NCBI GenBank assembly: GCA_025774935.1
Contig: JALGZK010000007.1
Span: forward strand, 38,395 to 102,394
DNA length: 64,000 nucleotides
Reading direction: 5' to 3'
DNA from: a bacterium
GTDB lineage: Bacteria > Joyebacterota > Joyebacteria > Joyebacterales > Joyebacteraceae
Shown: positions 1 to 64,000 of the stretch, piece by piece
Position numbering within the stretch: the stretch's first letter is position 1
Layout of the letters: each line of letters starts with the position of its first letter
Translations under genes and position numbers: made by a program
The notes under the pieces: model-generated
The model's database searches: none
What the model was told of the DNA's origin: nothing
What the model saw: only the letters and a program-made list of their open reading frames with translations

Positions 1-2
1 CG

Positions 3-548
3 CAGAGTTCAGGTCTCGGGTTCATCGTCGAGTACGACAGCCGCGACAACCACCTGAACCCGCAGGGCGGGCACTTCCTCGACACGTCGATCACGTTCAA
101 CGCGGAGTGGCTCGGGAGCGACAAGAGGTACCAGATCTACGAGGGCTCCTACAACTACTACTGGGGGAGGAAGTCCGGACACGTGGTTGCCTACCGGCTC
201 CACACCAGAGTCGCGAAGGGCGACGTGCCGATCTTCGACCTCAGCTACTACGGCGAGAGGAGCGACCTCCGCGGCTACTCGGCCGGCACGTATCAGGACA
301 ACTTCCTTCTCTGCACCCAGCTCGAGTACCGGTGGAGATTCCACAGGAAGTGGGGTGTGGTGGCGTTCGCGGGGACCGGCGGCGTGGCGCCCTCGATCTC
401 GGACATGGACTGGGGGAACGGCCTCCCGAGCGCGGGCCTCGGAATCCGGTACATGGCATCCGAGGATTACGCCACCAACGTCGGCATCGACTACGCGGTC
501 GGCATCGACGGCGGAGTCTTCTACTTCCGAATCGGCGAGGCGTTCTGA
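3..548 (+). CDS. Omp85 / surface-antigen (D15) family outer-membrane protein, C-terminal part
   Basis: The reading frame is open from the left edge to a stop at 548, so the start lies outside the window. The visible 181 residues alternate aromatic and polar residues in a beta-barrel pattern. They carry an LRGY motif (about residue 90 of the visible part), matching the conserved [L/I]RGY loop of Omp85 (BamA/TamA/D15) barrels. The protein ends in Phe, as outer-membrane barrels do for BAM recognition. It therefore most likely inserts in the outer membrane. A second Omp85-type protein lies at 3049-4368, and the genes between encode further barrels, so this is an envelope cluster. Whether it has POTRA domains or an N-terminal patatin or phosphatase domain cannot be seen. 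Confidence 0.75.
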   Translation, partial: QSSGLGFIVEYDSRDNHLNPQGGHFLDTSITFNAEWLGSDKRYQIYEGSYNYYWGRKSGHVVAYRLHTRVAKGDVPIFDLSYYGERSDLRGYSAGTYQDNFLLCTQLEYRWRFHRKWGVVAFAGTGGVAPSISDMDWGNGLPSAGLGIRYMASEDYATNVGIDYAVGIDGGVFYFRIGEAF

Positions 549-617
549 CCGTCGGATGCGAATACAGGAGAAACGCCCCGGGGACGTCCTGAGGGGCCCG
601 GAACGGCCATTTCCGCC

Positions 618-646
618 TTGACTCCTGCCCGCCGGCAAGCGACAAT
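618..646 (+). promoter_or_regulatory. sigma-70-type promoter for the 734 gene
   Basis: TTGACT at 618-623, a 17-nt spacer and GACAAT at 641-646. It lies about 88 nt upstream of the ATG at 734 and uses the same 17-nt geometry as other promoters in the window. Confidence 0.55.
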
Positions 647-733
647 CACTCGCAGCATTTCGAGCCGGCGCGGTCCGGTATCCTCACGACTCCGGCCAGT
701 GCGCGTTCGCGCGACCCAGATCAGGAGACCGAA

Positions 734-1561
734 ATGAGAGGTCCGAGGCAGCTTCCCATCGTCGTAGCGCTCATTCTGCTTGTGATGTGCTCGGGTGTGG
801 CCCGCGGCCAGGCCGACGATCTGATGAAGCAGCAGGCGGAGACCGGCTGGCAGTTCATGGTCACGCCGTACCTCTGGATGGTGAGTCTCAAGGGGGAGGC
901 ACAGGTCGGCTGGAGGGAGTACGACGGCAACGTCGTGCCTCTCAAGGTCCCGATCGACATCGGCTTCAGCGACATCTGGGACAACCTGAGCTTCGCCGGG
1001 GCGCTCCACTTCGAGGTCAAGAAGAACGACTGGGGCGGCATCTTCGATGTGATGTACGTGCAGACCAAGCAGGTGCAGCGTGACGTCGTGTACCCGAACG
1101 AGGGACCGGGCACGCTGGACGTGAAGCTCGGACTCACCGTCGTCGACATCCTCGGCACGTACCGCGTCCAGCAGACCGACGTCGGATCGATCGAACTCCT
1201 GCTCGGTGCGCGCTTCACCGACTGGAACCCAGAGCTCACGTTCGCCTACGGCGACACGACGGAGACGCCGGACGCGGGAGGATCATGGACCGACCCCCTC
1301 GTCGGAGTGCGTCTGCATACGGACATCACGAACAAGTGGTACGCGTCGGCCCGGATCGAGATCGGGGGGTTCGGCATGGGTTCCGACTTCACGTCGGGCT
1401 TCCACCTCATCACCGGGTACAGGCTGACGAAGATGATCGATCTCAATCTCGGCTATCGTACAGTCAGCATCGACTGGTCGAGCGAGGGCGCGGGGGTTGA
1501 CGCGAGGACACTCGACCTCACGGAGAGCGGGTTCCTGCTGGGAGTCGGATTCAGGTTCTAG
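734..1561 (+). CDS. secreted outer-membrane beta-barrel protein, unknown function
   Basis: 275 residues. A signal peptide covers about residues 1-26 (hydrophobic VVALILLVMCSGVA, cleavage near ARG-QA). The rest is rich in alternating beta strands with many Trp, Tyr and Gly and ends in GVGFRF, a terminal Phe typical of outer-membrane barrels. The ATG follows an AGGAG-like ribosome site at about 723-727, and a promoter lies at 618-646. I do not recognise a named family; it resembles generic outer-membrane-beta-barrel domain proteins. It sits between an Omp85 fragment and a lipoprotein, and the 213-residue product of 2296-2937 has a similar build, so the cluster appears dedicated to the envelope. 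Pore versus structural role cannot be decided. Confidence 0.65.
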   Translation: MRGPRQLPIVVALILLVMCSGVARGQADDLMKQQAETGWQFMVTPYLWMVSLKGEAQVGWREYDGNVVPLKVPIDIGFSDIWDNLSFAGALHFEVKKNDWGGIFDVMYVQTKQVQRDVVYPNEGPGTLDVKLGLTVVDILGTYRVQQTDVGSIELLLGARFTDWNPELTFAYGDTTETPDAGGSWTDPLVGVRLHTDITNKWYASARIEIGGFGMGSDFTSGFHLITGYRLTKMIDLNLGYRTVSIDWSSEGAGVDARTLDLTESGFLLGVGFRF

Positions 1562-1658
1562 GGCCGGACGAGAGCGTTCGGCCGCGCGCATAGGCGATCG
1601 AAAAGACCACCCCAAGACCGTCGCGGTTCCCAGGCCGCGCGAAGAGAGGAGTCTCCAC

Positions 1659-2234
1659 ATGCGAGCGCTGAAGCGCGTCGCCATTCTCGGCCTCATCGTT
1701 GCGCTGGCGGTCGGCTGCTCGTCGATTCAGTCGAACTACGACTACGATCCGACGGCCGACTTCTCGAAGTTCAAGACCTACGCGTGGATGGAGCGAGCGA
1801 CTGCCACCGACGGCAGCGGGCGTCAGGTGCAGCCGGGCGACATGACGGACAAGAGAATCAAGATGGCGGTCAACACGCAGCTGGCGGAGAAGGGGCTCAC
1901 GGAAGATAACCAGGACCCCGATCTCCTGCTTGCCTATTACGCCGGTATCGAGGAGAAGGTCGACGTCACCGACTGGGGCTACCGCTCCTACGGCGGCTGG
2001 TACGGGTACGGAAGCGGGTACGGCGGCTACTACGGAAGGGACGTCGACGTCTACTACTACAACCAGGGCACCATCGTCCTCGACATGGTCGACGTCGCCG
2101 ACGGAGAGCTCGTCTGGCGCGGGATCGTGAGCGACTACGTGACCGAATCCAACTCGCCCCAGCAGCGAGAGCAGAAGATCAACGAGGCGATCATGCTCAT
2201 CATGGTGAACTACCCGCCGCCGTCGCAGCAGTAG
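1659..2234 (+). CDS. DUF4136-type lipoprotein
   Basis: 191 residues starting at the ATG at 1659, which follows GAGAGGAG. The N-terminus ends in a lipobox (ALAVGC, lipidated Cys20), so the product is a lipoprotein. The body has the DUF4136 layout: DYDPTADFSKFKTYAW near residues 28-43, a central poorly conserved part, then a C-terminal strand region with LVWRGIVSDYV. Residues about 108-130 are extremely Tyr/Gly-rich (repeated YGG and YYG), a low-complexity insert. DUF4136 proteins are envelope-associated lipoproteins without an established biochemical role. The gene sits about 100 nt after the preceding barrel gene and 60 nt before the next, so co-transcription is likely. Confidence 0.75.
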   Translation: MRALKRVAILGLIVALAVGCSSIQSNYDYDPTADFSKFKTYAWMERATATDGSGRQVQPGDMTDKRIKMAVNTQLAEKGLTEDNQDPDLLLAYYAGIEEKVDVTDWGYRSYGGWYGYGSGYGGYYGRDVDVYYYNQGTIVLDMVDVADGELVWRGIVSDYVTESNSPQQREQKINEAIMLIMVNYPPPSQQ

Positions 2235-2295
2235 CAACGGGATCACATGAACGCGCGCCCCTCGCGGGGCCGGAATCGGGAAACGGAGGACGAAT

Positions 2296-2937
2296 ATGAA
2301 ATGGAGGGTATGCCTCGCGGTCGCGCTCGTGTTCCTCTGCTGTTCGACGCCCGCGCTGGCGCAGAGGCGCATGTCCGGCGGCTCAGGGACCGTCAGCGCG
2401 AACGAGACGAAGTTCGAGATCACGCCTCTCTATGGATGGATTTGGGGTGGCACGATTCGGACGTACGAAGGTGACTTCATTCTCGACGCGTCTGGCGGCT
2501 GGGGTGTTCTCGTCGACATCACGCTGAGACCCGGCGCTCAGCTCGAGCTGAAGTACATCCGACAGGACACAGACCTGTACTTGAAGTCAGGAGTCGAAAG
2601 AGAGACGCTCGCGGACATCGCCGTCAATTACTACCAAGTCGGCGGGCTCTACGAATTCCAGCACAAGGGGAACGCCGACTTCTTCGGGACGGTGACACTG
2701 GGGGCGACACAGCTGAGTCCGAAGAACGTCGCCGCCGGAGACGAGTGGCTGTTCTCGTCTACCCTCGGCGTGGGGACCAAGGTCTTCCTGAGCGAGCGGA
2801 TCGGTCTCAGACTCCAGGCGGACTGGATGCTGAACTTCGTCACATCGTCGATGTGGTGCGGCTGGTACGGTTGTTCCCTTGGCGGCCAGGCCATCTCGCA
2901 GGGCATGCTGTCCGCAGGACTCATTTTCGCGTTCTAG
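2296..2937 (+). CDS. secreted outer-membrane beta-barrel protein, unknown function
   Basis: 213 residues from an ATG preceded by GGAGGA. A signal peptide is clear (residues 1-22, ending ALAQ). The mature part is beta-rich with alternating hydrophobic residues and ends in AGLIFAF, a terminal Phe signature of outer-membrane barrels. Cys-Gly-Trp-Tyr-Gly-Cys near residue 190 could form a short disulphide loop. No specific family is recognised. It belongs with the neighbouring barrel (734-1561) and lipoprotein, and is followed by a strong terminator at 2977-3006. Confidence 0.6.
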   Translation: MKWRVCLAVALVFLCCSTPALAQRRMSGGSGTVSANETKFEITPLYGWIWGGTIRTYEGDFILDASGGWGVLVDITLRPGAQLELKYIRQDTDLYLKSGVERETLADIAVNYYQVGGLYEFQHKGNADFFGTVTLGATQLSPKNVAAGDEWLFSSTLGVGTKVFLSERIGLRLQADWMLNFVTSSMWCGWYGCSLGGQAISQGMLSAGLIFAF

Positions 2938-2976
2938 CGGGACGGGCCGCAGGACGGCGATTCGAGAAGCCATCTG

Positions 2977-3006
2977 ACGGGCGCCCGGTCATGACCGCGC
3001 GCCCGT
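2977..3006 (+). terminator. rho-independent terminator
   Basis: Outer arms ACGGGCGC (2977-2984) and GCGCCCGT (2999-3006) enclose a second palindrome, CGGTCATGACCG. A pyrimidine run TTTCTTCTTC follows. It lies between the barrel gene ending at 2937 and the start at 3049. Confidence 0.75.
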
Positions 3007-3048
3007 TTCTTCTTCAACCACAGATGAGCATCGAAAGGACATCGGAGC

Positions 3049-4368
3049 GTGCGTCTCACACCGATCCTCCTCTCCTTGTTCCTCCTTCTCTCTGCTCCTC
3101 TGTCCTCGGTCGCGCAGAACGGGGATGACTCCGAGGCGAAGTACGCGGGGATGACCATCACCAAGATCACAATCTCGGGCAACGAGAAGACGAAGGAGCA
3201 CTACATCTGGCGGGAGATCGAGCTCGAGGTCGGGGAGCCTCTCGATCCCAAGATCCTCTCGGAGGACATCGGGCGTCTGAAGAACGTGGGTGTCTTCAGC
3301 TCCGTAGTGGTCGTTGAGAAGGAACACGAGGGCGGTATCGCGCTCGAGTACATGGTGCGGGAGATGCCGGGCTTCATCCCCTTCGTCACCTTCGCCTACT
3401 CCGAGACCGACGGCTGGTCCATCGGCCCCGCGGTGTTCGCCGGGAACTTCCTGGGGCGCACCATCAAGCTGTCGGGGTCCGTGCTCTTCGGCGGGACGAA
3501 CGTCTACTCCTTCGGGTTCAGACATCCATGGATCGCGGGCCAGCGCGTCTATCTTGACGCGTCCCTCAAGCACACGATTCGCGACAACACCTACTACGAC
3601 TTCCAGGAGACCGTCGACGAGTTCACACCGTGGATCGGTGGCTACCTTGGGAAGAACGGACGGATCGAGGGGATGCTCGGGTACTTCAGCGTCGGGAGCG
3701 ACAAGGACGGGCGCACGCTCTCCGCCGACAACCGCGACGAGATGATTCGATCGGCCCTCTCGACCTACTATGATTCGCGCGACGTCTACAGCGACCCTCA
3801 CGTCGGCTGGCACTCCGGCATCGAGGTCATGGTGTCGAAGGGCATCATGGACACGCCGGCCGAGTACTGGACCGGCACCATCGATATCAGGCGGTATCAG
3901 CCGTTGCTCTGGGGGAATCCTCTCGCAGTCGGCCTGCTCACCACCCTCCAGTCCGGGACCGTCGGCGTGGACATCCCGGAGTACATGCAGTACAACCTGG
4001 GTGGCGCGAACAGCATCCGCGGCTACACAGCGGACGGTCTCGGCATGAAGCTCTTCGGCAAGAACCAGCTCATCCTGACCGTGGAGCAGCGCCTCGACAT
4101 CATCCCCCTCAGAGAAGTCAAGGCCTTCGGCTGGGCCTTCAGCGCGGGACTTCAGGGGGCGCTCTTCCTCGACAGCGGGATCGCCTGGAGTACGCCCGAG
4201 GAGTTCACGTGGGAGCGTGAGAAGACCGGAGTCGGAGTCGGGCTGCGGGTCCTCTTCCCGTGGGTGGAGATGATCCGGCTGGACTTCGGCTTCAACCAGC
4301 AGTGGGAAAGCACGTTCAATCTTGGATTCGGTTCGAAGTTCGACGCGCAGAGGAACCGCATCCGCTGA
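3049..4368 (+). CDS. BamA/TamA-like Omp85 protein with a short POTRA region
   Basis: 439 residues from a GTG start with AAAGGA about 9 nt upstream. A signal peptide (residues 1-23, ending SVAQ) is followed by one POTRA-like segment at about residues 35-110, containing ITKITISGNEKTKEHYIWRE and LKNVGVFSSVVV. A barrel fills the remainder. The barrel carries the Omp85 hallmark LGGANSIRGYTADG around residues 318-331. The terminal residue is Arg rather than Phe. A single POTRA makes this much smaller than BamA (five POTRAs), so it is more likely an accessory Omp85 (TamA/D15-like) than the essential BamA. It closes the envelope cluster and is followed by the 12-bp hairpin at 4392-4419. Confidence 0.75.
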   Translation: MRLTPILLSLFLLLSAPLSSVAQNGDDSEAKYAGMTITKITISGNEKTKEHYIWREIELEVGEPLDPKILSEDIGRLKNVGVFSSVVVVEKEHEGGIALEYMVREMPGFIPFVTFAYSETDGWSIGPAVFAGNFLGRTIKLSGSVLFGGTNVYSFGFRHPWIAGQRVYLDASLKHTIRDNTYYDFQETVDEFTPWIGGYLGKNGRIEGMLGYFSVGSDKDGRTLSADNRDEMIRSALSTYYDSRDVYSDPHVGWHSGIEVMVSKGIMDTPAEYWTGTIDIRRYQPLLWGNPLAVGLLTTLQSGTVGVDIPEYMQYNLGGANSIRGYTADGLGMKLFGKNQLILTVEQRLDIIPLREVKAFGWAFSAGLQGALFLDSGIAWSTPEEFTWEREKTGVGVGLRVLFPWVEMIRLDFGFNQQWESTFNLGFGSKFDAQRNRIR

Positions 4369-4391
4369 TCTCAAGCGACTGATGAATGTGA

Positions 4392-4419
4392 AGAGGCCGC
4401 TGCTGCCGCAGCGGCCTCT
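4392..4419. terminator. bidirectional terminator hairpin, GGCCGCTGC family
   Basis: A perfect 12-bp stem AGAGGCCGCTGC / GCAGCGGCCTCT with a 4-nt loop. It lies between two convergent genes ending at 4368 (+) and 4455 (-). It shares its core with hairpins at 22648, 35754 and 53532. Confidence 0.75.
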
Positions 4420-4454
4420 CTTGATGTCGCGGCCCCAAGGCGGCGCGCCCTCTC

Positions 4455-5618
4455 TTAGCCGACGTGCGCGAGAGCGCTCTCCAGATCCTCGATGAGGTCG
4501 TCCGGATGCTCGATCCCGGCCGAGATCCTGACGAGCCCGTCGCCCAGCCCGACCTTCTCCCGCTCCTCTCTCGGGATCGACGCATGCGTCATGAGTGCCG
4601 GGTGCTCGATGAGGGACTCGACCCCTCCGAGGCTCTCGGCGAGGGCGAAGACCTCCAGATTCTCGAGGAACGTCCGCGCCGCCTCGAGCCCGCCCGCGAT
4701 CTCGAACGACAGCATCCCGCCGAACCCCGACATCTGGCTCTTCGCGAGTTCGTGCTGCGGGTGGCTCGGGAGCCCGGGGTAGTGGACGCAGTCGATCTTC
4801 GGATGCGGCTCGAGATACTCCGCGATCTTCTGCGCGTTCTCGGCGTGCGCGCGCATCCTGACGGCGAGCGTCTTCGTCCCGCGCAAGACCATGTAGCTGT
4901 CAAAGGGGGAGAGGACGGCACCCACGGCGTTCTGGTTGAACTTGATCGCCCGGAATAGCTCCTCGTCGTTGACCATGATGGCGCCGCCGATCGAGTCGCT
5001 GTGACCGTTCATGTACTTCGACGTGCTGTGTAGGACGACGTCCGCTCCGAGGTCGAGCGGGTTCTGGAAGTACGGGCTCATGAACGTGTTGTCGACGGCA
5101 GTGATGATGCCCCGCTCTCGCGCGATGTCCGAGGCCTCGCGCATGTCGCAGAGGCGCATGATCGGGTTCGTCGGCGACTCGAGGAACACGAGCTTGGTGT
5201 TCTCCTTGAGCCCGCAGCGGATGTTCTCGCAGTCCCTGGCGTCGACGTAGGTGAACTCGATGCCGGCGTTCGGAGCGAGCACGCGGTCGAAGAGCCGCCG
5301 CGTCCCTCCGTAGAGGTCGTCGAACGCGACGACGTGGTCGCCGGGCTTGAGGACGGAGAAGCAGAGGGTCGCCTCGGCGGCCATGCCCGAGGAGAACGCC
5401 AGCCCGTACTTCGCGTTCTCGAGCGCGGCGAAGCGGGCCTCGAGCGCGTCGCGCGTCGGGTTCCCCGACCGCGAGTACTCGTACCCGGCCGTAGGCTCGT
5501 CGACTTTGCTGCGCGCGAACGTCGAGGAGAGGTGTATCGGCACGACGACGTCCCCGGAGCCTCCGTCACGGAAGTCCGGGTCCTCGCCGACGTGTACTGT
5601 CTTCGTCTCGAATCTCAT
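4455..5618 (-). CDS. cystathionine gamma-lyase / gamma-synthase family PLP enzyme
   Basis: 387 residues, the usual length for the Cys/Met-metabolism PLP family. Visible signatures are YSRSGNPT (residues 48-55, phosphate-binding Tyr/Arg), SSGMA (76-80), AVDNTF with cofactor Asp176, and HSTSKYMNGHSD with Schiff-base Lys201. The gene begins 9 nt after the stop of the upstream cystathionine beta-synthase-like gene, so the two form an operon. That pairing suggests reverse transsulfuration (homocysteine + serine to cystathionine, then to cysteine), which favours gamma-lyase. Sequence alone does not exclude gamma-synthase or O-acetylhomoserine sulfhydrylase. Confidence 0.88.
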   Translation of the reverse strand: MRFETKTVHVGEDPDFRDGGSGDVVVPIHLSSTFARSKVDEPTAGYEYSRSGNPTRDALEARFAALENAKYGLAFSSGMAAEATLCFSVLKPGDHVVAFDDLYGGTRRLFDRVLAPNAGIEFTYVDARDCENIRCGLKENTKLVFLESPTNPIMRLCDMREASDIARERGIITAVDNTFMSPYFQNPLDLGADVVLHSTSKYMNGHSDSIGGAIMVNDEELFRAIKFNQNAVGAVLSPFDSYMVLRGTKTLAVRMRAHAENAQKIAEYLEPHPKIDCVHYPGLPSHPQHELAKSQMSGFGGMLSFEIAGGLEAARTFLENLEVFALAESLGGVESLIEHPALMTHASIPREEREKVGLGDGLVRISAGIEHPDDLIEDLESALAHVG

Positions 5619-5627
5619 GTCGCCCCT

Positions 5628-6599
5628 CTATAGAAAGCCCTTCTCCTTCATCCAGTCGTCGTTGTAGATCCTGCTCAGGTAGTTGTATCCCGAATCGGGA
5701 AGTATGACCACGACGGTCTTCCCGGCGGGAAGGTCGCGTGCGACCTCGAGCGCCGCGTGGACCGCCGAGCCGCTCGACCCGCCCGCGAAGATTCCCTCCT
5801 CGCGCGCGAGCCTCCTCGCCATCAGGAACGACTCCCGGTCGCCGACCTGGAGCATGTCGTCGACGTGCTCGAACTGCATCGTCTCACAGAGCATGTCCTC
5901 GCCGATGCCCTCCACCATGTATACGTGCGGCTCCACGAGCTCACCGCGCTTGAACCAGTCGTAGTAGACGGAACCCTCCGGGTCGACGCCGATCACGCGG
6001 ACGTCCGGATTCTTCTCCTTCAGGAACTTCCCGGCCCCCGAGACCGTTCCGCCCGTTCCCGCGCCCGCGACGAGGACGTCGATGCGTCCTTCGGTCTGCT
6101 CCCAGATCTCTGGACCCGTGGTGGAGTAGTGCGCGTCGACGTTGGCGAGGTTGTGGTACTGGTTCGGCATGAACGAGTCCGGGGTCTCGGCCGCGAGTCG
6201 TTTCGCCGTCTCGTAGTAGCTCTCGGGCGAGGCCGCAGGAACGGCCGTCGGGCAGATCGTCACGTCGGCGCCGAGGGCCCTCAAGAGGTTCACCTTCTCG
6301 TCGCTCATCTTGTCCGGGATTGTGACGCGGAGCGAGTAGCCCTTGACCGCCGCGTAGAGCGCGAGCGCAATCCCCGTGTTCCCAGACGTGTTCTCGACGA
6401 TCGTCCCGCCGGGCTTGAGCTTCCCCGTCCTCTCCGCCTCCTCCACCATGTAGATCGCCATCCGGTCCTTCACGCTCCCGCCGGGATTGAAGAACTCGAG
6501 CTTCACGAGGACCGTCGCGGCGATGCCCTCCGTCACTCTGTTCAACTCCACGAGCGGCGTACCGCCGACTGCCTGGAGCACGTCGTGGTGGTGCGCCAT
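5628..6599 (-). CDS. cystathionine beta-synthase / cysteine synthase (fold-type II PLP)
   Basis: 323 residues. The start at 6599 is chosen because the ATG is preceded by CAGGAGGAGAACC, a near-perfect ribosome site; the in-frame extension further upstream looks non-coding. PLP Lys44 lies in GGSVKDRM, the phosphate loop TSGNTG at 71-76, and the AGAGTGGTVSG glycine motif near 178. An EGIGEDML segment resembles bacterial cystathionine beta-synthases more than CysK/CysM. No C-terminal regulatory CBS domains are present. With the gamma-lyase-like gene 9 nt downstream, the most economical role is making cystathionine from homocysteine and serine. A cysteine synthase role is the main alternative. Confidence 0.88.
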   Translation of the reverse strand: MAHHHDVLQAVGGTPLVELNRVTEGIAATVLVKLEFFNPGGSVKDRMAIYMVEEAERTGKLKPGGTIVENTSGNTGIALALYAAVKGYSLRVTIPDKMSDEKVNLLRALGADVTICPTAVPAASPESYYETAKRLAAETPDSFMPNQYHNLANVDAHYSTTGPEIWEQTEGRIDVLVAGAGTGGTVSGAGKFLKEKNPDVRVIGVDPEGSVYYDWFKRGELVEPHVYMVEGIGEDMLCETMQFEHVDDMLQVGDRESFLMARRLAREEGIFAGGSSGSAVHAALEVARDLPAGKTVVVILPDSGYNYLSRIYNDDWMKEKGFL

Positions 6600-6746
6600 G
6601 GTTCTCCTCCTGTTGCGGTCGGTATCGAGTCCTCTGTTCTGATGCCGGCCCGCCGGGTACGGTCCGGGCGGACGCGCCGTAAGGCCTACTCGCGACGGAG
6701 AGTACCACCGGATGGGCGCATCTGGAAGCCCCGTGAGGCTTCGTTC

Positions 6747-6775
6747 TTGACCACCGAGCGGAGCCGCGGTAGCAT
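6747..6775 (+). promoter_or_regulatory. sigma-70-type promoter for the PpiC-HupE-DUF3604 cassette
   Basis: TTGACC at 6747-6752, a 17-nt spacer and TAGCAT at 6770-6775. It lies 58 nt upstream of the ATG at 6833. Confidence 0.6.
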
Positions 6776-6832
6776 CTTCGAGCGCACGCGACGCCGTTCC
6801 CACCGGATCGACACACACACGAGGCAGCATTC

Positions 6833-7759
6833 ATGGCCGGTACAGCAGAAGGCGCCGGGAAGCTCCGGCGATGGCTCCGGAGCCCGCTCCTTCACTTCTT
6901 CGTGCTCGGGCTGGTCGTCTTCGGCCTCCACGCTCTCCTTAACCTGGAGGCGGAGACGTCCCGCAGGGACCCGCATCTCGTCGAGATCACCTCTGCCGAC
7001 ATCGAGTTCCTCCGCACGAACTGGAACCGCCTCATGGGCCGCGAGCCGACAGCCGACGAGCTCGAGCGTCTGCTCGGGGACTTCATCCGCGAGGAGGTGC
7101 TCTACCGCGAGGCGCTAGGGATGGGGCTCGACCAGCACGACACGGTGATTCGGCGCCGGCTCGCGCAGAAGATGGACTTCCTCTTCAAGGACCTCGCGGA
7201 GATGAACGAACCCTCCGACGAGGAGGTCGTGACCTACTTCGATGCGAACGCCGAGCGCTACCGCGCTCCGGCGACGGTGAGCTTCACGCACGTGTACTTC
7301 AGTCCCGATCTCCGGGGCGACCGGGCCTTTGCTGATGCGGAGGCCGCGCTGGCCGACGTCCGCGCGCGCGGCGTCGATCCGTCCGTCGATCAGGACGAGA
7401 CCGCCTCGCTCGGCGACCGGTTCATGTTGCAGAGCTACTACCCGCGCCAGACGTACGAGAGCGCCGCGTGGGAGTTCGGTCGGGGTTTCGCCGCCGCGCT
7501 TCCGGACCTTGAGACGGGGGAGTGGCACGGCCCAGTCGGGTCGGGGTTCGGTCTTCATCTCGTGTACCTTCACGAGAGGGTGGAACCCAGGCTCCCGGGA
7601 CTCGACGAGGTTCGCCAGCGCGTCGTGACTGACCTCCTCGCCGACAGGCGTCAGATGGTGAACAGGGCGGCCTACGCCGAGATCAGCTCGCGCTACACGA
7701 TCCTCGTCGAGGACATGCCCTACCGCGTTGCCGGCGAGAGCGGAGAGGAGACGCGATGA
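6833..7759 (+). CDS. membrane-anchored PpiC-type peptidyl-prolyl isomerase
   Basis: 308 residues. A hydrophobic segment at about residues 19-37 (LLHFFVLGLVVFGLHALLNL) anchors the protein with its bulk in the periplasm. It is followed by a SurA-like helical region (EPTADELERLLGDFIREEVLYREALGMGL) and a rotamase-like domain at about 140-250 (VSFTHVYFS ... GSGFGLHLVYLHERVEP). The build matches the PpiC/parvulin family of secretion chaperones. Its stop overlaps the next start by ATGA, so the two are translationally coupled. It forms a cassette with the HupE-like and DUF3604 genes. I recall this neighbourhood from other bacteria, which suggests the isomerase helps fold a cassette partner. Confidence 0.8.
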   Translation: MAGTAEGAGKLRRWLRSPLLHFFVLGLVVFGLHALLNLEAETSRRDPHLVEITSADIEFLRTNWNRLMGREPTADELERLLGDFIREEVLYREALGMGLDQHDTVIRRRLAQKMDFLFKDLAEMNEPSDEEVVTYFDANAERYRAPATVSFTHVYFSPDLRGDRAFADAEAALADVRARGVDPSVDQDETASLGDRFMLQSYYPRQTYESAAWEFGRGFAAALPDLETGEWHGPVGSGFGLHLVYLHERVEPRLPGLDEVRQRVVTDLLADRRQMVNRAAYAEISSRYTILVEDMPYRVAGESGEETR

Positions 7760-8799
7760 CGAGGAACGCGGCACTCCTGCTTCTCGCCGCGCTGCTCCTG
7801 GCCGCGCCCGCGGTTCGCGCGCACAACGTCCATCCGGCGTTCCTCGAGCTCATCGAACGGGACGGCGGACAGGTCGACGTCACGTGGAAAGTCCCGCTCT
7901 ACCAGGGCAACCCCCTCCCGCTCGCTCCACTCCTCCCACCCGGCATGAGGGCCACGTCCGACCCGAGCCGCGCCGTCATCGGGAACGCCGTCGTCGAGCG
8001 GTGGACCGCCGTCGCCGGCGAGGACGGGCTGGCCGGACACGAAATCGGCGTGGACGGGCTCTCGACCCTTCTCACCGACGCTCTCGTGCGGGTCGAGCTG
8101 GCGGACGGGCAGGTGCATCGGGTCGTCCTTCGGGCGAACGAGCCATCGACCGTCATCCCCGCCGCCGGGAGCGGCGCCAGCGGGGGAGGCGGGATCCGCG
8201 CGAGTCTCGCGGGCATCGACCGCCTCCGGCTCCCAGTCCTCCTCGTCGGGGCCCTCGCGCTGGGGCTTCTCTCGTCGACGCGGAAGCGCGGCGCCATGCT
8301 CTGCGCGCTTGCCTTGATAGCGGGGTCGGTCGTCGGGTACACTGTTCCGCGCGCCGCCGCCGCGGAGTGGTTCCCTTCGGGGGGGCTTCCCTCGGAGGAA
8401 GAGGTGTCGCCGATCCTGCACGGTCTTCTCCTGAACACGTACCGCGCGTTCTCCTACGAGAACGAGGAGGCCGCCTACGACCGGCTGGCGCTCGGCGTCG
8501 TCGGAGATCTCCTGAGCGATGTCTACCTCGAGAACCGCGACGCGATGCAGATGGAAGAGGCAGAGGGCGCGACCACGATGATCGACAGGCTCGACGTGAA
8601 ATCGATCGAGTCGATGACACCGCGCGACGGTGGCGGCATCCAACTGATAGCCGACTGGGACGTCTACGGCTCCGTCCGTCACTGGGGCCACGTCCACTAC
8701 CGCCTGAACACGTACAGGGCGGAGCTGATCCTGGTACCTTCAGGGAACTACTGGAAGCTGGCCGGTGTGCAGCTGCTCGACGAACAGCGCGTCATGTGA
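7756..8799 (+). CDS. HupE/UreJ-type N-terminal domain protein with remodelled membrane part and extra C-terminal domain
   Basis: 347 residues. Signal peptide 1-22 (cleavage near VRA-HNVHPAF). Residues 23-135 resemble the periplasmic N-terminal domain of HupE/UreJ-family proteins (HNVHPAFLELIE, DVTWKVPL, RVVLRANEPSTVIPA). Where a HupE protein would carry its multi-helix membrane domain, this one has a Gly/Ser-rich linker (about 136-150) and only two hydrophobic stretches (about 157-200). A soluble C-terminal domain (about 205-347) follows, with a WGHVHYRLNTYRAEL strand pattern ending in LDEQRV. It is coupled by ATGA overlap to the upstream isomerase and precedes the DUF3604 gene by 44 nt. Function is unknown; nickel or cobalt transport is unlikely without the HupE helices. 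Confidence 0.6.
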   Translation: MTRNAALLLLAALLLAAPAVRAHNVHPAFLELIERDGGQVDVTWKVPLYQGNPLPLAPLLPPGMRATSDPSRAVIGNAVVERWTAVAGEDGLAGHEIGVDGLSTLLTDALVRVELADGQVHRVVLRANEPSTVIPAAGSGASGGGGIRASLAGIDRLRLPVLLVGALALGLLSSTRKRGAMLCALALIAGSVVGYTVPRAAAAEWFPSGGLPSEEEVSPILHGLLLNTYRAFSYENEEAAYDRLALGVVGDLLSDVYLENRDAMQMEEAEGATTMIDRLDVKSIESMTPRDGGGIQLIADWDVYGSVRHWGHVHYRLNTYRAELILVPSGNYWKLAGVQLLDEQRVM

Positions 8800-8843
8800 C
8801 GGGTCCCGATCGAGCGCGCCCGGCCGAGGCAAGGGGGAGAGAC

Positions 8844-11063
8844 ATGAGCACGAAGCGAATCCGCGCCGGCGTCGCGATCGCCGTCGCGTGCGCGTTGCTG
8901 GTGAGCGTCGGGGTCGGTGGCGCGATGGCCCAGGAGCCGAACCCGCTCAAGAACGCGTACTTCGGCGACCTTCACGTGCATACGAGCTGGTCGCCCGACG
9001 CGTTCACGGCAGGCGTTCGGGTCACGCCCGACGACGCTTACATCTACGCGAAGGGCGGAGAGATCGACCACACGAGCGGCGTGAAGGTGAAGCTCCTTTC
9101 GGGGCCGCTCGACTTCTACGCCGTCACAGATCACTCAGAGTACATGGGCGTCCTGCCGGGTATGCTCGACCCGAACAACCCGCTCTCGGAGCATCCGCTG
9201 GCGGTGGACATCCTGGGCGACGATCCGACCGCACAGCAGCAGGCGCTCTTCCAGGTCGTGGCGAGCATCACCGGTGAGATTCCGCCGATTGAGGAATTCG
9301 CCGACGAGGACGTCTCCAGAACCATGTGGCAGGAGATCCAGGACATCGCCGACGAGCACTACGAGCCCGGCGACTTCACGACGTTCATCGCCTACGAGTG
9401 GACCTCGAACGGGCCCGACGGCTGGCAGAATCTCCACCGGAACATCATCTTCCGCGACAGGGACGTCCCGGACCTGCCGTACTCGTCGATGGCGTCCGAG
9501 AAGCCGGAGGATCTCTGGAACTGGATGGACGCGCAGCGCACCGAAGGCGCGACGCTTCTCGCGATCCCTCACAACTCGAACCTCTCCGACGGTCTCATGT
9601 TCCCGCTCGTCGACTCGTACGGGAAGCCGATCGACCGCGCGTACGCCGAGCAGCGCATGAGGAACGAGCCGATCGTCGAGATGACGCAGATCAAGGGCAC
9701 CTCCGAGACGCATCCTCTGCTCTCCGACACCGACGAGTTCGCCGGGTTCGAGATCTCCGACTTCCTGCTCAAGATGTCCGACATCGGAGCGACGGGGCCG
9801 GCGAAGGGAAGCTACGTGCGGGACGCGTACAAGTCAGGACTCGTCTTCGAGGAAGCGACCGGCGCTAACCCGTACAAGTTCGGCATGATGGGCTCCTCCG
9901 ACACGCACAACGCAGGTGCGCCCGTCGAGGAGTTCAACTACTTCGGGAAGATCGGCCGGGAGGACGGCACCCCCGAGGCGCGCATCCTCGAGGACGACGC
10001 GCTCGCGCCATTGAGAAGGAGCTGGGGCGCGTCCGGCCTGGCAGCCGTCTGGGCAGAGGAGAACACGCGCGAGGCGATCTACGACGCGCTCGCTCGGAAG
10101 GAGTGCTTCGCGACCTCCGGACCGCGGATGCAGGTCAGGCTCTTCGGCGGCTGGGACTATACGTTCAAGGACGTGAACCACCCCGACTTCCTGTCGATCG
10201 GCTACGACAAGGGCGTCACGATGGGCGGCGACCTGCCCCTGACCGATGCGCTTGAGCGGGGTCCCGCCTTCCTCCTGTGGGCCGTGAAGGACCCGAACGG
10301 GGCGAACCTCGACCGGATCCAGATCGTCAAGGGCTGGACATACCGGGGTCAGACGTTCGAGATGGTCCACGACGCCGCGGTCTCCGACGGCCGCGTCGTG
10401 AACCTGAACACCGGCCTCATGCCCGAGGTTGGAAGCACGGTGAACCTGGCCGGCGCCTCCTACGACAACTCGATCGGCGACGCCGAGCTCAGGGGAATCT
10501 GGCGAGACGAGGGCTTCGACCCGACCGTCCGCTCGTTCTACTACGCGCGCGTACTGCAGATCCCGACGCCGAGGTACACGACCTACGACGCCATGCGGCT
10601 CGGTGTAGCCCCGCCCGAACCCTCGACGATTCAGGAGCGAGCGTGGTCGTCTCCGATCTGGTACACGCCGAGCGCCGAGGACGAGGCGAGCGGGAAGGAA
10701 GGGGCGGTCACCGTCGCGAGCGTCGAGGCGGAGGGCGGGAGAGCTCTGACGACCGAGGAGCTCAAGGACCTCCTCGTCGGGAAGCTCGTCACCATCAGGA
10801 ACAACGTGACGGGTCAGGTCACGGGCTCCCTCTTCACGCTGGACGGGATCCGCTGGAGGGGAGAGGACGCGGGGTTCGCCGCCATGCACGGCGGTTCGGA
10901 CATTTCGGGCAACCCCTACGAGATCAAGGAGGGGAGGCTCTTCACCACGTTCGACGATGGGAGCGAGTTCTCTGCGAAGGTCTACAAGCTCGGGTCCAGG
11001 TTCCTGGGCGCGAAGAGCGACGAAGCCGGGTATGTGAACTACGAGATCACAGGCATGCGCTAG
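8844..11063 (+). CDS. DUF3604 secreted PHP-fold (metal-dependent hydrolase-like) protein
   Basis: 739 residues from the ATG at 8844, preceded by AGGGGGAG. Signal peptide 1-30 (ending AMAQ). PHP-type metal ligands are visible: FGDLHVHTSWS (Asp42, His44, His46), AVTDHSEYMG, IPHNSN, and GMMGSSDTHNAGA. These match DUF3604, a family of predicted periplasmic metallohydrolases whose substrate is undetermined. A C-terminal stretch (about residues 625-735) is unusual for the family core: it repeats short beta units such as LVGKLVTIRNNVTGQVTGSLF and YEIKEGRLFTTFDDGSEF, and may be a small separate domain. It is the third gene of the PpiC-HupE-like-DUF3604 cassette and is followed by a terminator at 11097-11120. 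Confidence 0.8.
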   Translation: MSTKRIRAGVAIAVACALLVSVGVGGAMAQEPNPLKNAYFGDLHVHTSWSPDAFTAGVRVTPDDAYIYAKGGEIDHTSGVKVKLLSGPLDFYAVTDHSEYMGVLPGMLDPNNPLSEHPLAVDILGDDPTAQQQALFQVVASITGEIPPIEEFADEDVSRTMWQEIQDIADEHYEPGDFTTFIAYEWTSNGPDGWQNLHRNIIFRDRDVPDLPYSSMASEKPEDLWNWMDAQRTEGATLLAIPHNSNLSDGLMFPLVDSYGKPIDRAYAEQRMRNEPIVEMTQIKGTSETHPLLSDTDEFAGFEISDFLLKMSDIGATGPAKGSYVRDAYKSGLVFEEATGANPYKFGMMGSSDTHNAGAPVEEFNYFGKIGREDGTPEARILEDDALAPLRRSWGASGLAAVWAEENTREAIYDALARKECFATSGPRMQVRLFGGWDYTFKDVNHPDFLSIGYDKGVTMGGDLPLTDALERGPAFLLWAVKDPNGANLDRIQIVKGWTYRGQTFEMVHDAAVSDGRVVNLNTGLMPEVGSTVNLAGASYDNSIGDAELRGIWRDEGFDPTVRSFYYARVLQIPTPRYTTYDAMRLGVAPPEPSTIQERAWSSPIWYTPSAEDEASGKEGAVTVASVEAEGGRALTTEELKDLLVGKLVTIRNNVTGQVTGSLFTLDGIRWRGEDAGFAAMHGGSDISGNPYEIKEGRLFTTFDDGSEFSAKVYKLGSRFLGAKSDEAGYVNYEITGMR

Positions 11064-11096
11064 AGCTGGCTCCACCGAAGCTCACACACGTTAGGA

Positions 11097-11120
11097 GGCT
11101 CCCGCGACACCGCGGGAGTC
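11097..11120 (+). terminator. rho-independent terminator
   Basis: CTCCCGCG (11099-11106), ACAC loop, CGCGGGAG (11111-11118), flanked by a further G-C and G-T pair and followed by TTCTTCTT. It ends the three-gene cassette. Confidence 0.75.
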
Positions 11121-11324
11121 TTCTTCTTGACCCCCGCTGCCCGCCTCTGGCGGGGCATCCTCCCGCCGACGGGACGTTCAACCGAACCCTCCCGCGACCT
11201 GTCCAAGAGGGGTGAAGACGAGCGCGGCTGGACATGCCCCCCATATTCAGGCGCTCTTGGGCCCCGCCTCCGGCAGGGTGCGGGTCCCGTATGTTCATGG
11301 GCCATCTAGCGCGGGAGGAGCCCT

Positions 11325-13439
11325 GTGAGAACGATGCTCATCCTCGCGGTGGCAGTCGTTCTGGCGATCGCCCTGCCTGTCACGGCGAGCGAGATCCACG
11401 ACGCGGCCGCCGAAGGAGATGATGCGCGAGTGAAGGAACTCCTGAAGGAGAATCCGGAGCTCGCGCTCGAGAAGGACGTAAGGAACGAGACGGTCCTCCA
11501 CATCGCGGCCCGTGAGGGCCATCTCGAAGTGGTCAAGGCCGCGCTCAAGGCGGGAGCCCCCATCGACATCGGCGACAACGAGGGGAGCACGCCGCTCGAT
11601 GTCGCGGCGATCTTCGGACACATGGAGCTCGCCGAGTACCTCGTCAAGAAGGGCGCCGCCATCGACCACGCCGACGTCAACGGCCTCACGCCCCTGCATT
11701 TCGCCGCCTACAACGAGCAGCCCGAGATCACCGCGTTCCTGATCGAACGCGGCGCCGACGTCAGCGCCTTGACGGCTGGCAGCAGCACCCCGCTCCACGG
11801 CGCCGCCTACAACGGCGACGTCGCTACCATGACGGTCCTCCTCGAGAACGGCGCCGATCCGAACGCAAGAAACAGCGCCGGCTACACGCCGATCCTGAGC
11901 GGAGCCGCTGTGAACGGCGGACTCGACGCGATCGAGCTTCTCGTCGCTCACGGAGCGGACATCTACGACCGCGTACACGAGGGCTCGAGCGCGCTCATGT
12001 TCGCGGCCGCCGCCGGAAAGCCCGATCTCGTCCGCTACTTCCTCGAGGCGGGCGTGCCTCCGGACGCGCGGAACAACCACGAGTGGATGGCGATCCATAC
12101 CGCCGCCGAGGGCGGCAACGTCGAGATCATCGACATCCTCGTCGAGAACGGGGCCGACGTGAACGCAGGCTGCGGGTTCGGAAGGACTGCCGTCACCTGG
12201 GCAGTGCTCCGCAGTCACCAGGAAGCGACGGCGCGGCTTCTCGAGCTCGGCGCCGATCCCGACCCTGTGGACGACTGGGGCGGCACGCCGCTCGCGCGCG
12301 CGTTCCTGAACGGTGACATCGAGATCGCGCGACTCCTGATCAGCGCCGGCGCCGATGTCAACAGGCCGGCGGGTGACTGGGAGCGCTCGATCCTGCACAC
12401 CGCCGCCGTCAGCGGCCGGACCGACCTCATCGCGCTGGCCGTCGAGTTCTCCGCCGACGTGAACGCTGTCGATGCCTACGGAATGACTCCGATCGAGTAC
12501 GCGGCACGCTACGGGCACAAGGACGCGGCGGACGCGCTCATCGCGGCGGGCGCTCGGGCCGAAGGCCTTGAGGAGAACTACGGTCGCCCCGAGCTCCTCG
12601 ACCAGCGTGTCGCGGACGGCGAGGCGGTGATGTGGTATCTTGGTCACTGCGGGTTCGCCGTCAAGACGAGAGACCACTTCATGGTCTTCGACTACTGGAA
12701 GGACGACGACGCACCAGCGTCCGCCTCGCTCTCGAACGGCCACATCGTGGCGTCTGAACTCGACGGCCAGAACGTTGTCGTCTTCGTCACCCACGGCCAC
12801 GGCGACCACTTCGATCCTCGGATCTTCGATTGGGCCGACTCCGTCGGGAAGATCGAGTACGTCTACGGGTTCCGTCCCGAGCTCACGGAGCCGTACCGCA
12901 CGGACGGATACGAGGGTCCGGAGTATCAGTTCATTGGTCCCCGTGAGCAGGCCACGTTCGGCGACGTCGAGGTAAGGACGATCGAGGCGAACGACGGCGG
13001 CGTCGGGTTCCTGGTCTCGGTCGACGGCATCGTCCTCTATCACGCCGGCGACCACGCCGGGTGGGCCGAGGGCGAGCGCGACGGGTATTTCGCCGAGATC
13101 GACTACCTCGACCCGTTCGTGGACGAGCTCGACCTGGCGTTCGTGAACGTCACGGGCTGTCACGCGCACGACCCCGATCGGCTCCGCGAGGGCAACCTCT
13201 ACACGATGGAGAAGCTCAAGCCAGCGGTGGTCGTCCCGACGCACGCGTTCAATCGGGAGTACGCCTACGCCGACGCGGCGGTGGAGTTCGCGGAGGCCGG
13301 CTGCACCACGCCGTGCTGTCTCCCGGTGAACTGCGGCGACAGCTTCGTCTACTCGAGCGGCAGGGTCGCGATCCTCGCCCCCGCCATCCCGGCAGGAAGC
13401 GCGATGGCGAACGCGACGGTTCCTACCTGCGCGCCCTGA
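11325..13439 (+). CDS. secreted ankyrin-repeat protein fused to a metallo-beta-lactamase-fold domain
   Basis: 704 residues from a GTG with GGGAGGAG 5 nt upstream. A signal peptide (1-21, ending VTAS) directs export. Residues about 22-430 are roughly twelve ankyrin repeats (for example GSTPLDVAAIFGHMELAEYLVKKGA, split by the usual 33-residue period). Residues about 440-690 form a metallo-beta-lactamase fold with THGHGDHFD (His490, His492, Asp494, His495) and later YHAGDHAGW and TGCHAHD ligand-like motifs, closest in style to UlaG/RomA-type hydrolases. Six Cys cluster near the C-terminus (CTTPCCLPVNC). Periplasmic ankyrin proteins are known; this fusion to a hydrolase is unusual. Substrate unknown. 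Confidence 0.8.
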   Translation: MRTMLILAVAVVLAIALPVTASEIHDAAAEGDDARVKELLKENPELALEKDVRNETVLHIAAREGHLEVVKAALKAGAPIDIGDNEGSTPLDVAAIFGHMELAEYLVKKGAAIDHADVNGLTPLHFAAYNEQPEITAFLIERGADVSALTAGSSTPLHGAAYNGDVATMTVLLENGADPNARNSAGYTPILSGAAVNGGLDAIELLVAHGADIYDRVHEGSSALMFAAAAGKPDLVRYFLEAGVPPDARNNHEWMAIHTAAEGGNVEIIDILVENGADVNAGCGFGRTAVTWAVLRSHQEATARLLELGADPDPVDDWGGTPLARAFLNGDIEIARLLISAGADVNRPAGDWERSILHTAAVSGRTDLIALAVEFSADVNAVDAYGMTPIEYAARYGHKDAADALIAAGARAEGLEENYGRPELLDQRVADGEAVMWYLGHCGFAVKTRDHFMVFDYWKDDDAPASASLSNGHIVASELDGQNVVVFVTHGHGDHFDPRIFDWADSVGKIEYVYGFRPELTEPYRTDGYEGPEYQFIGPREQATFGDVEVRTIEANDGGVGFLVSVDGIVLYHAGDHAGWAEGERDGYFAEIDYLDPFVDELDLAFVNVTGCHAHDPDRLREGNLYTMEKLKPAVVVPTHAFNREYAYADAAVEFAEAGCTTPCCLPVNCGDSFVYSSGRVAILAPAIPAGSAMANATVPTCAP

Positions 13440-13469
13440 CGGGTGCCACGGTCCACGCTTGAGGCAATC

Positions 13470-13500
13470 TCGGGGTCCGGGCACATCGTCCGGACCCCGA
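13470..13500 (+). terminator. terminator-like hairpin
   Basis: Stem CGGGGTCCGG (13471-13480) with CCGGACCCCG (13490-13499), extended by a T-A pair at 13470/13500, loop 9 nt. No T-run follows. It lies 31 nt after the ankyrin gene stop. Confidence 0.5.
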
Positions 13501-13511
13501 CTCATCTGGCA

Positions 13512-13552
13512 CACAGACGACACTTGCGCTCGTCCGTCGTCTGTGGTATTCG
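13512..13552 (+). promoter_or_regulatory. 10-bp inverted repeat overlapping a possible promoter
   Basis: CACAGACGAC (13512-13521) and GTCGTCTGTG (13536-13545) form a perfect dyad. Inside it lies TTGCGC (13524-13529), then 17 nt, then TATTCG (13547-13552). The dyad therefore spans the -35 box and the spacer of a candidate promoter for the gene at 13616. It could be an operator or simply a hairpin. Confidence 0.4.
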
Positions 13553-13615
13553 GGAGTGTGTGATCTCGCCGGTTCGGACAGAAGCTGCTTCAGGCCCTTT
13601 GAAAGGGAGGAGCTC

Positions 13616-14539
13616 ATGAAGAGAGCGATCGTGCTCTTGTGCATTGCCCTCCTGGTGTCGTCGCCGGTGATGGCGATCGCCAGGCAGAGCCTCAGGGAGG
13701 CGGTTCCGGACCTCCCGGACGACCAGGAACCGCTCGTCGTCGCGGATGTGCTCATCGCGATCGACATCGACGCGAACCCAGGATTCGCCGATCTCACCTC
13801 GCGCTACGCGGACGCGTTCACTGCCGCGGGCGCGGCGTCCGTCGCGACCTGCGCCGTCGAGGCGACCGGCGGAACGATCAACTTCCCGCCGGACGTGACG
13901 TACGCGAACTATCCGGTGGTCGTCGTTCTCACGAGCGAGAACTGGTGGGAGATCCCGAGCAACATCGACCCTGCCGACGAGGTCGTCCTCATGAACTACC
14001 TCGACAGCGGCGGCAACCTCCTCCTGGTCGGTCAGGATTACATGTACGGCTCGCACGGGGACATGGACGGCGCCTCCAACCCCTGCTACGGGTTCCCGCT
14101 CAACTACCTCGGTCTTGATCTCGTCTTCCAGGACTTCGACGGGCCGACGCCGCCGATGCGGAAGGGCGAGCCCCACGACGGAGAGCGGTCCGAGGTGGCA
14201 ACGCTCTACGGCCGCGCCAATTGGATCCTCGTGGGCCTGGTGGTCATCATCGTCGCCAACACGGTCTTCATCAATAACCCGTTCTACACGGACCGCGGGG
14301 TGCCCGTGAGCAGGGGGGCCGGGATGGGTCTCGACTACGAGGGGGAATTCGCCTCGGCTGAGGGAGTTCTGACCTACTACGAGACGGACACGTTCCAGGC
14401 TGTCTGGTCTGGCGTCGAGATCTCCGCGGCCGGCGACGAGGACTTCAACGAGATCATCGCGCGACTCTACGAGTGGTTCGACGGCGAGACGCCCGTCCAG
14501 CGCCTCCACTGGGGAGCGATCAAGGCGCTGTATCGCTGA
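13616..14539 (+). CDS. secreted protein of unknown function with C-terminal WGxIKxxYR tail
   Basis: 307 residues from the ATG at 13616, preceded by AAGGGAGGAGCTC. Signal peptide 1-23 (ending AIARQ). The first half resembles a Rossmann-like or glutamine-amidotransferase-like alpha/beta unit (VVADVLIAIDIDANPGF, YPVVVVLTSENWWEI, VVLMNYLDSGGNLLLVGQDY), as in secreted proteins that handle surface repeats. An internal hydrophobic stretch near residue 205 (WILVGLVVIIVANTVFI) would be an odd mid-protein membrane segment. The C-terminus, TPVQRLHWGAIKALYR, closely resembles that of the product of 16230-17042, suggesting a shared sorting or processing tail. No catalytic function can be assigned. Confidence 0.65.
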   Translation: MKRAIVLLCIALLVSSPVMAIARQSLREAVPDLPDDQEPLVVADVLIAIDIDANPGFADLTSRYADAFTAAGAASVATCAVEATGGTINFPPDVTYANYPVVVVLTSENWWEIPSNIDPADEVVLMNYLDSGGNLLLVGQDYMYGSHGDMDGASNPCYGFPLNYLGLDLVFQDFDGPTPPMRKGEPHDGERSEVATLYGRANWILVGLVVIIVANTVFINNPFYTDRGVPVSRGAGMGLDYEGEFASAEGVLTYYETDTFQAVWSGVEISAAGDEDFNEIIARLYEWFDGETPVQRLHWGAIKALYR

Positions 14540-14568
14540 GCGAGTTCTGAAGTCGCGGCACTCGAGAG

Positions 14569-14591
14569 AGCGGGGAGCACTGCTCCCCGCT
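14569..14591 (+). terminator. rho-independent terminator
   Basis: GCGGGGAGCA (14570-14579), a single C, TGCTCCCCGC (14581-14590), plus a closing A-T pair, followed by TCTCTTT. Confidence 0.75.
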
Positions 14592-14642
14592 TCTCTTTGC
14601 GCTCCCAGCACAGATCAGGAGCGACCGCGCCCGAGTCGGTGG

Positions 14643-14671
14643 TTGACTCGGTTGGGGCCGGCGTGTATCGT
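14643..14671 (+). promoter_or_regulatory. sigma-70-type promoter for the NfeD-SPFH operon
   Basis: TTGACT at 14643-14648, a 17-nt spacer and TATCGT at 14666-14671, 80 nt upstream of the ATG at 14751. Confidence 0.65.
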
Positions 14672-14750
14672 CTCGGCCAGTTCCCCCGGGGCTCCAACGC
14701 CTGACGAATAACGCCGCCGCACAGGTGTATCATCTACGGGAGGTGATACC

Positions 14751-15200
14751 ATGCTCGAGAACTACTGGTGGATCTGGTTCGCGCTCGCCGCGATCTTCAT
14801 CATTGTAGAGATCTTCACGGCGGGCTTCTTCATTCTGTGGTTCGGTGTGGGCGCAGCAGTCGCAGGAGTTCTCGCGCTACTCGGGCTCGACCCGGTCTGG
14901 CAGTGGGGAGCGTTCGTGGTCGTCTCGGCGGCGCTCTTCGCGGGGTCGAGGCGGTTCGCGGAACGGTTCTCGAAGAAGCAGCCCCCCGGAATCGGCGCCG
15001 ACCGGCTCATAGGCAAGCGGGGCGTCGTGCTCGAGGCGATCGACGACGTCGGGAACACCGGACGCGTCAGGATCGACAAGGAAGAGTGGCGAGCCGATGC
15101 CCATGAAGCCGAGGCGGTGCCTGAGGGTGCGCGTGTCGAAGTGGTCAGGCTCGAGGGCACGCACGTCGTCGTGAGACAGCTCAAGGAGGAGCAATCATGA
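14751..15200 (+). CDS. NfeD family membrane protein
   Basis: 149 residues from an ATG preceded by GGGAGGTGATACC. Two or three membrane segments at about residues 5-65 ([29 protein letters not shown] is the first block) are followed by a short OB-fold domain at about 85-145 ([26 protein letters not shown]). This is the short NfeD type without the ClpP-like protease domain. NfeD proteins pair with SPFH proteins in membrane-domain quality control; here the SPFH gene overlaps the stop codon by ATGA, which supports the pairing. Confidence 0.9.
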
Positions 15201-16114
15201 TAGGGCTCTACGCTGCAGTCGTCGTCCTCGTGCTCATCATCGCGGCCAGAGGCCTCAAGATCGTGAGGCCCTGGCAGAAGGCCCTCATCGAGCGGCTGGG
15301 ACGGTACCAGCGGACCGCGGACAGCGGCCTCTCGATCATCATCCCGTTCATGGAGAAGATGATCAAGGTCGACATGCGGGAGCAGGTCGTTGACGTTCCG
15401 CCGCAGGGCGTGATCACGAAGGACAACGTGGTCGTCGAGGTCGACGCGGTCGTGTACTACGAGGTGACCGATCCCGTGAAGGTCACCTACAACGTGGCGA
15501 GTTTCTACCTCGCAGCCACGAAGCTCGCTCAGACAAACCTCAGGAATCTGATTGGCGACCTGGCGCTCGACGAGTCGCTCACCTCGCGCGAGATGATCAA
15601 CACGAAGCTCAGAGACGTGCTTGACGACGCGACCGACAAGTGGGGAACGAAGGTGACCCGCGTCGAGCTTCAGAGGATCGAACCGCCGCAGGAAGTGATT
15701 GACGCGATGCACCGTCAGATGAAGGCGGAGCGCGACCGTCGCGCGATGATCCTCGAGGCCGAAGGCCACAAGCAGTCGGCGATCCTGAAGGCCGAGGGCG
15801 AGGCCGAGGCGATCAAGAAGGTCGCGGACGCCGACAAGTACCAGAAGCTCACGGTCGCGAAGGGCGAGGGCGAAGCGATCCAGACGGTCTACAACGCGAT
15901 CCACGACGGGCGTCCTACGAACGACCTCATCGCGATCAAGTACCTCGAGGCTCTCCAGGCGATCGCCGACGGGAAGGCGACGAAGATCTTCCTGCCGCTC
16001 GAGACCTCGGGCGTGCTCGGGAGCATCGGTGGTATCGCCGAGCTTCTGAAGGAGAAGGTGGCGCCCCAGCGGTCCGAGCCGCCGACGCGTGGGCAGGGAA
16101 CTCCGCAGCCGTAG
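15197..16114 (+). CDS. SPFH / band 7 (stomatin-QmcA type) membrane scaffold protein
   Basis: 305 residues, start overlapping the NfeD stop. A single N-terminal membrane segment (1-18, [17 protein letters not shown]) is followed by the band-7 domain (about 20-185: [54 protein letters not shown]) and an Ala/Glu-rich coiled coil (about 185-235, [19 protein letters not shown]). This is the stomatin/QmcA arrangement; such proteins form large oligomeric cages in the inner membrane and work with NfeD or FtsH. A strong hairpin at 16149-16180 ends the operon. Confidence 0.93.
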
Positions 16115-16148
16115 TCGGCGGGCGCGAACATACGCAGCACACAAGAGA

Positions 16149-16180
16149 ACGCCCACCGATCCTCTCGGGTCGGTGGGCGT
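16149..16180. terminator. bidirectional terminator hairpin
   Basis: ACGCCCACCGA (16149-16159), 10-nt loop, TCGGTGGGCGT (16170-16180), an 11-bp perfect stem between convergent genes ending at 16114 (+) and 16230 (-). Confidence 0.7.
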
Positions 16181-16229
16181 CTTCGAGTGGTGCCAATTGT
16201 GCATGTGGAGCGCTACCGGCAGAGCGCCG

Positions 16230-17042
16230 CTATCGATAGATCCCCTTGATCGTACCCCAGCTCTCTGTTTCGACCGGCGTGACTCCAGCGATCTCCTCGT
16301 TCTCCGTGAGCCAGCAGGTCCAGGGGCCGCGCTCGCCCTCGCGGATGGCGAACTCCACCCAGGCGAGCCGCGGCGCGAAGAGGTCGTTCGCGGACACGAT
16401 CTGAAGAGGGTCCATGCTCATTATGTAGTTCGCGTCGTCGTGGAAGTCGAGGAGGACATTCACGGGGGGGCCGGGCTCAAGGACCCAAGTGTTCGGTCCC
16501 GTGGGCGTCCCGAAGAGGTCGAACGACGGGAAGCTGAGCATGAAATCGACGACGTGGCCTGTGAGTGGCGGCGGCACGTTGTCCCACTGGATCATGATCT
16601 GCCCGGTGGCTCCCGCCGGGGACGCGCTGTCGATGACGGTGCCGTCCTCGTAGACGAATGTCATGGCGTCAACGGACGAGCTTTCCGCGAACACGAACAG
16701 GTTCACGCCCCCCGGAAAGATCTCAGGAGGCTCAGCGGTCACGGCGTGCCATCCGGCGGCAGTCATGTGGGGCCCACTGCCCCCTCCGCCACCGGCACCC
16801 TTGATGCACTTGCAGTCTCTCCACGGGACGATCCCGCCGCCCGTTACCTCTTTGCAGGTCCCTATCCCACCGCCAGGGGGAGTGCACGACGTCCCTGGCT
16901 GACTGCACGTGACGGTGGTTCCGGTGTTATGAACGTGAACGCAGCCGGTCAGGTGGCGGGAGCATCCCCCGTCGTGACCGAGTGCGCTGCCCGCGGCGAG
17001 CGCTAGGCTCATGACGGCCAAAGCGACAACGATCCATCTCAT
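16230..17042 (-). CDS. secreted Cys/Gly-rich protein with C-terminal WGxIKxxYR tail
   Basis: 270 residues. The ATG at 17042 is chosen because GGGAGGTGA lies just upstream. Signal peptide 1-21 (ending SALG). Residues 22-90 hold eight Cys in a low-complexity Gly-rich stretch (GGCSRHLTGC, TCSQPGTSCTPPGGG, DCKCIKGAGGGGGSG), likely disulphide-bonded after export. A beta-rich body follows (VNLFVFAESSSVDAMTFVYEDGT), resembling an Ig-like extracellular domain. The C-terminus TPVETESWGTIKGIYR parallels that of the 13616-14539 product. The role is unknown; a cell-surface or secreted structural protein is likely. Confidence 0.6.
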   Translation of the reverse strand: MRWIVVALAVMSLALAAGSALGHDGGCSRHLTGCVHVHNTGTTVTCSQPGTSCTPPGGGIGTCKEVTGGGIVPWRDCKCIKGAGGGGGSGPHMTAAGWHAVTAEPPEIFPGGVNLFVFAESSSVDAMTFVYEDGTVIDSASPAGATGQIMIQWDNVPPPLTGHVVDFMLSFPSFDLFGTPTGPNTWVLEPGPPVNVLLDFHDDANYIMSMDPLQIVSANDLFAPRLAWVEFAIREGERGPWTCWLTENEEIAGVTPVETESWGTIKGIYR

Positions 17043-17469
17043 CTCGTCACCTCCCTTTCGTGAGGAAGACGGTCTCTCGAACACAGGGGCAGCGGGCCCC
17101 CGCGCGGTGCACTCCGCAACTCGCGCGGGTGTGCGCGTGTCACGGCGGCGGGTGTTCCCGTCACCCCCTACGGGCGCGGCGTCGTGCGCCGCGGCGCATC
17201 ACCTGCGTCGTTCCCTTGGCGAGTGGGGTCTTGTCCGTCCGGCTCAGGGTCCCTTCGTGGCGGGACACGGAACTGCCGGATTCGGCGATCAGTACATTCT
17301 GATGCGGGCTCATCCAAACCGATGCTGCAGGTGAACGGCCACGCAAGCCAGACGTGAGTGAACCTGCTCAGTTATGCAGTTTCGGGTTCTGTCCGCGGCA
17401 CCGGCACCGTGCTACAATCGTCACCGGTCACCGGTGAGGACTGCCACGTCCTCCGGGAGGTTCGATTCG
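17043..17469. other. 427-nt divergent intergenic region with a 17-nt palindrome
   Basis: No gene is seen. A TACAAT -10-like box (17413-17418, + strand) faces the DUF4126 gene, though no good -35 precedes it. Immediately after it lies the perfect palindrome TCACCGGT-C-ACCGGTGA (17421-17437), placed like an operator at the transcription start. For the leftward gene only a weak TTGGAT-N17-TACTGA is seen on the minus strand around 17290-17320. The rest contains GC-rich short palindromes. Confidence 0.4.
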
Positions 17470-18045
17470 ATGGAGATTCTGCTGAGCGTCCTCATAGGTC
17501 TCGCGCTCGCGGCGGCCTGCGGCTTCCGTGTCTTCGTGCCCTTCCTCGTAGTGAGCATCGCCTCAGCGAGCGGTCACCTCGACCTCACGCCGGGCTTCGA
17601 GTGGATCGGCACGACTCCCGCCCTCATCGCGTTTGCCGTCGCCACGGCGCTCGAGATCGCCGCATACTACATACCGTGGCTCGACAACCTCCTCGACACG
17701 ATCGCGACGCCCGTCGCGGTGGTCGCGGGGACGATCGTCGCCGCCTCAGTTGTCCAGGAAGTCTCGCCGCTCCTCCGGTGGACCCTCGCCGTCATCATCG
17801 GAGGGGGAGTCGCCGGAACCGTACAGGTCGCGACGGCGACTCTCCGCGTCGGCTCGTCGGCCACCACCGGGGGGCTGGCGAATCCGGCTGTGTCGACCGG
17901 TGAGCTCGGGGGCTCAGTCATTACGAGCGTTCTCGCCGTCATCGTTCCAGTCGTCGCCGCCGCGCTCGTCGTCCTCCTCTGCGCTGTGATTCTCCGTAAG
18001 CTCAGGCGTGTGCGCCTGTTCCGGCGGCAGTCGCGAGCGGACTAA
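17470..18045 (+). CDS. DUF4126 integral membrane protein
   Basis: 191 residues from the ATG at 17470, with GGGAGG upstream. It matches the DUF4126 layout: an N-terminal helix with LAAACGFRVFVPF (residues 12-24), the conserved ALEIAAYYIPWLDNLLDTIATPVAVVAGT (about 60-88, interrupted here only by normal helix boundaries), and two further helices, ending in a basic tail (KLRRVRLFRRQSR). Five or six membrane segments in total. DUF4126 has no established biochemical activity. It is followed by a strong promoter for the next gene rather than by a terminator. Confidence 0.85.
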   Translation: MEILLSVLIGLALAAACGFRVFVPFLVVSIASASGHLDLTPGFEWIGTTPALIAFAVATALEIAAYYIPWLDNLLDTIATPVAVVAGTIVAASVVQEVSPLLRWTLAVIIGGGVAGTVQVATATLRVGSSATTGGLANPAVSTGELGGSVITSVLAVIVPVVAAALVVLLCAVILRKLRRVRLFRRQSRAD

Positions 18046-18088
18046 TCCGGCCGCAGGGGGAGCCCCGAGGCGTGCCCTGAGCGATTCC

Positions 18089-18117
18089 TTGACAGAGCGG
18101 CCCCGTGGTTGTATCCT
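18089..18117 (+). promoter_or_regulatory. strong sigma-70-type promoter
   Basis: Consensus TTGACA at 18089-18094, a 17-nt spacer and TATCCT at 18112-18117. The start codon of the downstream gene is at 18269, giving a leader of about 145 nt. The sequence ACGCGAGA(A)CCCCCTC occurs twice in this leader, at about 18136 and 18237. The second copy can pair CCCTC with the GAGGG of the ribosome site (18247-18263). Confidence 0.7.
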
Positions 18118-18268
18118 GTTATTGGACCTCTCAGTACGCGAGACCCCCTCTGCCGCGAACACCCCGCCGATGGACGTCCGCAGTACCTTACTACGTCATC
18201 GACGAACCCGAGCGACAGCCGAAGACAGCGATTCGCACGCGAGAACCCCCTCAGCAAGGAGGGCTGTC

Positions 18269-18631
18269 ATGAACGCGAGGCGTTTGCTCACCCTGCTTGT
18301 GGTCGTTGCGCTCGGTGTGCTGCTGGTGTCGAACACCGCAGTGTGCCGGTCGGACGCGCCGCACAGCACCGCGCTGCCCTGGGCCGATGACGACGGCCCG
18401 GTCGGCGGGGACCCGGACGACATCGATCCCGAGGAAGGCCTCGGGGACGACGACAACTGGGACAAGGCGGTGCCCACCGATCCCCCGCTGAACGAGTTCG
18501 GCGCCGGAGACGACGGGAGCGTGAAGAGCCCCGATCCTCAGGGCAGGGAGTTCCTGTGGACCGAGGACTTCTTCCGTGTCCAGCTGAGGATACTCCTCAG
18601 TACCTGGACGTTCGCTCTCGGCGTTCGTTGA
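18269..18631 (+). CDS. small secreted acidic protein, unknown
   Basis: 120 residues from the ATG at 18269 behind AAGGAGGG. Signal peptide about 1-26 (LLTLLVVVALGVLLVSNTAV). The mature part is short and very acidic (WADDDGPVGGDPDDIDPEEGLGD), followed by a C-terminal stretch FFRVQLRILLSTWTFALGVR that is amphipathic or hydrophobic. No family is recognised. It lies 38 nt before the sigma-54 activator gene, so read-through is possible. The ribosome site can be masked by a CCCTC/GAGGG hairpin. Confidence 0.55.
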   Translation: MNARRLLTLLVVVALGVLLVSNTAVCRSDAPHSTALPWADDDGPVGGDPDDIDPEEGLGDDDNWDKAVPTDPPLNEFGAGDDGSVKSPDPQGREFLWTEDFFRVQLRILLSTWTFALGVR

Positions 18632-18669
18632 TGCTGATCTGATTCCGAACCTCGCTACGGGGGGCAACA

Positions 18670-21600
18670 GTGGCTGGACAAAGACCGAACATCGAGCCTG
18701 AGCGCAACGCGCGCGAGACACGTCGGCGACCCGACGCGTCGCGTCCCGCGCGTGAAAGGGCTCTGTCGGCCATCCAGCTGGGCCACGTCTATCTGGAATC
18801 GGACAGCTACTCCGACGCGATCGGCTGCTTCAATGAGGCCGAACGAGACGAGCTCAGAACGGAGCTGACAGGAGCTGAGGTAGCCGGGCTCCTCGCGAGC
18901 ATCGCGAGGTGCCATCTGGGGCTCGGCGACCACGGCCAGGCCAGGAGGTACATACAGGACGTGGAGGGTCTCGACCTCGACGACGACGATGCGTCCGCGA
19001 AAGCGGAAGCGTACGTCGTCCTCTCGAGGGTCGAGACGAAGGGCGGACGCTTCGGCGAGGCACTCGAAGCCGCGCGCGCCGCCTACGATCTCCTTCGCGG
19101 TGGAGAAGAGAGCGAACTCCTCGCGGAGGCGAGCAAAGCGATGGGGACGGCACACGCCGAACTGGGCGACAGCGGTGCCGCGCGCGACTGCTTCATCGAG
19201 TGTCTCGTCACGAACCGGAGGCTCGGCAACGACGCCGGGGTCTCGGGCGCATACAACAACCTCGGCATCCTCGCGAAGCGCTCCGGCGACCTCGCGTCGG
19301 CCATCGACTACTTCAGGCGTGCGCTCGAGATCGACGAGAGACTCGGGCGGCCCGCGTCGATAGCTCGTCGTCTGAACAACCTCGGCATCGCTCTCTTCAG
19401 GATGTCGAGATGGACTGAGGCGGAACAGCACCTCATCCGGGCACTCGAGATCTACTCCGGACTCGGAGCGGCGAGGGACGTCGTGTCCGTGGAGTCGGCG
19501 CTCGGGAACATCTGCCGTGTCCGGCGTGAGTGGGGGAGAGCGAGAAGCCTGTTCGAGAGTGTCCTCGAGAAGAGTAGGGAGGCCGGATATCGCCGTGCGG
19601 AAGCCCTGGCGCTCGAGTTCCTGGGGGAGCTCTCGTTCGATCGCGGCGAGTACGATGCGGCGCTCGACCTGCTCGACCAGGCGCTCGCGTGCGCGTACCG
19701 GCTCTCTTCGAGCAGCGACGTGGTCGCTGAAGTCCTGAGGAGGCGGGCGGAGGTCCTGCTCGGTCTCGGTCGACTCGACGAGGCGGAGCGAGACGGGACG
19801 AGGGCGCTCGCGCTCTGCAGGAAGCTCGGCGACCGGCTCGAGGGAGGGGCGACACTGCGCGTGCTGGCGGAGGTGTCGTACGAGCGGGGGGACGCCGACG
19901 AGGCGCGAGTCCTCGTCAGGCGGGCGGAGGACACCCTTCGCCGGACTGGAGAGTCGTTCGAGCTCGCCAAGGCCGCGTTCTCGGACGGCGTAGGGCTTGC
20001 CCGCGCCCTCCACGGAGTGCCGCTGCCGCTCGACACGATCGAGGCCAGGATCGCGACGGCGGAGGAGCTCTTCCTCAGGATCGGCGCGGCCCACTGGGCA
20101 GCAAGGTGTCGCCTGGAGCGCGCGAAGGCGCTGCGGCGGGCCGGCCGTGCCAGTCGCGCCCGGTCGTGGCTCGAGCAGGCGAGGCCCGAGTTCGAGAAAG
20201 CGGGCGACCGTGCGGGACTCATCGAGCTCGACGCACTCCACAGGGAACTCGACAGCGAGCTCGCCGCCGCGACCGCGACCGCTTCCAGCAGATACTCGAT
20301 CATCGCCGAAGCATACAGACTGCTTCAGACGTCCGGGGCCGACGTGAGCTCACTTCACTCTCTCGCAGCGAGGGTGGCGGAGGCCCTCTCGGCCGACCGG
20401 CTGCTACTCCTGACGCTTCTTGGGAACGGGAGGGTCCGGGTGTCGACGTCGGTCGACCGCAGTGGGCGGCGTCTGGCGGAAGTCCGGCGTCTCGTCCGTT
20501 CGGTCATCGAGGGACGTGCTTCACTCGCGCCGGTTGTTGCCGGAGCCGGGACGTCCGAGGGAGTGGTTCCGCCTGGCATAGCGGGGCTTGCGCTCGTTCC
20601 TGCCGAGTCTGTCGGTGAGGGCGACGCGAGATCACTGCTGTACGTCGACCGCCTCGCCGGTGATGGTGTCCCCGCGTTCAGCACGGCGGACGTGGAGTTC
20701 ATCGCGGCCGCGTCCTCGATGCTCGATCTCGTCAGCGCGGGGGTAGCCGCTGCTGCGACAGACCACGCCGACCGCGATGAGGAGGACGACGGACACGACC
20801 TCGTCAAGGACGACTTCGTCACGCGCGATCCCCGGATGCTCTCGATCCTCGCGAACGTCGCGAGGCTCCGGGAGAGCACGATTCCGGTGCTCATCCTCGG
20901 CGAGTCTGGGGTTGGGAAGGACATCGTGGCGCGGATGATCCACGACGGAGGGCGGAGCGGAACCGGACGGTTCGTCGCGCTCAACTCCGGCGCGGTCGTG
21001 CCGAATCTGCAGGAGAGCGAGCTCTTCGGTCATGCGAGGGGAGCGTTCACCGACGCCGTCCGGGATCGCGAGGGTCTCGTCGGAGTCGCGGAGCGGGGAA
21101 CGCTCTTCCTCGACGAGATCGGTGAGATGAGCCTCGAGCTTCAGGTGAAGCTCCTGAGGTTCCTCCAGAGCGGGGAGTATCGGCGCGTCGGAGAGAGCAC
21201 GCTCAGGACGAGCGACGCCAGGATTATCTCCGCGAGCAACCGTGATCTGCGCGGGGAGGTGGCTGCAGAGCGGTTCCGGCGCGATCTCTTCTACCGCCTC
21301 AGTGGGTTCGTCATCGAGGTTCCGCCGCTCCGCGAGCGGCCGCACGACATTCCGCTTCTCATGGAGCATTTCCTCGAGCTCTACTCGAGGCTGGAGGGGA
21401 AGCGGGTCGCGGGGTTCAGCCGTGAGGTCAGGGAGCTCTTCCTTCGTCACGATTGGCGCGGCAACAACGTGCGCGAGCTCGAGAACGAGGTGCGACGGGG
21501 CGTGGCGCTGTGCGACGATGGCGGGACGATCGGGCTCGACGAGATCCGGCCGGAACTCGCGGCGAGGCGCGAGGAGATCCTCCGCCGGTCAGGCCGGCTC

Positions 21601-21765
21601 GGGACGCATCCTCTCTCGCTCAGGGAAGAGGTAGAGGCCCTCGAGCGGAACCGCATCCGCGAAGCGCTCGAGACGACCGGGCACAGCAAGCGCGGAGCTG
21701 CGAAGCGGCTCGGTCTGTCGAGGACGGGGCTCTACACGAAGCTCAGGAAGTACGGAATGGAATGA
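18670..21765 (+). CDS. TPR-containing sigma-54-dependent transcriptional activator (Fis family)
   Basis: 1031 residues from a GTG start with a G-rich but weak ribosome site. The N-terminal half (about 30-540) is a long array of TPR helices (for example SAIDYFRRALEIDERLG, AYNNLGILAKRSGDLA). A GAF-like segment follows (about 545-690). The AAA+ sigma-54 interaction domain (about 705-950) has Walker A GESGVGKD (744-751), the sigma-54-contacting GAFTDA loop (791-796) and Walker B LFLDEIGE (Asp815, Glu816). A Fis-type helix-turn-helix ends the protein (GHSKRGAAKRLGLSRTGLYTKLRKYG). It is an ATPase that remodels sigma-54 RNA polymerase; the TPR array replaces a receiver domain, so control is probably by protein or peptide binding. 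Sigma-54 promoters lie at 22148 and 37504. Confidence 0.93.
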   Translation: MAGQRPNIEPERNARETRRRPDASRPARERALSAIQLGHVYLESDSYSDAIGCFNEAERDELRTELTGAEVAGLLASIARCHLGLGDHGQARRYIQDVEGLDLDDDDASAKAEAYVVLSRVETKGGRFGEALEAARAAYDLLRGGEESELLAEASKAMGTAHAELGDSGAARDCFIECLVTNRRLGNDAGVSGAYNNLGILAKRSGDLASAIDYFRRALEIDERLGRPASIARRLNNLGIALFRMSRWTEAEQHLIRALEIYSGLGAARDVVSVESALGNICRVRREWGRARSLFESVLEKSREAGYRRAEALALEFLGELSFDRGEYDAALDLLDQALACAYRLSSSSDVVAEVLRRRAEVLLGLGRLDEAERDGTRALALCRKLGDRLEGGATLRVLAEVSYERGDADEARVLVRRAEDTLRRTGESFELAKAAFSDGVGLARALHGVPLPLDTIEARIATAEELFLRIGAAHWAARCRLERAKALRRAGRASRARSWLEQARPEFEKAGDRAGLIELDALHRELDSELAAATATASSRYSIIAEAYRLLQTSGADVSSLHSLAARVAEALSADRLLLLTLLGNGRVRVSTSVDRSGRRLAEVRRLVRSVIEGRASLAPVVAGAGTSEGVVPPGIAGLALVPAESVGEGDARSLLYVDRLAGDGVPAFSTADVEFIAAASSMLDLVSAGVAAAATDHADRDEEDDGHDLVKDDFVTRDPRMLSILANVARLRESTIPVLILGESGVGKDIVARMIHDGGRSGTGRFVALNSGAVVPNLQESELFGHARGAFTDAVRDREGLVGVAERGTLFLDEIGEMSLELQVKLLRFLQSGEYRRVGESTLRTSDARIISASNRDLRGEVAAERFRRDLFYRLSGFVIEVPPLRERPHDIPLLMEHFLELYSRLEGKRVAGFSREVRELFLRHDWRGNNVRELENEVRRGVALCDDGGTIGLDEIRPELAARREEILRRSGRLGTHPLSLREEVEALERNRIREALETTGHSKRGAAKRLGLSRTGLYTKLRKYGME

Positions 21766-21828
21766 CGCAACACCGGCCGGCTGTGGCACCTGCCCCAGTG
21801 GCCGGGAGGGCAAAAGTGGTGGAGCGAT

Positions 21829-21855
21829 AGGCCGGGCGTCGCTGGCGCCCGGCCT
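21829..21855 (+). terminator. terminator hairpin after the activator gene
   Basis: AGGCCGGGCG (21829-21838), 7-nt loop, CGCCCGGCCT (21846-21855), a 10-bp perfect stem 63 nt after the stop; no clear T-run. Confidence 0.6.
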
Positions 21856-22092
21856 CCGCACGTCCACGAGCGTCACCTCGCCGATCGATCAGCGGGGCTC
21901 TGAAGTCCTCCGCTGCGCCGTCGAGAACCCGACCCCCTGTCGTGTTCTCGACGTCCGTCTAACTCCAAGTATCTAGAGAAGATAGGCAGCACGGCGTCGA
22001 AGCGGCCCGGTGAGGCCTGTCGCGGGTCCGTCCTGAACGCACTCAGTTGTGTGACCGCGCGCCGGCTGGTGATGACGTAAGTGCTTTGTAAG

Positions 22093-22104
22093 CAATCGGT
22101 TGCA
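22093..22104 (+). promoter_or_regulatory. candidate activator-binding site, upstream copy
   Basis: CAATCGGTTGCA, itself a partial dyad (GCAA-TCGG-TTGC), centred about 50 nt upstream of the -24 element of the sigma-54 promoter. Its exact reverse complement recurs at 22237-22248. This is the placement expected for an enhancer site, but it has not been tested. Confidence 0.35.
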
Positions 22105-22147
22105 CGGTGACTGCTCGGCCACTCACGGGTCCTCAGAAGTCCCGTTC

Positions 22148-22163
22148 TGGCACGGACCTTGCG
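22148..22163 (+). promoter_or_regulatory. sigma-54 promoter
   Basis: TGGCACGGACCTTGCG: the -24 GG is at 22149-22150 and the -12 GC at 22161-22162, exactly 12 nt apart. It matches TGGCACG-N4-TTGC almost perfectly. It lies 380 nt downstream of the sigma-54 activator gene and points into a gene-free region. Predicted start is near 22174. Confidence 0.75.
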
Positions 22164-22236
22164 GTTGAAGGGGCTGCAGCGCTCCGGCATTTGTTGGAGC
22201 CGACAAGAAGGGCTCACAGGGCATAAGCCGGAGCGT

Positions 22237-22248
22237 TGCAACCGATTG
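22237..22248 (-). promoter_or_regulatory. candidate activator-binding site, downstream inverted copy
   Basis: TGCAACCGATTG on the + strand is the exact reverse complement of the element at 22093-22104. The pair flanks the sigma-54 promoter with 132 nt between copies. Confidence 0.3.
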
Positions 22249-22280
22249 ACAGCCTGAGCTCGAGAATAGGAGCTCGAGCC

Positions 22281-22312
22281 GGGTTGCGGCTGACGCGGGT
22301 TGCGGTTGACGC
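22281..22312 (+). repeat. tandem 16-bp direct repeat
   Basis: GGGTTGCGGCTGACGC (22281-22296) is followed at once by GGGTTGCGGTTGACGC (22297-22312); 15 of 16 positions match. It lies within the putative RNA. Confidence 0.7.
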
Positions 22313-22647
22313 TAGGTTTCGTCTCGAAGTTCGGCTGGGGCCCGACCTCCAGCCCTGGCTCCAGTGCAGGTTCTCGACGAAACCCTCTCCCAGGCTCTCC
22401 TTCGCACTGGGAATGACGTGGTCCCTGGCTCTTTGCCGACGTCAGATCCTCTCCGTCGGGCGGGTGTTCCGGGAGGGTGGCGAGGAGCCAGGCGCCCGTC
22501 GCGCTGACGCGCTCACGGCAGATCGGCGGGATCGCGCGGAACATAGGGTCCGGTCCGTCGCTCCTCTGATCTCGCTGATCCCGTGGGCGCGAGAACACAG
22601 GAGGGCGACATCGCGCCTGACGCAGGACACGACCATCACCAGAAGAG

Positions 22648-22677
22648 CCGAGGCCGCTGCATGTGCAGCGGCCTCGG
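22648..22677. terminator. bidirectional terminator hairpin, GGCCGCTGC family
   Basis: CCGAGGCCGCTGC, ATGT loop, GCAGCGGCCTCGG: a perfect 13-bp stem between the sigma-54 transcript and the convergent gene ending at 22728. Confidence 0.75.
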
Positions 22678-22727
22678 TGCGTTCAGTGCTTGTGAGAGAT
22701 GCGCGGTGCCGCGCGCCGGTCTCCCCC

Positions 22728-23771
22728 CTAGAGGACCGACCCCACGAGCGACTTCGTGATCTGGAACATGTCGAACATGGCCGGGGTCGTGATGCCCGCG
22801 GAGAGCTTCCGGTGCGTCTTGACCCACACATGAATCGCGAGACGGGCGGTCCTGAGGGCCTTCACGCTCGTCTCGACGATCGTGTCGATCTCGGTCACCT
22901 GGTTGTAGTACATGTCGACGTCCCACACCAGCGACTGCCGGAGACGGTCCATCTTCTCGAGCCGTCCGTAGAGACGCTCCTCGACCTCGACGATGTCCCT
23001 CACGGTCAGCTGGGGGGTGGGAGGCATGCCCTCGAAGAAGTAGGGAATGCTGTCCCTCAGCGCGGCGATCGCAGACTCGTCGCCGGTCTTCCAGTACTCG
23101 TCGACGAGGATGAGGCCGTTGAGCACGAAGTTCTGCTGCCGCTTGAACGAATCCCCGTACGTCAGCATCGTCCCGTGTCTCCCGTAGATCGCCTCCATCA
23201 TCTCGTCTTGTGCGGCGACGAGCGCATCCTGGAGATCGTCGACGATCGCCATGGCTGCATGCCCGGCGTCGTCTGCCAACGGCTGCGCGGCGCGAAGCGC
23301 CCCGACCAAGTCCTCCGCGTCTCGCACGTCCTCGATCAGCGTGTCGAGGCTGGCCGCGGAGAGACTGAAACGCGCGCTCGGGTACTCCTCCACGTGGTCC
23401 CTGAGTCCCTCCAGGAACTTGGCCATCTCAGCCGACTTGAGCGTGTCAGGCAGTCCGGACTCGGCGACGGTCACCGCTTGGAACGAGTAGGCAACGATGC
23501 CTTTCACGACTCCCTGGAACTCGCCCAGGAGCTCTCTGTAACGCTTGACCTCAGGCCCCTTGGCCAGGTGGCGGGTGTAGACGATCCGGCCCTCGGCGAG
23601 GCTCGAGTCGACCTCCCCCGACATCGCGATCGTCTGGTCCGCGAACGGGGCCACGTTCGCCTTGGTGCTCGGCACGAAATAGCTGCAGCCGGTGGTCGTG
23701 AGTGTCGTCGCCGAGACGAGCGCGACGAGCGTGATCCACGCGGCGGTCTTGCTGCGCTGCGTAGTTCTCAT
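22728..23771 (-). CDS. putative lipoprotein, largely alpha-helical, unknown
   Basis: 347 residues. The ATG at 23771 is preferred to an upstream in-frame start because AAGGAGG lies 9 nt before it. The N-terminus (ITLVALVSATTLTTTGC) ends in a loose lipobox with Cys29. The rest is rich in Glu, Asp, Ala and Leu with heptad-like helices (for example MDRLRQSLVWDVDMYYNQVTE) and no Cys. No family is recognised. It lies 101 nt downstream of the potassium-channel-like gene on the same strand and shares its promoter. A role linked to the channel is possible but not shown. Confidence 0.55.
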   Translation of the reverse strand: MRTTQRSKTAAWITLVALVSATTLTTTGCSYFVPSTKANVAPFADQTIAMSGEVDSSLAEGRIVYTRHLAKGPEVKRYRELLGEFQGVVKGIVAYSFQAVTVAESGLPDTLKSAEMAKFLEGLRDHVEEYPSARFSLSAASLDTLIEDVRDAEDLVGALRAAQPLADDAGHAAMAIVDDLQDALVAAQDEMMEAIYGRHGTMLTYGDSFKRQQNFVLNGLILVDEYWKTGDESAIAALRDSIPYFFEGMPPTPQLTVRDIVEVEERLYGRLEKMDRLRQSLVWDVDMYYNQVTEIDTIVETSVKALRTARLAIHVWVKTHRKLSAGITTPAMFDMFQITKSLVGSVL

Positions 23772-23872
23772 TCCGCTCTTCCTCCTTGCTGTTCGCATCC
23801 TCACGTGTGCCTCTCTCTCTGTCGATTCAGGTGACGAGTGTCGTTTCGGCGCCTTCGTCGCTCACGTCGTCG

Positions 23873-24601
23873 TCACTGGGTACATTCCTCCTCATCGGAG
23901 ACGTCAGAGGGATAACCTGGCCCGGTACCTGCGGTCGAGTGGGCCACGTGCAGGCCGACCACGCGCCCCAGGAGGATCGCGAGATAGAGCTGTCCGATGA
24001 TGGCCTCGAGTGAAGACAGCGTCTGCGCGATCGGCGCCACCGGCACGATGTCCCCGTATCCAAGCGTCGTCAGCGTCACGATGCTGTAGTAGAGGAAGAC
24101 GGAGATCCCCGACATCTGGAGGGTGCCTTCTTGGACGAGGCGCTCGACGTGGGGAGCATGGAACGCACCGGGAACGAACGCGACGATGAGTATGTACGCG
24201 AACGCCCAGAAGAGCCCGATGAGCAGGTACACGGAGGCCGCGCCGAAGACGACGTCCGAGGTCACAGTCTGAGCCCTGCGGATCGTGTTCAAGAGGAGGA
24301 AGATCATGTAAGCGACGAAGGCCATGGCGAAGCCCACCCCGATAGCGCCGAGCGCGACCGAAGGTCGAAGATGGAACGCCCAGGTCAGTATGAGTGCCGG
24401 TCCTCCGAGGAAGAGCATCACGACCATGCCGCGCTTGCGCGCGCCGGCCGAGTAGACGCCCGCGAAGAACATCACCGAGAGGAACAGGTTGATGAAGACC
24501 CCTCCGGGCACCGCCGCTCTGATGAGCGGATACAGCCCGTAGAGGAGAAGCAGGGACACGAGCAGAGCCACCACGCCCTTCTTGGGCTTACTTGGAGGCA
24601 T
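23873..24601 (-). CDS. potassium-channel-like membrane protein (Ion_trans_2 type)
   Basis: 242 residues. Several hydrophobic segments cover residues 9-140. A pore loop follows with the selectivity filter TLGYGD (179-184) between two transmembrane helices (about 120-142 and 194-222). TxGYGD is the classical K+ filter, so this is probably a K+ channel; the four preceding helices give a six-helix layout without an obvious Arg-rich voltage sensor or RCK domain. The tail is short and acidic (SDEEE). A consensus promoter lies at 24651-24679. The gene heads a two-gene unit with the lipoprotein at 22728-23771. Confidence 0.8.
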   Translation of the reverse strand: MPPSKPKKGVVALLVSLLLLYGLYPLIRAAVPGGVFINLFLSVMFFAGVYSAGARKRGMVVMLFLGGPALILTWAFHLRPSVALGAIGVGFAMAFVAYMIFLLLNTIRRAQTVTSDVVFGAASVYLLIGLFWAFAYILIVAFVPGAFHAPHVERLVQEGTLQMSGISVFLYYSIVTLTTLGYGDIVPVAPIAQTLSSLEAIIGQLYLAILLGRVVGLHVAHSTAGTGPGYPSDVSDEEECTQ

Positions 24602-24650
24602 TGGCGAGACCTCGGTTCACGGGAATGCGCGCCGAGCCAGCGTGCGGCCG

Positions 24651-24679
24651 AAGGTACAGCACTCCCGGAGCCGTGTCAA
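24651..24679 (-). promoter_or_regulatory. sigma-70-type promoter for the channel-lipoprotein unit
   Basis: On the minus strand TTGACA (24679-24674), a 17-nt spacer and TACCTT (24656-24651), about 50 nt upstream of the channel start. Confidence 0.65.
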
Positions 24680-24744
24680 CGTGCCGGCAACGAGGTCGCG
24701 AGGAGCCCGTGGCGCGACAGAGCCTCCCGCCCGGGACATCGGTG

Positions 24745-24773
24745 TGGCCTTGGCCATGGCACTCGTGTATGAT
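24745..24773 (+). promoter_or_regulatory. possible promoter for the RND efflux operon
   Basis: TATGAT at 24768-24773 with a 17-nt spacer to TGGCCT (24745-24750). The -35 is poor, but the predicted start would lie just before the ATG at 24796. Confidence 0.35.
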
Positions 24774-24795
24774 GGTTAGATGTTCACCCGACACC

Positions 24796-26415
24796 ATGGG
24801 GTTGGATCCTCCCGAGGCGCCGGACTTGCGGGATCTCCGTCTCAGTACCCAGAAGCCCACTTCGAGCGGCCACAGCCCACTCCGGTGGAGCCGTCCGCAC
24901 GGACCACGTCGCCTTGCCGCGATCCGGCGCTCGGCAGCCTTCTTCCTGTGCCTCGCGGTCGTCCTCGCTCAGGTCCCGGGCTGCATGCGAGTCGGTCCGG
25001 ACTACGAGCCGCCCGAGCCCGACGTGCCAGACGTCTGGAGCCAGGAGCTCGCCGAGGGTCTCGAGGAAGGGGAGGCCGACCTCCAGACCTGGTGGACCAC
25101 ACTCGACGACCCGGTCCTGAACACACTCATCCTCCGCTCGACAGAGGGGAACCGCGATCTCGCGATGGCGGCCGCGCGCGTCCGTGAGGCCCAGGCTCGC
25201 TACGGGATTGCGACCGGCGGACGGTGGCCCAATGTCGACGGTTACGGGTCCTACCAGCGCGAGCAGCTCAGCGAGGACTTCGCTTCTGACCCCGACAACA
25301 GAGTCGACGACTACTACGCCACGGGGCTCGAGGCGTCGTGGGAGCTCGACTTCTGGGGCAGGATCGCGCGGCAGATCGAGTCGGCCGACGCATCGTTCGC
25401 CGCCTCGGTCGAGACGTATCGCGACGTCATGGTGCTCCTGTACGCCGAGCTCGCCATAGAGTACATCAACCTCCGGACTCAGCAGGAACGTCTGCGCTAC
25501 GCGATGGCGAATGCCGAGGCTCAGCGACAGACCCTCAAGCTGGTCGAGGACCGATACCGCGCGGGACTCGTCCCCTCGCTCGACGTCCGGCAGGCGGAAC
25601 TCAACGTCGCGACGACGGAGTCGACGATCCCGATCTTCCGGACGTCGATCGCGCAGGCCATCCACCGCATGTCCATTCTCCTGGGCGAGCCGCCGGGCGC
25701 GCTCAGGGGTGAGCTCGCCGCGCCTCTCCCGATCCCGGTCGTTCCCGACACCGTGCTCGTCGGGATCCCGGCCGACGTCCTCAGACAGCGCCCGGACATC
25801 CGCGCCGCGGAGCGTGAGCTCGCGGCACAGACGGCGCGGATCGGCGTCGCGACGGCGGAGCTCTACCCGGCGTTCCGCCTACCCGGCTCGATCGGCTGGG
25901 AGGGAATCTACGAGTCGGGAACAGATCTCCTCACGGGCGGCACGTTGGTGTGGAGTCTGGGCGCCGTCTTCCGGTGGAACATCTTCGACGGAGGCCGCGT
26001 CCGCAACCAGGTCAAGGTAGAGGACGCGAGGACCGAGCAGGCGCTCGCGTTCTACGAGAAGACGGTTCTCGAGGCGCTCGGGGACTTCGAGGACTCGATC
26101 GTCGCCTACGCTCAGGAGAGGCAACGGCAGGAGGCGCTCGTCCGGTCGGTCGAAGCCGCACAGGCCTCGGCGGAGCTGGCAAGGACGCTCTACCGCACAG
26201 GACTCACCGACTTCCAGACGGTGCTCGACCTGGAGCGTTCACGGTTCCGGCAGGAAGACTCGCTCGCGGAGAGCGAGGGCCTCGTGACCGTGAACCTGGT
26301 GCGCATCTACAGAGCGCTCGGCGGAGGTTGGGGGGCGCCGTCTGACCCCGAGGAAGAGGACGCCGAGACCGAAGAACCGGACGAAGAACCAGACGAAGGG
26401 GAAGCCGGACAATGA
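24796..26415 (+). CDS. outer-membrane efflux lipoprotein (TolC/NodT-OprM type)
   Basis: 539 residues from the ATG at 24796; this start is uncertain because no ribosome site is obvious. It gives an unusually long N-terminus (about 65 residues) before the lipobox AQVPGC. The mature start CMRVGPDYEPPEPDVPDVW is the classical NodT/OprM N-terminus. Two OEP repeats follow (first about 130-320, second about 340-500), with coiled-coil stretches such as LRYAMANAEAQRQTLKLVEDRYRAGLV. The acidic C-terminal tail (EEEDAETEEPDEEPDEGE) is unusual. It forms the outer-membrane duct for the RND pump encoded by the two next genes, with an ATGA overlap to the adaptor. Confidence 0.9.
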   Translation: MGLDPPEAPDLRDLRLSTQKPTSSGHSPLRWSRPHGPRRLAAIRRSAAFFLCLAVVLAQVPGCMRVGPDYEPPEPDVPDVWSQELAEGLEEGEADLQTWWTTLDDPVLNTLILRSTEGNRDLAMAAARVREAQARYGIATGGRWPNVDGYGSYQREQLSEDFASDPDNRVDDYYATGLEASWELDFWGRIARQIESADASFAASVETYRDVMVLLYAELAIEYINLRTQQERLRYAMANAEAQRQTLKLVEDRYRAGLVPSLDVRQAELNVATTESTIPIFRTSIAQAIHRMSILLGEPPGALRGELAAPLPIPVVPDTVLVGIPADVLRQRPDIRAAERELAAQTARIGVATAELYPAFRLPGSIGWEGIYESGTDLLTGGTLVWSLGAVFRWNIFDGGRVRNQVKVEDARTEQALAFYEKTVLEALGDFEDSIVAYAQERQRQEALVRSVEAAQASAELARTLYRTGLTDFQTVLDLERSRFRQEDSLAESEGLVTVNLVRIYRALGGGWGAPSDPEEEDAETEEPDEEPDEGEAGQ

Positions 26416-27566
26416 TCCCGTTTGAGAGACATCACGTTCGCGCTCGCGCGGCGATCGGCTTGGTCATTGCCGTCGCGCTCCTCGCCGGGTGCGGGGGAGA
26501 GCAGGCGCAGCAGATGACGCCGCCTCTGGTGACCGTTGACAAGCCGGTCGTCCGGGACGTCACGCCCTACGACGACTTCACGGGGCGCACCGAAGCCGTC
26601 CGGTCGGTGGAGATACGCGCAAGGGTGGAGGGATTCCTCGAGAGCATCGAGTTCCAGGAGGGGAGCGGCGTGGAGGAGGGCGACCTCCTCTTCGTGATAG
26701 ATCCCGAGCCCTACGAAGCCGCCCGTGACGAAGCCGCTGCGCGGCTGGCCGCCGCCGAGGCCGAGCTCGAGCAGGCCGCCTCAGATCTCGAGCGTGTGCT
26801 CGAGGCCGCGCAGACCGACGCGGTGAGTCAGCAGGAGGTGACCGCGAAGACGGCGGGCCACGCGAGGGCGGAGGCGGGTCTACTCCAGGCGAAGGCCGCG
26901 CTATTGACCGCCGAGCTCAATCTCGGCTACTGCTGGGTCCGCTCTCCGATCGAGGGCCGCGCCGGGAGGAGCATGATGGACGTCGGGGACCTCGTCGGCG
27001 GACTTCAGAGGACGCTCCTCACCACCGTCGTCGACTGGACCCCGATTCAGGTGTACTTCGACGTCAGCGAGACGAAGCTCCTCCGGCTTCTGGGGAGGGA
27101 GTACGAGTTCGAGGGGCGCGGACTGGGCGTGCACCCGGTCTTCGTCGCCCGAGCGGGAGAAGACGGGTACCCCCACGAGGGCGTGATCGACTGGATCGAC
27201 AACCAGATCGACTCCGCGACCGGGACGGTCCTCGTGCGCGGGGAGCTGCCCAACAGGAACCACCTCTTCGTCCCCGGCATGTTCGTCAGCGTGCGCGTAC
27301 CGGGCACGACTCAGATGAGCGCCGTCCTCGCGGAGGAGCGCGCGATCGGCACCGACTTGGCGGGCAAGTACCTGCTCGTCGTCGGCGAGGGCAACGTCGT
27401 CGAGAACCGCCCCGTCAAGATCGGGGCGCTCTACGATGGGATGCGCGTCATCGAGGACGGTATCTCGCCGTACGAGACCTACATCGTCAACGGTCTCCAG
27501 CGAGCGCGGCCCGGTCTTCCGGTGACGCCGGAGGAAGCGCAGGCGGACGACTCCGGGGAGATGTAG
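26412..27566 (+). CDS. RND efflux periplasmic adaptor (membrane fusion) lipoprotein
   Basis: 384 residues, start overlapping the preceding stop by ATGA. Lipobox ALLAGC (Cys27). The adaptor layout is clear: lipoyl half-motif (RSVEIRARVEGFLESIEFQEGSGV), a helical hairpin rich in Ala and Glu (about 95-165), the second lipoyl half (GYCWVRSPIEGRAGR), then beta-barrel and membrane-proximal domains ending before the acidic tail. It bridges the inner-membrane pump (27615) and the outer-membrane duct (24796), as in AcrA/MexA systems. Confidence 0.93.
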   Translation: MIPFERHHVRARAAIGLVIAVALLAGCGGEQAQQMTPPLVTVDKPVVRDVTPYDDFTGRTEAVRSVEIRARVEGFLESIEFQEGSGVEEGDLLFVIDPEPYEAARDEAAARLAAAEAELEQAASDLERVLEAAQTDAVSQQEVTAKTAGHARAEAGLLQAKAALLTAELNLGYCWVRSPIEGRAGRSMMDVGDLVGGLQRTLLTTVVDWTPIQVYFDVSETKLLRLLGREYEFEGRGLGVHPVFVARAGEDGYPHEGVIDWIDNQIDSATGTVLVRGELPNRNHLFVPGMFVSVRVPGTTQMSAVLAEERAIGTDLAGKYLLVVGEGNVVENRPVKIGALYDGMRVIEDGISPYETYIVNGLQRARPGLPVTPEEAQADDSGEM

Positions 27567-27614
27567 CGACCTCCGAGTTGAGCGCGGACCGAGGCAGGGA
27601 GAGCACACCACGCC

Positions 27615-30600
27615 ATGAAGAACATGTTCGTACAGCGCCCCATCTTCGCCGCCGTGATCGCGATCCTGATCGCGCTCGTCGGCGTGCTCTCGATCCCCGG
27701 ACTCCCTGTCGAACAGACTCCCGACATCACGCCGCCGACCGTCGTCGTGAACGCCTCGTATCCAGGCGCGAGCGCCGACGTCATCGCGGAGACCGTCGCC
27801 GCGCCGATCGAGGAACAGGTCAACGGCGTCGAGGACATGATCTACATGTCCTCGAAGAGCTCGGACGACGGGACGATGGAGCTCACCGTCACGTTCGAGA
27901 TCGGCACCGACGTCGACATGGCGACGGTGCTCGTCCAGAACCGCGTGGCGATCGCGGAGGCCCGGCTCCCGGAGGACGTGAAGCGTCGGGGTCTCGTCAT
28001 CAAGAAGAAGTCAACCAGCATCGTCTTCATGGTGAATCTCGTCTCGCCCGACGGGCGATACGACGAGATCTACATGAGCAACTACATCACGACGCGCATC
28101 AAGGACGTCCTCGGCCGCGTCTCCGGCGTCGGCGACGTCGCTGTTCTCGGCGCCAAGGACTTCGGCATGCGGGTCTGGCTCGACCCCGAGCTTCTCCGGA
28201 TACGGGGGCTCACGACGTCGGACGTCGTGAGCGCGATCCGCGAGCAGAACGTGCAGGTCGCAGCTGGGCAGATCGGCGCGCCGCCGAGTCCGCCGGGGCA
28301 GGAGTTCCAGTACGTCGTCCGCACGCTCGGGAGGCTCTCGACTCCGGAGGAGTTTGGGAACATCGTCCTCAAGACGGACCAGGAGGGGCGCGCGCTCAGG
28401 GTGAACGACGTGGCCCGTGTCGAGCTCGGGGCGGAGGCGTACAACTGGTATGTCGAGCTGAATGGCGCGCCGTCGATCGCGATGGCCATCTACCAGCTTC
28501 CGGGCGCGAACGCACTCGACGTGGCGAGCGGGGTCACCGCCGAGATGGACCGCCTCGCCAGGGACTTCCCCGAGGGCCTTGAGTACACGATCCCCTACGA
28601 CACGACGCTCTTCATCTCGTCCTCGATTAAGGAGGTCCTCACGACCCTCCTGATCGCGATGATCCTCGTCATCCTCTCGGTCTACATCTTCCTCCAGGAC
28701 TTCCGGGCGACCGTCATCCCGTCGCTCGCGATCCTGGTGTCGCTCTGCGGGACATTCGGGATCATGGGCGTCCTTGGCGTCTCGATCAACACGCTCTCGC
28801 TCTTCGGACTCGTGCTCGCGATCGGGATCGTGGTCGACGACTCGATCGTCGTCGTCGAGAACACCGTCCGACTTCTGGACGACAACAAGGGGATGACGTC
28901 GAAGGAGGCGGCCGCCAGGACGATGAAGGAGGTCACCGGCCCCGTCATCGCGACGACGGCGGTGCTCCTCGCGGTCTTCGTGCCCACGGCGATGATGAGT
29001 GGGATCACCGGCCGGCTCTACAGCCAGTTCGCTCTCACGATCTCGGGCGCGACCGTGCTCTCCTCTGTGTGTGCGCTCAGTCTCGCGCCTGCCCTCGCGG
29101 GCATCCTGCTGCGCCCGACACCCGAGCAGAGGGGCTTCTTCGCCAAGTTCAACGCCGGGTTCGAGCGGGTGCGGGGCCGCTACGCGGGGACCGTCCGGAG
29201 GTCCGTGACGCGCTTCGGGCTCCCGCTGGTGCTCTTCGGGGCGCTCTTGGTGCTCGTGGTGATCCTCTTCGGGAGCATCCCCGCGGGGTTCATCCCCGAC
29301 GAGGATCAGGGCATCTTCCTCGTCAGCGCGCAGCTCCCGGACGGCGCGACGCTCGAGCGCACGAGCGAGGTGATGGACAGGATCGGCGAGATCCTCGAGG
29401 GCACGCCCGGCGTCTCCGACTACGTTACGATCGGCGGCTACTCGATGATCGACGGGATCGTGGCGTCGAACATGGGTGCCTCGTTCGTGTCTCTGGAACC
29501 GTGGGGCGACCGGAACGACCGGGCGACGCAGCTCGGCGTGATCCTCGGGCACGTCAACGGAGAGCTCGCGCAGATCCAGGAGGGTCTCTGCTTCGCGTTC
29601 ATCCCGCCCGCGATCATGGGACTTGGAATGACCGGCGGGTTCACCTACCAGCTTCAGGACCGCGGGGGAGTCGGCCTGGTCGCGCTTCAGCAGGCGGCGG
29701 ACGACCTCGCCCGGCAGGGGAACGAGGATCCCGTCCTGACGCGGGTGAGCTCGAGCTTCCGCGCGACGGTCCCGCAGCTCTACCTCGAGATAGACCGGGT
29801 GAAGGCGAAGAAACTCGGGGTCTCGCTCGAGACGATCTTCAGCACGCTCGAGGCGTATCTCGGCTCGATGTACGTGAACGACTTCACCGCGTTCGGGCGG
29901 ATCTACCGGGTGGTCGCGCAGGCGGAGCAGGAGTACAGGAACAAGGTCGAGGACATCGGTCGTCTCCAGGTGCGGGACGCCCAGGGGAACATGGTGCCCT
30001 TGGGCACCCTCCTCGCGGTCGAGGAGGTCGCCGGTCCACAGACCGTCTTCCGCTACAACCTCTACCCGACGGCGAAGATCATCGGGAACCCCGCGCCGGG
30101 GTACTCGAGCGGGCAGTCGATCGCGGCAATGGAGGCCATATCCGACCGGACCCTCCCGCAGTCGATGAGCTACGAGTGGACCGGCATGACCTACCAGGAG
30201 ATCGAGGCCGGCGCCCAGGTCGCCTTCATCTTCATCCTCGCCTTCGTCTTCGCGTACCTCTTCCTCGCGGCGCAGTACGAGAGCTGGGCGGTGCCGATGG
30301 CGATCATCATCGGCATCCCGGTGGCGATCTTCGGAGCGATGGTCGCGACCGCGATGCGGGGGTTCGCGAACGACGTCTACACGCAGATCGGGATCGTGCT
30401 CCTGATCGGCCTCTCAGCGAAGACCGCGATCCTGATCGCGGAGTTCGCGAAGCAGCGCCACGAGGAGGGATTGTCTGTCATCGACGCCGCGGTCGAGGCC
30501 GCCGACCTCAGGTTCCGCGCGATCCTGATGACGGCGTTCTCGTTCATCCTCGGTGTCTTCCCTCTCGTGATCGCGAGCGGGGCGGGCGCGAACAGCCGAC

Positions 30601-30803
30601 GCGTGCTCGGCACGGCCGTCTTCGGCGGGATGCTGGCGGCAACCGTGATCGGTGTCTTCACTATGCCGGTGCTCTACAGGGTCGTCCAAGGGGGCTGGGA
30701 GAAGCTGACCGGGGAGACTCCGGGACCGACGTCCGCACAGCCTGACTCCACCCCGGACTCCGCTGTGGGTGAGGGGCATGGTGAACGGGAGCCCTCGTCC
30801 TGA
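27615..30803 (+). CDS. RND multidrug efflux permease (HAE-1, AcrB/MexB type)
   Basis: 1062 residues, full length for the family. It begins MKNMFVQRPIFAAVIAILIALVG, typical of AcrB-like pumps. Duplicated periplasmic regions (for example TPPTVVVNASYPGASADVI and IPAGFIPDEDQG) alternate with twelve membrane helices. The proton-relay Asp pair of TM4 is present in LVLAIGIVVDDSIVVVEN, and the TM10-12 region reads IGIVLLIGLSAKTAILIAEFA. Proton-driven export of hydrophobic compounds together with the adaptor and OprM-like duct immediately upstream. No local regulator is seen. Confidence 0.95.
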   Translation: MKNMFVQRPIFAAVIAILIALVGVLSIPGLPVEQTPDITPPTVVVNASYPGASADVIAETVAAPIEEQVNGVEDMIYMSSKSSDDGTMELTVTFEIGTDVDMATVLVQNRVAIAEARLPEDVKRRGLVIKKKSTSIVFMVNLVSPDGRYDEIYMSNYITTRIKDVLGRVSGVGDVAVLGAKDFGMRVWLDPELLRIRGLTTSDVVSAIREQNVQVAAGQIGAPPSPPGQEFQYVVRTLGRLSTPEEFGNIVLKTDQEGRALRVNDVARVELGAEAYNWYVELNGAPSIAMAIYQLPGANALDVASGVTAEMDRLARDFPEGLEYTIPYDTTLFISSSIKEVLTTLLIAMILVILSVYIFLQDFRATVIPSLAILVSLCGTFGIMGVLGVSINTLSLFGLVLAIGIVVDDSIVVVENTVRLLDDNKGMTSKEAAARTMKEVTGPVIATTAVLLAVFVPTAMMSGITGRLYSQFALTISGATVLSSVCALSLAPALAGILLRPTPEQRGFFAKFNAGFERVRGRYAGTVRRSVTRFGLPLVLFGALLVLVVILFGSIPAGFIPDEDQGIFLVSAQLPDGATLERTSEVMDRIGEILEGTPGVSDYVTIGGYSMIDGIVASNMGASFVSLEPWGDRNDRATQLGVILGHVNGELAQIQEGLCFAFIPPAIMGLGMTGGFTYQLQDRGGVGLVALQQAADDLARQGNEDPVLTRVSSSFRATVPQLYLEIDRVKAKKLGVSLETIFSTLEAYLGSMYVNDFTAFGRIYRVVAQAEQEYRNKVEDIGRLQVRDAQGNMVPLGTLLAVEEVAGPQTVFRYNLYPTAKIIGNPAPGYSSGQSIAAMEAISDRTLPQSMSYEWTGMTYQEIEAGAQVAFIFILAFVFAYLFLAAQYESWAVPMAIIIGIPVAIFGAMVATAMRGFANDVYTQIGIVLLIGLSAKTAILIAEFAKQRHEEGLSVIDAAVEAADLRFRAILMTAFSFILGVFPLVIASGAGANSRRVLGTAVFGGMLAATVIGVFTMPVLYRVVQGGWEKLTGETPGPTSAQPDSTPDSAVGEGHGEREPSS

Positions 30804-30872
30804 CCTAGCCCAGATAGCAGTCGCAAACCATCGCGGCGGACCATCACACATTGACGCCCCGGGAGGCACACC

Positions 30873-32585
30873 GTGACACGGAACGGGAAGTGGTTGCTGC
30901 TGGCTCTCCTTGCGTCGGCGTCGGCATTGGCTCCTCTTGCGACGGCCGCGGGACAGGGGACCCCGGCAGAGGACGCAAGGGCTGCGAAACTCGTCGCCGA
31001 AGCGGACTCGCTCCGTTTGGGCATCGACAACGCGGTTGCCGAGGTCAACGAGCTGGCGCAGAGGCTCGCCGAGGCGGAGGGGGAGGAGCGGATCGTCATC
31101 GGGCGACAGGTGAACCGCGCGAGACGGGACGCTCTCGAATACCTCAGTTCGCTCATCTCGAACGTCGCCGAGCAGGAGGAGCTCGGCCTCGACACCACGG
31201 TTCTCCGAGGCGACCTCGGGGCATTTCTCAAGGGCGTCCCCGAGGTCGTCAGGAGCCGCATCAATGAACTCGAGGAGATCATAGCCGAACGGAGGGCCGA
31301 ACGGGCGACCACACCGCCGGACGCGCTCCCGGCTCTCGAGCAGCGGATCGCCGAGAACACCACGTGGCTCGATGGGCTCCTCGGGACCTACGTCGATATC
31401 ATCGACCACATGGAGGAGCTGGGCCTCGATACCTCTGCCGAGCGGGACTACCTCAGCGAGCATCTCATGCGACGGGCCGGGGTGATAGCCGAACGCGTCG
31501 GTCTCGCCGTCGAGGAGGTGCGGTCGCTTCAGAGCCGTCTCAGGCGGACCCCCGAGTCCCAGGATCTCCTGAGCTCACTGCACGCGGCGGAGGGACGACG
31601 GGACGCGATCATGCGGGACCTCTCGGGGACCGTGGAGCTGCTGAAACGGCTGGAGCTCGACACCACGACGTATCGACAACTCATAATCGAGGCAACTGGC
31701 GAGCTCACGGCGGATGTCCTCGACTTCGGCGTGGCCTCTGGACTCGCGCGGACCTGGTTCGCAAGTGCGGGTGAGTGGTTCCGGTTGAGTGGCCCCCGGA
31801 TCTTCTTCAAGATCATCCTCTTCCTGATCGTCCTCTTCCTCTTCAGGCTCGCCGCGAAACTCGCCCGCAAGATCGCGAGGCGAGTCGTTTCGTCTCCGCA
31901 GAGGCGTCTCTCGCATCTCCTACAGGAGAGCCTCGTGACCGCTACCGGATGGGGCGTACTCGTCGTCGGCTTCCTGGTGGCCCTCGGTATGATCGGTGTG
32001 CACATCACTCCGTTCCTCGCTGGTCTCGGTATCGTCGGCTTCGTTCTCGGCTTCGCCCTTCAGGACACGCTGTCGAACTTCGCGTCGGGTGCAATGATCC
32101 TCGCGTATCGGCCCTACGATGTCGGCGACCTCGTCGAAGCCGGCGGGGCTTTCGGCAAGGTCACGAGGATGACGATGGTCAACACGACGATTCTCACATT
32201 CGACAACCAGACGCTTGTCGTGCCCAACAACATGATCTGGCGCGACGTCATCAAGAACCTCACGTATCAGCGAACTCGCCGCGTCGATCTGAAATTCGGG
32301 ATCTCCTACTCGGACGACATCCCGAAGGCGGAGGAGATACTGAAGTCAGTGCTCAACGACCACGACAGGATCCTCGACGACCCGAAGCCTCTCGTGAAAG
32401 TCGACGCGCTCGGCGAGTCCTCGGTCGAGCTCATCGTGCGGCCGTGGGTGAAGACAGACGACTATTGGGAGGTCAAGTGGGACGTGACGCGCGAGGTGAA
32501 GATGCGGTTCGACCGCGAGGGCATCACGATCCCGTTCCCGCAGAGGGATGTGCACGTGCGCGGGGAGGACGACGGGGGAGGTTGA
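30873..32585 (+). CDS. MscS-family mechanosensitive channel with long periplasmic N-terminal region
   Basis: 570 residues from a GTG with GGGAGG upstream. A signal-like N-terminus (about 1-27) is followed by some 250 residues of Glu/Arg-rich helices (periplasmic, coiled-coil-like), then three membrane segments (about 305-415). The MscS pore helix and beta domain follow: GFVLGFALQDTLSNFASGAMILAYRPYDVGD and NTTILTFDNQTLVVPNN. The C-terminal cytoplasmic alpha/beta domain ends at PFPQRDVHV. It likely releases solutes on osmotic downshock. The large periplasmic extension recalls MscK/YbdG-like members. Confidence 0.9.
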   Translation: MTRNGKWLLLALLASASALAPLATAAGQGTPAEDARAAKLVAEADSLRLGIDNAVAEVNELAQRLAEAEGEERIVIGRQVNRARRDALEYLSSLISNVAEQEELGLDTTVLRGDLGAFLKGVPEVVRSRINELEEIIAERRAERATTPPDALPALEQRIAENTTWLDGLLGTYVDIIDHMEELGLDTSAERDYLSEHLMRRAGVIAERVGLAVEEVRSLQSRLRRTPESQDLLSSLHAAEGRRDAIMRDLSGTVELLKRLELDTTTYRQLIIEATGELTADVLDFGVASGLARTWFASAGEWFRLSGPRIFFKIILFLIVLFLFRLAAKLARKIARRVVSSPQRRLSHLLQESLVTATGWGVLVVGFLVALGMIGVHITPFLAGLGIVGFVLGFALQDTLSNFASGAMILAYRPYDVGDLVEAGGAFGKVTRMTMVNTTILTFDNQTLVVPNNMIWRDVIKNLTYQRTRRVDLKFGISYSDDIPKAEEILKSVLNDHDRILDDPKPLVKVDALGESSVELIVRPWVKTDDYWEVKWDVTREVKMRFDREGITIPFPQRDVHVRGEDDGGG

Positions 32586-32613
32586 GCCTCTCCCGCTGCG
32601 AGGGAGCGCACGT

Positions 32614-32657
32614 TCACGTGAAGAGGCCGTCGCGGATGCGGCGGCCTCTTCACGTGA
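32614..32657. terminator. long bidirectional terminator hairpin
   Basis: TCACGTGAAGAGGCCGTCGC pairs with GCGGCGGCCTCTTCACGTGA around a 4-nt GGAT loop: about 20 bp with one G-U pair. It lies between convergent genes ending at 32585 (+) and 32684 (-). Confidence 0.8.
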
Positions 32658-32683
32658 GAGCGGCGAGACGCGCGGCGTAGCTG

Positions 32684-33985
32684 CTACTGGATATAGCCCA
32701 GCGCCCGCAGCTGCTCCCGCGTCGCCTCGTCCAGCTCGACCGCGCCCGGTTCGGCGCCGTCACCGGCGATGTACGACGCGAGGAGTCCGCGGAGCCGCTC
32801 AACCTCGGGGTGGCCTTCCTTGAAAAGGTCGGTGGTCTCTCCGGGGTCGGCGTCGAGGTCGAAGAGGTAGGTGCCGGTTGCGACGTTCGTGGTCGGCGAG
32901 AGGACCTTCCGGCTGATGAGGGGGAGGGACTCCACGTCTCGTTCCGATATCGAGATGAGCTTCATGTTCCCGTCGATGACGGTTCGCTGATGCCACCGCG
33001 GCGGACGGTCGGTCTCGATGAAGATCGGACCAGTTCGCGGGCTCTCGGCGAAGAGGTCCTTCCCCGGGAGTCCCTCGATCGCACCCTCCATGCCGAGCAT
33101 GGCGAGGATGGTCGGGAGGAAGTCGATCTGCTCCGCGATGACTTCGCTCTCGCCCGGCTCGAGGGACGGGGCCGCAATGACGAGCGGGACCCGGACCACC
33201 TCCTCGTGGGTCGTGCGGTGGTACTCGCCGCCGTGCTCGCCGAACTCCTCCCCGTGATCTGATGTGAAGATGACGATCGTGCGCTCTTCCATTCCGCGCG
33301 CAGCCAGCTCGTCGAGCAATCTGCCGATGTGACGGTCCGCGTGCGCAATCTCTTGGTCGTAGCGGTCGCTGTCGCTGTCCCCGAAGGACGCCCACGGGGC
33401 GTGCGGGAGGTACTTGTAGTGCGGGTCGAAGTAGTGCACCCACATGAAGAACGGTTCCTCGAGGCGGTCGAGGTCCCCGATCGCGAGATCGGAGATGTCC
33501 GCCGCGGTCGCCGTGTCGTGGGCCGGGCCGAGTTGGAGCACGGAGTCGTTGAACCTGTTGAAGCCCGCCGCGAACCCGTACTTCGACGTGAGGAGGAGGT
33601 TGCTCGTGAACGCCCGGGTATCGTACCCGCGGTCGCGCAGGATCGAGGCGAGGGTCGGGAGCCTCGGGTCGATCGACAGGTGGAAGTCCGTAGCACCATG
33701 ATCCTTGGGGTACTCGCCGGTCAGGATCGTGGCCATCGACGGGAGCGTCCAGCCGGAGGTGCTGTAGGCGGTCGTGAAGACGACCCCCTCGGCCGCGAGC
33801 CGGTCGACGAGGGGGCTCGTAGGACGCGGGTATCCGATGTACCCCACCCGATCGTGCCGGAGCGTGTCCATGCAGATGAGGAGCACGTTCGGCGGGCGGT
33901 CCTCGCGAGAGCAGCCGGGAATGAGCAAGGAGGCGACGAGAGTCGACACGACGGCGAGAGCGATGATCCTGACACGTGGGTTCAC
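32684..33985 (-). CDS. sulfatase-fold lipoprotein lacking the formylglycine motif
   Basis: 433 residues. A GTG at 33985 is chosen because it places a lipobox (LLIPGC, Cys25) correctly and has GGAG upstream. The alkaline-phosphatase/sulfatase fold is evident: NVLLICMDTLRHDRVGYIGY with metal-binding Asp, STSGWTLPSMATILTGEYP at the nucleophile, IVIFTSDHGEEFGEHG with metal Asp/His, and VRVPLVIAAP. The nucleophile segment reads T-L-P-S-M instead of the C/S-x-P-x-R formylglycine signature, so a true sulfatase is unlikely; Thr could act as nucleophile as in phosphodiesterase-like members. Anchored on the periplasmic or outer face. Confidence 0.82.
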   Translation of the reverse strand: MNPRVRIIALAVVSTLVASLLIPGCSREDRPPNVLLICMDTLRHDRVGYIGYPRPTSPLVDRLAAEGVVFTTAYSTSGWTLPSMATILTGEYPKDHGATDFHLSIDPRLPTLASILRDRGYDTRAFTSNLLLTSKYGFAAGFNRFNDSVLQLGPAHDTATAADISDLAIGDLDRLEEPFFMWVHYFDPHYKYLPHAPWASFGDSDSDRYDQEIAHADRHIGRLLDELAARGMEERTIVIFTSDHGEEFGEHGGEYHRTTHEEVVRVPLVIAAPSLEPGESEVIAEQIDFLPTILAMLGMEGAIEGLPGKDLFAESPRTGPIFIETDRPPRWHQRTVIDGNMKLISISERDVESLPLISRKVLSPTTNVATGTYLFDLDADPGETTDLFKEGHPEVERLRGLLASYIAGDGAEPGAVELDEATREQLRALGYIQ

Positions 33986-34032
33986 AGGCGGGCTCCGTTG
34001 GTTCTCGAGTTGCACGACGGCGTTGTGGACAT

Positions 34033-34061
34033 ACGATACCATACCGACCGGCCGGCGGGAA
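34033..34061 (-). promoter_or_regulatory. possible promoter for the sulfatase-fold lipoprotein
   Basis: On the minus strand TTCCCG (34061-34056), a 17-nt spacer and TATCGT (34038-34033). It is weak at -35 and lies back to back with the rightward promoter at 34095. Confidence 0.35.
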
Positions 34062-34094
34062 CCGCCGAGTCCCCCAACGCTCCCGGACTGCGAC

Positions 34095-34123
34095 TTGACC
34101 GGGCGCGGCGCCGGGGGTAGAAT
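34095..34123 (+). promoter_or_regulatory. sigma-70-type promoter for the aminotransferase gene
   Basis: TTGACC at 34095-34100, a 17-nt spacer and TAGAAT at 34118-34123. The leader before the ATG at 34284 is about 155 nt. I see no run of Leu/Ile/Val codons or T-box features in it. Confidence 0.65.
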
Positions 34124-34283
34124 CTTCCGGCGGTCGTCTCGCCTGACCGCCTCGTTCAGATCACCGAAGGACTCCAACACGCTCTGCCCGTGGTCTCCCG
34201 GTCGTCCCCCAGCGGGGTTCGCCACGGGGGTCCCGCGGGACCTCGGGGAAGAGCGATTCCTCGACTCGAGTCAGGAGGGCCCG

Positions 34284-35294
34284 ATGACAGACGAGAAGAC
34301 ACTCGAGATGGAAGCGCCGCCGGACGCGGACAGGGGGACCGAGATGGCGAAGGACGACGGACCCGATGCCGGAACCACGGCGGACTACGCGTACTTCGAG
34401 GGGCGGGTAGTGCCCTTCGAGGAGGCGAAGGTACACATCCTGACGCACACCTTCAACTACGGCACGGGCGTCTTCGAGGGAATCCGGGGATACTGGGACG
34501 CCGAGCGCGACGAGATGTACCTCGTTCGCCTGAGCGACCACGTCGAGCGGCTGGTCACGAACTGCCGGATCCTCATGATGGATCCGGGGCACTCAGTCTC
34601 CGACATCTGCGAGATCTGCAAGGACGTCGTCCGGCAGAACCAGTTCAGGCAGGACGTCTATGTTCGGCCGATCGTCTACTGCTCCGCCTTGCGAGTGGGG
34701 CCCGGGATGAACGAGGAACAGCAGCTGGCCGTGTACAACATCGCGATGGGGCACTACCACGATCCGAGTCACGCGATCGACGTGATGGTATCGACCTGGC
34801 GCCGCACCGATGACAACGCAATCCCAGCGCGTGGCAAGATCAACGGCGCATACGTGAATTCGTCGCTCGCGATCACCGAAGCGAAGCGCGCCGGCTTCGA
34901 CGACGCGATCTTCCTGAACCAGAACGGCAACGTGAGCGAAGGCTCCGTGATGAACCTGTACATCAAGCGTGGCGACGCGCTCATCACACCACCGGTCACC
35001 GCGAACATCCTCGAGGGGATCACTCGCGCCGACGTCATGACGCTCGCGCGCGACGAGATCGGGATCGACGTGGTCGAGCGGTCGATCGACAGGACGGAGC
35101 TGTACCACGCCGACGAGGTCTTCTTCTGCGGCACGGGAGCGAAGATCGTCGGGGTCGGGTCCGTCGATCGACGTCAGATCGGGGAGGGCGGAGTGGGCCC
35201 GGTGACGGCGAAGCTCCAGAAGGTCTACGACGACGTCGTGCACGGCAGGAACGACCGGTACAGGCACTGGCTGTCGCCGGTCTACAAGGGCTAG
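34284..35294 (+). CDS. ilvE: branched-chain amino acid aminotransferase (class IV PLP)
   Basis: 336 residues. The core from residue 34 is a standard BCAT: YFEGRVVPFEEAKVHILTHTFNYGTGVFEGIRGY, ARGKINGAYVNSS with PLP Lys185, and NVSEGSVMNLYI, EVFFCGTGAKIVGV at the cofactor phosphate. The N-terminal 33 residues are acidic and absent from typical members; a later in-frame ATG at 34344 (residue 21) is an alternative start, but AGGAGG precedes the first. It catalyses the last step of Leu/Ile/Val synthesis or the first of their breakdown. D-amino-acid or aromatic specificity cannot be excluded from sequence alone. Confidence 0.9.
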   Translation: MTDEKTLEMEAPPDADRGTEMAKDDGPDAGTTADYAYFEGRVVPFEEAKVHILTHTFNYGTGVFEGIRGYWDAERDEMYLVRLSDHVERLVTNCRILMMDPGHSVSDICEICKDVVRQNQFRQDVYVRPIVYCSALRVGPGMNEEQQLAVYNIAMGHYHDPSHAIDVMVSTWRRTDDNAIPARGKINGAYVNSSLAITEAKRAGFDDAIFLNQNGNVSEGSVMNLYIKRGDALITPPVTANILEGITRADVMTLARDEIGIDVVERSIDRTELYHADEVFFCGTGAKIVGVGSVDRRQIGEGGVGPVTAKLQKVYDDVVHGRNDRYRHWLSPVYKG

Positions 35295-35320
35295 CGGCAC
35301 GGACGTTCGGGGGCCTCACC

Positions 35321-35707
35321 GTGGACTCCATCGTCGAGTATCTCCAGCAGGCCGTGAGCGGGAAGGGCGCTCTCCGATTCATACTGCAACCGACCGTGGC
35401 GATCCTGCTGGGTGTCCGCGCCGGGAAGAACGACGCGCGCACCGGCGCGACGCCGTACCTCTGGCTCCTGATCTTCGGAGGCGGCGACCGCCGGGCGGCG
35501 CTCGCCGAGGGGCTGAAGCACGTCTCGAAGGTCCTCGTCGCCGCGATCCTGATCGATGGGATGCTGCAGTACGTTCTCTACCAGGCGATCAGGCCCGGGT
35601 GGGCGGTCACCGTAGGCATCCTGCTGGCTCTCGTTCCATACAGCCTGGCGCGGGGGGTGACGAACCGGCTCTCCGTGAAGCGGGCACCCGCCCAGGCGCC
35701 GGAATAG
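35321..35707 (+). CDS. small conserved-looking membrane protein, unknown
   Basis: 128 residues from a GTG 26 nt after the aminotransferase stop, so probably co-transcribed. Two or three hydrophobic segments are visible (about 22-32, 70-85 and 92-112: VLVAAILIDGMLQYVLYQ, WAVTVGILLALVPYSLARG). A basic C-terminus (NRLSVKRAPAQAPE) would face the cytoplasm. I do not recognise a family. It is followed by a strong terminator. Confidence 0.55.
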   Translation: MDSIVEYLQQAVSGKGALRFILQPTVAILLGVRAGKNDARTGATPYLWLLIFGGGDRRAALAEGLKHVSKVLVAAILIDGMLQYVLYQAIRPGWAVTVGILLALVPYSLARGVTNRLSVKRAPAQAPE

Positions 35708-35753
35708 GAGACGCCCGGGGGCCGCGGACGAGCGGCCTGGGCATCCGAGAGTG

Positions 35754-35785
35754 ACTGAGGCCGCTGCTGATGCAGCGGCCTCAGT
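35754..35785. terminator. bidirectional terminator hairpin, GGCCGCTGC family
   Basis: ACTGAGGCCGCTGC, TGAT loop, GCAGCGGCCTCAGT: a 14-bp perfect stem between convergent genes ending at 35707 (+) and 35812 (-). Confidence 0.78.
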
Positions 35786-35811
35786 GCATGCTCTCAGGCT
35801 CCGTCAGTCGG

Positions 35812-37197
35812 TCAGTCCCCGGTCCTTGGCGACTCGTCCGTTCGCCCGCCCTCGTAATGACCGATGAGCTTCGTGGGGCTGCCGGAGTCGTCCAGCACGA
35901 CCTCCAACCTGAAGTACTCGATCTCCTCGAAGCGGAAGAGCCGATCTGCCATCGGGATCGCCTGCATGCCCGGATTGTCGCCCCTCTTATAGAAGAGCTT
36001 CCCGTCCTCGATCCAGAGCTTCCGCGGGTCGTAGGTTCCCGCGTAACTCGCGAGCGTCGCGTCGTCCATCACGAACGGCTCGAGTTTGGCCTTGAGCCCC
36101 GCGATGGTCCAGTCGAGTGCGGCCAGCTCGTCCTCGTCCTCGGTCTCGCTGCTGAGCTTCTCCAGCGCGAGCATGTACGCCGTGTCGAGCGCCTCGCTTG
36201 CGGGAACCTCGACGTGAGGCTCGATCCCCGTTCCCTCCCAGTTCGTACCCGAGATCGGATTGACTGCACGCGCGTATGGGATCCGCATGCCCGTGCTCAG
36301 ACTCGGAAAGAGCCTCTGCTTCACCGGGTGCGCGCCGCCGCCCGTTGTCTCGCCGACTATGGTCGCACGCTCCATGTTCTTCAGGTTGTAGGTGAACTCC
36401 TCGGCGCCCGAGAACGTGTAGCTGCTGGTCAGAACGTAGAGGTCGGTGTCGACCATCTTCGGGCCCTGTACGTACGGCGCCGACCAGAACTGCTCGATGG
36501 TGTCGGCGTCTCGGTAGTAGAAGCTGTTCAGGTGCGTGACGTCGTCGACGAAGTAAGCCGTCATGTACTGGATGATCGAGGGACTGCCACCGCCGTTCTC
36601 GCGGAGGTCGATGATGATCGCGTCGGTGTGGGCGAGGAAGTTCATCGCGGCCGTCGCCGTGAAACCCGAGAACGAGGCGTCGACGAACGCATTGAACTTG
36701 AGGTAGCCAACGTTCCCGGACATGATCTCGATCTTCCGGAACTGGAAGTTGACCTTCTTCAGTCGTTCCAGCTCGTTCTGTCTCTCGAGCTCGTGGTCCT
36801 CGTCCTCAGCGAGCAGCATCTCCATGAAGTCAGGATCCGTGTAGCGGACGCCGAGGTGCCGGTCACCGCTGACCTCCTGAAGGTCCTCTGTGAGCGCCCG
36901 GGTGAAGTCCATGAGGTTCCCGAAATCGTCGTACTCGCCGTCTCTGAGCTGCCTCCGGACGTGCGTCTCCATCTCCAGGGCGACGTCCTCGAACACGTAG
37001 GTCTTGTTCAGGGCGGCAGTGACGGAGTCGATGATTGCGGTCACCGTCTCGCGGTCGGCCGCCGGAAGCTCGTCGGGGACGCGCATCGCCTGGCCAAGGG
37101 CGACTCCCGGGACGAGCAGCATCGCTACGGCAAACCCGAGCCCAAAGACCGGTGCGAGCCTCCTTCTGCGGACGATCATCATCCGACCGAATCGCAT
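35812..37197 (-). CDS. secreted S41-family (tail-specific/IRBP-like) serine protease
   Basis: 461 residues; ATG preceded by AGAAGGGAG. Signal peptide about 1-35 (ending ALGQ). An N-terminal helical domain (about 45-125) of the IRBP type is followed by the S41 core: GNVGYLKFNAFVD, IIIDLRENGGGSPSII (197-204 is DLRENGGG) and TSSYTFSGAEEF with nucleophile Ser263, GETTGGGAHPV. No PDZ domain is seen between the parts. A C-terminal lipocalin-like extension (about 360-445: MDDATLASYAGTYDPRKLWIEDGKLFYK) occurs in other IRBP-like S41 proteins. Likely periplasmic or surface peptidase. Confidence 0.88.
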   Translation of the reverse strand: MRFGRMMIVRRRRLAPVFGLGFAVAMLLVPGVALGQAMRVPDELPAADRETVTAIIDSVTAALNKTYVFEDVALEMETHVRRQLRDGEYDDFGNLMDFTRALTEDLQEVSGDRHLGVRYTDPDFMEMLLAEDEDHELERQNELERLKKVNFQFRKIEIMSGNVGYLKFNAFVDASFSGFTATAAMNFLAHTDAIIIDLRENGGGSPSIIQYMTAYFVDDVTHLNSFYYRDADTIEQFWSAPYVQGPKMVDTDLYVLTSSYTFSGAEEFTYNLKNMERATIVGETTGGGAHPVKQRLFPSLSTGMRIPYARAVNPISGTNWEGTGIEPHVEVPASEALDTAYMLALEKLSSETEDEDELAALDWTIAGLKAKLEPFVMDDATLASYAGTYDPRKLWIEDGKLFYKRGDNPGMQAIPMADRLFRFEEIEYFRLEVVLDDSGSPTKLIGHYEGGRTDESPRTGD

Positions 37198-37503
37198 GTC
37201 GTTCTCCCTTCTGCTGTTCCGTTTCGCGCCCGCGCGGGCGTCCCGTCAGTCTCGAACAGTGTGACCCGGACGGTCTCGCGATGGTTGCAGCGCTGGGTGT
37301 ACGACTACGCATAGGAGTGCGCGCGGGGTCGAGCGAGGTGTGAAAATCCTGCGCACCTGTCGAGTTCAGAGACCCCCGAATCGGGAACATTATGCCCAGC
37401 CGCACGGGGTCACGTCCATGGGTGACGACGCGGCGCACCTCCAAGTACACGGCTCGTAGCCGGTTGCGAGAACGCCCGCCACCGGACGTGCGACCTCCCG
37501 CCG
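37198..37503. other. divergent intergenic region before the sigma-54 promoter
   Basis: No gene or convincing sigma-70 promoter is seen on either strand. CGGTTGC at 37461-37467 lies about 41 nt upstream of the -24 element at 37505. It matches the core of the candidate activator site at 22093-22104, roughly one helical turn nearer. Confidence 0.3.
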
Positions 37504-37519
37504 TGGCACGTCGGTTGCT
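37504..37519 (+). promoter_or_regulatory. sigma-54 promoter
   Basis: TGGCACGTCGGTTGCT: -24 GG at 37505-37506 and -12 GC at 37517-37518, 12 nt apart, matching TGGCACG-N4-TTGCW at every conserved position. It lies 72 nt upstream of the ATG at 37591. Confidence 0.8.
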
Positions 37520-37590
37520 CGATATGAGGGTGAGCACCGTGGATGGCGACGCCCGAGCAGGATCACGACCCGCAACACGAGGAGGTTCCG

Positions 37591-38061
37591 ATGGCGACCG
37601 GGAGGAGTGCGGCCACAATGAAGATCGTGGCTCTCCTGGTCGCGTTTCTTCTCACGGGGTGTCGTTCGACTGACGGCGGCGGGGGCGAGCGCGGGCACGG
37701 TCCCGGCGCGGGACCTCCGCCGTTTCCGTCGGTCGACGAGATCCTGAGCGAGCTCGACCTCGCGTCACATCAAGAGCCCGCGGTCCGGGCCATACTCCAG
37801 GCGGCCGAAGAGGAACGCGACGTCGTCATGGACGCCACGAGGCAGGAGCACAGCCACGAAGCGATGATGGCGGCTCGGACTGAGCTTGAAGCGATCAGGC
37901 TGGTGACGAACACGCAGCTCGAGGCGGCGCTTACGTCCGAGCAGATGGAGCTGTACCGCGAGATCGAGGAAGAGGTACGGGAGAAGGTCGAGGCCCAGGC
38001 CGCGCAGATGCGCGGAGGGGGTGGTGGACGAGGAGGGATGAAGGGACCTCGGGGAGGCTAA
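37591..38061 (+). CDS. small periplasmic lipoprotein, Spy/CpxP-like helical
   Basis: 156 residues from the ATG at 37591 behind GAGGAGGTTCCG. Lipobox LLTGC (Cys24). After a Gly/Pro-rich linker the protein is a helical hairpin rich in Glu, Ala, Gln and Met (about 50-140), containing LTSEQMELYREIEEEV, which resembles the LTxxQ motif of the Spy/CpxP periplasmic stress chaperones. The tail is Gly/Arg-rich (MRGGGGGRGGMKGPRGG). Transcription should depend on sigma-54 from 37504, implying an inducible envelope-stress or metal-related role and control by an activator such as that at 18670. Homology to Spy is by pattern only. Confidence 0.65.
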   Translation: MATGRSAATMKIVALLVAFLLTGCRSTDGGGGERGHGPGAGPPPFPSVDEILSELDLASHQEPAVRAILQAAEEERDVVMDATRQEHSHEAMMAARTELEAIRLVTNTQLEAALTSEQMELYREIEEEVREKVEAQAAQMRGGGGGRGGMKGPRGG

Positions 38062-38085
38062 TAACCAGCGTCGACACGCGCCTCG

Positions 38086-38119
38086 ACGGGTGGTCCGCGC
38101 CGCGCAGCGGGCCGCCCGT
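38086..38119. terminator. terminator hairpin
   Basis: ACGGGTGGTCCGC (38086-38098) pairs with GCGGGCCGCCCGT (38107-38119) over 13 bp including two G-U pairs, followed by TCCTCTTTG. Convergent position between 38061 (+) and 38173 (-). Confidence 0.7.
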
Positions 38120-38172
38120 TCCTCTTTGTTGGGGGGTGTTCCTTGGATGTGACTGGGCGTGAAGCTACCGCG

Positions 38173-41100
38173 TCAACGGGCGGCGGCCGCCACCTCTGAG
38201 GGCTCCGCCCGCTCCGGACGCTCTCCCCGGAGGCGCGACTCCATCCGCTCCCGGCACTGGTGAACGAACGCCTCGAGCCTGACCATCTCGGTCGACTGCT
38301 CGAGCCCGTCGTAGGCGATCTTGAGAACGGGGATGTTCTCGTCCTTCTGGACCTTCGTGAGGAGCGCGTTCACGACCGCGCCGGGCATGCAGTTGAAGGG
38401 GTGGAGGTTCACGAGGCCATCGCAGTTCGCGTGGATGTACTCCATGGCCCTTCCTACGGAGAGGACCATCTCGCCTCCGCGCACCTCCGGAACGAGGTAG
38501 TCGCGAGCGGCGTGGATGACGTCGTTCGTCGGGGCCTCATCGTGGAAGCGCCGGACGGCCCCCTCGAACTCCTTCAGGATCTTCTGCTTGTCGCGCTCCT
38601 GCACGAACTGCGTGACCCTCTCCTTCGCGAGGAGCTTCCAGTCTCCGTCTTCCCGAGCCTCGCGCTTGCGGCTCCAGTTGATGTAGTTGAGCCACTCCTC
38701 GAACGGCGGCGCCACGGCCTCTCCTCCGAGCGCCTCGATCTTCCTGATCACCGAGTTGTTCACGTACTCGTTCGAGCGAACGAAGATCTCGCCGACGATG
38801 CCGATGAGCGGCCGTCGCTCGGAGCGGTCGACCTCGACCGCCTCGAACTCCCGCCGCGCCTCACGCGCGAGCGCCTCGAGATCGCCCTTGGTCTCGATGA
38901 CGTCCTGCGCGAGACCCAGGTACTTCTGGTAGACCGCGTCCGTATCGCCCGAGTGAACCTCGTACGGGCGCGTCTCGCGGAGGAGCTTCTGGATCGAGTC
39001 GACGAAGACGATGCCACGCCACGCCAGGCTCCGGAAGTTCCGTCCGAGGTCGGCGGTGGTCTTGTGGTACTCCTTCGTCTGGTCGAGAAGCACGAGCGGG
39101 ATGTCGTCGTAGCCGAGGTCGTCGAGGACGAGACGCTGGAACCTGCAGTACTGGCCGAACCGACAGGGACCGAACGCCGTCGGCATGAGGAACGCCGTCG
39201 CGTCGCGGTCGAAGTCCGGCGAGTTGATGTGCCTCAGGAAGTCACCCGTCGTGATGACGCACGGATAACACTCCTTCCCGGACGTGTGAGCGCGGCCGAG
39301 CGTGCGGCTCTCCTCGTCGCTGATGGGCATCTGGCGCGCGTCGACGCCGTGCGCCCGCATGGCGGCGGCCACCACGTGGCCGTGGTCGTCCATGTGGGGG
39401 ATGAAGACGGTACGCTTCGTCTGGGACGCGGGCTGGGTGCGTTCGCCGGCGGGTAGTAGCCTCGGTTCCTCCGCCACCCCGCTCTTCCGCACTCCCGCGA
39501 GGCTGTCGAGGAACGCCTCGCAGCGGGTGATCGCGCCGACGTCGGCGGAGTGCTCGTCGACCTCCAGCGTGAGGCAGGGCTTCTTCCCGAGCTCGCGCTC
39601 CACGTACTTCATGATGAACGAGTCCGGTCCGCACCCGAAGTTCGTGATGTAGACCGGGTAGAGGCGCGGGTCGCGTTCGATGATCCTGACACCCGCGAGG
39701 ATCCGCTGCCCGTACTTCCAGTACATGTGCGGGTAGTCGTCCGTCACGTCCTCGCTCCCGATCGGGAGCATGTCCAGCGGGATTGAGAGCACTCCCAGGT
39801 TCCGGAGCTTCTCGGGGATGTTCATGTTCAGGCCCGGATCGCACCCGTTGTACGAGCGGCTGACGATCACGAGCGCAAGCTCGTCGTCGTCGAGCTGCGC
39901 GAGGAGCTCCGCTCCACGCTCCTGGAGCATGGCGTTGAACCGCTCCTGTGCGGCGAACGCCTCGCTGATCGCGTGGTTCGCCCGGTCCCGCGGGACACCG
40001 AGCTTGAGGAGCATCGTCTCGAGGTCGTGGCGCACCGCACGCTCTCCCCGCGACATGTGGAGGATCGGGAGCACGAGCTTCGACTCCCAGTCGACGTCCT
40101 CCATCGCGGCCTTCGCCATGAAGGGGACCGCCTGAACGTACGGGCACGTGAACGAGTTCGTCGTCGGTTCCTTCTCGTTCGGCATGTCGACGATCGTCGG
40201 CAGGAAGATGTGGTCGACGTCCTTCTCGACGAGGTCGCGGATGTGGCCGTGCGAGACCTTGATGGGGAAGCAGGTCTCGGCCGCCACTTCCTCGATTCCG
40301 TCCTGGATGAGCGAGCGGTTCGTCGCGCTCGATGTGACGACGTCGAACCCGGCCTCCGTGAAGAGCGCCTTCCACATCGGAAGGAACTCCCACGTGTGTG
40401 TCATCTGCGGGATCCCGATCGTCTTCCCGATGGGGTCGCCCGGCCTGCCCTTCGAGTAGGCGGTCCTCAAGTACTTCAGGCGGTCCGTGAACGGGCGCGG
40501 AAGGTCGCCTCCCGCCTTCGTCTCCGACTCGTCGTACTTGCCGCAGCGGTCGCCGTAGCGGAGCACGCGCTCGCCACCGTCGCCTTCGACCGTCACGACA
40601 CGGATCTCGCAGTCGTTCGGGCAGTCGTGGCATACGAACGCGTCGAACTCGTAGTTCACTCCCCTGAGGTCAAACCCCTTGAACCCCGTCTCCTCGCCGG
40701 TCTCGTCGTACCAGTCGCGGGCGATGAGCGCCATGCCGATCGCGCCCATGACATCGTGATGCGGCGGGATTGTGATCTCTTTGCCGAGGAGGCTCTCCAT
40801 CGCCGCCTTGATGCCCCTGTTGTACGCCGTTCCGCCCTGGAAGAGGATGACGTCGCCGATCGGTCGTCCCGAGACGACGCGGTTCAGGTAGTTCTGGATG
40901 ATCGAATAGCACAGCCCCGAGCAGAGGTCGTCGACGGCGGTGCCGTGGTGCCTCTTGCGGTTGACGTCGGTCTCCATGAAGACCGTGCATCGGTCGCCCA
41001 TGACGGGCGGCTCGCCGGCCGCGAGCGCAAGCCTGCCGAACTCGCCGGTCTTGAGTCCAACGCCGAGCCGTTCGGACTGCTCTTCGATGAACGAGCCGGT

Positions 41101-42453
41101 CCCCGCCGCGCAGACCTTGTTCATCGTGAAGTCTACGACCGCACCGTTCCGGAGGCTGATGTACTTCGAGTCCTGGCCGCCGATGTCGAAGATCGTATCG
41201 ACGTCCGGTCTCGTGAACGCGCCGCCCGTGGCGTGCGCTGTGATCTCGTTCTTGACGACGTCGGCGCCGATGAAGTCGCCCGTGAGGTATCGACCCGACC
41301 CGGTCGTGGCGCAGCCGCGGACGCGCACGCGTCCCTTCCCGCCGCGCTCCTCGAGCGAGGTCCCGACCCTGTAGAGCGACTCGGTCACCGCGGCGAGCGG
41401 ACGCCCGCCGGTCATGTAGTACTCGCGCCCGAGGACGCGGCCCTCGGAGTCGACGGCGACCACGTTCGTCGAGATCGAACCGACGTCGACGCCGACGAAG
41501 ACGTCGACCGGACCCTCGCCCTCCGGGAACGGATCGGGCTCCGTGCGGATCTCGTACCCGTCGTCTACGAGCATCTTGTGAGTCGCGCCGCCCGCGTGGT
41601 GCTCGGCGCCGAGGTATTCGCGGATCGGCTCGAGCGAGTCGATCGTCCCGAGCTCCCCGCGTTCCTTCCTGGCGAGAACCGCTCCGATCGCTCCCATCGA
41701 GGCGTAGTGCTCGGGGATGACGAGCTCGCCGTCGCCGAGCTCCAGGATCTCGGTGAACGCCCTGACCATTCCGGCGTTGGCCGCCACGCCGCCCTGGAAC
41801 GCGATGCGGGGGAGGAGCTCCTTTCCCTTCCCGACGACGGCGACCAGGTTCCTCGCCATCGCGAAGCAGAGGCCCGCGACGATGTCGTAGTCCGGGGTCC
41901 CTTCCTGCTGGAGGTGGATCATGTCGCTCTTCGCGAAGACGGAGCAGCGCCCCGCGATCCGCGGGACGTGAACGCTCTTTAGAGCCAGCTCGCCCCACTC
42001 CTCCTCGATGCTGATGCCGAGTCGCGAGGCCTGCTGGTCGAGGAACGACCCGGTCCCCGCCGCACAGAGCGAGTTCATCGCGAAGTCGCGCGTGTGGACG
42101 CGCCCGGACTCCGGGTCCTTCTCGAGAAGGATGATCTTCGAGTCCTCGCCGCCGATCTCGAGGATCGTGCGGACGTCGGGATGGAGGGTGGCGGTGGCGG
42201 TCGCGTGGGCGACGATCTCGTTCAGGGGCTCGATCCCGTAGAGCTCGCCGAGGATCGCCGTGCCGGCGCCGGTCAGCGCCACGCCCTTGATCCGGTCGAG
42301 CGGGACGGTAGAGGAGAGCTCCCCGAGAGCCTCGAGGGCGGCCTTCGTAGGCTTCCCTAGAGTGCGTACGTACCGTTCGCTCACGACGTTCAGGTCGTCG
42401 TCGAGCAGCACCAGGTTGAGGCTGATGGAGCCGATGTCGATCCCGAGGTACAC
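38173..42453 (-). CDS. giant BadF/HgdC-type activase fused to HgdB-like dehydratase domains
   Basis: 1426 residues from a GTG with AGGGAGGTCGC upstream. Two ASKHA ATPase domains of the BadF/BcrA/HgdC type lie in tandem: domain 1 (about 1-270: YLGIDIGSISLNLVLLDD, CAAGTGSFLDQQASRLGI, GRCSVFAKSDM) and domain 2 (about 312-575: VGVDVGSISTNVVAVDS, CAAGTGSFIEEQ, RCTVFMETD). Each retains the Cys pair that binds the shared [4Fe-4S] cluster. A DUF2229 region (about 665-900) and an HgdB-like 2-hydroxyacyl-CoA dehydratase-like region (about 1030-1400, with GKECYPCVITTGDF) follow. The family couples ATP hydrolysis to low-potential electron transfer. Such all-in-one proteins are known in anaerobes; the substrate is unclear. 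Confidence 0.9.
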   Translation of the reverse strand: MYLGIDIGSISLNLVLLDDDLNVVSERYVRTLGKPTKAALEALGELSSTVPLDRIKGVALTGAGTAILGELYGIEPLNEIVAHATATATLHPDVRTILEIGGEDSKIILLEKDPESGRVHTRDFAMNSLCAAGTGSFLDQQASRLGISIEEEWGELALKSVHVPRIAGRCSVFAKSDMIHLQQEGTPDYDIVAGLCFAMARNLVAVVGKGKELLPRIAFQGGVAANAGMVRAFTEILELGDGELVIPEHYASMGAIGAVLARKERGELGTIDSLEPIREYLGAEHHAGGATHKMLVDDGYEIRTEPDPFPEGEGPVDVFVGVDVGSISTNVVAVDSEGRVLGREYYMTGGRPLAAVTESLYRVGTSLEERGGKGRVRVRGCATTGSGRYLTGDFIGADVVKNEITAHATGGAFTRPDVDTIFDIGGQDSKYISLRNGAVVDFTMNKVCAAGTGSFIEEQSERLGVGLKTGEFGRLALAAGEPPVMGDRCTVFMETDVNRKRHHGTAVDDLCSGLCYSIIQNYLNRVVSGRPIGDVILFQGGTAYNRGIKAAMESLLGKEITIPPHHDVMGAIGMALIARDWYDETGEETGFKGFDLRGVNYEFDAFVCHDCPNDCEIRVVTVEGDGGERVLRYGDRCGKYDESETKAGGDLPRPFTDRLKYLRTAYSKGRPGDPIGKTIGIPQMTHTWEFLPMWKALFTEAGFDVVTSSATNRSLIQDGIEEVAAETCFPIKVSHGHIRDLVEKDVDHIFLPTIVDMPNEKEPTTNSFTCPYVQAVPFMAKAAMEDVDWESKLVLPILHMSRGERAVRHDLETMLLKLGVPRDRANHAISEAFAAQERFNAMLQERGAELLAQLDDDELALVIVSRSYNGCDPGLNMNIPEKLRNLGVLSIPLDMLPIGSEDVTDDYPHMYWKYGQRILAGVRIIERDPRLYPVYITNFGCGPDSFIMKYVERELGKKPCLTLEVDEHSADVGAITRCEAFLDSLAGVRKSGVAEEPRLLPAGERTQPASQTKRTVFIPHMDDHGHVVAAAMRAHGVDARQMPISDEESRTLGRAHTSGKECYPCVITTGDFLRHINSPDFDRDATAFLMPTAFGPCRFGQYCRFQRLVLDDLGYDDIPLVLLDQTKEYHKTTADLGRNFRSLAWRGIVFVDSIQKLLRETRPYEVHSGDTDAVYQKYLGLAQDVIETKGDLEALAREARREFEAVEVDRSERRPLIGIVGEIFVRSNEYVNNSVIRKIEALGGEAVAPPFEEWLNYINWSRKREAREDGDWKLLAKERVTQFVQERDKQKILKEFEGAVRRFHDEAPTNDVIHAARDYLVPEVRGGEMVLSVGRAMEYIHANCDGLVNLHPFNCMPGAVVNALLTKVQKDENIPVLKIAYDGLEQSTEMVRLEAFVHQCRERMESRLRGERPERAEPSEVAAAAR

Positions 42454-42613
42454 GCGACCTCCCTCTGACGCTTCGTCGCGGCGCTTCCCGCGCTCTCCCC
42501 CTAGTGCGCCGACGCCCCGTCGGCTGACCTGCAGTCTCGAGCGGAGCGTCTAATCAACGGGCACGTGGGCCACTGCGTCGGCGAACTACGAGTGGTTCTG
42601 AATGTGCCAGCTG

Positions 42614-42642
42614 AAGATAGCACGCGTCCACCCGTTCGTCAA
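42614..42642 (-). promoter_or_regulatory. sigma-70-type promoter for the giant activase gene
   Basis: On the minus strand TTGACG (42642-42637), a 17-nt spacer and TATCTT (42619-42614), leaving a leader of about 155 nt to the GTG at 42453. Within 42454-42843 the only other signal is a lone TACAAT (42776-42781, + strand) with no matching -35. Confidence 0.65.
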
Positions 42643-42843
42643 GTCACGTGGAGAGACGACCTTACGGCGCGCCTCATTCATCTGGGGCGCTTCGCGGAAA
42701 AGCCCCTGCAGCAAGGCCTTTCCCGGCCGCCAGGGCGTCGGAAGTCCCTTTACCCCCGGGTGCGTTCGCGTGTCGTACAATGATAGAGGCCGGATGATGC
42801 TCAGATCCTCCCGTTCGGGGAGGCCTACCTCGGAGGTGGCACC

Positions 42844-44544
42844 ATGCTCGCGCGCGAAAACCGCCGATTCGCGGGTCGGTACGGGGCTTTTGGGTGGTCG
42901 ATCATGATCGGACTCGCGGCTCTGGCCTGGCTGGTGGTCCGATCCGGACGTAGGCCGTCACGGCTCGTCTACCCCTGCCAGCGTGCTGCCGCGTCCACGT
43001 CGTGGATGTTCCTCGGCGTCCCGTTCGCGGGATTCATAACCTCGGAGCGGTGGCGCCGGCCGGCGCTCTGGATCGCCGGCATCGCGGTCGCCGCCCTGGC
43101 CTTCATCTTCCTCGGAGTCCCCGCGCTCAGGATGCTCGACGCCGAGATCTCCGCATCGGCGCTCTCGGCTCAGGCGGAGCGCGTCCCCGCCTGGTCGGGG
43201 AGGGCAGCGAATCTCCCGGGCCGGGTCGTTCACGTCCGCGATACGGACGCGACATTCTGGGACTACGGGACGGACTGGTACGGCGACTACATCGACCAGG
43301 ACGTGGTCACCGCCATGGTGACCGAGGGCCTCCTCACGCTGACCGGAACCCAGAGCGTTCACAGCGCCTGGCAGGTGCTCATCCCGGACTTCGAGCCCGG
43401 GCAGAGGCTCGCCATCAAGGTGAACTTCAACAACGTGACGAGTCTCCCTCCGGGCGACGACATCGACGCCGTCATCGAGCCTGTGAACGCCCTTCTCGGC
43501 GGGCTCATCGACTACGGGTTCGCGCCCTCGGACATCACCGTCTTCGACGTCACGAACACCATCTACCACTCGGGGCTCATCCCCCAACGGTTCATCGACG
43601 GTTGCGACTACCCCGGCGTCAACTTCGAGGGATGGGTGACGAACGGCGTGTCGTTCAGCAGCACGGATGCGATCGTATTCAACCCGCCCTCGGGACCGGG
43701 AATCAGCAACCGCCGGATTGCGAGGTGCCTCGCGGAGGCGGACTACCTGATCAACATGCCGATCTCAAAGGTCCACGACTACGCCGGTCTGACCCTCACG
43801 TTCAAGAACCACTTCGGCTCGTTCAACCGGTGCGACTACGCTCACAACTACGTCTTCACCTCGAGCCCGTACTGGTCTCCGGACTACAGCCCACTCGTCG
43901 ACATCTGGCTGAACGAGCACTTCGGCGGCAAGAACGTGCTCATCCTCAACGACCTCCTCTTCGGCAACTGGGAGCACCTCTTCGGTCCTCCCACGCCGTG
44001 GCCGTCGTTCGGGAACGGGGCACCGAACAGCATCCTGCTTGCCACGGATCCGGTCGCCATCGACTGCGTGGCGGCGGACTTCCTCGCAGTTGAGGGGAAC
44101 GTGCCCGCGGGCGCCGACCAGTACCTCGTGCTCGCGTCCGCCGCGGGCCTCGGCGTCTTCGAGCGCGCGCCCTCGCCCGGGGTCTACTCGATCATCGACT
44201 ACACCTACCTCGAGGGTCCCTTCGACGGGACAGGGGTGAACGGGGGAGGCCCCGAGGCAGCGCGGCCGCAGATGCTCACGCTGCCGCAGAACCCGGTCTC
44301 CGATACCGCGTCGATCCACCTGGAGCTTCCGATGGGCTACGCGGGGAAGGCGACGGTCCGGCTCTACGACGTGCGCGGCCGCCTGGTTCGCACGCTCGTC
44401 GAGGACGAGACTCTGACGGGCTCGCGCGACCTCTCGTGGGACGGCCGCGACGACAGCGGGGTCCGTGCCGCGAGCGGTGTCTACTGGATCACGCTCGACT
44501 ACGAGGGAACGCGCGAGACGGCGCGCGTCGTGCTCGTGCGCTGA
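42844..44544 (+). CDS. secreted DUF362 protein with C-terminal FlgD-like domain
   Basis: 566 residues from an ATG behind CGGAGGTGGCACC. Two hydrophobic segments (about 15-32 and 72-95) give a complex membrane-anchored N-terminus. The DUF362 domain spans about 150-430 (GQRLAIKVNFNNVT, FAPSDITVFDVTNTIY, NMPISKVHDYAGLTLTFKNHFGS). DUF362 proteins often bind Fe-S clusters or act near redox enzymes, but no CxxC clusters are seen here. The last 85 residues form a FlgD-like beta domain (VRLYDVRGRLVRTLVEDETL, WDGRDDSGVRAASGVYW) ending in VVLVR. This domain is used for surface or secretion sorting in FCB-type bacteria. Function otherwise unknown. Confidence 0.78.
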   Translation: MLARENRRFAGRYGAFGWSIMIGLAALAWLVVRSGRRPSRLVYPCQRAAASTSWMFLGVPFAGFITSERWRRPALWIAGIAVAALAFIFLGVPALRMLDAEISASALSAQAERVPAWSGRAANLPGRVVHVRDTDATFWDYGTDWYGDYIDQDVVTAMVTEGLLTLTGTQSVHSAWQVLIPDFEPGQRLAIKVNFNNVTSLPPGDDIDAVIEPVNALLGGLIDYGFAPSDITVFDVTNTIYHSGLIPQRFIDGCDYPGVNFEGWVTNGVSFSSTDAIVFNPPSGPGISNRRIARCLAEADYLINMPISKVHDYAGLTLTFKNHFGSFNRCDYAHNYVFTSSPYWSPDYSPLVDIWLNEHFGGKNVLILNDLLFGNWEHLFGPPTPWPSFGNGAPNSILLATDPVAIDCVAADFLAVEGNVPAGADQYLVLASAAGLGVFERAPSPGVYSIIDYTYLEGPFDGTGVNGGGPEAARPQMLTLPQNPVSDTASIHLELPMGYAGKATVRLYDVRGRLVRTLVEDETLTGSRDLSWDGRDDSGVRAASGVYWITLDYEGTRETARVVLVR

Positions 44545-44575
44545 CGCCCGAGGGCCACCCTTCCGACGAATTGAA

Positions 44576-44604
44576 ACGAGGCCGCCGTACCCAGGCGGCC
44601 TCGT
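44576..44604 (+). terminator. rho-independent terminator
   Basis: ACGAGGCCGCC, 7-nt loop, GGCGGCCTCGT (11 bp), 32 nt after the DUF362 gene stop, followed by CGTTCGTC. Confidence 0.65.
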
Positions 44605-44712
44605 CGTTCGTCACGGAACGCCGGCGCGGCCGACGGAGCAGACCTTCACCCCCCGCGCAGGCGCCTCTGACACCGCCGGGACGCTTCGCAGCAGCCGAAG
44701 GACGGTCCCGCC

Positions 44713-44741
44713 TTGAACGGCACCGCGGGCTGAGCTATGCT
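44713..44741 (+). promoter_or_regulatory. sigma-70-type promoter for the lipid-synthesis-like operon
   Basis: TTGAAC at 44713-44718, a 17-nt spacer and TATGCT at 44736-44741, 45 nt before the ATG at 44786. No terminator or comparable promoter is seen until 53532, so it likely drives eight genes. Confidence 0.65.
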
Positions 44742-44785
44742 CGACAGCGACGCAGGCCCGGAGGCCGTATCAGAGGAGCACGCCG

Positions 44786-45970
44786 ATGGCTCTCTTCGAC
44801 AAGTGCGACGAGTTCAGCCGCTGGATAGAGTCGTTGAAAGAGAGGCGCGAGTTCTTCTACCTGCGAGAGTTCGATCCCGCCGCTTCGCCCGTCGTCTCGA
44901 TGGGCGGCAAGAAGCTCATCATGCTGGGTTCCAACAACTACCTCGGTCTGGCCACTCACCCCCGGGTGGTCGAGGCGACGGCTCTCGCCGTTCGCGAGTA
45001 CGGCACGGGTGCATGCAGCTCACGCGTGCTCACGGGCACGACTGGCCTTCACGCGCGGCTCGAGAAGCGGCTCGCTGAGTTCAAGGGAACCGAGGACGCT
45101 GTCGTCTTCAGCACCGGCTTCATGACGATGATGGGCACCATAACGGCGCTGACGGGAGAGGGAGACGTCGTCCTGAGTGACGAGTTCAACCACGCGAGCA
45201 TCGTCGAGGGCTGCCGCCTGACGGGCGCCGAGGTCAGAGTCTATCGGCACAACGACATGAGCGATCTCGAGGAGAAACTAGCGTCATGCGAGCCCGAGCA
45301 GGACAAGCTCATCGTTACCGACGGCGTGTTCAGCATGAAGGGAACCCTCGCGAACCTTCCAGGAGTCAAGAAGCTCGCCGACGAGTACGACGCCAGGGTG
45401 ATGGTCGACGACGCTCACGGCACCGGGGCGATCGGCCCGAGCGGGCGGGGCACGCTGGAGCACTTCGGGATGGAGGGCGAGGTCGATCTGATCTGCGGCA
45501 CGTTCAGCAAGTCGCTCGGAACGATCGGCGGGTTCGTAGGAGCAAGGTCGGATGTCGTCACGTTCCTCAAGCTCAGGTCTCGCCCGTTCATCTTCTCGGC
45601 GAGCCCGCCGCCGTCGTCCATGGCGACGGTCCTCGCGTGCCTCGACGTTCTGGAGGACGAACCGGAGCTCCTCGCGCGCCTCCGAGAGAACACGGCGTTC
45701 GTGAAGGAGGGGCTCTCGGAGCTCGGGTTCCGGCTCGAAGAGACCGTCACTCCGATCATCCCGGTCCTCATCGGGGAGGACTCGAAGACGTTCCAGATGG
45801 CCGGCGGCCTGGAGGACGAGGGCGTCATCGTCAACCCGGTCGTGGCGCCGGCCGTGCCCCCGGACTCATCGCTCATCCGCGTCAGCGTGATGGCGAGCCT
45901 GAACACTCAGGAACTGGAGACGGCACTCGAGAAGTTCGGCGTCGTCGGTCGGAGACTGGGGATCATCTGA
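44786..45970 (+). CDS. alpha-oxoamine synthase, serine palmitoyltransferase-like
   Basis: 394 residues, full length. Fold-type I PLP signatures: EFNHASIVEG (His136), VDDAHGTGAIG (Asp208, His211), and GTFSKSLGTIGGF with Schiff-base Lys242. The family condenses an amino acid with an acyl-CoA or acyl-ACP (KBL, BioF, HemA, SPT). The C-terminal VNPVVAPAVPPDSSLIRVSVMA and the HNDMSDLEEKL region look more like bacterial serine palmitoyltransferases than like KBL, as I remember those families. It heads an operon with acyl-CoA ligase, ketoreductase-type SDR and lipid kinase, which fits sphingoid-base synthesis. 2-Amino-3-ketobutyrate ligase is the alternative. Confidence 0.8.
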   Translation: MALFDKCDEFSRWIESLKERREFFYLREFDPAASPVVSMGGKKLIMLGSNNYLGLATHPRVVEATALAVREYGTGACSSRVLTGTTGLHARLEKRLAEFKGTEDAVVFSTGFMTMMGTITALTGEGDVVLSDEFNHASIVEGCRLTGAEVRVYRHNDMSDLEEKLASCEPEQDKLIVTDGVFSMKGTLANLPGVKKLADEYDARVMVDDAHGTGAIGPSGRGTLEHFGMEGEVDLICGTFSKSLGTIGGFVGARSDVVTFLKLRSRPFIFSASPPPSSMATVLACLDVLEDEPELLARLRENTAFVKEGLSELGFRLEETVTPIIPVLIGEDSKTFQMAGGLEDEGVIVNPVVAPAVPPDSSLIRVSVMASLNTQELETALEKFGVVGRRLGII

Positions 45971-45971
45971 C

Positions 45972-46937
45972 ATGCCGAGTTCCGCCCATCCCGTCTGGAC
46001 TCCCGGCTTCATCCGTGCCTACGTCGTCACGATGCGACCCTACCTTCTCTTTGTCTCCGGCGCGGCCGGGCTCGTCGGTCTCTCGTTCATCCCCGACCCG
46101 GCCACGGGACGCGTCGTCCTCGCCTTCGTTCCGCTCTTCCTCTCGTACGGACTCGGTCAGGCGCTGACCGACTGCTTCCAGACCGACACCGATTCGGTGT
46201 CCGCGCCGTACCGGCCGCTCGTGAGAGGCATCGTGACTCGACGTCAGATCCTCACGGTGAGTCTCGTGGGACTGACGGCGGTCGTCCTGGTGCTCGCGTA
46301 CCTGAACCCGGTGATCCTCGTCCTCGGGTTCGCGGCGGTGGCGGGGCTACTCACCTACACCTACTTCAAGCGCACGTGGTGGGGCGGACCGCCGTGGAAC
46401 TCGTGGATCGTCGCGATCCTCCCGATCATGGGGAGGCTCGTCGACAGGCAGTACCGGTTGGCCATCCCGGGAGAGGATGGTCCGGCGTTCACGTTCGCCG
46501 TCCTCTCCGTCTTCTTCGGGTACATGAACTTCGTCGTGATGGGTTACTTCAAGGACATCTCCGCGGACCGCGAGACGGGGTACCGCACCTTCCCGGTCGT
46601 CTTCGGCTGGCGGCCGGCCGCAGTGTACGGGGACGTGACGGCAGCGACAGCGGCCGCCTTCGCCGGGCTCGTGCTGGCGTTCGTGGGAGCGAACCCGTGG
46701 AGCCTCGTCATGTACGTCGCGGGACTCGTGCTCCACGTCCGCGCTCAGATCGCGATGCACCACACGAGGAACGAGAGCGAGACCGGCGGCCCCATCGCAA
46801 GCGGCGTCCGCGCGCTCGTCCTCTACTGCCTCGCTATGGTCGCGGCGGGGAGACAGGAGTGGACACCGTTCCTCGTGGTGTTCTACGTGCTGTTCGAGCT
46901 GGTTCTCAAGATGCGTCCCGAGCGAGGTCAGGTCTAG
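45972..46937 (+). CDS. UbiA-family prenyltransferase
   Basis: 321 residues starting 1 nt after the previous stop. About eight to nine membrane helices. The first Asp-rich motif reads ALTDCFQTDTD (Asp67, Asp72, Asp74), followed by the usual SAPYRPLVRG. The second reads GYFKDISADRETGYRTFPVVFG (near residues 190-211). These are the Mg-diphosphate sites of UbiA enzymes, which move isoprenyl groups onto aromatic or lipid acceptors. Its presence inside what looks like a sphingolipid-type operon is unexpected; it could prenylate or otherwise modify the operon's product, or act on a phosphate-activated lipid. Confidence 0.85.
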   Translation: MPSSAHPVWTPGFIRAYVVTMRPYLLFVSGAAGLVGLSFIPDPATGRVVLAFVPLFLSYGLGQALTDCFQTDTDSVSAPYRPLVRGIVTRRQILTVSLVGLTAVVLVLAYLNPVILVLGFAAVAGLLTYTYFKRTWWGGPPWNSWIVAILPIMGRLVDRQYRLAIPGEDGPAFTFAVLSVFFGYMNFVVMGYFKDISADRETGYRTFPVVFGWRPAAVYGDVTAATAAAFAGLVLAFVGANPWSLVMYVAGLVLHVRAQIAMHHTRNESETGGPIASGVRALVLYCLAMVAAGRQEWTPFLVVFYVLFELVLKMRPERGQV

Positions 46938-46964
46938 GCCCGAGAGAAGACCGATCGGAACTCT

Positions 46965-47888
46965 GTGATAGTATTCGTGAACACGCACGCCAGCTACGGC
47001 CGTGCCGCCCGGCGGTGGCAGAGGGTCGTGCCTGAGATCGAGAAGCTCGTGGGCGGCTTCGAGGTCAAGGGGATCGACTCGCCCGAGGGGGTTGCGGCGA
47101 CTCTGCGCGAGGGAGTGTCCAGGGGCGAGCACACTGTCGTCGCAGCGGGAGGAGACGGGACGGTGAACATGCTCGTGAACGCGATCATGGCGCTCGGGGA
47201 CGGCGAGGAGGTCACGCTCGGCGCGGTGGGTCTCGGGTCGAGCAACGACTTCCACAAACCGTTCCGGTCCGACGCGTTCGTGGCGGGCGTACCCGTCCGA
47301 CTTGACTGCGCCGCGGCCAGGCCGCACGATGTCATCCGCATCGATACGGAAGACGACGATGGTCACCAAGGAACACGCTACGCTATCATCAACGCGAGTC
47401 TCGGCATGACGGCCGAGGCCAACGCGGCGTTCAACGCCCCCACCGGCCTCACCCGGGCCGCGCGCAGGCTCTCGGTAGACGCCGCCATCGCGGCGTCGGT
47501 GCTGCGGACGCTCGCGACCTACCGGGACGTCGGCTGCCGCATGGCGATCGACGGAGAGGACCTTGGGACATTCTCGGTCTCGAACCTCGGCGTGATCAAG
47601 AACCCACACTTCGCCGGCTCGTTCTGCTACGACATGCCCATCGAGCCGGACGACGGAAACCTCGGGGTCAACCTCTGCGAGCGGCTCACCCGGTTCCAGG
47701 CGCTGGCCACGCTCGCGGCGCTCAGGCGAAGGCGCTTCCGCGGGCGGCCGAAGACGAGGTCGTGGACGGGACAGAGGGTGTCCGTGGAGGGCGATCGCAC
47801 CTTCGCTCTCGAGACGGACGGGGAAGTCACCGAGACCCGTCGCGCCGAGTTCCACGTCGTCCCCGGGAGGATACGGTGCTGCTCGTGA
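46965..47888 (+). CDS. diacylglycerol/sphingosine-kinase-like lipid kinase
   Basis: 307 residues from a GTG with a weak GGAA ribosome site. The DAGK catalytic signature is AAGGDGTVNMLVNAIM (GGDGT at 62-66), with GLGSSNDFHK for the GTGND-like loop and a beta-sandwich C-terminal domain (about 130-305). DAGK-type kinases phosphorylate lipid alcohols including diacylglycerol, sphingosine and long-chain bases. Position between UbiA and a ThiL-like gene, all on one strand with short gaps, suggests it phosphorylates the long-chain base or polyprenyl product of the operon. Confidence 0.82.
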   Translation: MIVFVNTHASYGRAARRWQRVVPEIEKLVGGFEVKGIDSPEGVAATLREGVSRGEHTVVAAGGDGTVNMLVNAIMALGDGEEVTLGAVGLGSSNDFHKPFRSDAFVAGVPVRLDCAAARPHDVIRIDTEDDDGHQGTRYAIINASLGMTAEANAAFNAPTGLTRAARRLSVDAAIAASVLRTLATYRDVGCRMAIDGEDLGTFSVSNLGVIKNPHFAGSFCYDMPIEPDDGNLGVNLCERLTRFQALATLAALRRRRFRGRPKTRSWTGQRVSVEGDRTFALETDGEVTETRRAEFHVVPGRIRCCS

Positions 47889-47951
47889 CCGGCCTCCGCC
47901 GCCGACGAACGCCGAGGGCCCGCGGAACCGACCGATGACCAGGACATGCCG

Positions 47952-49010
47952 ATGACCCGCATGGACGACATACTCGAGAACGTCGCGATCGACGCCTGGA
48001 CCAGGAGGCTCTCTCGCGAGCCGCGGCAGGCGAACGCCCCGCACGAGAGCGACGCGGAGCTGCTCGAGCTTCAGGCCGCGCCCGAGCACTACCTCGCGAT
48101 CACGATCGACACGGTTGCCGAGGAGATCCTGACCGGGCTCTACCTCGAGCCGTACACCATGGGCTGGGTGACGGTGATGGCTTCCCTCTCCGATCTTGCG
48201 GCCGTGGGCGCCGACCCGCTCGGGGTCGTCGTGTCGGTCTCCGCTCCGGCGGGAGGGGAGGAGAGCCTCGTCGAGGGAACGGCGCGCGGGATGGAGGACG
48301 CCTGTCGCTCGCTGGGCGTCTTCATCCTGGGCGGGGACTCGAATGCGACGCCGACCGTCTCGCTCACGGGCTGCGCAGTCGGGATCGTCCCGCGGACGGA
48401 GGCGATCACGAGGCGCGGACTCCAGCCCGGGGACTCGGTCTTCCTCACGGGACGGGCGGGCTCCGGCAACGCGTTCGGGCTCGTGCGGCTCGGGGGGTTC
48501 GACGGCGAGCTCTTCCCGGAGGATGAATACCGTCCGATCGCCATGATCGAAGCCGGGCGGGCGCTCAGAGGAGTCGCGACGGCGTGCATGGATACGAGTG
48601 ACGGTGTCCTGACAACTCTCGACCAGCTGACGCGACTGAACGGCCACGGGTTCGAGATCGACTGCGACTGGGCCTCGATCCTCTGCGACGAGGCGCTCAG
48701 GGTCTGCGAGCGCACGGGAGCGCCGCCGTGGATGATGCTCGCCGGCCCGCACGGCGAGTTCGAGCTCGCCTTCACGGTGCCCTCCTCCTCGGCTGAGGCG
48801 ATCGCCAGCGCAGCGGGAGGCTGGGACTCACCGCCGCTTCGGCTGGGAACGGTCGTGGAGCGCCCGGCGATCACGCTCCGGTTGCCGTCGGGAGAGAAAG
48901 TCGACGTCGACATGGCGCCTCTGCGCAACCTCCTCGAGACGACGGAGGGACACCTCGATCGCTACCTGCGCGAGTTCAGAGAGCTCGGGAGGTCATGGGG
49001 TCTTGAGTAG
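47952..49010 (+). CDS. AIR-synthase/ThiL-like protein with altered ATP-site motifs
   Basis: 352 residues; the ATG at 47952 has AGGA at proper distance, unlike the ATG six bases earlier. The PurM/ThiL fold is apparent: VTVMASLSDLAAVGADPLGVVVSV, GDSVFLTGRAGSGNAFGL and ACMDTSDGVLTTLDQLTRLNGHGFEID. Two ThiL hallmarks are changed. The N-terminal GDDAAVL is replaced by a HESDAELLEL-like stretch, and the GGEDYELLF loop reads GPHGEFELAF. Thiamine-phosphate kinase activity is therefore doubtful; a repurposed kinase or scaffold within the operon is suggested. The next gene starts inside its last codons. Confidence 0.72.
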   Translation: MTRMDDILENVAIDAWTRRLSREPRQANAPHESDAELLELQAAPEHYLAITIDTVAEEILTGLYLEPYTMGWVTVMASLSDLAAVGADPLGVVVSVSAPAGGEESLVEGTARGMEDACRSLGVFILGGDSNATPTVSLTGCAVGIVPRTEAITRRGLQPGDSVFLTGRAGSGNAFGLVRLGGFDGELFPEDEYRPIAMIEAGRALRGVATACMDTSDGVLTTLDQLTRLNGHGFEIDCDWASILCDEALRVCERTGAPPWMMLAGPHGEFELAFTVPSSSAEAIASAAGGWDSPPLRLGTVVERPAITLRLPSGEKVDVDMAPLRNLLETTEGHLDRYLREFRELGRSWGLE

Positions 49011-50796
49011 CGCGACGGACACCATACACGGAGCGGTCTTCAGAACCGCGGCGGCCCACCCCAAGCGGACGGCCCTCATGTACAGAAGCGGGGGTGCGTA
49101 CGTTGGCGTTTCCTACGCCGATCTCACGGGAGCAGTCAAGCTGGCGGCCGAGAGGATCGCGGCCTTCGGAATCCGGAAGGGCGATGCCGTCGGCATCTTC
49201 TCCCCGAACCGCCCGCAGTGGATCGTCGCGGACCTGGCCGCTCTCACACTCGGCGCGATCGTCGTCCCCGTCTACAACACACTCCCGCCCGACCGGCTCA
49301 AGTACATCGTGAACGACTCCGGCATGCGGATGCTCTTCGTAGGTGATCCGGACCTCTTCAGCAAGGTGGGCAGCATCCGCGACGAGACTCCCGGCCTCGA
49401 GGAGGTGATCTTCCTCGACGACTGGGGAATCCGCTTCGGCTCGTCCGGCACTCGCAACGCGACGGACTCCGCGTCCGCCCGGCGTGGCGCTGCGGACGAC
49501 GTCGCGGCCTCCGACGTCGCAACGATCGTCTACACGTCCGGGACGCGGGGAGTGCCGAAAGGTGTCGAGCTGACGCACGGCAACATCGTCTCGAACGTCA
49601 ACGCGCTCATCGCGAGGGGGCGGATCAGTTCCGACGACACCACCGTCTCTTATCTCCCTCTGGCGCACATGTTCGAGCGGACCTGCGGCCACTACGTCTT
49701 CCTCTTCGCCGGGGGCACGGTTGCCTACGCCGATAGACGCGAGACGGTCGTCGAGGACGTCGGAGCAGTTCGGCCGACGGTGCTCATCGCCGTCCCCCGC
49801 GTTCTCGAGAAGGCGTACGAGATGGTCCGGGCGAGGGTCGAGGGAGGACCGTGGGTCCGTCGTGGGATGGTTCACCGGGCGTTCTCGCTCCTCAACGCGC
49901 GCGCCAATCGGCTGTACCGCGGGCAGCGAGTGCCGGTCTGGCTCAGCGTGCGCTGCCGGATGTACGACGCTCTCGTCGCCTCGCGCTTCCGGAACATCGC
50001 CGGGGGGAGGCTGCGTCTCGTCGTCTCCGGCGGGGCGCCGCTCGACAGGCGGACCGGGAAGGTCCTGAGCGTCCTCGGCTTCGGGATCGTGGAGGGTTAC
50101 GGGCTGACCGAGGCGTCGCCCGTCGTCTCTTGCGGCGACCTCGAGAACCACAGACTGGGAACGGTGGGGAGACCGCTCGATGGCGTCGAGGTGATGATCG
50201 CCGACAACAGCGAGATCATGGTCCGCGGGCCGAACGTAATGAAGGGCTATCTGAACAAGCCGGAGGAGACCGCGGAGGTCCTCGACAGCGACGGGTGGCT
50301 GCACACGGGCGACCTCGGGAGGATCGACGACGTCGGCAACCTCGTGGTGACGGGAAGGGACAAGGAGATCATCGTCACGTCCTACGGCAAGAACGTCTGT
50401 CCGACGTCGGTGGAGGAGAGAATCGCGCGCAGTCCGTACATCGAGCAGGTCGTCGTGTTCGGGGACAACCGGAAGGCGATCGTCGCTCTCGTCGTTCCCG
50501 ACCGTGAAGAGATCGAGCGGCACGCCCTGAAGCAAGGCATCACCTGGACATCGTACGAGACGCTCATCGAGCACTACGCCGTCATGGAGCTCCTGAACGC
50601 AGAGATCGAACGCGCGAACGCCGACGCGGCGTCGTTCGAGCGAGTGGTCGCCTTCTCGCTCCTGCCTGACCCGTTCACTCAGGAGAACCGGATGCTCACG
50701 CCGACGCTCAAGACCCGCCGGCAGACGATCGGGGAGATACACGCTGCTCTCATCGAGAAGCTCTACGAGGAGTTGGAGGCGAAGGTTGCGCATTGA
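49003..50796 (+). CDS. long-chain fatty-acid CoA ligase-like AMP-forming enzyme
   Basis: 597 residues; TTG start overlapping the previous stop by 8 nt, with GGGAGG upstream. Adenylate-forming family: A3 loop YTSGTRGVPKGVELTHGN (about 177-194; the usual second Thr is Arg), VVSGGAPLDRRTGKVL, EGYGLTEASPVVS, and GWLHTGDLGRIDDVGNLVVTGRDKEIIVTSYGKNVCP with the catalytic hinge and NVCPTSVEE. The layout matches FadD15/ACSL-type long-chain ligases. In the operon it would supply the acyl-CoA or acyl-ACP for the oxoamine synthase, or for N-acylation of a base. Confidence 0.9.
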   Translation: MSSATDTIHGAVFRTAAAHPKRTALMYRSGGAYVGVSYADLTGAVKLAAERIAAFGIRKGDAVGIFSPNRPQWIVADLAALTLGAIVVPVYNTLPPDRLKYIVNDSGMRMLFVGDPDLFSKVGSIRDETPGLEEVIFLDDWGIRFGSSGTRNATDSASARRGAADDVAASDVATIVYTSGTRGVPKGVELTHGNIVSNVNALIARGRISSDDTTVSYLPLAHMFERTCGHYVFLFAGGTVAYADRRETVVEDVGAVRPTVLIAVPRVLEKAYEMVRARVEGGPWVRRGMVHRAFSLLNARANRLYRGQRVPVWLSVRCRMYDALVASRFRNIAGGRLRLVVSGGAPLDRRTGKVLSVLGFGIVEGYGLTEASPVVSCGDLENHRLGTVGRPLDGVEVMIADNSEIMVRGPNVMKGYLNKPEETAEVLDSDGWLHTGDLGRIDDVGNLVVTGRDKEIIVTSYGKNVCPTSVEERIARSPYIEQVVVFGDNRKAIVALVVPDREEIERHALKQGITWTSYETLIEHYAVMELLNAEIERANADAASFERVVAFSLLPDPFTQENRMLTPTLKTRRQTIGEIHAALIEKLYEELEAKVAH

Positions 50797-51616
50797 GGGG
50801 AAGAGCGTGATCGTGACGGGTGCTTCGTCCGGCATCGGGCGCGCGCTCGCGCTGGCCTTCGCCGGGAAGCGGGCGGCGGTCACGGCCGCGGCGAGGAGGG
50901 CTGACAGGCTCGAAGAACTCGTGCGCGAGGCTGCCGAGAGGTTCCCCGACGCTCCACCCGTCGTGCCGGTCGAGTGCGACGTCACCCGGGAGGCAGACGT
51001 CTCGTGGCTCGTAGGGGGCACGGTCGAGCGGACGGCCGCGGTCGACGTCCTCGTCAACAACGCCGGGGTCGGGCTCTACGGCGAGACGGAGCTCGTCTCG
51101 ATCGACGACTTCCAAGAGCTTCTGTCCGTGAACCTCCTCGGGGCGGTCCGCTGCATCCAGGAGGTCGTCCCGTTCATGAGGACCCGCGAGAGCGGCGTCA
51201 TCGTGAACGTCGCCTCGGTCGCGGCGCTCTACGGCGTGCCCTACCTCTCCGCGTACTGCGCGAGCAAGGCCGCCGTCGCGGCCGTGAGCCAGAGCCTCCG
51301 TGCGGAACTCGACGGAAGCGGGATTCGCGTGATGATCGCCTACCCGGGGTACACCGACACGGAGTTCTTCGAGCACGAGAAGGTGGTCGGAGGCGCGCGG
51401 CGACCGCCCGGGCCGTTCGCGCCGCCTGACCGGGTCGCCGCGGGAGTCGTGAGGGCGGTCGAGAGGAACGTCGGGGACGTCTACCTGACGGCGCAGGGAA
51501 GAGCCCTGAGCGTTCTGCGCGGTCTGGCCCACCCGATCGTCGAGCGTGCGATGCGGAAGATCGCGCGCGAGCTCAGAGGCGAGGACGAACCCTCGCCTGA
51601 CGACGGGAAGCAGTAG
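50786..51616 (+). CDS. short-chain dehydrogenase/reductase, ketosphinganine-reductase-like
   Basis: 276 residues from a TTG with GGAGG upstream, overlapping the previous gene by 11 nt. Classical SDR: cofactor loop TGASSGIGRAL (11-21), NNAGVGLYGE (91-100), catalytic Ser144, Tyr157, Lys161 in AYCASKAAV. The Ala/Arg-rich helix after strand 2 (AAARRADRLEEL) suggests NADPH. A C-terminal tail of about 40 residues is basic and may associate with membrane. Downstream of an oxoamine synthase, an SDR would reduce the 3-keto product, as KDSR does for 3-ketodihydrosphingosine. General acyl-ketone reduction is the alternative. Confidence 0.85.
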   Translation: MRIEGKSVIVTGASSGIGRALALAFAGKRAAVTAAARRADRLEELVREAAERFPDAPPVVPVECDVTREADVSWLVGGTVERTAAVDVLVNNAGVGLYGETELVSIDDFQELLSVNLLGAVRCIQEVVPFMRTRESGVIVNVASVAALYGVPYLSAYCASKAAVAAVSQSLRAELDGSGIRVMIAYPGYTDTEFFEHEKVVGGARRPPGPFAPPDRVAAGVVRAVERNVGDVYLTAQGRALSVLRGLAHPIVERAMRKIARELRGEDEPSPDDGKQ

Positions 51617-51639
51617 CGAGGAAGAGGGGAGGCCGCACC

Positions 51640-53058
51640 ATGGGCAAGCCCAAGCTCCAGATCATCGTTCTCTTCCAGAACCTCGGAGATCAGGAGGCGT
51701 ACTTCGCGCGGTCGCCCGCGCCGCCTCTCGCCGGCGCACTCCTCGCGGGCCTGACGCCGCCCGTCGTAGAGGTCGAGCTCCTCCACGAGATGATCCGCCC
51801 CATCGACTACGATACGGACGCCGACTTTGTCGCCCTGAGCTTCATGGACTTCTGCGCGCCTCACGCTTACGACGTGGCCGCGAGGTTCCGGAAGCTCGGG
51901 AAGACCGTTGTAGCGGGGGGGAAGTACGCCTCGACGTTTCCCGAACAGGTGCTGCCTCACGTCGACTCGGTCGTCGTCGGCGAGGCCGAGCGCGTCTGGC
52001 CGGAAGTGGTCGAGGACATGGTGGCGGGGCGGCTCAAGAAGCGATACGACGCCCCCTTCGCGCCGCCCCTCGATGGCATCCCCCCGCCTCGATACGACCT
52101 CGTCGAATCCGACTTCGACGTTCCGGTCGTCACCGAGGCCACACGAGGGTGTCCCTACACGTGCAGTTTCTGCCAGCTCACGATCGAGCGCGCCCCCTAC
52201 CGCATGCGGCCCATCGGCGACGTCATCCACGACCTTACCGCGACCTCGAGGCTCCCGTTCCACAAGCGGAAGATCGCGATGCTCTACGACAACAACCTGG
52301 GTGGAGACATCGGGTACGCCAAGGAGCTCCTGGCGGAGATCGCGAAGCTCAAGCTCTGGGCGCTAGGTACTCAGTTCAGCTTCGACTGCCTCCACGACGA
52401 CGAGTTCGTCGATCTCCTGGCGCGAGCGAACTGCACGATGGCGTTCATCGGACTCGAGTCGCTGAGCGAACCGAGTCTCGCGTCGGTGCACAAGAAGCAC
52501 AACAAGGTGGAGGAGTACAAGGAGCTGTTCGTCAAACTCAAGCACCACGGCATCATGACGATGACGGGACTCATACTCGCCCTCGACGAGGATACTCCGG
52601 AGTACTACAGAGATCTTCCCGCGCAGCTGGATGAGATCGAGCCGAGCGTCATCCTGCTCTCCATCTCGATACCGATCCCCGGGACGCCATTCCATCAGAC
52701 CGTTCTCGAGGAGGGGAGGATCATCGACGAGAACCTCGCGCACTACGAGGGAGACCACCTGGTCATCACGCCGAAGCACGTCACCCCGGAGCAGGTGGCC
52801 GAGACATTCCAGCGCGTCAACAGGTCGTTCTACTCGAGACGGAGGATGTTCAGGAGGTGGCGGAGGCTCATCGCCGGCTACAGGTGCGCGAGGAACCCCT
52901 GGGCTTGGACCTTCCACTCGGGGATTCTGTCCTACGTGTTCTTCAAGCTGTCGATCTTCCAGAAGGACCACGCCGAGCAGCGCGTGTATCCCCTGAGCGC
53001 ATCCAAGGCGCTCACCAACACGACCGGAAGGAAGTCAGCACCACCAACTGGGGGCTGA
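51640..53058 (+). CDS. B12-binding-domain radical SAM enzyme
   Basis: 472 residues, ATG behind AGAGGGGAGG. The N-terminal B12-binding-like Rossmann domain (about 1-135) contains VALSFMDFCAPHAYDVAARFRKLGKTVVAGGKYAS but no obvious DxHxxG cobalamin ligand. The radical SAM domain begins at TRGCPYTCSFCQL, with Cys171, Cys175 and Cys178 binding [4Fe-4S]. A C-terminal helical tail (about 395-472) holds basic and aromatic residues. This class includes methylases and ring-forming enzymes of hopanoid, bacteriochlorophyll and lipid pathways. Within the operon it could methylate or couple alkyl chains; the reaction is unknown. Confidence 0.85.
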   Translation: MGKPKLQIIVLFQNLGDQEAYFARSPAPPLAGALLAGLTPPVVEVELLHEMIRPIDYDTDADFVALSFMDFCAPHAYDVAARFRKLGKTVVAGGKYASTFPEQVLPHVDSVVVGEAERVWPEVVEDMVAGRLKKRYDAPFAPPLDGIPPPRYDLVESDFDVPVVTEATRGCPYTCSFCQLTIERAPYRMRPIGDVIHDLTATSRLPFHKRKIAMLYDNNLGGDIGYAKELLAEIAKLKLWALGTQFSFDCLHDDEFVDLLARANCTMAFIGLESLSEPSLASVHKKHNKVEEYKELFVKLKHHGIMTMTGLILALDEDTPEYYRDLPAQLDEIEPSVILLSISIPIPGTPFHQTVLEEGRIIDENLAHYEGDHLVITPKHVTPEQVAETFQRVNRSFYSRRRMFRRWRRLIAGYRCARNPWAWTFHSGILSYVFFKLSIFQKDHAEQRVYPLSASKALTNTTGRKSAPPTGG

Positions 53059-53102
53059 AGCGCAACGTCGCAACGCCGCGACGGCGCGGAATGGAGGTAG
53101 CG

Positions 53103-53501
53103 ATGGCCCGGTTCGCTCGCTTTACACTCGTCCTTGCGGCGACAGTCGAGGTCGTCTTCCGCGGGATCCCGGCGCTCTTCGGGTCCCCGGCGGTGGCCAG
53201 CATCTTCAACCTGGAGTACCTCCCCGGGTTCATTCCCTACGTGCACGCGTTCGGGGCCGTCATGATCTGTCTAGGCGTGCTCTTCTTCATCGCGTCGAAG
53301 GAGCCGGAGAAGCACGTCCTCGTCATCAACATCGCCATCATGAGGTTCTCTCTCGGCATCCTCGCGCAGCTCGGCTCGTACCTCCAGCTCGGATCACTGG
53401 CCATCTTCTGGTGGATTCACATGGCCGTCGATGTTGTTCTCGTCGTCCTGCTCGTCCTGGCGCGATCGAGCGCCAAGACCCTCGCCTCAAAGGCGGCCTG
53501 A
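53103..53501 (+). CDS. small four-helix membrane protein, unknown
   Basis: 132 residues from the ATG at 53103 behind GGAGGTAGCG. Four hydrophobic helices (about 5-25, 44-65, 74-93 and 102-121), last residues basic/Ala-rich (RSSAKTLASKAA). It resembles the small DoxX-like or DUF4149-like proteins in size and topology only. It is the last gene of the operon beginning at 44786, 45 nt after the radical SAM gene, and is followed by a 13-bp terminator. It may act in transport or as an accessory to the membrane enzymes. Confidence 0.6.
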   Translation: MARFARFTLVLAATVEVVFRGIPALFGSPAVASIFNLEYLPGFIPYVHAFGAVMICLGVLFFIASKEPEKHVLVINIAIMRFSLGILAQLGSYLQLGSLAIFWWIHMAVDVVLVVLLVLARSSAKTLASKAA

Positions 53502-53531
53502 GAATCCCTCGCAGAATGTGACTGAGTCGCA

Positions 53532-53560
53532 CCGGGGCCGCTGCACCGCAGCGGCCCCGG
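53532..53560 (+). terminator. operon terminator, GGCCGCTGC family
   Basis: CCGGGGCCGCTGC, ACC loop, GCAGCGGCCCCGG: 13 bp, 31 nt after the last gene of the lipid-type operon. The rest of the gap 53502-53848 holds only the promoter at 53633 and a long leader. Confidence 0.75.
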
Positions 53561-53632
53561 CGGTTCCGCCTTGCGCGCAATGGGTCCGTCCCTGGGGCGG
53601 ACGTGCACTCCAGCCAGCGCCACGAGTTCCAC

Positions 53633-53661
53633 TTGACTGAACGAGCATCAGTATCTATCCT
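53633..53661 (+). promoter_or_regulatory. sigma-70-type promoter
   Basis: TTGACT at 53633-53638, a 17-nt spacer and TATCCT at 53656-53661. The ATG at 53849 is about 180 nt downstream, so the leader is long. Confidence 0.65.
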
Positions 53662-53848
53662 CGACGTATCCCCGCAAGTCAGTTCTGCCGGCAGCGATCG
53701 GGTCATTGACAGGCGCCGGATGCGTCCGGAGCGAAGCACCGTGTTGCGGGGCGATCGCGCGCCCCCGCCACAACGTCCCTCGTATCGGTGACGTCCGCGC
53801 CTGGAGACCGGCGGGAGCCGCGCGCTCCCCCTGAGCGAGGAGGGCAAG

Positions 53849-54454
53849 ATGAAGCGCGTCTTGATCGTCGCGTCGTTCGGCGCCGTTCTGGTAGCGGCGA
53901 CCGCCGCCGTCGCCTACCCGCCGGCGGTGGGGATCGCCGGCAAGAGCCCTTCGTGCGCCGTCTGCCACGCGGATACCGGTCCGTGGGGAGACGAGTCGAG
54001 GACAATCGTTGACATCCTGGACGGCAAGACTCGCGAGTCGCTACTCCAGGAGGACGGACGGTTCCTCCTCAGCGTGCCGCGGGGGCAGATCCGCACGGTG
54101 ATCACCGTACTCGGGCGTTCCGCGGACGACGACGCGCCCCCCCCGGTCCGAAACGCGTGGCTCTACGTGGACCCGTCGCGGATTGCGACCAACTCCTTCG
54201 GGAAGTTCGCCCCGGGATGGGACGTCAGCCTGCCGCTATCCTGTCGGATCGTGGGTGACAAGGTGCCCGAGTATCCGGGAGCGGCGGTGACGGCGCTTCC
54301 CATGAGGCTCCGCCCGGGGGACGCTGCACAGAACACCGAACTCGAGCTTCAGGTGATGCTGACCAAGGGGGAGTCGACCAAGGGGAACCCCGATGAGTGG
54401 CTCATCGCCAACTTCGTGACACGGAAGCTGGTCCTCGAGGTCACGGATCCGTAG
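53849..54454 (+). CDS. secreted protein with a single CxxCH heme-c motif
   Basis: 201 residues, ATG behind GCGAGGAGGGCAAG. Signal peptide 1-22 (ending AVAY). One heme-binding CAVCH motif (Cys36-His40) lies just after the signal. The remaining residues form a beta-rich, Pro-containing body (SIATNSFGKFAPGWDVSL-like strands). No distal Met/His ligand context can be fixed from sequence. It may be a monoheme cytochrome c or a heme-attached structural protein in the periplasm. Nothing nearby is clearly electron-transfer related. The stop is 7 nt from the convergent EF-G stop, with no terminator between. Confidence 0.6.
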   Translation: MKRVLIVASFGAVLVAATAAVAYPPAVGIAGKSPSCAVCHADTGPWGDESRTIVDILDGKTRESLLQEDGRFLLSVPRGQIRTVITVLGRSADDDAPPPVRNAWLYVDPSRIATNSFGKFAPGWDVSLPLSCRIVGDKVPEYPGAAVTALPMRLRPGDAAQNTELELQVMLTKGESTKGNPDEWLIANFVTRKLVLEVTDP

Positions 54455-54461
54455 GGGGAAA

Positions 54462-56558
54462 TCACGCCGTTCGGTCCTTCGCTTCCTTCCGCGCCTGCAC
54501 GATCTCCTCGGCGAGCGCGAACGGCACGGCCTCGTAGTGCTCGAACTGCATGGTGAACTCGCCACGACCACTCGTGATGTTGCGGAGCTCCGACGAGTAC
54601 CCGAACATCTCTGCGAGCGGCACGCGCGCGCGGATGATGGTCGTCTTCCCGCGCGACTCCATGTCGGCGATCTGCCCGCGCTTCCCGCACAGGCTCGCCG
54701 TGACGGCGCCGGTGTGGTCCTCGGACGCCGTGACCTCGACGCACATTACGGGTTCGAGGAGTTCGAGCCCCGCCTTCCTGCATGCCTCGCGGAACCCCCG
54801 TGCCGCGCAGTTTCGAAACGCCATCTCCGACGAGTCGACCTCGTGCGAGGACCCGTCCAGTAGGTCGACGAACACGTCGACCATCGCGTACCCGGCGTAC
54901 GGCCCCTCGGCCATCGCGTCGATGACGCCGCGCTCGACCGCCGGGATGTACTCGCGCGGAATACGGCCGCCGGTCACGCTGTCCCTGAAGTGGAGGCCCG
55001 AACCAGGCTCCGCCGGCGAGATGCGCATCTTCACGTGCGCGTACTGCCCGTGCCCTCCGGTCTGCTTCACGAGCTTGTACTCGTGGTCGACCGTGCCGAC
55101 GATGGTCTCTCGGTAGGCGACCTGGGGCTTCCCGACCTGGGTGTTAACGTTGAACTCGCGCTTCAGGCGGTCGACGATGATCTCGAGGTGGAGCTCTCCC
55201 ATGCCTGAGATCACGACGTCACCCGTCTCCTCGTTCGAAGCGACCGTGAACGTCGGGTCCTCCTCCGCGAGCCGGACGAGCGCCTTCGAGAGGTTGTCGC
55301 GGTCTGTGCGGCTCTCCGGCGTGACGGCCATGCCGATTACGGGCGTCGGGAACTCGATCGACTCGAGGATGATCGGGTGCTTCTCGCTCGTGATCGTGTC
55401 GCCTGTCCGCGCGTCGCCAAGGCCCACGACGGCGCCGACCTCGCCCGCGTGCAGGGTCTCGATCGCCTGGCGGTCGTCCGCGTGCATCTGGAAGAGCCGA
55501 CCGATCCTCTGCTTCTTGTCCCGCGTGGAGTTGAAGACTGTCTCGCCGGACTTGAGCACGCCGGAGTAGACGCGCACGTACGTGAGCTTCCCCATGTGTT
55601 TGTCCGCCTGGATCTTGAACGCGAGCGCCGCGAGCGGGGAGTCGTCCTTCGGGTGACGCACTATCTCCGCGTTGCTCTCTTTCTGCGTCCCGATGATCGG
55701 CGGGAGGTCGATGGGGGAGGGTAGGTAGTCGATGATTGCGTCCATGAGACGCCTCACGCCCTTGTTCTTGAAGGCCGCCCCGCACAGGACGGGGATGATG
55801 TCCCCGGCGATCGTGGCTGCCCGCATGGCGGCGACGCACTCGTCGCGGCCGGGAGTCTCGCCCTCGAGGAACTTCTCCATGAGAGGGTCATCCTGCTCGC
55901 TGATCCGCTCGATCATGACGGCCTCGGCGGCGCGTGCGTTCTCGAGCAGAGCGTCAGGGATGGGTTCCTCGCGTATGACGATCTCCCTGCCCCTCTCGTC
56001 GAAGTAGACGGCCTTCATGTCGACGAGGTCTATGATTCCCTCGAACTCGTCCTCCTGTCCGATGGGAAGCACCACCGGAACCGCGTTGGCGCCTAGCTCG
56101 GCCCTGATCGCCTCGACGACACGGTCAAAGTCAGCGCCGGTTCTGTCCATCTTGTTGATGAACGCGATGCGCGGCACGCGGTACTTCTCCGCCTGCCTCC
56201 AGACCGTCTCGGACTGCGGCTGAACGCCCCCGACCGCGCAGAAGAGAGCCACGGTCCCGTCGAGCACGCGGAGCGACCGCTCGACCTCCGCCGTGAAGTC
56301 GACGTGTCCGGGGGTGTCGATGATGTTGATCCGGTGGTCCTTCCAGAGGGCGGTCGTGGCGGCGGACGTGATCGTGATGCCCCGTTCCTGCTCCTGCGCC
56401 ATCCAGTCCATGGTGGCCTGGCCGTCGTGGACCTCGCCCAGCCGGTGGGTCCTTCCTGCGAAATACAGGATGCGCTCGGTCACCGTGGTCTTGCCGGCGT
56501 CGATGTGCGCCGTAAGGCCGACGTTCCGGACCTTGCTGATGTCGACGGTGCGGGGCAT
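54462..56558 (-). CDS. fusA: translation elongation factor G
   Basis: 698 residues from the ATG at 56558, preceded by GAAGGGGG; an upstream in-frame TTG would add eight residues without a better site. Full EF-G: P-loop AHIDAGKTT (17-25), switch [24 protein letters not shown] (G4 NKMD), domains II-V with GMGELHLEI and [26 protein letters not shown]. It drives ribosomal translocation and, with RRF, recycling. It is not next to rpsG/rpsL/tuf, so this may be a second EF-G copy as is common in many phyla; that cannot be checked here. A consensus promoter is at 56604-56632. Confidence 0.95.
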
Positions 56559-56603
56559 CGGGGCCCCCTTCTCTGGGTTCAAGCTGTGAACGGGTTTCGC
56601 CGC

Positions 56604-56632
56604 AGGCTAACCGCGGGAGTGCCGAGTGTCAA
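56604..56632 (-). promoter_or_regulatory. sigma-70-type promoter for EF-G
   Basis: On the minus strand TTGACA (56632-56627), a 17-nt spacer and TAGCCT (56609-56604), about 46 nt upstream of the EF-G start. Confidence 0.65.
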
Positions 56633-56810
56633 GCTCGTGGGGAGAGCTCGTGCATGGGGCCGGCTCCTTCAACCCGCGGCCCCCCCCAAGGGTCAGGATA
56701 GACTGGACGACCGACACACGGATGGGCGCGTCCGCCGAGGGCACGCCCTGCCTCTGAATACCGGAGAGCTGCGTCCCTGACGGCGGAGCTCTCCCGTTAG
56801 GGGGGTCCCG

Positions 56811-59727
56811 ATGCCCAGTGAACGGATGGAAGCAGGAGGCAGGAAGTCCCTCGTCGTCGCGGCTTGTGTCGTCGCGGTCGCCGTTGCTGTCGTCGCGGGA
56901 TGCTCGAGAACGCCGCCCGACGTGTCGACCGTCACCTCGGAGTACGAGGCCGCGGTCGCGGAGACCCCGTCGCTCACGGAGTTCCGAGCGTCAGGGCTCA
57001 GCCGGGCTGACGTGGAGGGGCTCGACGCCCTCGGCTCTTCATTAGAAATGCTCCGCGGGAACCTCCACATCGCGGGGATGTCGGCCGCCGTCGTGCGGGA
57101 CCAGGAGCTCGTGTGGGCGAAGGGCTTCGGGCTCGCCGACATCGAGCAGGGGATCCCGGCAGCACCGAACACGCCGTACTGCCTCGCGTCCCTCACCAAA
57201 CCGTTCGCGTCGACGCTGCTCCTCGAGCTCGTCGAGAGTGGTCAGCTCGATCTCGACGAGCCTGTCGCGGACCACGGCATCGAGTACGCGAGTCCCGGCA
57301 CGATTCGGGTGAAGCACCTCTTCTCGCACACGTCCGCGTACTGGCCGGGGACCCGCTACCACTACAGCGGCGACCGCTACTCGGAACTCGACCACGTGCT
57401 GGAATCGGTCGCGGGTGCGTCGTTCAGGGCGCTCGCGACGGAGCGTATCCTCGACCCGCTCGGTCTCACCGACACCACATTCGGCCCGCTCGAGCGGGCG
57501 ATGGTCGACGGATTCCTCAACTTCCGCGAGTCGCGAGTAGAACCGAGAGCGGTCCTTGCTCCCGACGGCACCGAGTACGAGTTCGGCGACATCCGTGAGG
57601 ACGACCCGCACATCATGACGACGATCGGCGTCTTCGAGACGCTCGTGGGATCGGTCGTCGACACGAGCCTCTACGACTTCCGTCGCGTCCCCCCGCTGCC
57701 GGTGGACGACGCGTCTCTCGAGAGCTTCGCCGCCTTCTGGGCGAGCCAGGAGCGGTACGAGGACGCGCAGTCGCGGATAGCCCGGCCGTACTCCCTGAAC
57801 GCAGACCTCGAACCGGTGCCCGGACGATACAGCCCCAACAACAGCGCGGCGGCGGGGATCCTGAGCTCGGTGGTCGACCTCGCTCGTTACGACGCCGCCC
57901 TCGACTGGAACCTCCTCGTCGGGCGCGACACCCAGGACCTCGCGTTCGAGCCGACCGTCTCCGCGGACGGCGACACACTTCCCTACGGATTCGGATGGTT
58001 CGTTCAGCGGTTCGGGGGGAAGAAGCTCCTCTGGCACTACGGCTACTGGGACTGCGCCTCGACGCTCATCGTCAAGGTGCCTGAAGAGGAGATCACGTTC
58101 GTCCTCCTCGCGAACACCGACGCGCTCAGCCGCACGACCGCGGGGATCGGCATGAGGGGCGACGTGCTCGTCTCGCCGGCCGCATCGCTCTTCCTTAGGC
58201 ACCTCGTCTTCGCGCCTGACGGCGACCCGGTTCACCTCGACTGGAACGCACCGCTCGGTTCGCTGAGCGAGACGCTCGCGTCGTCCACCGACCCGCTCGA
58301 GCGCGAGCTCCTGGAGCGCGAGCTAGGTGCCGCCGCCTACGTGGCGGCAATCGGCGAGCTGGGCGTCCGGACCCCGGAGGAGCTGTGCGGGGCGGCGGAC
58401 GATGCATGGTCGGAGCCGTTCGTCCCGACGGTCGACCTTCCGGTCGTCGCACTCGTCGAGAACGTCGGGAACGACGACCTCAAGAGTGAGGCGTTCACGC
58501 TCGACGCCCCGAGACGGCTCAGGGTCTACGCGGTCGGAGAGGGCGGCCGTGGGGGGATGTACGACTTCGCGTGGATCGAAGACACGGACACGGGAGGGCG
58601 TGTCTGGTTCATGAACTGGCCCGAGACCGAGGATGCCGGAGGCTCCGGAAAGAACCGGAAGATCGACGAGTCGTTCGTGCTCCCGGCCGGAAGGTACGCG
58701 CTCAGGTTCCGCGCGGACGACTCACACGCCTACAAGAGCTGGAACGCGGTTCCGCCGAGCGACGGCTTCTGGGGCGCGATCGTGTGGGACGACGGACCAG
58801 CCGAGTACATCGACGCGACGACGTGGGAACACGCGGCCGACCCCGAGGCGCTCGGCTGGTCCGCCGCAGGGCTTGATACGGTGGCGGCGATGCTCCGGCG
58901 CGCCGGTAGCGCGGCGTTCCTCGTCGCGACGGACGGCAAGCTCGTGTACGAGTACGGGACGACGACCCTACATCCACGAGGGCGTCATGTCGCGCGAAGC
59001 GACGCTCGGCGAACTCGGGATCGTCGACTCGCCACCGCTCACGGAGACCGAGGAGTCGGCGCAGCTGGTGCACCTCCTGCAGGCGCGGTCGGGCGTGTAC
59101 ATTCCCGCGCTGGGCGAGACACCGGAGATGGCCGAGCGACGGCCGGAGCGAGGAAGCCACGACCCGGGGACGTTCTGGTACTACAACAACTGGGACTTCA
59201 ACGTGCTGGGAACGATCTTCATCCGCGAGACCGGGGAGGCGATAGGAGAGGCGTTCGATCGTCGGATCGGGCGACCGATCGGGATGGAGCACTTCGAGCC
59301 CGACCACGTGACCTTCACGTACGGCCGCGGCAGCACGGTGCACCCGCGGTACGCGTTCCGCATGTCGGCGAGAGACCTCGGCCGGTACGGTCAGCTGTTC
59401 CTGCAGGAAGGGGAGTGGGAAGGGCGCGAGGTAATCCCCGCCGAGTGGGTCAGGGAGAGCACGCGCAAGTACTCCGACTGGGAGGACTACCCCGGGATCG
59501 GGTACGGGTACATGTGGTGGACCCTCGCCGAGGACGCGGTGGGGATGGAGTGGCCCGCCGGGATGTACCACGCGGCGGGATACGGCTCACAATACCTCCA
59601 CGTCATCCCCGAGATCAGCACCGTGGTCGTCCACTTCTCGAACACGTACGCGGGGGGAGCGGAGCTCGTCGACGACCTCGTCGCGTTCGGGATCGTGCAC
59701 AGGCTGACCGAGGCGAGGTTGGAGTAG
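56811..59727 (+). pseudogene. double beta-lactamase-fold serine hydrolase lipoprotein, interrupted by an out-of-frame deletion
   Basis: The reading starts at 56811 (lipobox VVAGC, Cys31). Its first serine-hydrolase domain is intact, with CLASLTKPFAS holding SxxK (Ser127, Lys130), HYSGDRYSEL for the Y-x-[NS] motif and LLWHYGYW. After a beta-sandwich linker (about residues 520-690) a second beta-lactamase-like domain begins at GLDTVAAMLRRAG ... DGKLVYEYG. At 58958-58969 the frame changes: continuation (YIHEGVMSREATLGELGI to TEARLE, ending 59727) is in the next frame. Family members have about 20 more residues here, including the second SxxK motif, so roughly 50 nt appear missing. Either a real deletion that inactivates domain 2 or a local assembly error. 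The unshifted frame reads nonsense to about 59804. Confidence 0.72.
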
Positions 59728-59773
59728 AACGGGCCCCGCGACCGCCGGTGACCCCAGCGCAGCTGACGACAGA

Positions 59774-59799
59774 ATGCCCGGGCCACAAGGCCCGGGCAT
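59774..59799. terminator. bidirectional terminator hairpin
   Basis: ATGCCCGGGCC, ACAA loop, GGCCCGGGCAT (11-bp perfect stem) between convergent ends at 59727 (+) and 59828 (-), followed by CCTGATT. Confidence 0.7.
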
Positions 59800-59827
59800 C
59801 CTGATTCGGGAAGATCATCGTATCGCG

Positions 59828-61384
59828 TCACCGGAGCATCACGAGTCGCGTCCGCTCTGTCGACGCGGGTGTCATGAGCCTCGCGAAGTAGACTCCCGCC
59901 GCCACACGACGGCCCGAGTCCGACCTCCCGTCCCACTCGAAGCGGACAGTGCCGGAGTCGTCCGGGGGCTCCTCGAGCGTCCTCACCGTCCTGCCGCTCG
60001 GACTGTAGATCACGCACACCGCGTTTCCGCCACTCTCCGGCAGGACGAACGACAGCTCGGTGCGGTCGCTGAACGGGTTCGGGCTGGACCTGAACGATGC
60101 GGACGAGTGAGACTCCCCGTCGACGCCGCTCGCGCCCGAGTCCCGGACGCAGCGGACGTAGTTGTAGATCCGGATGACGTCTCCCTGTGGACCGTGTCCC
60201 TCCGGCCAGTTCGTCGGGTCTCCGCTCTTGGGGTCGCTCCGTTGTGCGCCAGCACCGTGTACGTCCATGAGCTCTCCCGACGGCGGCATGAAGCCGAGGG
60301 CCTCACCGAATGATACGTAGGCGCCCCACCCGCCGGACGGGGACTGCCAGTTCGCGTGGGTCGTGCTCGACCAGTAAAACGGGTAGTTCGTTCCCCCTCC
60401 CTCGTCGGTGATCGGCGTGACACTGAAGAGCGGGTCGAGGGACGCCGTGCCGGTCGACTGCGGTCCACGGGTGTAGTCGACGATGCTCTGGAGCTCCTTC
60501 GCATTCGGCAGGCGCCAGTCGCTGTGCCCCGCGTACGACAGGCCCTCGGCGTACTCGAGCGCGTCCTCCCAGTCGTAACCGACCCCGCTGTCGTCCTGCA
60601 TCCACGTGAGTCCGGTGGCCGTGTCGGTGATCGTCCCGTCGGCGTTGTCGACGAAGCTGTTGATCCCGTAGCTCATGTTCCCGCGCACGTGGCGGACGTA
60701 GCTCTCCTTCTCGAACTGCTGACCTGGTGGGCCTATGGGCTCCGACGGGTATCCCTTGATTCGCCCGTCCGCGAAGTTCACGCCGAACGCGGTCTCGGCG
60801 CCGGCGATCGTCGTCCCGTCGTACTCGGTGCTCGACCAGTACTGGGCGTCGATGATCCGCCGCGCTTCCGGGTCCCCGTACTCGAATCCGAAGAAGTCCG
60901 TGTCGATGAACGGCGTGAGCTCGGACGGGTCGTTCCCGCTCCAGCCGCTCGGGTCGATGCCGCTGAAGTCGATGAGGGAGTAGAGCTCCTTGATGGTCGG
61001 GAGCCGCCAGTCGTCGTAGCCGGCGAGCTCGAAGCTCGGCGCGTTCGCGACCGCCTCGTCGAAAGTGTAGGTGACACCGTGATCCTGCTGCCACATGAGG
61101 CCCGTCACGAGATCGGTGACGGTTCCGTCCCCGTTGTCGACGTAGCTCGGCTGGTTCCCTTCGTACTGGGCGTCCTGGCCGTGGTAGGGCGATCCCTCTG
61201 ACGGGGGAGGGATCTCGTCGGTGTCGTCGTAACAGAGGACCTGGCCGGTATCGACGATCGGGTAGTCGCCCGGGCCTCTCTCGCTGGCAGAGACGGTGCC
61301 CGGCACGGTGACGCTGAGAGCGACCAGAAGTGCCACTCCCGCGCGAAGCAACTCGATTCCTCTTGTCGGGCCCTGCACGGTCAT
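59828..61384 (-). CDS. secreted DUF1566 (Lcl C-terminal-like) protein with FlgD-like tail
   Basis: 518 residues from the ATG at 61384, behind GGAGGGAG. Signal peptide about 1-33. Two DUF1566 units (about 65-235 and 250-420) each show the DGTVTDLVTGLMWQQD / YDDWRLPTIKELYSLID / QYWSSTEY pattern (second copy GLTWMQDDSGV, HSDWRLPNAKELQSIVDY, YWSSTTHA). DUF1566 resembles C-type-lectin-like folds of surface adhesins such as Lcl. The last 80 residues are a FlgD-like sorting domain (FSDRTELSFVLPESGGNAV, WDGRSDSGRRVAAGVYFARL) ending VMLR. Likely an exported surface-binding protein. A TATAAT promoter element lies at 61499-61504. Confidence 0.82.
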   Translation of the reverse strand: MTVQGPTRGIELLRAGVALLVALSVTVPGTVSASERGPGDYPIVDTGQVLCYDDTDEIPPPSEGSPYHGQDAQYEGNQPSYVDNGDGTVTDLVTGLMWQQDHGVTYTFDEAVANAPSFELAGYDDWRLPTIKELYSLIDFSGIDPSGWSGNDPSELTPFIDTDFFGFEYGDPEARRIIDAQYWSSTEYDGTTIAGAETAFGVNFADGRIKGYPSEPIGPPGQQFEKESYVRHVRGNMSYGINSFVDNADGTITDTATGLTWMQDDSGVGYDWEDALEYAEGLSYAGHSDWRLPNAKELQSIVDYTRGPQSTGTASLDPLFSVTPITDEGGGTNYPFYWSSTTHANWQSPSGGWGAYVSFGEALGFMPPSGELMDVHGAGAQRSDPKSGDPTNWPEGHGPQGDVIRIYNYVRCVRDSGASGVDGESHSSASFRSSPNPFSDRTELSFVLPESGGNAVCVIYSPSGRTVRTLEEPPDDSGTVRFEWDGRSDSGRRVAAGVYFARLMTPASTERTRLVMLR

Positions 61385-61498
61385 CGTGCTCCCTCCGTCA
61401 ATACCTTCCCGAAGCGCCGGTTTCCGATGACTGATCGAGCAAGCCGCATGCCCAGGCCCTCGCCGCTGAGGTCGTGCGAGCGAGCCCCGCAACATCCA

Positions 61499-61504
61499 AT
61501 TATA
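61499..61504 (-). promoter_or_regulatory. TATAAT -10 box for the DUF1566 gene
   Basis: Minus-strand TATAAT (plus-strand ATTATA), a perfect -10 hexamer about 115 nt upstream of the ATG at 61384. No good -35 is seen at 17 nt. Confidence 0.5.
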
Positions 61505-61664
61505 CAACAACTTGCGCCCGCCGCGAGCTCCGGGAGTCCTTCCGTTTCGACCCTGGCGCGCAGGAACTTCCCAGTCTCCGGCGATTCGCCCCCGCCGTCC
61601 GCGCAGGTTCTTCACAGCTCCGTCAGGGCCCGGAGGCTGACATTGGGACCTCCTACGATGTATC

Positions 61665-61693
61665 TTGACACATTGTGAATAGTGTGCTACTGT
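61665..61693 (+). promoter_or_regulatory. sigma-70-type promoter for the repeat-protein gene
   Basis: TTGACA at 61665-61670, a 17-nt spacer and TACTGT at 61688-61693. A CACA-T-TGTG dyad overlaps the spacer start. The leader to the ATG at 61860 is about 165 nt. Confidence 0.65.
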
Positions 61694-61859
61694 GACAACT
61701 GCACAGGGTATCTGGCGTGGCAAGACTTCTAACACACGCATCTACCTGTTCGGCCAGGGTGCCCGGCCGGTTTCCGTCGTGGGGATGGGGTTCTCCCGAC
61801 GTCGTCCGGATGTGGTCGCCCGAACGCCGAGGAGCGGTACCGATGGAGGAGGTGGAACG

Positions 61860-64000
61860 ATGAGACTCATTGCGAACGAACCCCGACGGCTTCCGGTGTG
61901 GGCTCTCGCCGGTCTGATGGCGTTGGCGCTGATTGCCACGCCGACCTTCGATGTCACGGGCACGGGCGGGGCTGCGCACGCCGTCGGCGTGTGCGGCGTT
62001 GCTGCGACCGGCCCGGGGGAGAACGGCTTCCAGATCGCGGCGCAGTTCTACTCGGGTCCGAGCGCCGACGACTGGGCTCAGGGCGCAAGCTTCGACGGCG
62101 TGCTGGACGACTCGGGCGTGGGCGTACCCATTCACGAGCCGGCTCTCTTCCTCCAGGACACCAACTGGGCCGGCAACAACGTCGATCCGAGTACCTTCGC
62201 CGGATCGAACAAGAACTTCTTCAGTCTCGACCCCGCCGACTACCTTATCGGCGACGGGGGCTGGGACGTCGGCGACGGCAGCGGTCCTCAGAAGAACGAC
62301 CTGACGGAGCTCTACTCGCACGTGCGGGTGATCGGAGCGGGCGACACCGCGCACGTGTGGCTGATCCTCGGAGGGCTGACACGCTCGACCAGCGGGGCGA
62401 GCTACTTCGACTTCGAGTGGAACTCGGCGGGACTCGTCCAGTCCGACCTGGACAGCGACGGGGACGACGAGATCACCGGCCTCGGCCCGGACGAGGGCAG
62501 GACGGCCGGGGTCGACTTCATCCTGAGCGTGGTCTATGAGGTCGGTGGATCGGTCCCGGATGTGGAGGCCCGTCGCTGGACCGAGACGGCGCCCGACACC
62601 TACGAGTGGGTAGAGTGGTTCCCCGGACCAGGGCAGTACTTCATCTGTACGAACGACTCCCTTCTCGAAGCACCACCCTGGGGCGCGACGAGTCCTGGCG
62701 GGGAACCCGACACCGTCGTGATCGCGCTTCAGTTCGTCGAGATGGCGATCGACCTCACGGCGATCGGCTTTGACAACGATGATCTGTGCAGCTCGACCTC
62801 TACGCTCATGTTCAAGACGAGGTCGTCACCCTCGTTCACGTCGGAGCTCAAGGACTTCGGGCTGTCGCCGTTCCCCATTCTCCGGACTCCGGAGTGCGGG
62901 ATCACTGGTCCCTCTGCGATCTGCGGCGACGACGTCGCGACACTGTGCGGGCCGACACCTCCGGTAGGTGTGGACTACATCTACGAGTGGTCGGGTCCGA
63001 GCGGTCCGATTGCGGGAGACTCCTGCATCGTCGTGGACGAGGCGGGGACCTACTATCTGATGGTCTACGATGCGGTGACGGGCTGCTGCAGCGACACCTG
63101 TGACTTCGAGCTCCTGGTGAACGAGCTGCCGACGTGCCTCATCACGGCCGACCCCGACACGGCCATGTGTTCCGGGGCAACGGGATACACGCTCTGCGGG
63201 CCGGATGGCATGGCGGGCTACCTGTGGTCGCCCGGCGGGGACACGACCCGCTGCATCTCGATGGACGGACTGACCGCGGGCACGCACGACTTCGACCTGA
63301 CGGTCACCGACGACAACGGCTGCCAGAGCACCTGCTCGTTCTCGTTCGAGGTGTACCCGACTCCCGAGTGCATGATCCGGGCTGAACCCGGTCCGGCGAT
63401 GTGCCTCGGGGCCACCGGCTACACACTCTGCGGCCCCTCGGGCATGGCGTCGTACCTGTGGTCGCCAGGCGGGGAGACGACGCAGTGCATCTCGATGGAC
63501 GGCCTCGGCGCCGGGACGCACGACTTCGACCTGACGATCACCGACGGCAACGGCTGTCAGAAGACCTGCTCGTACTCCTTCGAGGTCTACGATCTCCCGA
63601 CCTGCCTCATCACGGCGGATCCCGACACGGCGATGTGCCTGGGCGAGACGGGGTACACGCTCTGCGGCCCGGACGGGATGGCCGGATACGACTGGTCGCC
63701 GGGCGGGGAGACGACCCAGTGCATCTCGATGGACGGACTGGGTGTCGGGACGCACGACTTCGACCTCACCGTCACGGACGGGAACGGGTGCCAGAGCACC
63801 TGCTCGTTCACCTTCGAGGTGTTCGATCTGCCCACCTGTCTCATTACGGCCGACCCGGACACGGCGATGTGCCTGGGCGAGACGGGCTACACGCTCTGCG
63901 GCCCCGAGGGGATGGCGGCCTACGACTGGTCGCCGGGCGGGGAGACGACCCAGTGCATCTCCATGGACGGGCTCGGAGTCGGAACGCACGACTTCGATCT
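61860..64000 (+). CDS. large secreted cysteine-rich repeat protein, runs off the right edge
   Basis: The frame starts at the ATG at 61860 behind GGAGGAGGTGG and stays open through the last base, at least 713 residues. A long signal-like N-terminus (about 1-40: VWALAGLMALALIATPTF) is followed by a beta-rich non-repetitive region (about 45-340) with WAGNNVDPSTFAGSN and SDLDSDGDDEITGLG, a Ca-binding-like Asp-rich stretch. From residue 344 it is built of repeats: one degenerate 80-residue unit and then exact 78-residue units, each with six Cys (positions 3, 14, 23, 42, 65, 69) and motifs YTLCGP, WSPGG, CISMDGL, THDFDLTVTD and NGCQSTC. The pattern recalls PKD/Ig-like SprB-type adhesin repeats. It is probably an extracellular adhesin; the C-terminus is unseen. 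Confidence 0.75.
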   Translation, partial: MRLIANEPRRLPVWALAGLMALALIATPTFDVTGTGGAAHAVGVCGVAATGPGENGFQIAAQFYSGPSADDWAQGASFDGVLDDSGVGVPIHEPALFLQDTNWAGNNVDPSTFAGSNKNFFSLDPADYLIGDGGWDVGDGSGPQKNDLTELYSHVRVIGAGDTAHVWLILGGLTRSTSGASYFDFEWNSAGLVQSDLDSDGDDEITGLGPDEGRTAGVDFILSVVYEVGGSVPDVEARRWTETAPDTYEWVEWFPGPGQYFICTNDSLLEAPPWGATSPGGEPDTVVIALQFVEMAIDLTAIGFDNDDLCSSTSTLMFKTRSSPSFTSELKDFGLSPFPILRTPECGITGPSAICGDDVATLCGPTPPVGVDYIYEWSGPSGPIAGDSCIVVDEAGTYYLMVYDAVTGCCSDTCDFELLVNELPTCLITADPDTAMCSGATGYTLCGPDGMAGYLWSPGGDTTRCISMDGLTAGTHDFDLTVTDDNGCQSTCSFSFEVYPTPECMIRAEPGPAMCLGATGYTLCGPSGMASYLWSPGGETTQCISMDGLGAGTHDFDLTITDGNGCQKTCSYSFEVYDLPTCLITADPDTAMCLGETGYTLCGPDGMAGYDWSPGGETTQCISMDGLGVGTHDFDLTVTDGNGCQSTCSFTFEVFDLPTCLITADPDTAMCLGETGYTLCGPEGMAAYDWSPGGETTQCISMDGLGVGTHDFD
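63129..64000 (+). repeat. 234-bp in-frame tandem repeats (78 residues each)
   Basis: Units at 63129-63362, 63363-63596, 63597-63830 and 63831-64000 (truncated by the window edge). The period is exactly 234 nt with no insertion between units, and a degenerate 240-nt unit lies at 62889-63128. All six Cys positions are kept in every complete unit. Units 3 and 4 are the closest pair. Confidence 0.85.

Follow-up and report, generated by a model that had tools for sequence, protein, structure and literature searches.

The question raised by this locus is which product could be made by an operon in which an oxoamine synthase and a lipid kinase stand together with a UbiA-family enzyme and a ThiL-like protein. 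The window, a stretch of 64,000 nucleotides, comes from a MAG of Candidatus Eisenbacteria, and its eight operon genes lie on one strand, were all confirmed, and are far from a chance arrangement (Table 1). The start of the acyl ligase gene overlaps the end of the ThiL-like gene by 8 nt, and the start of the SDR gene overlaps the end of the ligase gene by 11 nt. An earlier note on this DNA had described a single same-strand operon of eight genes bracketed by one promoter and one terminator. The operon holds, with all genes present and their order kept in relatives, while its two ends were both missed by promoter and terminator scans and draw their support from folding and from the sister species (G001). 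The promoter is weak yet plausible, since it stays below the scan threshold but has a counterpart (TTGTAC-17-TATCCT) at the same place in the sister species. At the 3′ end the hairpin is real by folding (−34.7 kcal/mol over a 56-nt stretch), but the terminator scan missed it because it has no T-run; a different GC-rich inverted repeat, read by eye, occupies this position in the sister species.

Table 1. Features of the operon, with positions in the window.
Feature	Group	Position	Strand	Evidence
Possible promoter, TTGAAC-17-TATGCT		44713..44741	+	8/12 vs consensus, under scan threshold
SPT-type alpha-oxoamine synthase	core	44786..45970	+	45% identity to S. multivorum SPT; own clade
UbiA-superfamily transferase	core	45972..46937	+	PF01040, alignment, structure model
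DAGK/YegS/sphingosine-kinase-type lipid kinase, GTG start	core	46965..47888	+	PF00781, PF19279
ThiL-like AIRS-family protein	core	47946..49010	+	TIGR01379 155.8 bits, alignment, structure
Long-chain acyl-CoA ligase, TTG start	accessory	49003..50796	+	PF00501, PF23562
Classical SDR reductase, TTG start	accessory	50786..51616	+	PF00106
B12-binding-type radical SAM enzyme	accessory	51640..53058	+	PF04055, weak PF02310
Small four-helix membrane protein, 132 aa	accessory	53103..53501	+	weak DUF4345
3′ GC-rich hairpin, no T-run		53532..53560	+	z −3.6

The locus was found in 14 of the 20 genomes of the host phylum. All eight genes occur in the same order in five further Eisenbacteria genomes (G001, G003, G005, G012 and G013) and in two WOR-3 genomes (L124 and L222); the genes are not scattered in relatives but keep the operon order. 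One non-carrier (G014) retains decayed remnants of the synthase, SDR and radical SAM genes only, which fits the loss of the whole locus as one unit. When synthase homologues were scanned in genomes of about 85,000 species, every synthase with at least 55% identity (22 of 22) had this UbiA adjoining it or two genes off, and no synthase with 50% identity or less (0 of 58) lay beside it. The 22 loci belong to Eisenbacteria, WOR-3/Stahlbacteria, Planctomycetota- and Aminicenantes-labelled bins and one further lineage, and to the extent of each contig the DAGK-type kinase and then the ThiL-like gene follow UbiA. Two Acidobacteriota (L208 and L209) carry UbiA, DAGK and ThiL without an adjacent synthase, which makes this trio the inner unit. 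Taken together, these results show that the invariant core consists of the oxoamine synthase, UbiA, the DAGK-type kinase and the ThiL-like protein, and that the ligase, the SDR, the radical SAM enzyme and the membrane protein are optional. The earlier note had assigned the ligase, the reductase and the kinase to the core and had treated UbiA, the ThiL-like protein and the radical SAM enzyme as additions. The kinase is indeed invariant and the radical SAM enzyme optional, but UbiA and the ThiL-like protein are as fixed as the kinase, and the ligase and the reductase are not.

As core parts, the ligase and the SDR were rejected because they are not beside the synthase in every lineage (the ligase is absent from L123 and L224), and the radical SAM enzyme was rejected because core-only genomes have no orthologue of it. 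Other lineages hold different pairs within the core, either a DUF3419/BtaA-family gene with a GNAT gene or a START-like gene with a hexapeptide-transferase gene; the DUF3419 gene lies inside the core in L126 and L128, which is consistent with lipid chemistry. In one MAG an apparent second copy of the locus was seen (L120/L103, G005:C43), for which a strain mixture is possible. In G527, synthase matches fell on two distant pieces.

The synthase shares 45% identity with S. multivorum SPT compared to 40–42% with KBLs. Relative to S. multivorum SPT it keeps the PLP lysine Lys242, His136, Asp208, His211 and Arg365, and the PLP lysine in GTFSKS, the stacking histidine and the carboxylate arginine are all present. 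In a tree that included one characterised SPT, the synthase formed its own clade as the sister of the SPT-type clade; KBL and BioF fell outside both, and the split of these two clades from KBL/BioF was supported at 100/99. A KBL identity was ruled out by this tree together with the separate KBL-like paralogue in each phylum genome, and no tdh-like neighbour was seen in the ORFs around the operon copies that were read. The proposal that the synthase is SPT-like and not a threonine-catabolic KBL is thereby borne out. With one characterised SPT in the tree and identities of 45% against 40–42%, serine and palmitoyl-CoA are not certain substrates. The synthase also falls below the curated SPT cut-off (NF047600, 456.3 bits against 640), as it does for the NCBIfam KBL and BioF models. 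In some carriers (L256, L258, L259 and L264) an additional SPT-like gene of the ordinary kind adjoins an epimerase-like or GNAT-like gene, which suggests that the synthase of the module is specialised.

Oxoamine synthases are diverse, and a different activity is possible for homologues that fall outside the Spt clade (PMC11334938). These points, with the sub-cut-off scores for all three families, would allow a synthase that forms no lipid, in which case the operon would yield a small aminoketone-derived signal or cofactor, as CqsA or KBL does. We regard this as improbable, as the SPT-type clade and the acyl-ligase, lipid-kinase, DUF3419 and START-like partners all indicate lipids. That the core belongs to a lipid pathway of some kind is, in our judgement, very likely.

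Ceramide synthesis was examined through bCerS, which we take to be a PF04339-type N-acyltransferase. None of the 20 phylum genomes had a bCerS-family protein above the PF04339 cut-off, which the Caulobacter control passes, so the earlier observation that the operon includes no obvious ceramide synthase extends to the phylum genomes searched. The operon also has no epimerase-type CerR, its reductase being a classical SDR. The sphingolipid locus of the Caulobacter type comprises SPT, bCerS, CerR, an acyl ligase and the ceramide kinase CpgB (PMC10331486, PMC9386255). The present operon likewise has an SPT-type synthase, a lipid kinase bearing the GGDG motif, an acyl-CoA ligase and a reductase; it differs in having no bCerS-family protein and in a classical SDR that takes the place of CerR. 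The reductase is of the same type as the Bacteroides 3-ketosphinganine reductase BT_0972 (classical SDR, TGxxxGxG, YxxxK), although BT_0972 is not clustered with SPT whereas the candidate reductase here sits in the operon (PMC9278070). Since sphingolipid routes are known to include an SPT-like synthase, an SDR, a ligase and a lipid kinase (PMC9278070, PMC10331486), the operon could encode an ordinary ceramide-type pathway, with UbiA and the ThiL-like protein serving an unrelated process and co-transcribed by chance. This is the least probable of the readings considered and is already disfavoured by co-conservation, because UbiA, DAGK and ThiL are beside the synthase in every lineage and the ligase and SDR are not; the missing bCerS match and the second, ordinary SPT-like gene of some carriers also speak against it. 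UbiA and the ThiL-like protein are obligatory here and absent from known sphingolipid routes. In the open-access literature we found no bacterial sphingolipid system that combines SPT with UbiA, no described counterpart of a module of oxoamine synthase, UbiA, lipid kinase and ThiL, and nothing relevant that links Eisenbacteria with sphingolipids.

The DAGK-type kinase has the DAGK_cat and YegS_C domains, with GGDGTVN and the DGE motif kept. The ThiL-like protein belongs to the AIRS/PurM-like superfamily by its fold and its conserved acidic ATP/Mg motifs, in which D36, D55, D83, D131, D216 and D219 are invariant. It resembles ThiL in fold, in these motifs and at 20–27% identity in structural alignment, but its substrate-side motif is altered (GGEDYELLF in ThiL, GPHGEFELxF here). 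A ThiL identity of the operon copy was rejected, because its 155.8 bits are below the TIGR01379 cut-off of 184.15, as are the operon copies in all carriers, and a true ThiL lies elsewhere in the genome; a separate ThiL above the cut-off was found in 18 of the 20 phylum genomes. The structure model matched ThiL and HypE equally well (Z 30.8 and 30.7), and the structure search did not separate the two. The protein probably acts as a kinase on some phosphomonoester, but not on TMP.

The UbiA-family protein matches PF01040 with 90 bits. In nearly all members read, also in the trio-only genomes, its first Asp motif is TDxFQxDTD instead of NDxxDxxxD, a change that replaces the N and one D; the second motif, DxxxD, is intact as KD[IVL][ST]AD. 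With these residues lost, the enzyme may bind metal weakly or in a different way. To our knowledge, the donor in known UbiA enzymes is an allylic diphosphate or PRPP; since the Asp motif is altered, a prenyl donor is not to be assumed for this one. By sequence the nearest relatives are archaeal GGGP geranylgeranyltransferases and chlorophyll synthase, and the structure model (pLDDT 91) is closest to ApUbiA (Z 24.4) and DGGGP synthase (Z 23.0), which uses a lipid phosphate as acceptor. These neighbours, and the absence of a bCerS-family protein above the cut-off, favour a prenylated sphingoid phosphate as the product. The enzyme would then act like archaeal DGGGP synthase, with geranylgeranyl or a longer prenyl diphosphate from general metabolism as donor, and would form an ether or C–N bond to a long-chain base phosphate made by the synthase, the SDR and the DAGK-type kinase. 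The second chain would be isoprenoid and not an amide-linked fatty acid, and the ThiL-like protein would make a diphosphate head group. DGGGP synthase and other enzymes for isoprenoid ether lipids are known in FCB bacteria (PMC7852524). The present system shares with the archaeal pathway the UbiA fold and, plausibly, a lipid-phosphate acceptor, but the Asp motif is altered and the context is that of an amino lipid; no glycerol-1-phosphate lipid gene was seen within the locus. We consider such a product unlikely, though it is the strongest competitor, as the motif change is found in nearly all members and the inseparable partnership of ThiL and UbiA is left without a clear reason.

A phosphoribosyl transfer is less probable still. 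The UbiA enzyme would then resemble decaprenyl-phosphate phosphoribosyltransferase and move phosphoribose from PRPP onto a lipid phosphate made by the DAGK-type kinase, with the ThiL-like kinase phosphorylating the head group. This would account for the lipid kinase adjoining UbiA, and the membrane phosphoribosyltransferase 8j8j is among the structural neighbours (Z 16.0), but the prenyl-diphosphate users are closer (Z 24.4) and the sequence neighbours come from another branch. By eye, another UbiA of the host genome (L007, motif NDLIDVQRDREHPEKKKRPL) is more like the phosphoribosyltransferases.

Among the accessory proteins, the acyl ligase is nearest to the FadD11 type in NCBIfam. The SDR has an invariant TGxxxGxG and Y157/K161, a motif common to most SDRs and not specific, and is a candidate 3-keto reductase. 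CxxxCxxC is invariant in the radical SAM enzyme, and its B12-binding domain (PF02310) scores 28.6 bits, below the Pfam cut-off of 32.1. The membrane protein is shorter than the listed 214-aa ORF, which begins too early, and PYVHAFGAVM and FWWxHM are invariant in its nine orthologues. A prenylated or chain-methylated product, as suggested in the earlier note, is possible.

As the best explanation we favour, tentatively, a sphingoid-type lipid pathway that is independent of ceramide synthase and built on the fixed four-gene core. The gene content, order, conservation and family assignments are well shown, and the chemistry of every step is inferred, as follows. The acyl ligase would supply acyl-CoA, which the SPT-like synthase would condense with serine, or an amino acid like it, to a long-chain 2-amino-3-ketone, and the SDR would reduce the 3-keto group. 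The DAGK-type kinase would phosphorylate a lipid hydroxyl, most likely that of the long-chain base. The closest characterised relatives of the ThiL-like protein act on a phosphomonoester by attaching a further phosphate (TMP to TPP), and this enzyme may likewise convert the lipid phosphate to a diphosphate. UbiA relatives displace diphosphate, and the UbiA-family membrane enzyme could attach a second moiety to the activated lipid, providing the second chain or head group where a ceramide synthase supplies one elsewhere. The radical SAM enzyme and the membrane protein may tailor or place the product, and the DUF3419/BtaA-family and GNAT pair or the START-like and hexapeptide-transferase pair may be the alternative in other lineages. 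In plant tocopherol salvage, phytol kinase, phytyl-phosphate kinase and a UbiA-type transferase act in relay; the proposed logic of two successive kinases that feed a UbiA enzyme would be the same, but the kinase families are unrelated and the analogy is functional only.

The order and chemistry proposed for the DAGK, ThiL-like and UbiA steps are somewhat more doubtful than the pathway as a whole. A saturated long-chain-base diphosphate would not be easily ionised, which leaves room for an ordinary prenyl diphosphate as donor, with the diphosphate serving as a head group. Proteins with the AIRS fold also include enzymes of non-kinase reactions (HypE, SelD and PurM), and the structure model, which does not discriminate between ThiL and HypE, likewise argues against the relay. 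An undescribed class of membrane lipid, in which a lipid kinase together with a neofunctionalised ThiL turns a sphingoid-type amino lipid into a diphosphate and the UbiA-family enzyme adds a second chain, is a speculative but possible outcome.

Surveys of bacterial sphingolipids have sought SPT together with bCerS and CerR and have reported many SPT-like genes that lack these partners, for example in Cloacimonadota (PMC11334938). The module described here is one concrete alternative, an SPT-like synthase with fixed UbiA and two-kinase partners. The gene set probably makes an undescribed membrane lipid in several little-known bacterial lineages. If the chemistry is true, it would bring a new lipid class to light and give a ThiL paralogue a function; SPT-like genes alone would be no predictor of ceramides. 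Bacteria would then have a further route, one that needs no ceramide synthase, to sphingoid lipids with two chains, and the product might be a hybrid of sphingoid and isoprenoid parts.

All eight ORFs that the earlier note had read as a lipid operon were found where it placed them in the window, on a single strand and overlapping or at most 57 nt apart. Pfam and NCBIfam assign them, in order, as an oxoamine synthase of the aminotransferase I/II fold, UbiA, a kinase with DAGK_cat and YegS_C domains, an AIRS (ThiL-like) protein, an AMP-binding ligase, a classical SDR and a radical SAM enzyme with a weak B12-binding domain. No family scored above cut-off for the eighth, a 132-aa membrane protein. 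The proposed promoter is kept in position in the sister species but is itself weak, and the proposed terminator has a strong 3' hairpin but no T-run. Another strong hairpin (z -5.9) lies between the upstream DUF362 gene and the operon.

The synthase scores under the cut-offs of the SPT, KBL and BioF models alike. Its best solved relative is the SPT of Sphingobacterium multivorum (362 bits, compared with 299 bits for Thermus BioF/KBL and 292 bits for KBL), and the catalytic residues are kept. A maximum likelihood tree of 91 sequences groups the operon synthases in a single clade (100/99), sister to the SPT-type clade; outside lie the reference KBL and BioF sequences and the KBL-like paralogues of the phylum itself. 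Several genomes carrying the core (synthase, UbiA, DAGK-type kinase and ThiL-like protein) have a second SPT-like gene elsewhere, adjoining an NAD-epimerase-like gene (CerR-like by eye) in Aminicenantes and a GNAT-like gene in WOR-3 genome G023, and thus the module synthase is a specialised paralogue. In three Aminicenantes loci (L256, L258, L259), this ordinary SPT-like gene has similar flanking neighbours across the three genomes and is divergent from the epimerase-like gene.

Known bacterial routes combine SPT with the ceramide synthase bCerS and the reductase CerR. The Caulobacter route includes a ceramide kinase (PMC10331486), the ketosphinganine reductase of Bacteroides is a classical SDR (PMC9278070), and Rhodobacteria use specialised acyl carriers (PMC9386255). 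A Black Sea survey found SPT-like genes with neither bCerS nor CerR nearby and suggested non-homologous replacement as one possibility (PMC11334938). Our literature search turned up no account of UbiA or ThiL-like partners. The earlier note's remark that the operon includes no obvious ceramide synthase is supported: PF04339 (bCerS-type) had no match above cut-off in the phylum genomes, and the Caulobacter control passed.

The synthase alignment was scanned against GTDB species genomes, and 80 loci were kept. The same UbiA adjoins the synthase or lies two genes downstream in all 22 loci with at least 55% synthase identity, followed by DAGK and ThiL-like genes wherever the contig is long enough, and in none of the 58 loci with at most 50% identity. 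The 22 are labelled Eisenbacteria, WOR-3/Stahlbacteria, Cloacimonadota (one bin, grouped with WOR-3), Planctomycetota, Aminicenantes and one unnamed lineage. Searched more broadly, the ThiL-like alignment matched 3/396 Acidobacteriota, 9/147 WOR-3-phylum and 2/392 Planctomycetota genomes. Two of the Acidobacteriota matches (L208, L209) have UbiA-DAGK-ThiL with no synthase beside the trio (UbiA 57-61% identical, the two kinases 38-42%); therefore, the trio forms the inner unit, which the synthase usually accompanies.

DAGK-family enzymes convert a lipid alcohol to a phosphate, ThiL converts a phosphate monoester to a diphosphate, and UbiA enzymes displace diphosphate. Since the inner unit consists of exactly these three, its gene content suggests a relay in which an alcohol would be converted to a phosphate and then a diphosphate for UbiA transfer; the alcohol would most likely be a long-chain base or derivative, because the trio's partner is SPT-like. 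The lipid kinase motifs GGDGTVN and DGE are intact. Every operon copy of the ThiL-like protein is under the ThiL cut-off (155.8 bits in the window, cut-off 184), and a separate protein exceeds it in 18/20 phylum genomes (287 bits on contig C38 of the host genome). The acidic motifs are invariant and the canonical GGEDYELL is changed to GPHGEFEL, which makes an altered acceptor likely. The main rival is that UbiA is a conventional prenyltransferase acting on a long-chain-base phosphate. The UbiA structure model (pLDDT 91) is nearest to ApUbiA (Z 24.4) and DGGGP synthase (Z 23.0) and less similar to the phosphoribosyl enzyme (Z 16.0); in nearly all members TDxFQxDTD replaces the first motif NDxxDxxxD, and the second, DxxxD, is intact. 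Through the relay or through prenylation alike, a second chain or group would be gained without a ceramide synthase.

The named records that share the operon locus are Candidatus Eisenbacteria. Among 20 phylum genomes, the synthase is present at 73% identity or more in 13, and one further genome has the operon's downstream half at a contig end, giving 14 carriers. A single contig carries all eight genes in order in six Eisenbacteria genomes, counting the window's own, and in two WOR-3 genomes (L124, L222). In G014, rated 100% complete, the remnant is a decayed operon in which fragments of the synthase (residues 3-66), SDR (70-143) and radical SAM enzyme (411-461) are joined within 420 bp.

Coordinates of features in the window and in compared loci
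Location	Genome	Feature
window 38173-42453	G000	1426-aa ORF, minus strand; start resembles BadF/BcrA-type ATPase (by eye)
window 42844-44544	G000	DUF362 protein immediately upstream of operon; C-terminal FlgD-like/T9SS-type sorting tail
window 53849-54454	G000	201-aa protein; signal-peptide-like start, CxxCH haem motif, no Pfam family
L101:6006-6427	G014 (G014:C50)	operon remnant
L109:7887-11462, L110:2748-6420	G010, G019 (operon-lacking Eisenbacteria)	two oxoamine synthases close together; those in the tree group near KBL
L126:11236-13342	WOR-3	DUF3419 and GNAT genes between synthase and UbiA
L128:4851-6951	Planctomycetota	DUF3419 and GNAT genes between synthase and UbiA
L260:6517-9743, L261:5041-8164	G535, G539	third oxoamine synthase type (53-54% identical) with acyl ligase (43-46% identical) and further ORF; separate from the UbiA module of the same genomes

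The accessory genes vary. The radical SAM orthologue (at least 62% identity) is confined to extended operons, with none elsewhere in core-only genomes, and the ligase is missing from L123 and L224. The DUF3419 and GNAT pairs of L126 and L128 are 49-50% identical. BtaA, the betaine-lipid aminocarboxypropyl transferase, belongs to the Pfam family DUF3419, and the pair may provide a new homoserine-type lipid head group. The genes between synthase and UbiA in L225 encode a START/polyketide-cyclase-type protein and a hexapeptide transferase, and L262 is arranged similarly (by eye). Taken together, a fixed core with varied lipid-type tailoring is the pattern that a lipid pathway would show.
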